Virus record (IMG/VR): IMGVR_UViG_3300020467_000017
Span: 1 to 37,021 of that record
Reading direction: 5' to 3' (one strand)
DNA: 37,021 nt
From: a virus
The notes under the pieces were generated by a model that did not search any database, was not told where the DNA came from, and worked only from the letters and a program-made list of their open reading frames with translations. Position 1 is the stretch's first letter, and each line of letters begins with the position of its first letter. Both the position numbers and the translations under genes were made by a program. Shown piece after piece: positions 1 to 37,021 of the stretch.

Positions 1-2250
1 AATACCTTAAGTCTTGCTGATGGTGGTAACAGCAATTATAATACACGTGAATATGGTGGTTCAACTAGTAATCCTAGAAATTATAGAGGAGGTGGAGGTG
101 GTGGTGGAACTATAGTACGTCTTTATCAAGGATCTACTAACAGTGATATTATGATTGTTGCAGGTGGTGGCGGTGGTGCTGGTGGTAGAGGTGATGATCA
201 TACTAATTCTAATAATCAAGGTGGTTCTGGTGGTAATGCAAATGATAAAATGAATGAGACTCAGTACGGAAGAAGAGGATATTACGCAGGAGATACTAGT
301 TACGGATGGCCATCAGGTAATGCAGTATCAGCTTATGATGGTAGCTCAGGTAGTGGTGGTAATGGTGGATCAGGATATTACGCTGGTGGAGGCGGTGGCG
401 GTGGCGGTACTGGAGGCGGTGGCGGTGCTGCTACATGTACTTATTGTGGTGGTCAAGGTGGATCTGGTGGTGGTACATACAGTGAAGGTGGTAAAGGAAG
501 TGCTAATTATAATCAGTCATCAGGTGGCGGTGGTACATCAGAACCTAGTGGTATTGATGTAGTAGGTCCAGGTGGTTCTAGTAATCCTAATGGTAATGGT
601 CATGGAGGCGGTGGCGGTGGAGGATGGGCTGGAGGTGGAGCAGGATATTGGGGTAATGGACAAGGACATGCTGGCGGTGGCGGAGGCGGTGGTGCTTCTT
701 CCTATTGTATAGGCACTACTTATGATGTCAAAGGATTAAATGGTCTTACTGCGAATCCAAGATTTACGTCAGAGCAAAAACCTATGCGTCTTGGAAATCC
801 AGGTGGTGGTAAAGTTTTTATATGGGAAGCAAATAAAGATCCTCTTGGTAAAGAAAGACCAGCAGAGATAACAGCAGATAAAATACAATACTTATGTAGA
901 TCTTCAAATGGTGGAGCATCTAATAGTCAACGGTTATATTACATAGGTAGTGCTAGTAATGGTAGTTCTTCTGATGGTGGTGATCCTGATTATACATGTT
1001 ATAATAGCCATCCTTATCAGACTGCTAATAATAAATGTGATGCAATAGTTATGGAGATTGACGGTACTGGTTTATGGGAACTTCATAGTGTTACTGTTGG
1101 TCAAGGTCAAAGTTTTGAATATCCTCTTCCTTACAAACATCAATGTTGGGTACACGTTATAGAAGGAACAGAAACTGGTGGAGTAGGTATCCATACAGAA
1201 AAATTTGATGCTAATAATACCACAGGTGATGGGGTTGATGGATGGTATGCACATAGAAGAGCATGTTCTAAACAACAGAATACTAATGATGGTTATATTG
1301 AGTTATTCTTTGAGAAACCTGCTGTATTGAATAGAGGGCAGAAATATACAGTAGCACTTGATTGGAGTTGTGGTGGTACAGTTAGTGGTAGTAATCAAGG
1401 TGGAATAGCAGGTATGTATAATGGTGCAGTAAGTCAAAGAGCTCTTATAGGTAGTCAAAAGGGTACATGTACTTGGACAAATGTTACTGCATATAATGGT
1501 CCACATGGTTTAGGGTCAAAAAATTCTGATAATAGTATGGAAACAAGTATTTCACAGGGACAAATGGTTCACTTTGGAGTAAGGAGTGTTTATGTAGCTC
1601 CTACTGGAGGTGGAGGTGGAGGTAGTACTACTTACTATAAAGTTACACAGAACAGTTCATCTGGACACAATTCATATGTAGATTTAGGTGCTAACATGTT
1701 TCCATCCAATGCTTATTTACAATATACCGTAGAAGCGTGGTGCAGACCGTTGATAAGTATGAGTGGTGAAGCTTGGGTTGTAGACCAACATCCAACTGGG
1801 AGTGGACGGCTAATTATAGGAGCATCAAGTAGCGGCAACGTAGGATGTTTTCATGGGAGTGGGTGGTATTCAGGTAACGCTTCTTTCGGAAACACTACTG
1901 ATTGGGCTCACATTGCGTGGGTTGCAAACGGTGATGGTTCAGTGACAATTTTTAAAGATGGGGTTAATACAGGAACTTCTGGTACTGGTCAAATTAATAC
2001 GTATCCCCAACCTAAAAACACTCTATGGGGGCAAGATACTACCTACGGTGGTACGGGAGTTGAGTATAGGGGATTTAGAATTAACTCTAATAGACTTTAT
2101 ACAAGCAACTTTACCCCTCCTAGTATAGAAGGAGGTTTAACTAACATTTCAGGAACAAAAGCTCTTTGGGATGGTTTAACAGGTAGTGCCACAGACGCTT
2201 CAGGAAACAACAGTTGGTCTGCAACTAACATGACCTTTTCCCAAGTTTAA
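1..2250 (+). CDS. Glycine-rich tail adhesin with LamG-like C-terminal domain (5' end outside window)
   Basis: The frame is open from base 1, with no stop before the ATG at 151, so the gene begins upstream and 749 codons are visible. Codons about 28-240 are extremely glycine-rich, with many runs of four to eight Gly, as in the polyglycine domains of T4-like adhesins. Codons about 340-540 look like a beta-rich domain I do not recognise, with several Cys. From about codon 555 to the end there is a LamG/concanavalin-like jelly-roll pattern: a YVDLG strand, a TVEAWCRP strand, a DWAHIAWV strand, an FKDG turn and a YRGFRI strand. Such domains bind carbohydrate or other surface ligands, so a role in host adsorption is likely. 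The stop overlaps the next start by one base, suggesting translational coupling. The fold calls are from pattern only; the adhesin role is inferred. Confidence 0.75.
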   Translation, partial: NTLSLADGGNSNYNTREYGGSTSNPRNYRGGGGGGGTIVRLYQGSTNSDIMIVAGGGGGAGGRGDDHTNSNNQGGSGGNANDKMNETQYGRRGYYAGDTSYGWPSGNAVSAYDGSSGSGGNGGSGYYAGGGGGGGGTGGGGGAATCTYCGGQGGSGGGTYSEGGKGSANYNQSSGGGGTSEPSGIDVVGPGGSSNPNGNGHGGGGGGGWAGGGAGYWGNGQGHAGGGGGGGASSYCIGTTYDVKGLNGLTANPRFTSEQKPMRLGNPGGGKVFIWEANKDPLGKERPAEITADKIQYLCRSSNGGASNSQRLYYIGSASNGSSSDGGDPDYTCYNSHPYQTANNKCDAIVMEIDGTGLWELHSVTVGQGQSFEYPLPYKHQCWVHVIEGTETGGVGIHTEKFDANNTTGDGVDGWYAHRRACSKQQNTNDGYIELFFEKPAVLNRGQKYTVALDWSCGGTVSGSNQGGIAGMYNGAVSQRALIGSQKGTCTWTNVTAYNGPHGLGSKNSDNSMETSISQGQMVHFGVRSVYVAPTGGGGGGSTTYYKVTQNSSSGHNSYVDLGANMFPSNAYLQYTVEAWCRPLISMSGEAWVVDQHPTGSGRLIIGASSSGNVGCFHGSGWYSGNASFGNTTDWAHIAWVANGDGSVTIFKDGVNTGTSGTGQINTYPQPKNTLWGQDTTYGGTGVEYRGFRINSNRLYTSNFTPPSIEGGLTNISGTKALWDGLTGSATDASGNNSWSATNMTFSQV

Positions 2251-2465
2251 TGAATCATTTGAAAGTAAAAGACAACGATCATCTCTATCGTGACGTAAAC
2301 ACTGGTGCGATCATAAATACCGATAGGTCTTCCTTTGAGAAATATAAAAAGTCCAAACAGAAATTTCAAAGCATGGAACAAGATTTGGACTATGTGAAGA
2401 GTGAGATAAGTGAGATCAAATTCCTACTCAAGCAGATAGTGAAGTCCAATGACAGCAATTCTTAG
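2250..2465 (+). CDS. Small coiled-coil protein of unknown function
   Basis: A 71-aa charged protein. The N-terminal 35 residues are polar and the rest (about 36-66) is a heptad-like helix with M, L, V, I and L spaced as in a short coiled coil, ending in a Lys-rich tail. The ATG shares one base with the stop of the preceding adhesin gene, and the 3' end overlaps the next fibre gene by 17 nt. It is therefore probably translated in a coupled way within one operon. Small coiled-coil proteins in fibre clusters may be connectors or chaperones, but nothing in the sequence decides this. I do not recognise the family. Confidence 0.7.
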   Translation: MNHLKVKDNDHLYRDVNTGAIINTDRSSFEKYKKSKQKFQSMEQDLDYVKSEISEIKFLLKQIVKSNDSNS

Positions 2466-5073
2466 AAAAGTTGATAAGACCTTTACCTTTGAAGATCAAA
2501 GGGTAGAACTTAATGAGTTAGCAGTTGATGTATTTAATCTTCAACAGTCTAATGTAAATATTGTTGTAAATAAAAATAATCCAGGTACTGCTGATCTTAC
2601 ATATGATGCTGAGACTGGTGTATTAGACTACACACCACCAGACCTTAGTAGTTATTTGACAGGATTTACAGAAAGTGATCCTACTGTTCCTGGTTATGTA
2701 AAGAGTATTACCCAACAGAATATTAATGATTGGAATGAAGCTCATGGGTGGGGTGATCATTCATTAGAAGGTTATCTAAAAGGAATTGGTGCGTTTAATC
2801 TTAATGCACTTCTTGATGTTAAGTATACAGGTACTCCTTCAGATGGAAATGTTATAAGGTGGTCTGATGTTGGAGCAACGGGAGCTGGTTGGTATTTAGA
2901 TAGCACTTTCGTATCATTAACAAGTTTTGATGTAGTAACATCAAATACACCTAATGCTGGAGGTGCATTAAATTACGATCAACAGACTGGTATATTTGAA
3001 TTTACACCAGCAGAACAGTATGATTTACCTATTGCTGGTGTTACTGCTGCTGGTACACTTGGTGGAGTTAAAGTTGATGGAACAACAATAACTATAGATG
3101 CCACTACTGGTGTTATTAGTGGTGCTGCTCAAGGTACTCAAGTAACTACTGATGATACTCCACCAGCAAACCCTAATGATGGAGATCTTTGGTGGAAGTC
3201 AAATGAGGGTCAATTAAAGATCTGGTATCAAGATGTAAATAGTGCTGCTTGGATTGATACAGGAGGTTCTAGAGGTACTGGAACTGGTGGTAGTGGTGGT
3301 GGAATAGGTCTTGGAGATCTATCAGTTGTTAAACCTAACCCAACTGCTACTGGTAGTGGTGATGTTACATACGATAGTTCAAATGGTCAGTTTACATATA
3401 CTCCACCAGATTTAAGTTCTCTAACTATTTCTTGGCAATATGCTGATATTGGTTCTTTCCCAGTTGTAAGTTTTCAGAACGCTGGTGATCTAGCTTATTC
3501 ACTTGCTAACGAAGCTTTATATTACTCTGATGGTAATAGCTGGACAACAAATAGAATAGTAACAACTAATAGTGGAACTTCTTCAGATTTCCAGACATTA
3601 CTTTCAAATTATCAGTTATCATATACATTAACCACAGAAGATCATAGTGGTGGTAGTACTACTCAAAATGATGCAAGGAAAGTTATAAAACTTGCTGACA
3701 ATGAAGGTAATACTAATACATTTGTATTACATGCTTCTACAGGATTAACAATAGGAAAAGCACAGAACCAGTGGAATAAAGATGAAATTACATTAACTGG
3801 TATAGTATATGATTATGCAATTTCTGCTGAAGAAGATGCTGCACCCAACGATACTATATTCAAATTAACAGAAACTGTATCTGGTGATACAGATGAGATT
3901 AAATTTGCTGGTGCTGGCGGTATATCAATAGAAAGAACTGATGCTAGTACTATAACATTCAGAGCACCCACACAAACGGTGACTCAGTATACTGATGATA
4001 TGGCAAAGGATGCTGCTGCTACTTCTTTGCTCAATGGTAGTCATACTAATGTGCAGGTTACTTATGATAGTGTTAATAGAGTAGTCAACCTTAACGCCAG
4101 TAACAATAATAATGGTGGTGGTAGTGTTACTTATGATCTTCAAGGTGGTAACACAAATTCAAATAATGCTACTATAAATTTAGTACCTAGTTCAGGAGTA
4201 ACTGATACTATAGAAATTGCTGCTGGAAATAATCCATTTGATTCTACCAGCAATAACACAACTACAATTGATTGGGATGCTAATGATTCTAAGATAACTA
4301 TTGGAACTACTGCACCTATACAACCAGATTGGTCTCAGACTGATAATACAAAATTAGATTTTATTAAGGCAAAACCAACACTTTCAACTGTTGCTGAGAG
4401 TGGTGATTATGATGACTTATCAAACAAACCTAATATACCAGTTGGTATTAATGATCTTGATGATGTTGATACTGTAACTACTGCACCAAATGGCGGTGAT
4501 GTATTGAAGTGGGTTGCTGCTAATAATAATTGGGAACCTCGTGCTGATGAATCAGGATCAGGTGGATCATCTACTCTAAGTGGTCTTGATGATACTGATA
4601 TTGATGGTGCTACTTTAGCAAATGGAACTGAGACTGCATTACAGTACAATACAACTACTACTAAATGGGAAAACGTAGCTTCTGCTACTATTCCATCTAT
4701 AGAAGATAAGCAAGGTGTTAGTGCTACTATTGCTGATAATGACCGTGGTGAATTAGAAATAACTGGTTATCCAGGATATGTTCTTTATAAAATTGCTGTT
4801 AGTGCCGAAGCATGGGTTAGAGTTTATTGTGATAATACTTCTAGACAAGCAGACGTTAACAGGAGTGAAGGTAACGATCCTCTTCCTGGTAGTGGTGTGA
4901 TTGCTGAAGTTAGAACTTACGGATCAGGACTGGGACAATTAATCACACCTGGTGTTATGGGATTTAATAATGATAACCCAAGAGCTAATACAATATACCT
5001 ATCAATAAATAATAGAAGTGGTAGTGCAGCTGCTATTACCGTAACATTAACACTACTAAAAATTGGGGAATAA
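2449..5073 (+). CDS. Tail fibre protein 1 (shared head and shaft repeats, unique tip)
   Basis: An 874-aa Thr/Ser/Gly/Asn-rich beta-structural protein. Residues 1-33 (a TFxFEDQRxxLNxLAxDVFNLQ pattern) match the head of the 1483-aa fibre at 12373, suggesting the same attachment point on the virion. The shaft carries modules shared with the other fibres: a YTPPDLS module, an ESDPTVPGYVKSIT...GWGDHS module (one copy, about residues 79-108) and a KPNPTATGSGDVTYD module. Gly-Ser linkers separate blocks. The last 130 residues form a distinct globular-looking beta domain ending in LTLLKIGE, probably the tip. The start overlaps the small upstream gene by 17 nt. The fibre role is supported by repeat type and neighbours; the receptor is unknown. 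Confidence 0.8.
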   Translation: MTAILRKVDKTFTFEDQRVELNELAVDVFNLQQSNVNIVVNKNNPGTADLTYDAETGVLDYTPPDLSSYLTGFTESDPTVPGYVKSITQQNINDWNEAHGWGDHSLEGYLKGIGAFNLNALLDVKYTGTPSDGNVIRWSDVGATGAGWYLDSTFVSLTSFDVVTSNTPNAGGALNYDQQTGIFEFTPAEQYDLPIAGVTAAGTLGGVKVDGTTITIDATTGVISGAAQGTQVTTDDTPPANPNDGDLWWKSNEGQLKIWYQDVNSAAWIDTGGSRGTGTGGSGGGIGLGDLSVVKPNPTATGSGDVTYDSSNGQFTYTPPDLSSLTISWQYADIGSFPVVSFQNAGDLAYSLANEALYYSDGNSWTTNRIVTTNSGTSSDFQTLLSNYQLSYTLTTEDHSGGSTTQNDARKVIKLADNEGNTNTFVLHASTGLTIGKAQNQWNKDEITLTGIVYDYAISAEEDAAPNDTIFKLTETVSGDTDEIKFAGAGGISIERTDASTITFRAPTQTVTQYTDDMAKDAAATSLLNGSHTNVQVTYDSVNRVVNLNASNNNNGGGSVTYDLQGGNTNSNNATINLVPSSGVTDTIEIAAGNNPFDSTSNNTTTIDWDANDSKITIGTTAPIQPDWSQTDNTKLDFIKAKPTLSTVAESGDYDDLSNKPNIPVGINDLDDVDTVTTAPNGGDVLKWVAANNNWEPRADESGSGGSSTLSGLDDTDIDGATLANGTETALQYNTTTTKWENVASATIPSIEDKQGVSATIADNDRGELEITGYPGYVLYKIAVSAEAWVRVYCDNTSRQADVNRSEGNDPLPGSGVIAEVRTYGSGLGQLITPGVMGFNNDNPRANTIYLSINNRSGSAAAITVTLTLLKIGE

Positions 5074-5076
5074 AAA

Positions 5077-7542
5077 ATGTCTGTGCGTACTGAACATGTT
5101 GATGTATATAATGGAGATACTGGTTGGAACAGAGGTCACGTTATGGACGCTCTGGAAGAAGTATTTGAAAAATTAGGATGGAATTCTGGAACACAAGAAG
5201 ATGGTGTTCCTGTTGCTTGTCTTGCACCAGGGACAACTACTGCTGATGCACTTCCACATACTAATGAAGATATAAATTATCCAAACAATAGTGATGCATG
5301 GACTAAGTGTGGTGGTGGTATGGTTACTGAAGTTGGAAGTGTAAGAAAGTATTATTATTTAACTGATGATGGAACCAGTTATTTATTTGCACCAGAAGCA
5401 GTTCCCAATCAACAATGGATTGATACTGCTAATGATAATATAGTATGTAATACTGGAATTCCATTTGAAACAGAAGATGAGGTTGTTTATGCACCTACTG
5501 GAGGTATAGGAACAGGAGTAATTCCTGATCTTACTGAGAATGCATCATATTATGTAATTAAAGTTGATGCTGTCACTATGAAATTAGCATCAACTCAAGC
5601 AGATGCTGCAGCTGGAGTTGCTATTGATTTAACTAATAGCGTATATCTATCAAGTCCTAAAAGATTTAGAGGAGTAGCTGTAGCAAATCCAACTTTTACT
5701 GTTAATGTTGGAGATATATTTGATATCACATTTGGTACTAGTGCTGGAGCAGGTACATTTAATTTTTTAAATACTATAAATGGTTCTGATTATGCTGCTG
5801 ATAGAGTTTTAAATGCTGACAATTGTAATTCAGGTAGTTCAGTCAAAAATAATCTACCCTTTGGTGATGGTACTGAAGCTTCGCCTTTTACTTGGGGTAC
5901 TGCTTGGTGGAATCAAACAGAAGATGAACCACCTCACCCTAATAGGACTGATATAGGGTATCAGGGATTACACAGTTACGGATATGCTAGTGATACTGTT
6001 GCTACAATGAAAGGAACAGTAATTATTAATCCTTCTCCAACTAGTGCTAGTAGTTATAGGAATTACTATAAATACACGGTCAGTGGAGCAACTGCTGATG
6101 CTAATCCAAATAATTCTGGTACAGGAAGAACAGATTTAAAGTTAAGAATACATCGTAATGTTTACAGTACTTATGAACGTGAAGTTTGTGCGATAACAAT
6201 TCAAAATAAAGCAGTTAACTGGCAGAATGGTGATGAATTTACAATACCTGGTGATCAAATAGGTGGTGCTACTCCTGAGAATGATATTACATTTGGTACT
6301 AATCAAGCAGAGCAAACTGCTAATGGTAGCGATGGAACTCCTAGCATTGTAGTAACTAGTTTAGGTGCTGGTAGCAATATGTACCAAAAGCATCCAGATG
6401 GTAGATTTGCTATTTTAAGATTAGAAAATGATACTAGATCCGCAACACAAAATGCAGTAACTAAGAATTTTGGAATCACTTACTGGGGATTCTCTATGTC
6501 TGATCAATTAGATAGGATCAGATTAAACTGTGGTCCTGATTGGAACTATGTGAATAGACTTGGTACTAATGCTACTGGTGATATTAGTGGTAATGGTGGT
6601 AATTCACAACTTGGTTATTTTCATGGTGACATGGGATTAGATGTTCAAAATGGAGCAAATTATTGTTATACATCAACATATACTTCAACAGTATATTTTG
6701 ATCAATATTATATTGCATACGGATCATCTACAACAAATTATCCATTAAGAATTAATTTCTATGCAGCACAAGCACCAGATGATGATAATTTTGTAGTTAT
6801 ACAATTTACTCAATTAGTTAATCAGAGATATATTCCTTGGTGGACTTTTACTTTACATAAAGGTTTAAATTTTGGTGCAAATGTTTGGGATTTAGATTAT
6901 GTGTGGAATGGAACAATGACCAACTACAGAACGGGACATATAGATAACTGGAATGGTACAACACACGGTGATTACATTTATACTCAGTACATAACTCCCG
7001 ATTATTCTTACAGTCCTGGCTCTAGTACTGGACAAGAAGAACCAGTAGTGTGGAACTCAAGAGCAAGAGAAGCTTCTTACGGGTTTACAAGAAACCAAGA
7101 TGATGAACTAGATTATAGAACATATTATAAATGTAATATAGATTGTAGTTCTTCTTGGAATGAAGCTCAAATACAGACTTATTTTAGAGATAGTGATTTT
7201 GATAAAACAGATCAAGCTTGGGATGCTCAGTATAGATGGTTTGAAGGTGATAGAGAAAAAAGACTGGCAACACAGACCGATTATTATAGACCAATTAAAG
7301 GAATACCTATAACAAATAGATTTGCACCTTGTCCTTATTATATGCCAGATACTTTTGTGATGATACAAGCTGCTGTACAGCCTGGTAAAACTCATTTTAG
7401 GCCAGGTGATATTGTTGAAATTTCTACTTCGGAAAAATATACTGTTATTGTTGCGGATCAAACATTTGATCAAGAAGGATTAGATTGGATTGGTGGTAAT
7501 ACATCTAGAGGAATGTTATTCTGTGCTAGGAGAGCAATCTAA
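5077..7542 (+). CDS. Probable virion structural protein, 821 aa, family not recognised
   Basis: The ATG lies three bases after the previous stop, with a GGGGAA Shine-Dalgarno-like run about 8 nt upstream. Residues 1-55 form a compact mixed segment with a DALEEVFEKLGW helix. Around residues 150-190 there is a YYVIKVDAVTMKLA beta motif followed by an Ala-rich stretch, a small module common in phage tail proteins. The rest is Tyr/Trp/Asn-rich and beta-like. The C-terminal 70 residues contain conserved-looking Pro, Cys and Arg and end in LFCARRAI. No enzymatic motif was seen. Its place between two fibre genes, sharing its last base with the following gene, suggests a virion or fibre-associated component. 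No named family is claimed. Confidence 0.65.
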   Translation: MSVRTEHVDVYNGDTGWNRGHVMDALEEVFEKLGWNSGTQEDGVPVACLAPGTTTADALPHTNEDINYPNNSDAWTKCGGGMVTEVGSVRKYYYLTDDGTSYLFAPEAVPNQQWIDTANDNIVCNTGIPFETEDEVVYAPTGGIGTGVIPDLTENASYYVIKVDAVTMKLASTQADAAAGVAIDLTNSVYLSSPKRFRGVAVANPTFTVNVGDIFDITFGTSAGAGTFNFLNTINGSDYAADRVLNADNCNSGSSVKNNLPFGDGTEASPFTWGTAWWNQTEDEPPHPNRTDIGYQGLHSYGYASDTVATMKGTVIINPSPTSASSYRNYYKYTVSGATADANPNNSGTGRTDLKLRIHRNVYSTYEREVCAITIQNKAVNWQNGDEFTIPGDQIGGATPENDITFGTNQAEQTANGSDGTPSIVVTSLGAGSNMYQKHPDGRFAILRLENDTRSATQNAVTKNFGITYWGFSMSDQLDRIRLNCGPDWNYVNRLGTNATGDISGNGGNSQLGYFHGDMGLDVQNGANYCYTSTYTSTVYFDQYYIAYGSSTTNYPLRINFYAAQAPDDDNFVVIQFTQLVNQRYIPWWTFTLHKGLNFGANVWDLDYVWNGTMTNYRTGHIDNWNGTTHGDYIYTQYITPDYSYSPGSSTGQEEPVVWNSRAREASYGFTRNQDDELDYRTYYKCNIDCSSSWNEAQIQTYFRDSDFDKTDQAWDAQYRWFEGDREKRLATQTDYYRPIKGIPITNRFAPCPYYMPDTFVMIQAAVQPGKTHFRPGDIVEISTSEKYTVIVADQTFDQEGLDWIGGNTSRGMLFCARRAI

Positions 7543-8267
7543 TGTTACTACTTTCCCGTAATTTTTCAAGAGATTTTGTAATCAATAATGATTGGACTAC
7601 CTATCAAGATTTTTCTCCTACATACCCTCTTGAGCATATATTTGACGGTACTACAACATCTTATGCTAGAGGATCGGTTATTGATAGCACAACATCTGTA
7701 AAGCTTGATGCTGTTACTTTAACCTCACCTTCTAATTATGTTAAAGGAATAGTAGCAGAGAAATTTGAAGTGTATTGTCCAGGTGCTACTACTGGATATA
7801 TTGTTACTGGTACTGCTGTAAGTGGTACTGGAACAGCATTGCAAAATGGTGTTACTGCTGATACTTGGTCTGATCTTGATTTTAATGGAGAATTAAAATC
7901 TATAGAATTAATTGGTAATAATAGTCAAGCTCCAAGATTAGGTGCTATTAGAATTAATGGTACAACTATCTTACAGGATGATATGATTTTTGTTGAATCA
8001 CATCATGACCTTACAGGAGATACAGTAGACGGAAATGGGAATCCTATAGATAGAGCAGTTGATGCATTTGATACTTCCAAATATACGTTAGCAACTACTA
8101 ATAATAATGTTGATCCAATCTTTAGTTCTGTATCTAGAGCTGTAGGAGTACCACCAGAAGGAGCTACTTTTATTTTTAATAAGTTAGGTAGTGCCGTTAG
8201 ATTCCCTCTACAAGGAAGAAGACCTGCTTATGGTCTTAAATATCCCAGAGGAAACTACAATAAATAA
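7542..8267 (+). CDS. Probable carbohydrate-binding or concanavalin-like virion protein
   Basis: A 241-aa protein whose ATG overlaps the preceding TAA by one base. Residues about 28-150 follow a beta-sandwich pattern: YPLEHIFDG, TSVKLDAVTLT, EKFEVYC, LQNGV, TWSDLDFNGELKSIELIG, and RLGAIRINGTTIL. This resembles the discoidin/concanavalin-like modules repeated in marine phage structural proteins, with the typical 'FDG' entry and 'xAIRINGxxL' exit strands. The last 60 residues are a separate Arg/Pro-rich tail ending in YPRGNYNK. Coupling to the 821-aa gene suggests that the two products act together. A glycan-binding role is inference from the fold pattern only. Confidence 0.6.
   Translation: MLLLSRNFSRDFVINNDWTTYQDFSPTYPLEHIFDGTTTSYARGSVIDSTTSVKLDAVTLTSPSNYVKGIVAEKFEVYCPGATTGYIVTGTAVSGTGTALQNGVTADTWSDLDFNGELKSIELIGNNSQAPRLGAIRINGTTILQDDMIFVESHHDLTGDTVDGNGNPIDRAVDAFDTSKYTLATTNNNVDPIFSSVSRAVGVPPEGATFIFNKLGSAVRFPLQGRRPAYGLKYPRGNYNK
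8259..8266 (+). promoter_or_regulatory. Possible T4-type late promoter (AATAAATA)
   Basis: AATAAATA differs from the T4 late consensus TATAAATA only at the first base. It overlaps the stop codon of the upstream gene and ends 19 nt before the ATG of the 1218-aa fibre gene, which would leave a short leader. No -35 element is expected for gp55-type late promoters. AT-rich DNA makes chance matches likely. Confidence 0.4.
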
Positions 8268-8285
8268 CAAAAATAGTGTATTAGA

Positions 8286-11200
8286 ATGGCATTAGATTTT
8301 CCAAGTGCTCCAGATCCAGGAGATACCTTTTCAGCTGTCGGAAAGACATGGAAGTGGGATGGAATTACATGGAAACTTGAAGGACTTAATAATGACTATA
8401 CACTATCAGCACAAGATGGGAGTAGTACTAAAAAACATATAAGGTTATCAAACACAGTTGATACTTATGATGTAACTTTAGTTGCTGGACAAAATATTAC
8501 TTTGAATAGAAACGTCAATGAGATTGAGATAGTTTCTAGTGGTGGAAGTGGTGGAAGTGGCAGTTCAACTTTTACTGGACTTAATGATACACCATCAACA
8601 TTTACTGCTGATAAATGGATTAAAGTTAATTCTGCTGGAAATGCTCTTGAATGGGTTAATGAACCAGCTGGAGATAATACAACATACGGATTAGAAGCAT
8701 CTCAGTCTGGAAATAATCCAATAATACGTTTAGCAGGTTCTGATAATACTGATTCTGATATTACTCTTTCTGCTAGTGGTGGAATAGATTACTCTGTAAA
8801 TATTGGTACTAAAAATATACAGATTAGTAGTCCTGAGAATATTAGTGATCTTGGTGATGTTAATATTGTTGGACAACCTTCTAATAATGCCATACTGAAA
8901 TTTAATCTTGCAACACAGAAGTGGATGCTAGGTTCTGATAATGTTTCGGGTGGTGGAAGTGGAGTTGGTAATTTACAACAGGTAACAGATCAGGGAAATA
9001 CAACTACCAATAGTATAACTACTCAAGGTCTCGCTATGGGATCTTTTGATGGTGCAAATAATAAAATTACATTAGGTGATAATTCTGAGGCTACTTTTTT
9101 CTATCAACAATCATCATCGGAATTTATAACACAAGTTAATAATGGAAATGATTGGTTAATACAAATTACACCAAGTGGATCATTTAAGGTTCATGGTTAT
9201 CAAGCAACAGAGATGATTGTTGCTGGAGATAATGGTACTAAACTATATCATAAGAGTGGTGGAGTTGTTAATCCAGTATCTTCCTTAAGACTTGAAACTA
9301 CTATTCTTGGAGCAAAAGTAACAGGTGAATTAGAAGCTGGTGGAAACAAGTACCCTATAAGCACAGGGAACCCAAATGAAGTCCTTATGACCAATGGAGC
9401 TGGTCAGTTAAGTTGGACAGCTCAAACAGGCGGTGGTGGTTCTACAACCATTAATAATAATGCAGCAGAGAGAGTCATAACAGGATCAGCAACTGCTAAT
9501 ACTTTAAATGCTGAATCAAATTTAACTCTTGCTACTAATGGTACTCTTACACTGACTGGTTCTCTTATTGTTGATAAAGTTAATATTAATGATGAAGTAA
9601 TTCAATTGTCTGCTGGAACTTCTAATCTAAAAATTAGAGGTAATGGAATTGGAGGTTCTCATCATTTAACTTTAGATGACCATGTATCTGTTGTTGGTAA
9701 TTTAGAACTTAATGCTGGTGTAAAGGATAAGGATGGACAGTTAGGTACTCCTGGACAAATTCTTTCTTCTACTGGAACTCAATTAGATTGGATTGATGCT
9801 CCTAGTGGTGCTACTACTTTAAATGAACTTACAGATGTTAACGTATCCAATGATGCTAATTCAGATGGATTGGTTTTAAAGTATCAACATTCCAGTCAAA
9901 AGTGGATTGCTGCTGCTGATTTAACTGCAACAGGTGGTAGTGGTATATCATTAACAGATCTTTCTCGCAGTAATGCAACTCCTAACAATCCTAGTAAATT
10001 AGAATATGATAATAGTAATGGTGTATTCACATATACTCCACCAGATCTTACTGATCTTGGTTCCATTAGTGATCATGATGATGTTACTATTAGTGGTCCA
10101 CAGGCTGGTCAGGTTCTGAAGTATGTAACTGGAACTGGATGGATAAATGATGATGATGCTAGTGGAGATGCAAATGTTAAGTCTGATTGGGATGCAACTT
10201 CTGGTGATGCAGAAATTCTTAACAAACCAACTAATGTATCTGAATTCACTAATGATGCTGGATACAAAACTACTGATTCAGATACCACTTACACAATTGA
10301 TCTTATTCAAAGTGGCAATACTCCAGTAGCAGATGAAGTCAAATTACAATTAAGTGCTGGTGGTTCTGGTAGTGGAACTGATATTATTAGTTTAAAAGCA
10401 GGAACTGATATTGAATTTGAGAATTTAAATCCAGGTGGTTCTAGTGAAATTACTATTAAATCTACTGCTGCTAGTAATAATGTAACTAAGTTTACAGATC
10501 TAAGTGATACACCAGGAGCAATGTCAAGTGCTGCTGGCATGTACTTGAGAATAAATTCAACTGAGAATGGTATAGAGTATGCTAGTGTAACTTCAGGTGG
10601 AGGTGGTCTTCAAAATATTGTAGAAGATACAACTCCCCAGTTAGGTGGAAATCTTGATGTAAATGGAAAATCAATTACTAGTCCTACTGGGACAATGTAT
10701 ATTGATGCATACAATATTGTTTTCAGAGATACTTTTAATGGGTCAAGTAGTTATAAATTTGCAGAATTTAATTATGCTGGACCAACAACAGTAAAACTTT
10801 ACGGTGGATTAGCAGAAAGATTTAGAACAACTCAATCTGGATGTAAGGTAACAGGTGAATTGGAAGTTACTGGAGATGCTACTGCTAACTTGTTCATAGG
10901 TGATCTTCAAGGAAATGCTGATACTGCAACTAATTTGAATACGAGCAGTGCAAGTAAGCAATTATTATATCAGATTGATGGAACAACTACAGGACTGTTA
11001 CCTGCTGGAACATCAGGATGGATTTTACAAAGTCAAGGTTCAGGTAATGCACCAGCTTGGGTAGAAAATACTGCTAGTGGTAGTTTTACAGATCTTAGTG
11101 ATACTCCTAGTTCACATGATAATGGTAAGTGGTTAAAATCAAACGGTAGTAATCTTGTTTGGGCTGATGAACCTCAAGGACTTCCACAAGGAGGAGCTTC

Positions 11201-11942
11201 ATTAACTGGAAAGATACTTAGACATGATGGAACCGAATGGGTTATTGCTGATCTAATTGCTGGTGGTGGTATTGATATTGAAACTACTAATAATACCTTC
11301 ACTATAAATGGAATGCTCGTATTGCAGATGCAATCTTTTTCTGGAACAGGTTATCATTATCCTCACGCAAAAACCAAAGGTTTATTAGTTGTACTTGTTG
11401 GTGGTGGAGGTGGATCTGGATCTGCTACAGGTAATTCTTCATTCAGTGCTGGTACTGGTGGAGGTGGAGGTGCTGCTGCTGCTGTTTATTTCTATACTAG
11501 AGACCAGTATACAAATGCACAGAACCAAGGTGGATATTATAGTTGTGGAGCAGGAGGAGCAGGAGGAGTTGGTCAAAATGATAATGGGGAAGATGGTGAT
11601 GAAAGTACTCTACAGGTATCAGGAACTGGACCTACGTTAAGAGCTTCAGGTGGTAAGGGATCTGCTGGAACAGGTCCAGGTAACTATAGTTATGGTGGTG
11701 TTGGTGGATCACATCCTTATGGTGGTGGTTCATGGCCACATCACATTTGTTTTGGTGTTGCTGGAGGACATTCAACAGGGTATGGTGCTAACTCTGTAGA
11801 AGGAGAACCAGGAATTACTAATGCACCAGGATGTTCTGGTGCTAACTGGGGATCAGGTGGAGGAGGAATTAAAAGTAATAGTGGAAATACAAATAATGGT
11901 AACAGTGGTGTTGGTGGACGTATTGACATCTACGAATTCTAG
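8286..11942 (+). CDS. Tail fibre protein 2 with glycine-rich tip
   Basis: A 1218-aa fibre-like protein with a head unlike the other two fibres: residues 3-33 follow a 'P.AP.PGDTF...GKTWKWDGITWKLEG' pattern. The shaft contains modules shared with the 12373 gene, including a TPSTFTADKWIKVNSAG block and a DSDTTYTIDLIQSGNTP block that is about 95 percent identical at DNA level. From about residue 1035 the protein changes to a glycine-rich domain (LVVLVGGGGGSG..., then many GG/GGG runs with Cys and Tyr), resembling the polyglycine adhesin tips of T4-like phages and the upstream 1-2250 gene. The stop TAG is embedded in the AGGAGGT ribosome binding site of the next gene, so translation is probably coupled. 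Receptor binding by the Gly-rich tip is inferred. Confidence 0.8.
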   Translation: MALDFPSAPDPGDTFSAVGKTWKWDGITWKLEGLNNDYTLSAQDGSSTKKHIRLSNTVDTYDVTLVAGQNITLNRNVNEIEIVSSGGSGGSGSSTFTGLNDTPSTFTADKWIKVNSAGNALEWVNEPAGDNTTYGLEASQSGNNPIIRLAGSDNTDSDITLSASGGIDYSVNIGTKNIQISSPENISDLGDVNIVGQPSNNAILKFNLATQKWMLGSDNVSGGGSGVGNLQQVTDQGNTTTNSITTQGLAMGSFDGANNKITLGDNSEATFFYQQSSSEFITQVNNGNDWLIQITPSGSFKVHGYQATEMIVAGDNGTKLYHKSGGVVNPVSSLRLETTILGAKVTGELEAGGNKYPISTGNPNEVLMTNGAGQLSWTAQTGGGGSTTINNNAAERVITGSATANTLNAESNLTLATNGTLTLTGSLIVDKVNINDEVIQLSAGTSNLKIRGNGIGGSHHLTLDDHVSVVGNLELNAGVKDKDGQLGTPGQILSSTGTQLDWIDAPSGATTLNELTDVNVSNDANSDGLVLKYQHSSQKWIAAADLTATGGSGISLTDLSRSNATPNNPSKLEYDNSNGVFTYTPPDLTDLGSISDHDDVTISGPQAGQVLKYVTGTGWINDDDASGDANVKSDWDATSGDAEILNKPTNVSEFTNDAGYKTTDSDTTYTIDLIQSGNTPVADEVKLQLSAGGSGSGTDIISLKAGTDIEFENLNPGGSSEITIKSTAASNNVTKFTDLSDTPGAMSSAAGMYLRINSTENGIEYASVTSGGGGLQNIVEDTTPQLGGNLDVNGKSITSPTGTMYIDAYNIVFRDTFNGSSSYKFAEFNYAGPTTVKLYGGLAERFRTTQSGCKVTGELEVTGDATANLFIGDLQGNADTATNLNTSSASKQLLYQIDGTTTGLLPAGTSGWILQSQGSGNAPAWVENTASGSFTDLSDTPSSHDNGKWLKSNGSNLVWADEPQGLPQGGASLTGKILRHDGTEWVIADLIAGGGIDIETTNNTFTINGMLVLQMQSFSGTGYHYPHAKTKGLLVVLVGGGGGSGSATGNSSFSAGTGGGGGAAAAVYFYTRDQYTNAQNQGGYYSCGAGGAGGVGQNDNGEDGDESTLQVSGTGPTLRASGGKGSAGTGPGNYSYGGVGGSHPYGGGSWPHHICFGVAGGHSTGYGANSVEGEPGITNAPGCSGANWGSGGGGIKSNSGNTNNGNSGVGGRIDIYEF
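10275..10421 (+). repeat. Shaft module duplicated between fibre genes (copy 1)
   Basis: This 147-bp block in fibre gene 2 matches 12748-12894 in fibre gene 3 with 7 mismatches by my count (about 95 percent). The flanking shaft is much less similar. It points to recent duplication or gene conversion between fibre genes. Confidence 0.85.
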
Positions 11943-11947
11943 GAGGT
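11941..11947 (+). promoter_or_regulatory. Strong ribosome binding site overlapping a stop codon
   Basis: AGGAGGT lies three bases before the ATG at 11951 and shares bases with the TAG stop (11940-11942) of fibre gene 2. It is the strongest Shine-Dalgarno sequence in the window. It suggests that the fibre chaperone is made at a high level and coupled to synthesis of its client. Confidence 0.8.
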
Positions 11948-11950
11948 ATT

Positions 11951-12340
11951 ATGATTGATTATTCAAATAAAGATACTAAAACTTTTGCTGTTGTTAAAGA
12001 CGGCAAAGTAATAAAAAAAGTTATGCTTGAGAAAGAGAGTGATTACAGTCCTGAGACTGGAGAAACTCTTGTAAATATTCAAGGGCAAAATATTAAAAAT
12101 GGTTCTAGTTATGATGGAACTACATTTTCATATACACCACCTGGATTTACTAATGAGCAAAATCTTAAATTTCTCAGAGATAGAAGAAATGATTTATTAA
12201 CAAAGTCAGATTGGACTCAGAGTAGAGATGTGACCTTATCTAATGATTCTGCATGGCAGACTTATAGACAAGCATTGAGGGATCTTCCATCTAATACTGC
12301 TGACGCATCAAATCCAACATGGCCTACCGAGCCATCTTAA
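11951..12340 (+). CDS. Tail fibre assembly chaperone (Phage_tail_APC-like)
   Basis: A 129-aa protein with the two-part layout of tail-fibre assembly chaperones: a small N-terminal beta region (residues 1-65) and a C-terminal helical motif. The second part has RRNDLLTKSDWTQ (about 78-90) and WQTYRQALRDLP (about 102-113) followed by a WP-containing tail, the signature of the phage tail assembly chaperone family (Pfam Phage_tail_APC). Proteins of this kind help fold and trimerise fibre tips and are normally absent from the mature virion. It sits between two long fibre genes, so either or both may be clients. Family assignment is by motif reading and is fairly secure; the client is inferred. Confidence 0.85.
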   Translation: MIDYSNKDTKTFAVVKDGKVIKKVMLEKESDYSPETGETLVNIQGQNIKNGSSYDGTTFSYTPPGFTNEQNLKFLRDRRNDLLTKSDWTQSRDVTLSNDSAWQTYRQALRDLPSNTADASNPTWPTEPS

Positions 12341-12348
12341 ACTAAATA
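12341..12348 (+). promoter_or_regulatory. Weak late-promoter-like motif (ACTAAATA)
   Basis: ACTAAATA keeps the TAAATA core of the T4 late promoter, directly follows the chaperone stop codon and ends 24 nt before the ATG of the 1483-aa fibre. An AGGGATGGA purine run lies in the expected leader. The same spacing recurs in other gaps of the window. Confidence 0.35.
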
Positions 12349-12372
12349 TCAACATAGGGATGGAATAAAGTA

Positions 12373-15300
12373 ATGCCACAGCTGATTAATGTTGCGAAAA
12401 CCGATACCTTTGAAGAACAAAGGACAAAGATTAATAATCTAGCAGCAGACGTTTATAATTTACAAACTCAATCTGGGGCTACTGCTTTTGTAGCTCTTAC
12501 AGATACACCTACAACATTCACAGCAGATAAGTGGATACGGGTAGATTCGGCTGGGAGTTCTTTAGAATGGTTTGATGGTATAACAAAACTTAGTGAATTA
12601 ACAAATGATGTTGGATATTTAACTTCATTTACAGAAACAGATCCTACTGTTCCTGGTCATGTAAAAAGCATTACTACACAAAATATTGCAGACTGGAATG
12701 AAGCACATGGCTGGGGTGATCATAGTCAAGCAGGTTATTTAACTACAGATTCAGATACCACATACACAATTGATCTTATTCAAAGTGGTAATACTCCAGT
12801 AGCAGATGAATTTAAATTACAATTAACTGCTGGTGGTTCTGGTAGTGGAACTGATATTATTAGTTTCAAAGCAGGAACTGGTATTGAATTTGAGGGTTTA
12901 AATGCAAATGGTTCTGATGTTACTATAAAATCTACTGGTGGTGGAAGTGGTGCAACAACACTTGCTGCTTTAACTGATACCACAATACCTGGAACTATTA
13001 CAACTGGTCATGTTCTTAAGTGGGATGGAACTACATGGGGTCCAGCACCCGACTCAACATCTAGTAGTGGTAGTGGAATTGCTCTAACAGATATTAGTGT
13101 TGTAAAACCAAACCCTGCTGCTTCTGGAAATGGTGATATTACTTATAATAATGTAAATGGTCAATTTACATTTACTCCAGCAGATGTACCTTCTAATTTA
13201 AGTCAACTTACTAATGATGTTGGATTTATAACTGGATATACAGAAACAGATCCTACTGTTCCATCTCATGTAAAGGGTATCACTGCACAACAAGTAACTA
13301 ATTGGGATGAAGCTCATGGATGGGGTGATCATTCTACCGAAGGTTATTTAAAAGGAATTGGTTCTCTTAGTATTGGTGCTCTTTCTGATGTTGATACAAC
13401 TGGTGTAGCAAACAACAAAATTCTTAAACATAATGGAACCTCTTGGGTAATAGCAGATGATAATGCTGGTAGTGGAGGTACTACAATAAATTCTTTAGGT
13501 GATATTAATGATGTATCTATTAATAATGTTCAAGGTGATCAACTTTTAAAGTGGGATGGTAATAATTGGATTAACTTTACTTCTGGTTACTTAACTTCAT
13601 TTACAGAAACAGATCCCACAGTACCTGCTCATGTAAAGAGCATTGGTTCAGCTGATATTAGTAATTGGAATGATGCTCATGGATGGGGTGATCATAGTAC
13701 AGAAGGATACTTAACTACAGAATCTGATCCTACTGTTCCATCTCATGTGAAGGGTATTACTACTGGAGATATTAATAGTTGGAATGCTAAGTCTGATGTA
13801 TCAGCATTAAATGATCTAAGTGATGTTAATACAAGTGGTGTAGGAAATGGCAAGATTCTTAAACATAATGGAACTTCTTGGGTAATTGGAGATGATACTA
13901 CAATTAATACTCTTAACGATATTGGAGATGTTAATGTTGGTACTACTATAACTGATGGACATGTTTTAAAATGGGATAATACTAATACTCAATGGGTTGC
14001 AGCAGCAGATTCTAACACTACTTCTAACACATATGTTACATATCTAAATGGACAACCTAGATGGTCTGAACAAACAGCAGCAAATAGTTATCAAGAGGTT
14101 ATAAGTTATCAAACAGCTACTAATACTGGACCTGGTGGAGTTGATTTGTGGGCTTTATGTGATGGTAATGGTGGAACATATGTGAACATGGGATGTGGTC
14201 ATGCTGACATGAGTTATCTGTGGTTATCACAATCTGCATTAACAGACGTAATTAAAATTACAATTGGATTTGATGGTCATGGTTGGATAGGATATGGTAG
14301 TAATAGTGGAATAAGCGGTGACTCTGCTAATATGTTGAGAGTTGATAATGGACAAGCTTATGGTGCTAATGGAGTTACAGGTTCACCTACAGAAATTATA
14401 CTATATGATAATAGTACACCAATATACAGTGGTCAATTACAAACTCTAACATTTGTTGAATATCCAGATGCAAATGGTACTGGTGGTAGTAACAGAGGTC
14501 CAGGATCAAGATGTCATGTTTATTACTTCAAGATTACAAGATCAGTTGATAATGTTTTAACTGAAATTACATATACTCCTACTAGTGCAGGTGGTGGAGG
14601 AGGTATTTCTCTATCAGATCTTGCTGTTCTAAAACCAAATCCTACTGCTAGTGGAAATGGTGATCTAACATATAGTAGTATTAATGGTCAGTTTACATAT
14701 ACTCCACCAGATTTATCAGGTATACCCAATGCTTCCAAGATAGCACAATGGGACGAAGCACATGGATGGGGTGATCATAGTACTGAAGGATACTTAACTT
14801 CATTTACAGAAACAGATCCTACTGTTCCATCACATGTAAAGAGTATTACTCAAGCAAATATTAATACATGGAACTCAGCTTTAACTTCATATACAGAAAC
14901 AGATCCTGTTTTTGTTGCTTCTGCTGCATATAATATTAATTCATCACATATTACTAATTGGGATACTGCTTATGGATGGGGTGATCATAGTACAGAAGGA
15001 TACTTAACTTCATATACAGAGACTGATCCTACTGTACCTAGTCATGTAAAGAATATTACTGCACAGGATATTACTAATTGGAATAGTGCAGGATCTTCTG
15101 GAATTACTTTAGCAGAAGCTAGACAAGGATTATCAATAAATGGTACTAACGGATCTGCAACTGCTACAGGTGGAATTTCTTATGATGATTCAACAGGTAT
15201 CTTCACATACAGTCCACCAGATTTATCAGGTATACCTAATTCTTCTAAGACAGCACAATGGGATACTGCTTATGGATGGGGTGATCATAGTACTGAAGGA

Positions 15301-16824
15301 TACTTAACTTCATTTACAGAATCTGATCCTACTGTTCCATCTCATGTAAAGAGCATTACTTCAACTAATATTGCTGATTGGAATGAAGCACACGGATGGG
15401 GTGATCATAGTGCTGCTGGATACTTAACCAGTTATACAGATACTAATACATTGTATACGCTTGGTTGGGATCATGGCCATGCAGGAAATAATAGTAGTTC
15501 TATATCATTACAACCAATTGGTTCTGGATCAGGTTATAAGATAAACCTAATAGGTGGTACTAATATAACACTTACTGGTAGTGGTTCTAATGTTACTATA
15601 GCATCTACTGCTGGTGGTGGAGGTGGTATTTCACTAACAGATATTAGTGTTGCTTCACCACACCCTGCTGCTTCTGGTAATGGTGATCTTTCTTATGATG
15701 CTAGTAATGGAGAGTTTACTTATACTCCAGCAAATGTACCAACAAATGTAAGTCAACTTACTAATGATAGTGGATTCGTGACTAGTGAATCCGATCCTGT
15801 ATTTTCATCACATGCTGCTAGTAATGTAACAACGACTAAGATCTCTAATTGGGATACTGCTCATGGATGGGGTGATCATAGTCAAGCAGGTTATCTAACT
15901 TCTGCACCATCTTCAGGAGTTCCTTCTGGTACTATTGTTATGTACAACAGTGGTAGTGCTCCTTCTGGATGGGCTGTGTGTGATGGATCAAATGGAACAC
16001 CTGATTTAAGAGGTAGATTTATTGTTGCTGCTGGTGGAAGTTATAGTGGTACTGGTGGTAGTGCTGATGCAGTAGTTGTATCTCACGGTCATGGATATTC
16101 ATCCTTTAGTAGTACTGGAGATCATACTCATAGTGTAAGTCAAAGTAGTACTAATGTAAGTAACCAAAGTAACCATACTCACCCTGCTGGAAACTATTCT
16201 GTAAGCAATGCTAGTGGTGGATCACATTCTCATTCAGTTGATTTTGATACAGATGAAGGTGGAAGTCACACTCACCATGCTAACATAAGTGGTACTACAG
16301 ATAACCAAAGTGCTAACCACACTCACACATTAGATACTACTGGTTCTGGTTTTGGAGGAGGAGGTCACAGTCACACCCAACCAGCATACCCACCGTATTT
16401 TAGCGGTGAGGATAGTGAAACTGGATGGGGTTATTCAACTGCATGGAATAGTTTAGGTGTAAGAAATATTGCTACTGGTGGTGGAAATCACAGTCATAGT
16501 CTTACACATGCTACTTTAGGAATTAGTGAAAACCACACTCATTCATTGAACTGGAATGTTCTTACAAGTCCACCTTTGACTTATAGTTATCATGATCATG
16601 GATTAAGTGGTAATACAAGTAGTGAAGGTACTGGAAATCATGATCATCCTTTCAGTGGTAGTAGTGGTGGTGGAGGTTCACATAGTCATAATATTACTAT
16701 GAGCTTTACTGAAACATCTACAGGAGATCACACACATAGCTTTAGCATAGATAATGAAGGTCAGTCTGGATCAGGTAAGAACTTACCACCATACTACACA
16801 CTCACCTATATAATGAAGTTGTAA
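12373..16824 (+). CDS. Tail fibre protein 3 with GWGDHS shaft repeats, collar domain and HxH-rich tip
   Basis: A 1483-aa fibre protein. Residues 1-33 resemble the head of the 874-aa fibre. The shaft (about 80-1180) has eight copies of a module with the pattern TETDPTVPSHVKSIT...W(N/D)xAxGWGDHSxxGYLT, interspersed with KPNPxASGNGD and YTPPDLSGIP modules. Residues about 560-740 form a distinct beta insertion. At about 1182-1230 there is a phage tail collar domain (SGTIVMYNSGSAPSGWAVCDG, then TPDLRGRFIVAAG). Residues 1238-1455 carry thirteen HxH motifs, and the protein ends in NLPPYYTLTYIMKL, the usual end of collar-type fibres such as T4 gp12. In T4 gp12 and gp37 such histidine pairs coordinate metal ions inside a trimeric needle. 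A trimeric metal-containing receptor-binding fibre is therefore likely. Confidence 0.88.
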   Translation: MPQLINVAKTDTFEEQRTKINNLAADVYNLQTQSGATAFVALTDTPTTFTADKWIRVDSAGSSLEWFDGITKLSELTNDVGYLTSFTETDPTVPGHVKSITTQNIADWNEAHGWGDHSQAGYLTTDSDTTYTIDLIQSGNTPVADEFKLQLTAGGSGSGTDIISFKAGTGIEFEGLNANGSDVTIKSTGGGSGATTLAALTDTTIPGTITTGHVLKWDGTTWGPAPDSTSSSGSGIALTDISVVKPNPAASGNGDITYNNVNGQFTFTPADVPSNLSQLTNDVGFITGYTETDPTVPSHVKGITAQQVTNWDEAHGWGDHSTEGYLKGIGSLSIGALSDVDTTGVANNKILKHNGTSWVIADDNAGSGGTTINSLGDINDVSINNVQGDQLLKWDGNNWINFTSGYLTSFTETDPTVPAHVKSIGSADISNWNDAHGWGDHSTEGYLTTESDPTVPSHVKGITTGDINSWNAKSDVSALNDLSDVNTSGVGNGKILKHNGTSWVIGDDTTINTLNDIGDVNVGTTITDGHVLKWDNTNTQWVAAADSNTTSNTYVTYLNGQPRWSEQTAANSYQEVISYQTATNTGPGGVDLWALCDGNGGTYVNMGCGHADMSYLWLSQSALTDVIKITIGFDGHGWIGYGSNSGISGDSANMLRVDNGQAYGANGVTGSPTEIILYDNSTPIYSGQLQTLTFVEYPDANGTGGSNRGPGSRCHVYYFKITRSVDNVLTEITYTPTSAGGGGGISLSDLAVLKPNPTASGNGDLTYSSINGQFTYTPPDLSGIPNASKIAQWDEAHGWGDHSTEGYLTSFTETDPTVPSHVKSITQANINTWNSALTSYTETDPVFVASAAYNINSSHITNWDTAYGWGDHSTEGYLTSYTETDPTVPSHVKNITAQDITNWNSAGSSGITLAEARQGLSINGTNGSATATGGISYDDSTGIFTYSPPDLSGIPNSSKTAQWDTAYGWGDHSTEGYLTSFTESDPTVPSHVKSITSTNIADWNEAHGWGDHSAAGYLTSYTDTNTLYTLGWDHGHAGNNSSSISLQPIGSGSGYKINLIGGTNITLTGSGSNVTIASTAGGGGGISLTDISVASPHPAASGNGDLSYDASNGEFTYTPANVPTNVSQLTNDSGFVTSESDPVFSSHAASNVTTTKISNWDTAHGWGDHSQAGYLTSAPSSGVPSGTIVMYNSGSAPSGWAVCDGSNGTPDLRGRFIVAAGGSYSGTGGSADAVVVSHGHGYSSFSSTGDHTHSVSQSSTNVSNQSNHTHPAGNYSVSNASGGSHSHSVDFDTDEGGSHTHHANISGTTDNQSANHTHTLDTTGSGFGGGGHSHTQPAYPPYFSGEDSETGWGYSTAWNSLGVRNIATGGGNHSHSLTHATLGISENHTHSLNWNVLTSPPLTYSYHDHGLSGNTSSEGTGNHDHPFSGSSGGGGSHSHNITMSFTETSTGDHTHSFSIDNEGQSGSGKNLPPYYTLTYIMKL
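12618..15900 (+). repeat. Tandem/interspersed GWGDHS fibre-shaft repeats
   Basis: Eight in-frame repeats encode the consensus TSFTETDPTVPSHVKSIT followed by a linker and (H/Y)GWGDHS(T/Q)xGYL. Several share long near-identical DNA such as the GGATGGGGTGATCATAGTAC segment. Spacing between copies is irregular because other shaft modules are interposed. One further copy occurs in the 874-aa fibre gene. Confidence 0.9.
12748..12894 (+). repeat. Shaft module duplicated between fibre genes (copy 2)
   Basis: Partner of the block at 10275-10421, in the same orientation about 2.5 kb downstream, in the following fibre gene. The seven mismatches are scattered and the reading frame is kept. Confidence 0.85.
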
Positions 16825-16831
16825 TTGTAAT

Positions 16832-17281
16832 GTGAAAAAAGAATGGTATCATCATTTCCATCGTGCTAATAGTGGATTTCATGGTAATTGGGCTATAGAT
16901 AAATGGACTATTACAGAGACTCATTATCTTTTCATGATGGATATATTACATTTACTTACAGATGATGTAATACAATCAATTAGTTTAAAAGATATTGCAT
17001 GGAAAGATAAACATTTATTCCCTTTGCCATGGCCAAAAGAGGATCTTAGGTATGATGCAGCAGATACAAAATATCCAGGTATAATACTAAGTAATGCTTT
17101 TAATCCATTTGATAATAAGTATCGTATGGTTGACGGTAGACGTAGAATAGTTAAGATGTTACTTGAACAAAAAACTGAAGGTTTGTTTTATGTTCTTGAT
17201 TTTAAAGATGTAAAACAGTTCTTCTTAAAGGAAGATGATGATGTAGTGAAAGAAAGAAGAAATTATGAATTTTCATCCTGA
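16832..17281 (+). CDS. ParB-like domain protein of unknown role
   Basis: A 149-aa protein starting with GTG, seven bases after the fibre stop; no in-frame ATG occurs before residue 35, so GTG is the best start. Residues about 47-125 resemble the ParB/sulfiredoxin-type fold: IQSISLKDI, a YPGIILSN strand, and YRMVDGRRRIVKML (97-110), close to the 'DGxHRxxA' box of ParB N-terminal domains. The motif is DGRRRI rather than the usual DGHHR, so catalytic activity (CTPase or nuclease) is not assured. No DNA-binding HTH domain is present. The 3' end overlaps the oxygenase gene by 17 nt, so the two are probably co-translated. The similarity is by eye; the function is unknown. Confidence 0.6.
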   Translation: MKKEWYHHFHRANSGFHGNWAIDKWTITETHYLFMMDILHLLTDDVIQSISLKDIAWKDKHLFPLPWPKEDLRYDAADTKYPGIILSNAFNPFDNKYRMVDGRRRIVKMLLEQKTEGLFYVLDFKDVKQFFLKEDDDVVKERRNYEFSS

Positions 17282-17876
17282 TATAAATTTTGATTCTTTT
17301 ATAAAGATTCATGATAATGCATTGACACCTGATTTCTGTAAGCACGTATGTGACAGAATAGAATCTGATACTAGAAAGTCTTTGGGTGTTATGGGAAGAG
17401 AAAAGAAAAAAGATATAACAAAAAAGACTTCACTTGATTTACGTATTAGTTCATTACCTGATTGGGAAGAAGAAGATAATACAATATACAAATCAATGTC
17501 AAAATACGTTGATAGTTACAGAGATGATTTAAAAGAGTCTACTGGATTTCCATATAAAGTCGCAGATAATGAGGACTTTTATTCTGATTCTGGGTATCAA
17601 GTTAAGGTATATGATTCTGATGGATTCTATGATTGGCATGATGATTATCAAATTGATAACCAAAATGGAACTAGATTATTAACTTGTATTTGGTATTTGA
17701 ATGATGATTTTGATGAAGGCGAGACAGAATTCTTTAATGGAACTTTAATCAAACCGAAGACAGGAAGATTACTTATATTTCCTGCAACTTGGATCTATAT
17801 TCACAGAGGACGTACTGTTCTTAATGGAAAAAAATATATAGCGACTGGTTGGTATTTTCACAAATTCCCTAAATAA
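17265..17876 (+). CDS. 2-oxoglutarate/Fe(II)-dependent oxygenase, prolyl 4-hydroxylase type
   Basis: A 203-aa protein with the complete metal-binding set of the double-stranded beta-helix oxygenases: His125 and Asp127 in YDWHDD, and distal His180 in YIHRGR. Lys190 in GKKYIATGW occupies the 2-oxoglutarate-binding position, as in prolyl 4-hydroxylases, which use Lys instead of Arg. The core between (RLLTCIWYLND, GETEFFNG, KPKTGRLLIFPA) is typical. The family couples oxidative decarboxylation of 2-oxoglutarate to hydroxylation of a substrate, here unknown; such genes are frequent in marine T4-like phages. It overlaps the ParB-like gene and follows the fibre genes, so a protein substrate within the virion is possible but only inferred. 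Confidence 0.88.
   Translation: MNFHPDINFDSFIKIHDNALTPDFCKHVCDRIESDTRKSLGVMGREKKKDITKKTSLDLRISSLPDWEEEDNTIYKSMSKYVDSYRDDLKESTGFPYKVADNEDFYSDSGYQVKVYDSDGFYDWHDDYQIDNQNGTRLLTCIWYLNDDFDEGETEFFNGTLIKPKTGRLLIFPATWIYIHRGRTVLNGKKYIATGWYFHKFPK
17868..17875 (+). promoter_or_regulatory. Weak late-promoter-like motif (CCTAAATA)
   Basis: CCTAAATA overlaps the TAA stop of the oxygenase gene and ends 25 nt before the ATG at 17901. It shares the TAAATA core with the stronger late promoters of the window. Confidence 0.35.
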
Positions 17877-17900
17877 AAAAAAGTATTACCGAGTATTGAT

Positions 17901-18083
17901 ATGACTGATGAAGTTCATCAAAATTGGATTAAGATAAAAGAAGCAATGGAAGCACAGGAAAGAGGTTTACATACTGATTTTTATAAAAGAGCTTGTACAT
18001 GTGCTTTGAGAAAAGTTGATCCTGGTATACCTGGATACGATGAATACTATAATCATTTTATGACCTCTTTGGGAATCACCTAA
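17901..18083 (+). CDS. Small conserved-looking protein, 60 aa, unknown function
   Basis: A predicted helical, charged 60-aa protein: a long helix at residues 3-35 containing KIKEAMEAQERG and YKRACTCALRKV (two Cys spaced CxC), then a PGIPGYDEYYNHF segment. There is no signal peptide or membrane span. It has its own 24-nt gap with a late-promoter-like motif and ends inside a second copy of that motif. I do not recognise the family. The CxC pair could bind a metal or be incidental. Confidence 0.65.
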   Translation: MTDEVHQNWIKIKEAMEAQERGLHTDFYKRACTCALRKVDPGIPGYDEYYNHFMTSLGIT

Positions 18084-18086
18084 ATA
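18079..18086 (+). promoter_or_regulatory. Weak late-promoter-like motif (CCTAAATA)
   Basis: A second CCTAAATA, again overlapping a TAA stop, ending 28 nt before the ATG at 18115. The identical octamer and similar spacing to 17868-17875 argue mildly against chance. Confidence 0.4.
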
Positions 18087-18114
18087 TTATTACACATTAT
18101 CTTTTTTGATTACA

Positions 18115-18312
18115 ATGGATCCAGCAAATTTACGTGTTGAATTTGAAAAACAAATTAAAGATGCTGATGGAAAAATTGCAGCAGCAGAAAATACTTTAAC
18201 TCAATTAAAAGAGTATAAAACTAAACTTCTTGGTGGTTTAGAAACCTTGGATATTTTGGATCCAAAAGAAGAAACTGCACCACCTGCACCACCAGCAACT
18301 TCAACTGAATAA
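18115..18312 (+). CDS. Small coiled-coil protein with Pro-rich tail
   Basis: A 65-aa protein. The frame extends upstream to a TTG at 18106, but the ATG at 18115 is the more likely start and gives MDPANLRVEFE. Residues 5-45 form a long amphipathic helix (EFEKQIKDADGKIAAAENTL and on to LGGLETLDIL) with coiled-coil spacing. Residues 50-65 are Pro/Ala/Thr-rich. There is no clear Shine-Dalgarno sequence. Neighbours are another small protein and a beta-rich structural protein. The function is unknown; an assembly scaffold or accessory role would fit but is speculative. Confidence 0.65.
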   Translation: MDPANLRVEFEKQIKDADGKIAAAENTLTQLKEYKTKLLGGLETLDILDPKEETAPPAPPATSTE

Positions 18313-18315
18313 ATA
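18308..18315 (+). promoter_or_regulatory. Possible T4-type late promoter (AATAAATA)
   Basis: AATAAATA overlaps the stop codon of the 65-aa gene and ends 21 nt before the ATG at 18337. It is a one-base departure from TATAAATA and identical to the motif at 8259. Confidence 0.45.
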
Positions 18316-18336
18316 CAAAATAGTCTAGGTAAGTAA

Positions 18337-18672
18337 ATGGCAGCAATCCCCTTAAATCTATTATTGGAAAAAGGAACGGATTTTGATGCCACCTTTAATA
18401 TCCAAAATGAAGATAACACAACACCTCTTAACCTGACTGGTTATACAGCAGCTGCTAAGATGAAACGTAGTTATTATTCAACAACTTCAACAGATTTTAT
18501 TGTTGATTTTGTTGATCGTTATAATGGTATATTAAAAATTAGTTTAACCAATACTAGTACTTCTGCATTAGATCCGAGACGATATGTATATGATATTGTT
18601 TTGACATCTCCGCAAAGTATTAAGACAAGAGTTATAGAAGGTATACTTGAAGTAACTCCTGGGGTGACCTGA
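18337..18672 (+). CDS. Ig-like virion protein (BppU N-domain-like)
   Basis: A 111-aa protein with an Ig-like beta-sandwich pattern: LLEKGTDFDATFNI, PLNLTGYTAAAKMK, GILKISLTN, RRYVYDIVLTS, TRVIEGILEVTPG. This strand order (a 'GTDF...PLNLTGYT...K' opening and an 'xxEGxLxVTPGVT' ending) resembles the small immunoglobulin-like domains of phage baseplate upper proteins and tail accessory proteins. It shares one base with the start of the next gene, so it is probably a partner of that product in the virion. The fold call is by eye; the exact role is unknown. Confidence 0.65.
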   Translation: MAAIPLNLLLEKGTDFDATFNIQNEDNTTPLNLTGYTAAAKMKRSYYSTTSTDFIVDFVDRYNGILKISLTNTSTSALDPRRYVYDIVLTSPQSIKTRVIEGILEVTPGVT

Positions 18673-19397
18673 TGCCAAAGTATAATGTATCAGTAAAATC
18701 TTCTAATTATCAGGTTCTTTCGGAACCTCAGAAGAAATATAATGTTGGGGTTAATTATGAAATACCTAGTAAGTATCTCCAATATGGTAATGAGATACTC
18801 AATACTTCTAGTTGGATATTTAACGGAACCAATGTAGGGTTTCCTTTAATTGATCCAACAGGTGATCCATACACTCCCATTAATGATCAACAATTAATTG
18901 TTTGTATTAATGGTTTAGTTCAAGTTCCTGGTATTGATTATAGTACTAGTGGAACCAATTTAATTTTTACTAATGCTCCTGGATCTACAGATACAGTATA
19001 TGTTGTAGGTCTCTCTACAACTGCTGACCTTACAAGAACAATTAACTTTGTTGTTGATGCTGGTTCCGCACCTATGTCACAGGGAGTTAAGGGTGATATG
19101 ACATTAGATGTCACTGGTAAAATTATCAGTTGGACTTTAATTGCAGATCAAGAAGGTCAAATACAATTTGATATTAAGAAATCTGATTATACAAATTTCC
19201 CCAATTTCTCTTCTATTTGTGGTAGTGAGAGACCACAGTTAGGAGACATTAGTACAGGGTCAGAACAAAGAATAAATAAGAATACAACTATTTCATCTTG
19301 GAGTCCCACTCTAAATTCTGGAGATATTCTACAGTTTGAAATTGTGTATGCCCTAAATATACAGAGGTGCGTAGTATCACTGAAGCTCGCACTGTAA
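18672..19397 (+). CDS. Virion protein with T7-fibre-like motif and C-terminal beta-sandwich domain
   Basis: A 241-aa protein in two parts. At residues about 70-115 there is the motif LIVCINGLVQVPGIDYSTSG..LIFTNAP..TDTVYV, frequent in tail fibre and tail proteins. Residues about 125-241 form a beta domain seen at the C-termini of many phage tail proteins: QGVKGDMTLDVTGKIISWTL, ADQEGQIQFDIKKS.YTNFP, SERPQLG, and NSGDILQFEI...RCVVSLKLAL. The ATG overlaps the TGA of the Ig-like gene. No catalytic residues are evident. A tail or decoration role is likely; the ligand is unknown. Confidence 0.7.
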   Translation: MPKYNVSVKSSNYQVLSEPQKKYNVGVNYEIPSKYLQYGNEILNTSSWIFNGTNVGFPLIDPTGDPYTPINDQQLIVCINGLVQVPGIDYSTSGTNLIFTNAPGSTDTVYVVGLSTTADLTRTINFVVDAGSAPMSQGVKGDMTLDVTGKIISWTLIADQEGQIQFDIKKSDYTNFPNFSSICGSERPQLGDISTGSEQRINKNTTISSWSPTLNSGDILQFEIVYALNIQRCVVSLKLAL

Positions 19398-19403
19398 TAT
19401 TAT

Positions 19404-19411
19404 TATAAATA
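19404..19411 (+). promoter_or_regulatory. T4-type late promoter (TATAAATA)
   Basis: An exact TATAAATA seven bases after the stop of the preceding gene and 38 nt before the next ATG. The leader contains a good GAGGAG Shine-Dalgarno at 19434-19439. This is one of three exact consensus matches in intergenic DNA. Confidence 0.75.
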
Positions 19412-19449
19412 AGTTCATATAGGAAGAAAACACGAGGAGTTAAACTTAA

Positions 19450-20844
19450 ATGGCACTGCTAGTTACCGACCAGGGTGAGATTGATTCACTCCGCACGTTA
19501 TTAAACTCAACACATCAAATACCAAGGAACTTGGTTTTGAAACTCTACACAAGTAACACCACTCCATCTGAGTCGGATGTTCCTTCGGCACTAAATTATT
19601 TTGAACCATACAACGCAAGTAATGCTAGTGGTTACGGTTCTGCACCTACAACTGGTTATCCAGAAGTAGAAAATAATAGAGTGGAAGAAGATCAAGATTT
19701 CAGTCAACAGTACGGTATATTACTTAATGGTAATCGCTGGAGTATTGACACCACTGTTGCTGCTGCACATACTACAACTGCTGATGGTACTTCTGGTACT
19801 TATTCTATCACAGTACAAGATGCAAGCGATATTAAGAAAGGAGACTATGTAGAAGGTGCTGGTGTTCCTACAAACACTTATGTTGTTGATATTCAAGGAT
19901 TGGTTCTTGAAATTAGTCAACAGTTAACTGCTGCTCTATCTACAACTGCTGTTTCATTCGGTAGAGGTCGTTCTACTGCTTCCTATCCTGAGAAAGTTTT
20001 CACTTTTGAATCTGCTGCTGGTGATGTTTACGGTTACTACTTAGCACGTGCAAATAACATGCCTGTAACAATACAGGGTGTTGTTGATGCAGCTGCAGCT
20101 TCTGCTGGTACTCAAATCACTAAGACTGGTACTAAGGGTGTTATCGGTAACAACTATATTAACCTTCTTGATGTTGATGTAACTCCATCAATTACTGCTG
20201 GTTCTTCTGGCACATTTGAAATTGCAGTTGATTCTGCTACTGGTATTGCTGCTGGACAACGTGTATCTGGTACAGGTATTGCTTCTGGATCAACAGTTGT
20301 TGGTGTTTCTGGCACAACAATTTATTTAAGTAAGGCACTTACAGGTGCTGCTTCTGGTACTGCTACATTTAAAGTTAATGTTGCAGAAGACCTAACTCCA
20401 GGAATGGCAGTTTCTCAGACAGCAACTCCAAATGGTATTGCTGCTAATACAACAATTACTGGTATTGACTATGAGACTGTTACTGGTGAGATTGGACCTC
20501 GTGTTTATCTCAGTGAACTGTTGGTAGACAACATTCAGGTATCAAATGGTAACGATGCTGTTAAGTTTGATTTCTCTAAAGTAACAGCTACAGCACATGC
20601 TTTAAATCCAGGCGATGTTATTTACATTGCACAAGGTACTTCAAGCACATTACCTGCTGCTCATTACACAGTATTTGAAACACCTGATGCTGATACATTC
20701 ACCACAACTCCAGCACTTTCTGGAACAGGTGATGCTACTCTGTACTCAAGTATATTTTTCGCAGAAAGATTTACAAATGGTCCATACGCCATTCAGAACA
20801 ATGGTGACCAAATCAAGGTTACTCTAAACGTCAGCCTAGACTGA
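19450..20844 (+). CDS. Virion structural protein with duplicated beta domain
   Basis: A 464-aa protein. The N-terminus (MALLVTDQGEIDSLRTLLN, then NLVLKLYTSNTTPSESD) follows a pattern seen in phage virion proteins that begin with a helix and a strand 'LxLKLYTN'. Two paralogous beta modules occur at about residues 112-172 and 255-315, each with GTxSGT(Y/F)xIxV, a 'I..G..V.G.G(V/I)' turn, and an 'LS..LT.A.S.TA' ending. The C-terminus contains GDVIYIAQGTSSTLPAAHYT and ends in TLNVSLD. It has its own exact late promoter, a good ribosome binding site and a strong terminator just downstream, so it probably forms a monocistronic, highly expressed unit. That suggests an abundant virion protein; the location in the particle is unknown. 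Confidence 0.72.
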   Translation: MALLVTDQGEIDSLRTLLNSTHQIPRNLVLKLYTSNTTPSESDVPSALNYFEPYNASNASGYGSAPTTGYPEVENNRVEEDQDFSQQYGILLNGNRWSIDTTVAAAHTTTADGTSGTYSITVQDASDIKKGDYVEGAGVPTNTYVVDIQGLVLEISQQLTAALSTTAVSFGRGRSTASYPEKVFTFESAAGDVYGYYLARANNMPVTIQGVVDAAAASAGTQITKTGTKGVIGNNYINLLDVDVTPSITAGSSGTFEIAVDSATGIAAGQRVSGTGIASGSTVVGVSGTTIYLSKALTGAASGTATFKVNVAEDLTPGMAVSQTATPNGIAANTTITGIDYETVTGEIGPRVYLSELLVDNIQVSNGNDAVKFDFSKVTATAHALNPGDVIYIAQGTSSTLPAAHYTVFETPDADTFTTTPALSGTGDATLYSSIFFAERFTNGPYAIQNNGDQIKVTLNVSLD

Positions 20845-20884
20845 TTATACATAGAGTACACCCAGTCTATATTCTTTACTTTGT

Positions 20885-20913
20885 GGGGGTTGCATTTTGC
20901 AATCCCCTTTTTT
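20885..20913 (+). terminator. Strong intrinsic terminator
   Basis: A 10-bp stem (20885-20894 with 20898-20907, one G.U pair), a 3-nt TTT loop and a run of six T directly after. A second, weaker 7-bp pairing TAGACTG/CAGTCTA brackets the stop codon just upstream (20837-20843 with 20863-20869). Oddly, the next ATG is only 8 nt after the T run. Confidence 0.9.
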
Positions 20914-20921
20914 ATTGACTT

Positions 20922-23900
20922 ATGTTCTACACCTACGAGTCAGGAGGAAGAGTCTCTAGACCTATAAGTGATTATAGGTCTGAGGTTTTGTCTGGCTCGT
21001 TTGCTGCTAGAGGTTTAGAAAGTTTTAAATTCAATCAAGGTCCAGCAGTACCACTCAGTGATATTAGTGGTACTCTTGCACAGTACGCAGATCGTAGTAT
21101 ATACAATCTTTCAAGTCAGAGATCAGGACTAGGAGTATTAAGTGGTGCTCAGACATCACAACAAGATGTACCACCAGGATATGTTTTACATCAACCAGGT
21201 CCAATCTACTCATGGACAACTGATGAACTTGGTGGTAACTCTGATGATAATCGTATATTCATACCAGCACCAAGTAGAATATTATTCTTAAACAATGCTG
21301 AAGAAACTAAGTCATATAGTTATCATCCAGCAGTTATTGATCTGTATACCGAAGTTGACTTCGGATTAATAACTGATAATGCTGGTAATAATACAAGTAA
21401 TAATGGTTTAGTTACAGACCTCAATGCAACATTAGTTGATTATGGTCGTGTTGTATATGTAACGACTGTAGAATCATTTGGATTTAGTAAGACACTTAAT
21501 GCTGCTTCATGGAAGGCAACTAGTGCATGGGTAGGTTCGGGTAGATTAATATCATTTGGTAAGCAGACATCTCCTGCCGTATACGGTACTATCACTGATG
21601 GTAAGGTACGACTTAGTGGTACTGCGGATGTTGACTATTCTCCTGCCATTGACGGCAGGGGAATTCTTCCGCTACAAGGAAATTCTATCATTGGAATTGC
21701 TGCTGCGATTGAAGGATTTGGAAGTCTTAGGAAGTTCTCTGGTTCTTCTGAATCTCTTACAGTTAATCCAGATGAGAGACAGATGTTGTTCTCGTTCACT
21801 GGTGAACGTATTGAGAAAACAACAAATATTCATATTGGTTCTGGAAGAATTAGAAATCTTGCCACACTTGAGGCAGAGAGAGGAACCTTTGATTATATCG
21901 GATCTGGTGAGATTACAATAAGATCTGATAAGTCAGATCAATATAAATTAGAAGACATTGCTGATTGGATACTTGAAGACATCAAGGGTAGACCTCTTGC
22001 AAGTATTAAGTACGAACCAGCAGACGAGAAACATACAGAAGATTATAATGAATCTGCTGTTGTCAGATTTACAGAACGTGACTACGGACTACTTGCAATC
22101 TGTTCTGTTGAAGAAATTGTAGTTGGTGATATATCTGGTCAAGGAACTGGATGTATTACCAAAGTTGAAATTGGTACAACAGCGAGAGTTGTATCTGGTC
22201 AAACTTATCAACCTGGATTGCCATCCAACAGTGCTACCAACTTTGTTGATTGGGGATCTGTTACTGAAATCGCATCCATGCGAGAGGATGGTGGTTGGAT
22301 TCTTAACCACACAGATCTCATTCCGTTTGGTGGAATTAAGATTGATCCTCATAATGGTTGTGCCGATAAGTTCCTACCTAGTTGGACAAGTCGTGGTTAC
22401 ATCAGTAAGCTTAGTGGTGTTGCACGAGTACCACTTGATGTTGGTGTACGTGGTAGTGGTGGATGGAAATACTTTGGTGCTTCTATTACCAACTTTGCTT
22501 TACTACAACCAGGTGACGGACTCTTTAGATTCTATAGTAGAAGTGCAGTTGGAATTAGTGCTACTACTAGTGGTGACGGTAGATTCTCTACATTCTCTGG
22601 TGGTGCTGAGTCTGCTACCTTTAATCCAACAGAGACACAGATGTTATTCTCCTTCACTGGAGCATACACAGATCTCAGATTTACATTTGGTACTTATCAT
22701 GGAGATGGTCGTCTCTTCAATGTCTCTGGTGGAGAAGAAAGAGGAACCAATTCTTATGTTGGATCTGGTGAGATTAAACTATTATCCAGAAAACCAAAAC
22801 TCATTGAACCTTCAGATGAGAAGCATACAGAAGATTACAACTTCAGTTCGTTTGTTCCATCAGTAGATCTTGATTATGGATTTATTGTTGATCCTTCCCT
22901 TGTAAGTTGTGTTAATGTCCCAATGGTATGGGATATTACTACCAACACAACAGCAACTACTGGATGTACTAAAGTTCCTGGTACTTTATCAGTAAGTGCC
23001 ACATATAGTATTCCTATTAATACAACAACACCAACATCCTACACAGATCTTGGTTCTGTTTCTACTATTGCAAGTCCATCCAATAATTACGGTTGGATAC
23101 TTGGAACTCATGCTCACGGTATACCATTTGGTACTGTTGCTGATATTACTGGTGTTGGTGAGACTCCAAGAGTATTCAATGAAGTTGGTGATGGAAGACT
23201 ATTCAGACTTCGTGGTGTTGCAAGAGTTCCATTAGATCAAAAGATTTTTGGTGGCGGTCTCTTCAAACCTCAAGGTGCATCTATTACCAACTTTAGTTTA
23301 CTTGCTATTGGTGACGGACATATCAATGGAATGTCTGGTGTTGCAACTTACAGCTTCCAAGTTGAGCATCTTGGTGACGGTAGATTCTCTACATTCTCTG
23401 GTGGTGCTGAGTCTTCAACATGGAATCCAACTGAGAAGCAAATGCTATTCTCCTTTACTGGAGGATATACAGATCTCAGCTTCACTCATGGTACATGGCA
23501 TGGTTCTGGAAGAATTAAGAACTTTGCTACTCTTAGAGCAGAAAGAACTTCTTATGATTATACAGGTTCTGGTACTATTCTCACATGGAACAAACTTGAG
23601 GAAGCAAGAACTTACTGGTACAACTGTAGTTCTATTGTTGAATTCCAAGATCTTGATTACGGATTCCTTGTTGATCCATCAACAATACCTGTTACATCTC
23701 TTACTACTCAGACAATATCTGATGTTACTGCACCAACAGGACACGTCAGAGTTGAGCAAGGTGAAGTAGTAACACTTGATGGAACTTATTCTGTTCCTTT
23801 ACAGACTACTACTGCAACTGAGTTTATTGATCATAACATTCTTCTTGAGTCAGAAGATCTATTACTTGATCATGGTCATATTCTGGATACCGTGGCGATG

Positions 23901-26900
23901 GGTCAGCCAGCATGTATCTATGGTGAGATTGACATTACTGGTGCTGCTCCTTCTGCGACAGTAGTTAATGAAAGTGGTGATGGAAGACTGTTCAGACTTA
24001 GAGGTGTTGCAAGAGTTCCACTTGATGCTAAGGTAATTACTTACGGTCTCTTCAAGCCTGGTGGTGCTTCCAAGACTAACTTTAGTCTACTTGCTATTGG
24101 TGATGGACATATCAATGGGTTATCTGGTGCTGCAACACACACCTTCCATGTTGAACATCTTGGTGACGGTAGATTCTCCACGTTCTCTGGTGGTGCTGAG
24201 TCTGCTACCTTCAATCCAACAGAGACAGAGATGTTATTCTCCTTCACTGGAGGATATACAGATCTCAAGTTTACTCATGGTACATGGCATGGTTCTGGAA
24301 GAATTAAGAACTTTGCTACTCTTAGAGCAGAAAGAACTTCCTATGATTGGATTGGTGATGGTGAAATTACAATTAGATCTAATAAGCCTGATCAGTATAC
24401 ACTTGAGGAACTTGCTAAGACTCAATTACTTGAGATTAGAAATGTCAATCTTGGTGATCTTAAGTACGAACCATCAGACGAGAAGCACACTGAATGTTAT
24501 AGTCCTGATTCACTTGTTGAATTCTTGGATGTTGATTACGGATTCCTTGTTGATCCATCAACAGTATCTGTTACAACACTCAATAGTCAAACTATTACAT
24601 CAGATATTACTGCTCCAACAGGACATGTTAGGGTTGAGCAAGGTGAGACAGTAATACTTGGTGGAACTTATTCTGTTCCAATACAGACTACTACTGCAAC
24701 TGAGTTTATTGATTACAATATTGTCAATGAAACTGAGGATGGTCTTTGGGATCATGGACATATTCTTGACACCGTTGCAATGGGTTACCCATTCGGTGAG
24801 ATATATGTCAAGGGTACTGCTACTGCTGTCTTCCAGCCTAACTGGGTTGGTAGTGGTATTGTTAGAGTTGATAATGCTGCTCATGCTAACTTCTCAGTTG
24901 GTTATATTGGTTCTGGTGATCTATTCTCATTCAATGGTTCTTCTGATACACTCAGTGTTTCTGTTGAAGGTGGTGGTCTATTCAGTGTTAGTGGTACTTC
25001 TCCATATGCTGTTGGTATTGGTGTTGTTGGTGAAGGTTCACTCAGGAAATTCTCTGGATCTGCTGAGTCTGTTACCTTCAATCCTGAAGAGAAGCAAATG
25101 CTCTTCTCCTTCATTGGAACTTCTGGAGATCCAAGTATTACACTGGCACATGAAGGATCAGGAAATCTATTTGCGTTTGATGGTAGTGGTGAAAGAGAGA
25201 CAAATGCTTGGTATGGTTCTGGTACAATTACATTGCGTTCCAGAAAACCAAAACTTACAGAACTTTCTGACGAGAAACATACAGAAGTCTATGATCTTGG
25301 TGTTTGTCATGACCCTGAAGAACTTGATTACGGATTCCTTGTTGATCCATCAACAGTATCAATTACACCTCTCACTACTCAGACCATTACGTCTGATATT
25401 ACTGCTCCAACAGGACATGTTAGAGTTGAACAAGGTGAAGTAGTAACACTTGGTGGAACTTATTCTGTTCCAATACAGACTACAGTACCTACTGAATTTT
25501 GGGATAATTATCTTGTTGCTGAGACTGAAGACGGTCTTTGGAATTACGGTTGGATACTTGACGATACTGGTAAGGATTGTCCGTTCGGTCAGATTGGTGT
25601 TATACGTGGTGATGCAATCACTGCTGAGATACAAGTATACACCTTTGTTGCTACTGGTGAGAGTGAACATAAAGTTCATGGTATTAACATTGGTGGTGAT
25701 GCATTCATCTTCGTTCCTCCAGCATGGAACTCTCCAGGTGATCCACCACTTGATGTTACTGGTGATGCAGATCCTACTCTCACACGTATTGCTATCTTTG
25801 ATGGTGGTTCTTTATTCGGATTGGGTGGAGCTGCTGAATGTACAACTATCGTACCTCCAACTGAGGATGTTCTATTCAGGTTCATTCCTGGTCCGTTTGA
25901 TAGATGGACAACATACGACTGGCAACCTAGTTGGGTATCCAAAGGTGGAATTACTCTTCCAGCAGGATTTACTGATACTCGTTATGTACCACATGTTATT
26001 GGTTCTGGTACATTCAGGAAGTTTGCTGGAGCAGCAGAATCTATTACCTTCAATCCAGAAGAGAGACAACTTCTATTCTCCTTCACTGGTGAACATCAGG
26101 TCAGCTTCACTGCTAATCCTCCAGAGGATACAGCAAGAATCAAGGTTGGTAGTCTTGCAGATACTAGATTTATTCCTAAGTATCCAGGTTCTGGTGAAAT
26201 ATATCTTACTGGTATTGCTAAGACTCATTGGGTTCCACATATTATTGGTACTGGATTTATTCCAACATTCTCTGGAGCAGCAGAATCTATTACCTTCAAT
26301 CCAGAAGAGAAGCAAATGCTCTTCTCCTTTGTTGGAACAAGAGAAGCAGAGAAGTTATCTGTTGCAACAACTGGATTTGGTACTCTACGTCTTACTGGAG
26401 AATCTACTCAGTTACTTACATTTGCAGAGCAACCATTTGGTACAATACCTGTATCTGGAGAAGCAAAAACTCATTATGTACCAAGTGTTGTTGGTTCTGG
26501 TACATTCAGGAAGTTTGCTGGAGCAGCAGAATCTATTACCTTCAATCCAGAAGAGAAGCAGATGCTCTTCTCCTTTACAGGAGCAGGATCTCAGACTACG
26601 ACTGTTGTTCCTCCAGAAGGATTTGGTACTCTCTTTGGATTCAGTGGTGCATCTATCACAACCAGATCTGCATACGAAACACAAGGTCTGTATCAGATCA
26701 GTGGCGATGGTCATATTACTGCATCTATCTTACATATTGGTTCTGGTACATTCAGGAAGTTTGCTGGAGCAGCCGAGTCTCTTACAGTCAACCCAGATGA
26801 AAGACAACTTCTATTCTCCTTCACAGGAGCAGGGTCTGAATCTACTAGTGTTGCTGAGATCAAACAGGTTGAAGTTGATATTACTGGAAAGGCAGATCCA

Positions 26901-28001
26901 GTTCTCAGAACATTTGCTTGGCATGGATCTGGAACAATCTCTGTTACTGGAGAAGCCAAAACTCATTATGTACCACATGTTATTGGTACTGGTTACATTC
27001 CAGTATTCAATGGTGCTGCCGAGTCTCTTACAGTCAATCCAGAAGAGAAGCAAATGCTCTTCTCCTTCACTGGAGAGAAGGAAGAAAGAATTCTTGTCAG
27101 AGAAGTCAGTCAAGGTGGAACACTCAAACTCCTTGGTACATCTGGAGATCCATTACTCACATTTGCAGAGCAACCATACGTTCAGACGAAGATCAGTGGA
27201 AAAGTTTCCTTCACTGTTCATCGCAGTATATTTGGTTCTGGTACACTTTATGCATTCTCTGGTGCAGCAGAAGCAACTGCCATTGTACCAGATCCAAGTA
27301 CAATTCTCTTCCAGGCATACGGAGAATCAGAATTCAGAATTACACGTTCTTACGTTGGTTCTGGTACTCTCAGAAAAATCAGTGGTGCTGCGGAATCTGT
27401 TACATTCAATCCAGACGAACAGCAAATGCTGTTCTCCTTCACTGGAGCTGGTACACAGTCCAAGACTGCGAGAGAAATTGGAACAGGAACCCTTACTACA
27501 ACTGGAGAAGCTGGAGTTCTTCTCAGATTCGCACACACTGGAGAAGGTACAATATCTCTCAGTGGAGATGCTCATACAACCAGAGCAAGAGACTTCGTTG
27601 GATTTGGTACAATTCCAGTTCTTACTGGTGCTGCGGAATCTATCAGCTTCAACCCAGAAGAAAAACAATTATTATTCTCCTTCCACGGAAAACGAATTTC
27701 CGAGAAGATTACCGCAAGAGAACTCAGTCAAGGCGGTACTCTCGTTGTTGGAAGTACATCAGGCGATCCACTACTTACATTCGCAGAGCAGCCATATGTT
27801 CGTCTTGATATCACAGGTGACAGTTATGACATTCGCACTCGTGCATATCAAGGATCTGGAAGAATATCCAATGTCAATAATCTTGATGAAGCATTTGCTC
27901 GTACTCCATACATCGGTAGTGGTATTGCAACAATTACTGGTGATGCATTCGTACAAGTACAACTATTCCAGCCACCACACGTACAGGTCTGGATTATATA
28001 A
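20922..28001 (+). CDS. Giant repetitive virion/fibre protein, 2359 aa
   Basis: The product is made of two nested repeat classes. The short class has the pattern GSGxLRKFSGAAESxTFNPEEKQMLFSFTG; I count 12 clear and 2 degenerate copies from about residue 265 to 2256, with a period of about 82 residues in the C-terminal third. The long class (six copies, 'DEKHTExY...DYGFLVDPS...TEFID...HGHILDT..MG.PFG') recurs every 240-293 residues in the first 1600 residues. The architecture suggests a long fibrous protein with serial small beta domains. The start has no Shine-Dalgarno and lies 8 nt after a terminator; no better in-frame start is visible. I do not recognise an enzyme domain. Size, repeats and context favour a virion surface or tail fibre protein. 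Some T4-like marine phages encode comparably large structural proteins. Confidence 0.8.
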   Translation: MFYTYESGGRVSRPISDYRSEVLSGSFAARGLESFKFNQGPAVPLSDISGTLAQYADRSIYNLSSQRSGLGVLSGAQTSQQDVPPGYVLHQPGPIYSWTTDELGGNSDDNRIFIPAPSRILFLNNAEETKSYSYHPAVIDLYTEVDFGLITDNAGNNTSNNGLVTDLNATLVDYGRVVYVTTVESFGFSKTLNAASWKATSAWVGSGRLISFGKQTSPAVYGTITDGKVRLSGTADVDYSPAIDGRGILPLQGNSIIGIAAAIEGFGSLRKFSGSSESLTVNPDERQMLFSFTGERIEKTTNIHIGSGRIRNLATLEAERGTFDYIGSGEITIRSDKSDQYKLEDIADWILEDIKGRPLASIKYEPADEKHTEDYNESAVVRFTERDYGLLAICSVEEIVVGDISGQGTGCITKVEIGTTARVVSGQTYQPGLPSNSATNFVDWGSVTEIASMREDGGWILNHTDLIPFGGIKIDPHNGCADKFLPSWTSRGYISKLSGVARVPLDVGVRGSGGWKYFGASITNFALLQPGDGLFRFYSRSAVGISATTSGDGRFSTFSGGAESATFNPTETQMLFSFTGAYTDLRFTFGTYHGDGRLFNVSGGEERGTNSYVGSGEIKLLSRKPKLIEPSDEKHTEDYNFSSFVPSVDLDYGFIVDPSLVSCVNVPMVWDITTNTTATTGCTKVPGTLSVSATYSIPINTTTPTSYTDLGSVSTIASPSNNYGWILGTHAHGIPFGTVADITGVGETPRVFNEVGDGRLFRLRGVARVPLDQKIFGGGLFKPQGASITNFSLLAIGDGHINGMSGVATYSFQVEHLGDGRFSTFSGGAESSTWNPTEKQMLFSFTGGYTDLSFTHGTWHGSGRIKNFATLRAERTSYDYTGSGTILTWNKLEEARTYWYNCSSIVEFQDLDYGFLVDPSTIPVTSLTTQTISDVTAPTGHVRVEQGEVVTLDGTYSVPLQTTTATEFIDHNILLESEDLLLDHGHILDTVAMGQPACIYGEIDITGAAPSATVVNESGDGRLFRLRGVARVPLDAKVITYGLFKPGGASKTNFSLLAIGDGHINGLSGAATHTFHVEHLGDGRFSTFSGGAESATFNPTETEMLFSFTGGYTDLKFTHGTWHGSGRIKNFATLRAERTSYDWIGDGEITIRSNKPDQYTLEELAKTQLLEIRNVNLGDLKYEPSDEKHTECYSPDSLVEFLDVDYGFLVDPSTVSVTTLNSQTITSDITAPTGHVRVEQGETVILGGTYSVPIQTTTATEFIDYNIVNETEDGLWDHGHILDTVAMGYPFGEIYVKGTATAVFQPNWVGSGIVRVDNAAHANFSVGYIGSGDLFSFNGSSDTLSVSVEGGGLFSVSGTSPYAVGIGVVGEGSLRKFSGSAESVTFNPEEKQMLFSFIGTSGDPSITLAHEGSGNLFAFDGSGERETNAWYGSGTITLRSRKPKLTELSDEKHTEVYDLGVCHDPEELDYGFLVDPSTVSITPLTTQTITSDITAPTGHVRVEQGEVVTLGGTYSVPIQTTVPTEFWDNYLVAETEDGLWNYGWILDDTGKDCPFGQIGVIRGDAITAEIQVYTFVATGESEHKVHGINIGGDAFIFVPPAWNSPGDPPLDVTGDADPTLTRIAIFDGGSLFGLGGAAECTTIVPPTEDVLFRFIPGPFDRWTTYDWQPSWVSKGGITLPAGFTDTRYVPHVIGSGTFRKFAGAAESITFNPEERQLLFSFTGEHQVSFTANPPEDTARIKVGSLADTRFIPKYPGSGEIYLTGIAKTHWVPHIIGTGFIPTFSGAAESITFNPEEKQMLFSFVGTREAEKLSVATTGFGTLRLTGESTQLLTFAEQPFGTIPVSGEAKTHYVPSVVGSGTFRKFAGAAESITFNPEEKQMLFSFTGAGSQTTTVVPPEGFGTLFGFSGASITTRSAYETQGLYQISGDGHITASILHIGSGTFRKFAGAAESLTVNPDERQLLFSFTGAGSESTSVAEIKQVEVDITGKADPVLRTFAWHGSGTISVTGEAKTHYVPHVIGTGYIPVFNGAAESLTVNPEEKQMLFSFTGEKEERILVREVSQGGTLKLLGTSGDPLLTFAEQPYVQTKISGKVSFTVHRSIFGSGTLYAFSGAAEATAIVPDPSTILFQAYGESEFRITRSYVGSGTLRKISGAAESVTFNPDEQQMLFSFTGAGTQSKTAREIGTGTLTTTGEAGVLLRFAHTGEGTISLSGDAHTTRARDFVGFGTIPVLTGAAESISFNPEEKQLLFSFHGKRISEKITARELSQGGTLVVGSTSGDPLLTFAEQPYVRLDITGDSYDIRTRAYQGSGRISNVNNLDEAFARTPYIGSGIATITGDAFVQVQLFQPPHVQVWII
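23484..23551 (+). repeat. 68-bp perfect direct repeat (copy 1)
   Basis: Identical over 68 bp to 24273-24340, 789 bp (263 codons) downstream in the same gene and frame. It lies in the segment encoding THGTWHGSGRIKNFATLRAE. Confidence 0.92.
23655..23684 (+). repeat. 30-bp perfect direct repeat (three copies)
   Basis: The segment encoding DYGFLVDPST is identical over 30 bp here and at 24534-24563 and 25326-25355. It marks the long repeat class of the giant gene. The fourth relative at about 22869 is diverged. Confidence 0.9.
24273..24340 (+). repeat. 68-bp perfect direct repeat (copy 2)
   Basis: Second copy of the 68-bp repeat at 23484-23551. Synonymous positions are also identical, which implies recent duplication or gene conversion. 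Confidence 0.92.
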
Positions 28002-28003
28002 TA

Positions 28004-28011
28004 CATAAATA
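28004..28011 (+). promoter_or_regulatory. T4-type late promoter (CATAAATA)
   Basis: CATAAATA lies three bases after the stop of the giant gene and ends 28 nt before the next ATG, in a 38-nt gap. A 6-bp inverted repeat (28022-28027 with 28032-28037) sits in the predicted leader just before the start codon. Confidence 0.65.
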
Positions 28012-28039
28012 ACTTTGAGAAAACTATGTGTATAGTTGA

Positions 28040-28501
28040 ATGACAACTCAGGTACAATTTAGAAAAGGTACTACTGCGGAACATGCACTTTTTACAGGTG
28101 CAAATGCTGAAATAACAGTTGATACCGAAAAGAAAACTGCTGTTGTACATGATGGTTCGGACATTGGAGGATTTGAACTCCAACGTGCAAGGTGGGAAGT
28201 AGTTAATACATCAGGAAATATTTCCTGTGGAGTAAGATATTTGATTGACACCAGTACTGGTGCTTTAACTTTTAATATGCCATATGAATCTTCAGGAGTG
28301 GTTCCTCATGTAGGAGACATGATTGAGATGACTGATTTTAAAGCAACATGGGCTATAAATAATGTTACGTTGACGACTAATGGAAACAATCAACAGTTTT
28401 TGAATAAGTTCGGTAATACCGATCCCACATTCGTTCTTGATGTTGCTGGTTTATATGTTCAATTTGTTTGGGACGGAACTTACTGGAGGATCATGTCATG
28501 A
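28040..28501 (+). CDS. Small fibre protein with Mtd_N-like head
   Basis: A 153-aa protein. Residues 1-42 (VQFRKGTTAEHALFTGANAE, ITVDTEKKTAVVHDGSD) match the pattern of the N-terminal attachment domain seen in many fibre and tropism proteins (Mtd_N type). The remainder is a beta domain (GVRYLIDTSTGALTFNMP, VGDMIEMTDFKATWAINNVT, then YVQFVWDGTYWRIM), as found in tail-spike C-terminal regions. The stop overlaps the start of the next gene in an ATGA arrangement. It is probably a virion fibre or connector; its partner may be the following cupredoxin-containing protein. No reverse transcriptase or variable-repeat system was seen near it. Confidence 0.72.
   Translation: MTTQVQFRKGTTAEHALFTGANAEITVDTEKKTAVVHDGSDIGGFELQRARWEVVNTSGNISCGVRYLIDTSTGALTFNMPYESSGVVPHVGDMIEMTDFKATWAINNVTLTTNGNNQQFLNKFGNTDPTFVLDVAGLYVQFVWDGTYWRIMS
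28485..28490 (+). promoter_or_regulatory. Ribosome binding site that decides the start at 28498
   Basis: GGAGGA lies 7 nt before ATG 28498. The frame extends upstream to a TTG at 28468, but this site and the ATGA overlap with the previous stop favour 28498. Confidence 0.8.
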
Positions 28502-29190
28502 GTTTATATCTGAGTGCAAGCACTGCAACACAAGAACAAAATGTTGCAAATTCAAATGACTTTACTGTCCATGCTCTGAGAAGAGATAAGGATGGTTTAC
28601 TTCATTATACTCAAGCAAGATCTACAGAAGATGTAGTTTATGATTTTCATCGCACAGACGGTGAAGAATATACAGATTTTCTTCAAGGTGTTGAATACGT
28701 AGAAGCAGGAAGTGTCATAAGGACACATACCTTTGCTGTTGGTGATCAAGGAATGGATTACTTGATTACTGGTAGTGATAGGAAAAACTCTTTTAACGGA
28801 TATGTTAATCCAACATTAACAATACACGTTGGAGACACAATAGAATTTGTAGTTAATACACCTGGACATCCTTTGGTACTAAAGACTGTTCAGGGAACTG
28901 GGGCTACAGACCTCGTTGTCGGTGCTACTAACCAAGGCACTATTAACGGCACACTAACTTGGACTCCAGATTCAACTGGATCTTTTTATTATCAGTGTGA
29001 ATATCACAATATCATGTATGGAATATTGAATGTTGTTAATCAAGAAAGATCATATACAAATGATCCAGATGATAAATATCAACAGTTCAGGTTTGATTTC
29101 AGACGCTTGACTTATTTTATTGATGATGATGGTTACTTAGTCGCAAGACTAAATAAAGATTATGATCACACAACAAACGGACCTAAGTAG
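28498..29190 (+). CDS. Virion protein with cupredoxin domain
   Basis: A 230-aa protein. Residues about 98-180 form a cupredoxin (plastocyanin/amicyanin-like) domain: NPTLTIHVGDTIEFVVNTPG, then His124 in GHPL, a LTWTPDSTGSFYYQC strand, and the loop Cys167-x2-His170-x2-Met173. All four ligands of a type 1 copper site are therefore present, with amicyanin-like C-x2-H-x2-M spacing. The flanks (1-95 and 181-230) are unrelated: the C-terminal KYQQFRFDFRRLTYFIDDDG segment looks like a virion attachment region. There is no signal peptide, so this is not a periplasmic or lumenal electron carrier of standard type. Neighbours are fibre proteins. The copper-binding prediction rests on intact ligands; redox function is unknown. 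Confidence 0.82.
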   Translation: MSLYLSASTATQEQNVANSNDFTVHALRRDKDGLLHYTQARSTEDVVYDFHRTDGEEYTDFLQGVEYVEAGSVIRTHTFAVGDQGMDYLITGSDRKNSFNGYVNPTLTIHVGDTIEFVVNTPGHPLVLKTVQGTGATDLVVGATNQGTINGTLTWTPDSTGSFYYQCEYHNIMYGILNVVNQERSYTNDPDDKYQQFRFDFRRLTYFIDDDGYLVARLNKDYDHTTNGPK

Positions 29191-29202
29191 GGATTTTAAC
29201 AA

Positions 29203-32200
29203 ATGGCAGATTTTAGACTCGGCAGACTGAAGTTTAAGTGGCGTGGCGATTGGGCTGGCTCCACTGCTTATGTCATTGACGATATCGTCAAGTACGGTGG
29301 TTACACATATGTGTGTACAACCAATCACACATCATCAGCAAGCGAAAGTCTCTTTTATGGTGATATAGCCAAATGGGATGTTCAAAGTGAAGGTAATGAA
29401 AATAAAGGAGATTGGCAAGCCAACACTTGGTATAAACTTGGCGATGTAGTTAAGTTTGGTAATACACAATACCTCACTAGTGTTGCTCATGATTCTGGTG
29501 CTTCTTTTGATTCTACTAAGTTTACCGTTTACTTAGAAGGTCTGAATTTTGAAGATACTTGGACAGCAAGTAACCCTTATCAGAAGGGAGACATTGTAAC
29601 TTATAGAGGTTACAGCTACATTAGCAAGACAACACATACTAGTACTACTACTCCTAATGACGATACAACAAATTGGGATGTAATTACTACTGGTTTTTCT
29701 GCTCAAGGTGAATACAATTCTGGAACAACATATGCCCCAGGTGATGTTGTAAGGTTTGGTGGTAATACATTTGTAAACAAAGTAGGTGGTGTAGGATCAG
29801 ATCCTACAAATACTTCCGACTGGGATCTTATTACAGAAGGATTCAATTGGTTAGGTGGTTGGGATTCTGCAACTGTATACCAAATAGGTGACGTTGTTAA
29901 CAGAAACTCAAACTCTTATGTTTGTAAAGCATCTGCTGTAACTGGTGCTTCTACTGCTCCTGAGTTAGATCCAGGTGGTACATATTGGAACTACGTTGCA
30001 CAGGGTGGTGACACTGCACAGGTTCTCCAAGAGACTGGAGACATGCTTTATCAAGCAGCATCTGGTGTTAATAGAATTGCACTTCCATCTGGAGCAACAA
30101 CTTCTAACACTGCTGCAACTAAGCACACAATTACTACTGCAACTTACAATCCAACAACAGGTTTCTTAACAGCAACAGTAGCTGCTCATGGATTTGCTAA
30201 TGGTGACTTTGTTCTGTTTAACGATGGTTCTATCACATTTACTTGTGCTAAGGATAGTAACGCAACAAACCATGCTTACCCACGTTCAACCGATCCTTCT
30301 AGTGGAAAATATCTAGAAATTTCAAATGTAACTACTGATACTTTTGAAGTTAAAGTTGGTATTTCTTCTGATACATCAGCACATACATTTGTTACTGCTA
30401 CAGCAGATGGTTTAAATCACATTGGTAACGTATCTGCTTCAAGGGAAGCAAGTGGTCAAGTTTTATCAGTTGGTGGTAATCCATTACTTCCTCAGTGGGA
30501 GAGAAATAACGTAACAGATTCTGTTTACTACGTTACTAAAGATGGATCTGACGCTAACCACGGTAGAAGCATCTCTAGGGCGTTTGCTTCACTAAGATAT
30601 GCTTGTGACTACATTGGTAGTTTAACAGGTGCTGACGCTGCTTCTGCTACCAATCCAATAACAATTTTTATTAAGTCTGGTGAATACAAAGAAATTCTTC
30701 CAATAGTTATTCCTGAGTTCGTTTCATTATACGGAGATAACTTAAGAACTTCTGTCATTAAGCCTGCACCTGGTGATTCACATTTACAAGCATTGGTTCT
30801 TGGATCAAGTGTATCCCATCTTAAGTTTGGTGATACTGTTTCCAACTCTATTGGAACAAAAACCGCTATGGTTCTTGATTCTGATTATGCAAACAATGTT
30901 CATCTACTCAACTTAACTGGTGGTCCTTGGTCAACTGGTGACAAGTACATGGATCTAATTGGTAATAAAGAATCAGATGCTTCCAATTTATTACTAACAA
31001 ACAAAGCATTCATTGCTGCTGAAGCATATCATAAGTATGTTGATGATACAAATCAGGGTAACGGATCTAATCCAACTGGTGATCAAGCAACAATTATAGC
31101 TCGTTTGGTAACTTTAGTTGAAGCTCTTGCTTATAATGTTAAGCATGGTGGTAACAATGAAATTTATGATTATGGTGCTGCATTAACTACTGGTACTGAT
31201 ATTACTGGAGTAGCTGGAGAAGATTCAAATCTAGTTAATAATATCGGTGCAACTAGTACAGAAGTTATGAGAAACGAAGTTGTTAGTGCTTCTCCTAACA
31301 ACAACGAGACTCAGACAAGAGATCTTACAATTACTGCTGATAGTTCTGATCCTAAGTGTCCTAATGTTGCTTCTGCAATTACAACACTTATCGGCATCAT
31401 CACTAGTGCTATTAGTAACACTAACATGAGTGGTACTACTAAGACAGATACATTTATTGACATTTCTACTGTAGCAACTCGTATTAACGAAGAGTCTACA
31501 ATGTGTTATCTTGGATCTTCTACTACTCTTAAAGAGTTAGTATTTGAAGGCATGAGTGGATTTGTTCCTTCTATATCTGATGATAAGGACATGGACACTT
31601 CCACTATTAAGGGTGTGTTCTTTAGATTTAATCCTAATTCATCTATTCAAAAGTCACCATACATCCAAAACTGTACCGTATTTGGTGGTGCAGCAGTTGG
31701 TTGTTATCTTGATGGTGCTGTACACAATCACTTTAATAATTCGTCAACACCTTCTTACAAGTCAATGGTGTTTGACTCCTACACTCAAGTCCTAGATGGT
31801 GGTGTTGGATTCTATGTTAAGAATGCTGCTGCAACTGAGATTGTCTCCTCATTCACATACTACGCACACATTTCTTACACTGCTACTGAAGGTGGTAGGA
31901 TCCGTGCTGTTACTGGTAACTCATCTTACGGTAAGTACGGTGCAATTGCTAGAGGATTTGATTCTGCTGAGACAACCATTGATGGTACTGTTAAAGGTCT
32001 TCGTCTTGAGATTGATGTTAACAATCCTCTTACTGGAGCACTTACAATCGGAGAAAGACTTGTTGGTACAACATCAGGTGCTGTTGGAGAACTAATCAAT
32101 GACCAGAATGCTTCTGGATTCTTATACTACTTCCCAGTTAAGGGAACCTTTACACAGGGTGAAACAGTTACAGGTCAGACATCTGGTGTTGTTGCAACTC

Positions 32201-33969
32201 TTGTAAACAATACAGATGCACTTACTGGACAGAAAGGATTTGTTCTTACTGTTGAAGGTCTATCAAATGGACCTGACGCTGGTGGATCTGTTGAATTAGT
32301 TGATGATGGTGTTAATAATGACAGTGGTTCATTCGTTATCTCTAACTCTAGTTACACTGCTCCTGATGGACGTGGTACTCTAACAGTTGAAAGAGGTAAG
32401 TTAGGAACTGCACCATCTGCACAAAACGGTACATCTACTGTTTCACTATTTGCTGATGCTGGAGCAGTTTCATCTTTAACTGCTGCTATTAACGCAGGAG
32501 ATTCTTCACCTGTAACAATGCAAGTTTCCAGTGTTTCAGGAATGGCAATCAATGGTCATCTTGTTATCAATAATGAGTTGTTCAAAGTTCTATCATTCCC
32601 TTCAGCATCATCTGTTGAAGCAGAGCGTGAACAAGAAGGAACAACTGCTGGAGCACATGCTAACGGTGCTGGTATTGCAATTCTAGACGCTAAGATTGCA
32701 TCTCAGGATGAGATTATTGAAGATGTTGGACAAAATGATCTATCAATTCGTGTTGCTGCTGCAAACATCGGTCTTGATCCAAGTGATTACATCAAGATCG
32801 GTTCTGAGTTCATGAAGGTTACTGTTGTTGCTCCTGATACAACTGGTATCACAACACTACAGTTGGCAGACGAGAAGACAGTTGGTGCTACCGATGGACA
32901 GTCATTTAAGATTCGCTATCGTTACTCACAAGTACGTCTAACTGCTCATGACTTCCTAGACGTTGGTACTGGAAGTAAAGCTAATACTAATTGGCCAAAT
33001 CTTCCACTATCTCCAAATGTCCCATCACATGAAACAGATGAGACACGTCCAGGTCGTGTTTACTACGTCTCTACCGACCAAGATGGTAACTTCTCTGTTG
33101 GTAAGTACTTCAAGGTTGAACAGGCAACTGGTAAGGCAACACTAGACGCTTCTGCGTTTGACTTATCTGGTCTATCAAGTTTGAGACTTGGTTCTATCGG
33201 TGCTCAGTTGGGTGCTGCTATTAACGAATTCTCTACTGATGGTACATTATCACAAAACAGTGATGAGAAAGTTGCTACACAGAAAGCTGTTAAGACATAC
33301 GTTGATGGTTTATCAGCACTTTCTGGCGATTTAACTATCGCAGGTAACTTGACAGTTAAGGGTACAACAACATCCATTGCTTCTGTTACCTTGACTTCCA
33401 AGGATAAGAACATTGAACTTGGTGTAGTTGCAACAGGTGCTTTCACTGGTGATATTGCTGCTGGTGCTAACACAATTACTAACGTATCTGATCTAACCAA
33501 CCTTGCTCCTGGTGTTACTCTAACACTTACAGGAAGTGGTGGAACAGTTACACTATCATCTGGTGGTGTTGTAACTGCTGTTAGTGGTACTACAGTAACC
33601 ATTGACCAAGTATTTGGTGGAACTGGAACTGCTTCTGGTGCTGCGTTCTCTGGAACTGGTGCATCTAATACTACTGCTGATGGTGGTGGTATTTCAATTG
33701 AAGGTGGTAACGATGGAGATAAGACAATCCAATGGTTATCTTCCAATGACAAGTTCAACTTCAACAAAGGTATTGAACTTGCAAATGGTGAAGCATTAAC
33801 TATCAATGGAACTTCTGTTATTACAGAGACTACAATGATGGGTAAGACAGTTATTACTGATCTTGCTTCCGCAGATCACACACAATTTGCTACTGCTGGT
33901 GCAGTTAAGCAATATGTTGATAGTCCAGAAAACGCATCTGCATACTTCTATAGTACTATGAGTTCCTAG
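29203..33969 (+). CDS. Large tail fibre/baseplate protein with CBM5/12-like repeats and beta-helix
   Basis: A 1588-aa protein preceded by a TAGGGA ribosome binding site. Residues about 12-270 hold five repeats of the CBM5/12 (chitin-binding-type) pattern 'GxWxxxTxYxxGDVVxxxGxxYxxxxxH', each ending near a W(D/N)xxxxG. Residues about 430-520 (VYYVTKDGSDANHGRS, then ITIFIKSGEYKEILPIVIPE and SLYGDNLRTSVIKP) look like the start of a right-handed parallel beta-helix of pectate-lyase-like type, apparently continuing to about 920. Later parts contain two GE.(L/V).G.TSG modules and a C-terminal region with NSDEKVATQKAVKTYVDGLS. Comparable proteins occur in T4-like cyanophages near the neck genes. A baseplate-attached fibre that contacts host polysaccharide is likely. 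Catalytic residues were not identified. Confidence 0.8.
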   Translation: MADFRLGRLKFKWRGDWAGSTAYVIDDIVKYGGYTYVCTTNHTSSASESLFYGDIAKWDVQSEGNENKGDWQANTWYKLGDVVKFGNTQYLTSVAHDSGASFDSTKFTVYLEGLNFEDTWTASNPYQKGDIVTYRGYSYISKTTHTSTTTPNDDTTNWDVITTGFSAQGEYNSGTTYAPGDVVRFGGNTFVNKVGGVGSDPTNTSDWDLITEGFNWLGGWDSATVYQIGDVVNRNSNSYVCKASAVTGASTAPELDPGGTYWNYVAQGGDTAQVLQETGDMLYQAASGVNRIALPSGATTSNTAATKHTITTATYNPTTGFLTATVAAHGFANGDFVLFNDGSITFTCAKDSNATNHAYPRSTDPSSGKYLEISNVTTDTFEVKVGISSDTSAHTFVTATADGLNHIGNVSASREASGQVLSVGGNPLLPQWERNNVTDSVYYVTKDGSDANHGRSISRAFASLRYACDYIGSLTGADAASATNPITIFIKSGEYKEILPIVIPEFVSLYGDNLRTSVIKPAPGDSHLQALVLGSSVSHLKFGDTVSNSIGTKTAMVLDSDYANNVHLLNLTGGPWSTGDKYMDLIGNKESDASNLLLTNKAFIAAEAYHKYVDDTNQGNGSNPTGDQATIIARLVTLVEALAYNVKHGGNNEIYDYGAALTTGTDITGVAGEDSNLVNNIGATSTEVMRNEVVSASPNNNETQTRDLTITADSSDPKCPNVASAITTLIGIITSAISNTNMSGTTKTDTFIDISTVATRINEESTMCYLGSSTTLKELVFEGMSGFVPSISDDKDMDTSTIKGVFFRFNPNSSIQKSPYIQNCTVFGGAAVGCYLDGAVHNHFNNSSTPSYKSMVFDSYTQVLDGGVGFYVKNAAATEIVSSFTYYAHISYTATEGGRIRAVTGNSSYGKYGAIARGFDSAETTIDGTVKGLRLEIDVNNPLTGALTIGERLVGTTSGAVGELINDQNASGFLYYFPVKGTFTQGETVTGQTSGVVATLVNNTDALTGQKGFVLTVEGLSNGPDAGGSVELVDDGVNNDSGSFVISNSSYTAPDGRGTLTVERGKLGTAPSAQNGTSTVSLFADAGAVSSLTAAINAGDSSPVTMQVSSVSGMAINGHLVINNELFKVLSFPSASSVEAEREQEGTTAGAHANGAGIAILDAKIASQDEIIEDVGQNDLSIRVAAANIGLDPSDYIKIGSEFMKVTVVAPDTTGITTLQLADEKTVGATDGQSFKIRYRYSQVRLTAHDFLDVGTGSKANTNWPNLPLSPNVPSHETDETRPGRVYYVSTDQDGNFSVGKYFKVEQATGKATLDASAFDLSGLSSLRLGSIGAQLGAAINEFSTDGTLSQNSDEKVATQKAVKTYVDGLSALSGDLTIAGNLTVKGTTTSIASVTLTSKDKNIELGVVATGAFTGDIAAGANTITNVSDLTNLAPGVTLTLTGSGGTVTLSSGGVVTAVSGTTVTIDQVFGGTGTASGAAFSGTGASNTTADGGGISIEGGNDGDKTIQWLSSNDKFNFNKGIELANGEALTINGTSVITETTMMGKTVITDLASADHTQFATAGAVKQYVDSPENASAYFYSTMSS

Positions 33970-33980
33970 AACTCATAGTA
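33954..33980 (+). repeat. Perfect 12-bp inverted repeat spanning the stop codon
   Basis: Arms 33954-33965 and 33969-33980 are exact reverse complements with a CTA loop; the TAG stop is at the loop. There is no T tract after it. The next base begins a second hairpin. Confidence 0.85.
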
Positions 33981-34009
33981 TAACAGGTGACACAATGAGT
34001 CACCTGTTA
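33981..34009 (+). terminator. Hairpin terminator candidate
   Basis: Perfect 11-bp stem (33981-33991 with 33999-34009) and a 7-nt loop ACAATGA, followed by CATTTTAT. The T run is short, so termination may be partial. It abuts the preceding stop-codon hairpin and is 5 nt from a late promoter. Confidence 0.7.
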
Positions 34010-34014
34010 CATTT

Positions 34015-34022
34015 TATAAATA
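34015..34022 (+). promoter_or_regulatory. T4-type late promoter (TATAAATA)
   Basis: Exact TATAAATA directly downstream of the tandem hairpins, ending 41 nt before the ATG at 34064. The leader contains TTGGAGAAACC, giving a GGAG ribosome binding site. Confidence 0.82.
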
Positions 34023-34063
34023 AAACAAGACAACAACTGAAATTTTAACTTGGAGAAACCTCA

Positions 34064-34381
34064 ATGGCCTCAGGAATATTTGGAAAAGTAGATCTCTCAT
34101 CCGCAACTACGTGGACAGAGATTGTTGCAGCACCAGGTTCTGGTGTCAAGGTGGCGACTCTTAATGTCGCTAATAGAACAGGGGCAGAAGTCTCTGTAAG
34201 AGTTGCAGTTAGAGATGCTGCTGGTAACGTCACTGATGCAGATTGCATTGAGTATGATACTAAAATACCTGCAAATGGTGTTCTTGAAAGAACAGGTATT
34301 GTTCTTGATACAAGTAACGGACTACATGTATACGCATCTGCTACTGGCACTACTGCCATAGCATATGGCATGGATAGCTGA
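34064..34381 (+). CDS. Small beta-sandwich virion protein, 105 aa
   Basis: The protein begins MASGIFGKVDLSSATTWTEI and alternates strand-like segments (VKVATLNVANRTG, EVSVRVAVRDAAG, DADCIEYDTKIPANGVLERTGIVLD, GLHVYASATGTTAIAYGMDS). The pattern 'xxxPANGVLERTGIVLDxxxGLxVxASxxxT' is typical of a small phage virion or collar-associated beta-sandwich found as a short gene beside tail fibres. It is the first gene after an exact late promoter, with a GGAG ribosome binding site, so strong expression is expected. The exact role is unknown. Confidence 0.7.
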   Translation: MASGIFGKVDLSSATTWTEIVAAPGSGVKVATLNVANRTGAEVSVRVAVRDAAGNVTDADCIEYDTKIPANGVLERTGIVLDTSNGLHVYASATGTTAIAYGMDS

Positions 34382-34414
34382 ACACAACTATAACAACAAG
34401 AAGGAACTAAAACA

Positions 34415-35893
34415 ATGGGAAGAAGTTTAACACAAGTCGCACAAACCAGTAGTGGCGGTGGCATAGCACATCATCCAGAGGATCCGTATACCCAACCCTG
34501 TTTCTCCGTTTGGAGTATGGAATACAGTGATGGTGGTGGTGGTTTCTTCATGTATGACCACAATCTTAACAGTATAAGTAAGTATAGAGGTGACGGTAAC
34601 CAAGCTTACTCTAACTATAGAACTTATGGTACATCTGCATCAGAGTTCATGCAGAACTATCATGGTTGGACTGGTTGGCAAACAACTAGTACTATGAGCT
34701 CAAACTCTGAGCGTCCTAGTGGTACTTCGTTTAGTGGATATCTTGGACATACTCATTTTACTCCAGCATCAAAACATAGTTCCTCTGGTGGTTGGGTAAG
34801 AAACGCTAATAACGGTTATGAGTATGCTGGTCGTGCTTTCCGTGACTGTAACGTGCTTGTTAACGAAACACGTCAGGATTACGCTTTCTTTACAAAACAT
34901 GAGGGCGGTAGTCATAGAAACTTCTTAATGCCAAGAAGTGCAAACCAGTATTGGAACGAAGACCAGTACGGTCAACATGCTAGATTCACTACTAGTTGTC
35001 AGTGGTCTCAGAGTATGTACGGTGGTGCGTGTTATAACGCCAAGACCAAGAAAGTTTGCTGGATGGAAACTAACACAAGTTATCAATTCAGACCTGTTAT
35101 CTACTCTGGTGTTGACGATCTTAGAAGAATGGCACATAACGGTATCTATGATACTGAAACAGAAAGTCGTGGTGATAAGTCTTGGAACGATAGTGATATA
35201 AAAGATTACTTCAATGACTCTAATAATAGAGTTATATACGATACATCTAGTAGTAAACCAACCAACCAAACTAGCGAAGATAATTATCGTTGTATTACTA
35301 TTCTTTGTGATGATGATACGGTTGTTATGTTCCAAATGATTCCATCATACGGTGCATGGTGTCACAGATGGAATTCATCTGGTAACTCAGAAGGTAACAT
35401 CTGGTCATCTGGTTGGACTACTTCCTATGGTTACGAGCAAGGAAATAGATATGGAGCTAGATGGGTTGCATCTAGTGATGGTAGATATATCTTTGCTTAT
35501 TGTGCTTCATACTATTACGGTTCTGGTATATACTACACTGCTGTTAGAGTTTCTGATGGTAAGTGTATACACGGATACTATCATGATAGTAGCTATGGTT
35601 ACCCAGTATGTCCAATAGGTAAGAGTAACTTCATCATGTTCCCAACATGGAACACAGATGGTGCTCCAGGTGTTTACTACTGTATGATGGATATGGAAAG
35701 ATGGTTCCATGATTATACTGATACTACACAGTTATCTCCTTGGAACTGGCATTCTAGTTGGATGATTGACGGTGCTTATTATAGTACATCATATCCAGCT
35801 ATTATTCCAGCTCAATATGATACTGCGTTATTCAATAATGCATTACCACAAAACAAAGAGCATCCAGCTCATCTTTACGAAGGTCACAATTAA
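34415..35893 (+). CDS. Probable virion protein, 492 aa, aromatic-rich, family not recognised
   Basis: Preceded by AAGAAGGAAC, an acceptable ribosome binding site 10 nt from the ATG. The product is very rich in Tyr, Trp, Ser, Asn and His, with repeated short aromatic pairs such as YHGWTGWQ, YYYGSGIYY and WNWHSSW. Weak periodicity (blocks starting near residues 190, 285 and 360, each with a strand such as KVCWMET, TVVMFQMIPS or YIFAYCAS) could indicate a beta-propeller, but this is uncertain. There is no signal peptide or membrane segment. It lies between a small virion protein and a possible assembly protein, under the same late promoter. It is probably a virion component, with glycan binding by aromatic residues only a guess. 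Confidence 0.6.
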   Translation: MGRSLTQVAQTSSGGGIAHHPEDPYTQPCFSVWSMEYSDGGGGFFMYDHNLNSISKYRGDGNQAYSNYRTYGTSASEFMQNYHGWTGWQTTSTMSSNSERPSGTSFSGYLGHTHFTPASKHSSSGGWVRNANNGYEYAGRAFRDCNVLVNETRQDYAFFTKHEGGSHRNFLMPRSANQYWNEDQYGQHARFTTSCQWSQSMYGGACYNAKTKKVCWMETNTSYQFRPVIYSGVDDLRRMAHNGIYDTETESRGDKSWNDSDIKDYFNDSNNRVIYDTSSSKPTNQTSEDNYRCITILCDDDTVVMFQMIPSYGAWCHRWNSSGNSEGNIWSSGWTTSYGYEQGNRYGARWVASSDGRYIFAYCASYYYGSGIYYTAVRVSDGKCIHGYYHDSSYGYPVCPIGKSNFIMFPTWNTDGAPGVYYCMMDMERWFHDYTDTTQLSPWNWHSSWMIDGAYYSTSYPAIIPAQYDTALFNNALPQNKEHPAHLYEGHN

Positions 35894-35912
35894 TTCCAAA
35901 GGTTAAACAAAA

Positions 35913-36476
35913 ATGGCATATTTATTAGTACGAAAGGCCGATGAAAAATTAGGCCACCCAACAAGTGTTGTTCAAATATTTGAATCAGATCCTGGTTCAG
36001 ATATAGAACTACCTGACTATGGCGACTATGTTGTCGCAGAATATCCTTACGATCCTGATTCAGAAGTAACTACTTCTTTAGTTCTCAATTCTGACGGTAA
36101 GACACTTTCTAACCCTTGGGCTGGAAAATCAATTGCCGAGCAGAAGCAACTTCATGATGATGCTATATCTGCTACGAGAGCAGCAGAATACAAAGAAGAA
36201 AGAAGAACGCAGATTAAACAACAGGCAAGGTATAAGATTGAAAAGATAAGCGAACCTTGGAAAATTGAAAGAGCAACTGAAACAGATCTTCTCAATGGTA
36301 ATAATGAAGCAATGAAAGCTATTGCTATAGCTAAGAAAGGTGCTAGGGATGAAAGTAATTCTAGAGAAGCAGAACTTGATGCATTAACTGATGAAATGGA
36401 AATAAGGAATTTCAATCCTTATAGTGGAGCAAATGCAACAAGTGAAGATTTAGCTAAACCTTTTTACCAGGGATAA
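35913..36476 (+). CDS. Possible tail-fibre assembly-type protein, 187 aa
   Basis: Two parts can be seen. Residues 1-75 are beta-like and acidic (SVVQIFESDPGSDIELPDYG, YVVAEYPYDPDSE). Residues 80-187 are mainly helical and charged, with AEQKQLHDDAISATRAAEYK, an Arg/Gln-rich helix, PWKIERATETDLLNG and an acidic ending. A beta N-domain plus a helical C-domain, placed directly after a putative adhesin gene, is the layout of many fibre chaperones, but the DWTQ-type signature is absent. It has an AAAGG ribosome binding site and is followed by a late promoter and terminator. I would call it hypothetical, with a chaperone role as an inference. Confidence 0.6.
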   Translation: MAYLLVRKADEKLGHPTSVVQIFESDPGSDIELPDYGDYVVAEYPYDPDSEVTTSLVLNSDGKTLSNPWAGKSIAEQKQLHDDAISATRAAEYKEERRTQIKQQARYKIEKISEPWKIERATETDLLNGNNEAMKAIAIAKKGARDESNSREAELDALTDEMEIRNFNPYSGANATSEDLAKPFYQG

Positions 36477-36497
36477 TAGTTAATTAACCATTGGAAT

Positions 36498-36505
36498 TAT
36501 AAATA
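36498..36505 (+). promoter_or_regulatory. T4-type late promoter of gp13 (TATAAATA)
   Basis: Exact TATAAATA 22 nt after the preceding stop, ending 28 nt before the gp13 ATG. Its last five bases are part of the 5' arm of the terminator hairpin at 36501-36530. With T4-like spacing, initiation would fall near 36511, inside the hairpin loop. Confidence 0.85.
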
Positions 36506-36533
36506 CCCGTAGGTAAAACTATGGGTATTTTTT
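36501..36533 (+). terminator. Intrinsic terminator overlapping the gp13 promoter
   Basis: A 10-bp stem (36501-36510 with 36521-36530, one G.U pair), a 10-nt loop, and a run of six T ending immediately before the ATG of gp13. Only transcripts that come from upstream contain both arms. Confidence 0.8.
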
Positions 36534-37021
36534 ATGGCCGAACCCACCAGTAGGGCAGAACTAAAAGATTACTGTCTAAGAAAGTTAGGGTTCCCAGTGC
36601 TGGAAGTCAATGTAGATGACGATCAGATAGAGGACTCAATTGATGATGCTTTACAATACTATCGTATGAGACATTACGATGGTGTTGAACTTGCATATAT
36701 GAAGCACATCTTTACTGCTGATGATAAGACAAAATTTCAGTCACAAGATACTGTAACAACTATAGGTAGTGGTGCAACTGCTACTGAGTGGAAAGTTAGA
36801 GATAGGTATATTGAAATACCAGCAGATGTTGTTGGTGTGACTAAGGTATTTGGTCTTGCTAGTAATGCTGTTAGGAACAACCTATTTGGTATTGAGTATC
36901 AGATCTTCTTGAATGACTTATATGCTGTAGGTTCTCTTGACTTCCTTAACTATTATATGGTTAAGACTTGGATGGAGACTATGGACATGGTACTTAACAA
37001 TGGTGCTTTTGTTCAGTATAG
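36534..37021 (+). CDS. 13: Neck protein gp13, T4-like (3' end outside window)
   Basis: The first 162 codons are visible. The N-terminus (AEPTSRAELKDYCLRKLGFP, then VLEVNVDDDQIEDSIDDALQ and YYRMRHYDGVE) is the characteristic start of T4-like cyanophage neck protein gp13. The following YIEIPADVVGVTKVFGL, GIEYQIFLNDLYAVGSLDFL and a YYMVKTWMETMDM helix also fit. In T4, gp13 and gp14 complete the head after packaging and join it to the tail. In T4 the gene follows g12 and wac, consistent with the fibre genes upstream here. The start follows a T run with no strong ribosome binding site; the predicted leader begins with AGG. Genes 14 and 15 would be expected just beyond the window. Confidence 0.87.
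   Translation, partial: MAEPTSRAELKDYCLRKLGFPVLEVNVDDDQIEDSIDDALQYYRMRHYDGVELAYMKHIFTADDKTKFQSQDTVTTIGSGATATEWKVRDRYIEIPADVVGVTKVFGLASNAVRNNLFGIEYQIFLNDLYAVGSLDFLNYYMVKTWMETMDMVLNNGAFVQY

Follow-up and report, generated by a model that had tools for sequence, protein, structure and literature searches.

A late promoter box, a hairpin and a run of T's share the same few bases immediately before gp13 in a T4-like phage, which raises the question of how this gene could be tied to its own promoter if transcription also arrives from the gene upstream. To understand this arrangement, we examined the 37,021-base IMG/VR virus record IMGVR_UViG_3300020467_000017 (38% G+C), referred to here as the window, the end of which falls within the gp13 gene of a T4-like, cyanophage-type virus. 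The gp13 product matches 482 phage records, 454 of which are named Synechococcus phage, Cyanophage or Prochlorococcus phage. The preceding open reading frame (ORF) gave no match in family searches that included PHROG and Pfam; its stop (36476) is separated from the gp13 ATG (36534) by 57 bases, the last 36 of which form the cassette considered here. Pfam returned no family for gp13 or for three upstream ORFs, Rfam at gathering thresholds gave zero matches within the window, and a near-DNA search of phage records with 30000-37021 as the query gave no match. The features are as follows.

35913..36476, + strand: upstream ORF of 187 aa, co-directional with gp13, its stop outside the cassette
36498..36505, + strand: T4-type late promoter box TATAAATA, an exact match, taken as -13 to -6
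36501..36512, + strand: 5' arm of the hairpin in the RNA fold, sharing five bases (36501-36505) with the promoter box
36511, + strand: predicted late transcription start (+1), placed by T4 box numbering only
36513..36518, + strand: hairpin loop GTAAAA, predicted to fall within the first bases of late RNA
36519..36530, + strand: 3' arm of the hairpin in the fold, carrying the likely Shine-Dalgarno sequence
36523-36526, + strand: likely Shine-Dalgarno GGGT, 7 nt before the ATG; many relatives have a GGGG-type sequence
36528..36533, + strand: six-T run, putatively the U-tract of an intrinsic terminator, and also the spacer from Shine-Dalgarno to ATG
36534-36536, + strand: gp13 start codon ATG, directly after the T run
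36534..37019, + strand: gp13 (neck protein, head-tail adaptor Ad2; PHROG 211, E 8.1e-21), 162 codons, truncated by the window end

A late promoter box within a putative terminator

The cassette reads TATAAATA-CCCGTAG-GTAAAA-CTATGGGTA-TTTTTT and is followed by the gp13 ATG. RNA folding of 36480-36540 yields a hairpin of 12 bp (36501-36512 with 36519-36530) at -18.4 kcal/mol, compared with a shuffled mean of -9.9 (z -2.9; 2 of 200 shuffles were as good), and the hairpin at 36501-36530 alone gives -15.8 kcal/mol. The first three T's of the run are able to pair with A's of the promoter. A stable hairpin with a U-run directly after it is the form of an intrinsic terminator, and the absence of this hairpin from the list returned by a stock terminator scan probably arises because the stem runs through TTT and leaves a tail with too few T's. 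The box within the cassette is late-type; in a promoter scan of 17022-37021, nothing of sigma-70 type was listed on the + strand past 36425.

In T4 late promoters the TA of the box is numbered -13/-12, and the late consensus derived in silico for S-PM2 is described as highly similar to that of T4 (both in passages of PMC2988020). Since this numbering, applied to the box in the window, puts +1 at 36511, late RNA would lose nearly all of the 5' arm, keeping its last two bases (36511-36512). RNA from 36511 onward folds at -7.2 kcal/mol compared with a shuffled mean of -10.4, that is, more weakly than its shuffles. An earlier note on this DNA had described a promoter box overlapping the 5' arm of a hairpin whose T run ends at the ATG, and the sequence and the fold bear out both its coordinates and its elements. 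Its distinction between read-through RNA with both arms and fresh RNA without the 5' arm agrees with the T4 numbering, the folds, the costs of opening the ribosome site and the conservation of the cassette, although the loss of the arm would be near-complete rather than total. It overlooked a second layer, the likely Shine-Dalgarno sequence in the 3' arm.

We consider it probable that the composite is a gp55-type late promoter nested in a putative intrinsic terminator, the 3' arm of which holds the gp13 ribosome site, and that it ties gp13 to its own late promoter. Polymerase arriving from upstream would copy both arms, and the hairpin and U-run would stop most transcription just before gp13; in any read-through RNA that escapes, the Shine-Dalgarno sequence is computed to be buried in the stem. 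Late RNA polymerase at TATAAATA would, by analogy with T4, start at about 36511, inside the hairpin, and the resulting RNA, without nearly all of the 5' arm, would not terminate there and has a ribosome site computed to be open. In this way gp13, and presumably the genes behind it, would be tied to the late promoter and insulated from an exchangeable upstream gene. Of 6 related records, all possibly fragments, two contain a gene for gp55; one of the two is a class-A contig (class A being the relatives that share the window's T run), and its gp55 is 80% identical to that of S-PM2.

The box itself is not enriched in the window, with 5 copies of TATAAATA against 3.9 expected, and we dropped its presence alone as significant. 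When both flanks were dinucleotide-shuffled with the box held fixed, the composite (a stem of at least 7, at least five T's and a start site cutting the hairpin) was rebuilt in 11 of 5,000 shuffles, or in 40 of 5,000 once four T's were allowed. Only the gp13 site, one of 20 [AC]TAAATA sites in the window, has a start-cut hairpin followed by at least four T's, and ten Markov copies of the window contained zero start-cut hairpins with at least four T's at such sites. The window and five related contigs each carry one or two T-run composites, compared with an average of 0 to 0.1 in Markov copies; the gp13 composite is one of these in the window and four of the contigs, and the fifth, which has the class-B form before gp13, carries one elsewhere.

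Several further elements were observed in the window. At 33981-34022 there is a tandem form, in which a strong terminator-like 11-bp hairpin (33981-34009) has a T-rich tail that runs into a copy of TATAAATA (34015-34022), beginning 49 nt before the ATG of an ORF at 34064. A terminator-like hairpin followed by six T's, with no late box inside, lies at 20885-20913, about 14 nt before the ATG of a 2,359-aa ORF at 20922. At 36521-36553 an out-of-frame ATG, which arises from the 3' arm in the CCCG/TGGG variant of the window, opens a 10-codon frame (MGIFYGRTHQ) overlapping the gp13 start; an AGG stands seven bases before this ATG, where late RNA is predicted to begin.

Predicted occlusion of the ribosome site and the late-promoter hairpins of T4

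Since the likely Shine-Dalgarno sequence lies in the 3' arm, the hairpin should hide the ribosome site as well, giving a translational block of the T4 gene-e type. In T4 gene e, long transcripts form an inhibitory structure and transcripts from the late promoters, which do not include its 5' part, are well translated; hairpins with a late promoter over the ribosome site are described for T4 e, soc, 49, I-TevI, I-TevII, I-TevIII and segB and for Aeh1 mobE (passages of PMC3014915 for gene e, and of PMC3014915 and PMC2988022 for the group). The computed cost of opening the ribosome site in the window is 13.7 kcal/mol for read-through RNA, falling to 3.8 for late RNA, a change similar to that in gene e, our positive control (16.3 vs 4.2), so that by computation the site is paired in the longer RNA and free in the late one. 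Class-A relatives (n=34) gave medians of 18.4 and 5.1 kcal/mol, and a relative form with the box in the terminator loop, here called the loop type, gave 7.3 and 6.6, that is, no occlusion. Against controls in which the 5' part was shuffled, 32 of 34 class-A, 12 of 31 class-B and 1 of 33 loop-type copies fell within the top 5%. The Shine-Dalgarno GGGT of the window is itself weak (-3.8 kcal/mol duplex); in class A the 3' arm generally carries a GGGG-type sequence seven to eight bases before the ATG.

These comparisons raise the possibility that the hairpin is a translational switch only, which hides the Shine-Dalgarno sequence as in gene e, with the T's serving as an A/T-rich spacer and no termination. 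The size of the opening-cost difference is that of gene e, the T4 examples work by hiding the ribosome site (passages of PMC3014915), and the class-B relatives retain the box, a weak hairpin and the Shine-Dalgarno sequence without a T run. However, loop-type relatives have a T run before gp13 with no occlusion, which a terminator explains and translational control on its own does not, and the class-A spacer is pure T, 5 to 8 long, apart from a TA next to the stem, although the class was picked by this run. We therefore regard a purely translational device as unlikely.

In the T4 hairpins and, by computation, in that of the window, a late promoter overlaps or adjoins the 5' strand of a structure that covers the ribosome site of longer RNA; late RNA does not contain this strand, and its site is free. 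They differ in that the T4 hairpins recovered here have no T run, whereas the hairpin in the window also looks like an intrinsic terminator and precedes a neck-protein gene. Among 32 TATAAATA sites in T4 (a scan restricted to this box, with a minimum of two G-C pairs allowed), four were start-cut, representing three hairpins: that of gene e, shared by two boxes, that of I-TevII and a weak hairpin preceding gene 19. None of these start-cut hairpins had four T's. The detector is incomplete, since soc, 49, I-TevI, I-TevIII and segB were not recovered, and the comparison covers the three hairpins that were. A site at T4 45638, at first taken as gene-49-like, was rejected because it is that of I-TevII. 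Thus class A looks like the gene e switch with an intrinsic terminator made from the same bases, the late-promoter hairpin switch being known from T4 and the putative terminator being added to it, with the relatives as the main support for this reading. Among the literature matches listed, titles and abstracts contained no late promoter inside a terminator in T4-like phages, which is weak evidence of absence.

Conservation and alternative geometries before gp13

We compared the upstream DNA of 77 of 80 gp13 loci in a first set (the partial loci L015, L055 and L066 were dropped, as were L174 and L282 from a later set). The 77 loci fall into two classes: class A, for which the rule demands TTTTT among the final 9 nt and TA[GT]GGG among the final 16, has a T run like that of the window, and class B, defined by spacing and an AGG core, has the late box and this core without a T run; the loop type was set by its 3' arm. 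Upstream DNA beyond the box is variable among relatives. Across 30 distinct class-A loci, identity was 93% in the cassette, 87% in the first 60 nt of gp13 and 60% in the 60 bases before the box, where shuffled upstream DNA gives 55%, and the upstream ORFs of these loci form nine clusters by a simple score rule. In 27 class-B loci the corresponding values were 81% (cassette), 82% (gp13 start) and 54% (upstream). Searching IMG/VR with the class-A cassette pattern gave 46 matches, all 46 before gp13, with 44 of the ORFs ATG-started and two GTG-started.

In 18 distinct class-A cassettes, all 216 cells of the stem are standard pairs and nine of the twelve pairs are invariant; one pair is seen as C-G, G-U, A-U and U-G. 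Double changes occur in 5 cells compared with 1.4 in shuffles (0 of 500 as high); counted by stem pair, however, double changes show no excess over shuffles (421 of 500 reach the observed number). The class rule dictates the T run and TA[GT]GGG of the 3' arm, and AAATA is set by the promoter, which leaves the 5' CCC-N-TAG side and the pairs that vary as the independent evidence. Likewise, the T-run length of 5 to 8 in these cassettes, and a spacer of only T save the TA beside the stem, do not count as independent evidence, since the class and the patterns are defined by the T run and part of the 3' arm. The class-B hairpin is weak, with 38 of 500 shuffles as good (21 of 22 distinct forms aligned, L033 left out); together with its occlusion result, this led us to reject class B as a hairpin family as firm as class A.

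To place these forms in a wider sample, we pooled 250 copies of gp13 (the window, the 77 loci, 158 further loci and 14 named phages), of which 133 are distinct in the last 60 bases. A strict detector found 66 of the 133 with a predicted start cutting the hairpin and at least five T's, five more with fewer T's, 11 with a terminator directly before the box, 36 with a box and no strict hairpin (mostly class B) and 15 with no box. The late box is absent from the 70 nt upstream of gp13 in S-CAM3, S-CAM1, Syn9, Syn19, P-HM2, P-SSM2, ACG-2014f and phiM7, and in some relatives without the box gp13 abuts the upstream gene. We therefore rejected the device as universal for gp13, given these eight named phages and the relatives without a T run. 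The economical switch proposed in the earlier note keeps its core logic but is too strong as a rule, and the check that it suggested, for the same overlap before gp13 in related phages, finds it in class A and, in another shape, in the loop type, but not in the forms with no box.

In the loop type (S-PM2, S-RIM44 and relatives) the late box lies in the loop of a terminator before gp13, and all 62 IMG/VR matches to this pattern precede gp13. As in the window, the box is inside an intrinsic-terminator-like hairpin and late RNA would lose the 5' arm; the differences are that the box is in the loop, that the hairpin ends at least 15 nt before the ATG and that the ribosome site is not hidden. Among 24 of 28 distinct forms (L196, L291, L129 and L130, of other lengths, were left out of the alignment), 97.3% of cells pair, with 30 double-change cells compared with 11.9 in shuffles (0 of 500 as high); double changes fall in three pairs, not above shuffles (347 of 500 as high). 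Many loop-type loci use the variant box CTAAATA, which resembles the a/gC late-box form reported for Aeh1 (passages of PMC2988020). Of the 80 late boxes in the complete S-PM2 genome, two, those of gp13 and p152, combine a start-cut hairpin with a T run (stems of at least 7 gave gp13 only, 1 of 80, and stems of 6 added p152); this count is no proof by itself, since ten Markov copies averaged 0.2 with a maximum of 2. In S-RSM4 the corresponding figure is 1 of 72 boxes, that of gp13. Another promoter-in-loop terminator, CCCTCTC-TAAATA with GAGAGGG and T's, was observed in two related contigs (G002 at 26783, L312 6783; G005 at 29092, minus strand, L318 9092), before a gene of about 187 aa of no known function, and its exact pattern has 4 IMG/VR matches.

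The recurrence of the overlap bears on whether the hairpin is a plain terminator of the upstream gene lying beside a late promoter, the overlap being compaction with no regulatory meaning. Late boxes do occur directly behind terminators, at 34016 in the window and at 87187, 155837 and 125538 in T4, and in class A the upstream stop lies 40 nt or more ahead of the ATG in 34 of 36 rows, compared with 4 of 26 for class B (Fisher p 1e-10, by rows). Overlap, beyond adjacency, is nevertheless found in more than one geometry, the Shine-Dalgarno sequence is located in the 3' arm and the cassette persists through changes of the upstream gene, and we regard this explanation as decidedly improbable. The class-B stop usually lies less than 40 nt from the ATG, in or adjoining the box (22 of 26 rows, compared with 2 of 36 for class A). 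When the gp13 tree was taken into account, about 5 (mean 4.6) of the 7 independent starred pairs showed the same direction and none the opposite one (sign test p 0.06), so that a tie between class and the position of the upstream stop is suggestive only. One reading is that ribosomes completing translation of the gene upstream would undo a terminator close to its stop codon. Orientation of the upstream ORF was rejected as separating the classes, as it is co-directional in 44 of 44 class-A and 33 of 34 class-B cases; loop-type orientation figures were not used, because the ORF picker skipped a small annotated upstream gene there.

The tree itself, a quick tree of 142 rows (9 labelled other), has a window-type clade in which 33 of 62 rows are class A and 28 class B. 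Classes A and B need 13 changes on this tree; when A is set against all other labels, 8 changes are forced by starred branches. This suggests that the terminator is readily gained or lost. These changes, and the switching of upstream genes at the cassette, would also be expected of a recombination joint conserved for its use as a crossover site. The promoter-early stem-loop (PeSL) cassettes of T4-type phages have reportedly been proposed, in work of Arbiol in 2010 and Comeau in 2014, to mediate gene shuffling. They share with the window a composite of stem-loop and promoter bordering exchangeable genes; in the window, by contrast, the promoter is late rather than early, the box is inside the hairpin and the element precedes conserved late genes. 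PeSL cassettes are mentioned in a passage of PMC4503421. A joint of this kind leaves unexplained the kept pairing with double changes, the placement of the Shine-Dalgarno sequence and the geometry of the start site; it is compatible with a late promoter nested in a terminator rather than exclusive of it, and as the source of the conservation it has very little probability.

The element before other genes and its possible role

The p152 geometry, with a box, CCTCC, GGAGG, a T run and the ATG in that order and the Shine-Dalgarno sequence in the 3' arm, has 74 IMG/VR matches. By downstream ORF, 51 precede the S-PM2p152 family, two short ORFs with the N-terminus of that family, 8 a SegE-like GIY-YIG protein, 7 a family of 446-468 aa with no PHROG match, 2 an uncharacterised family and 1 a gp25-like protein, and 3 have no nearby ATG. 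The median cost of opening the ribosome site in 48 distinct copies is 13.1 kcal/mol in read-through RNA and 4.2 in late RNA. The S-PM2 composite lies at 115170-115200 (L304 15170-15200), and S-PM2p152, annotated as hypothetical, matches a PHROG of RusA-like Holliday-junction resolvases (E 3.9e-23) and, below the family cut-off, a phage PDDEXK endonuclease family. For the GIY-YIG protein the Pfam match is SegE_GIY-YIG (E 1.6e-51) and the best PHROG is one labelled NAD synthetase; the gp25-like protein passes the Pfam GPW_gp25 cut-off. As T4 uses such hairpins on lysozyme, gene 49 and homing endonucleases (passages of PMC3014915), the analogous element on other nucleases here is suggestive of a parallel.

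We put at even chances the broader proposal that marine T4-like phages carry a distinct late element with two locks, in which initiation removes the 5' arm, so disarming the terminator and freeing the ribosome site. The element would exist in more than one geometry before the unrelated genes for gp13, a resolvase-like nuclease, a SegE-like nuclease and a gp25-like protein, and would parallel the switches that T4 places on gene 49, homing endonucleases and lysozyme, extended by a transcriptional lock. Loop-type phages in culture, S-PM2 among them, put a direct test within reach. If the proposal is true, the T4 lysozyme-type switch extends from translation to transcription termination, and a cassette of about 36 bases would let T4-like phages of the ocean shield a conserved virion gene, together with some late nucleases, from read-through, which would explain how genes upstream of gp13 can be exchanged without disturbing gp13.
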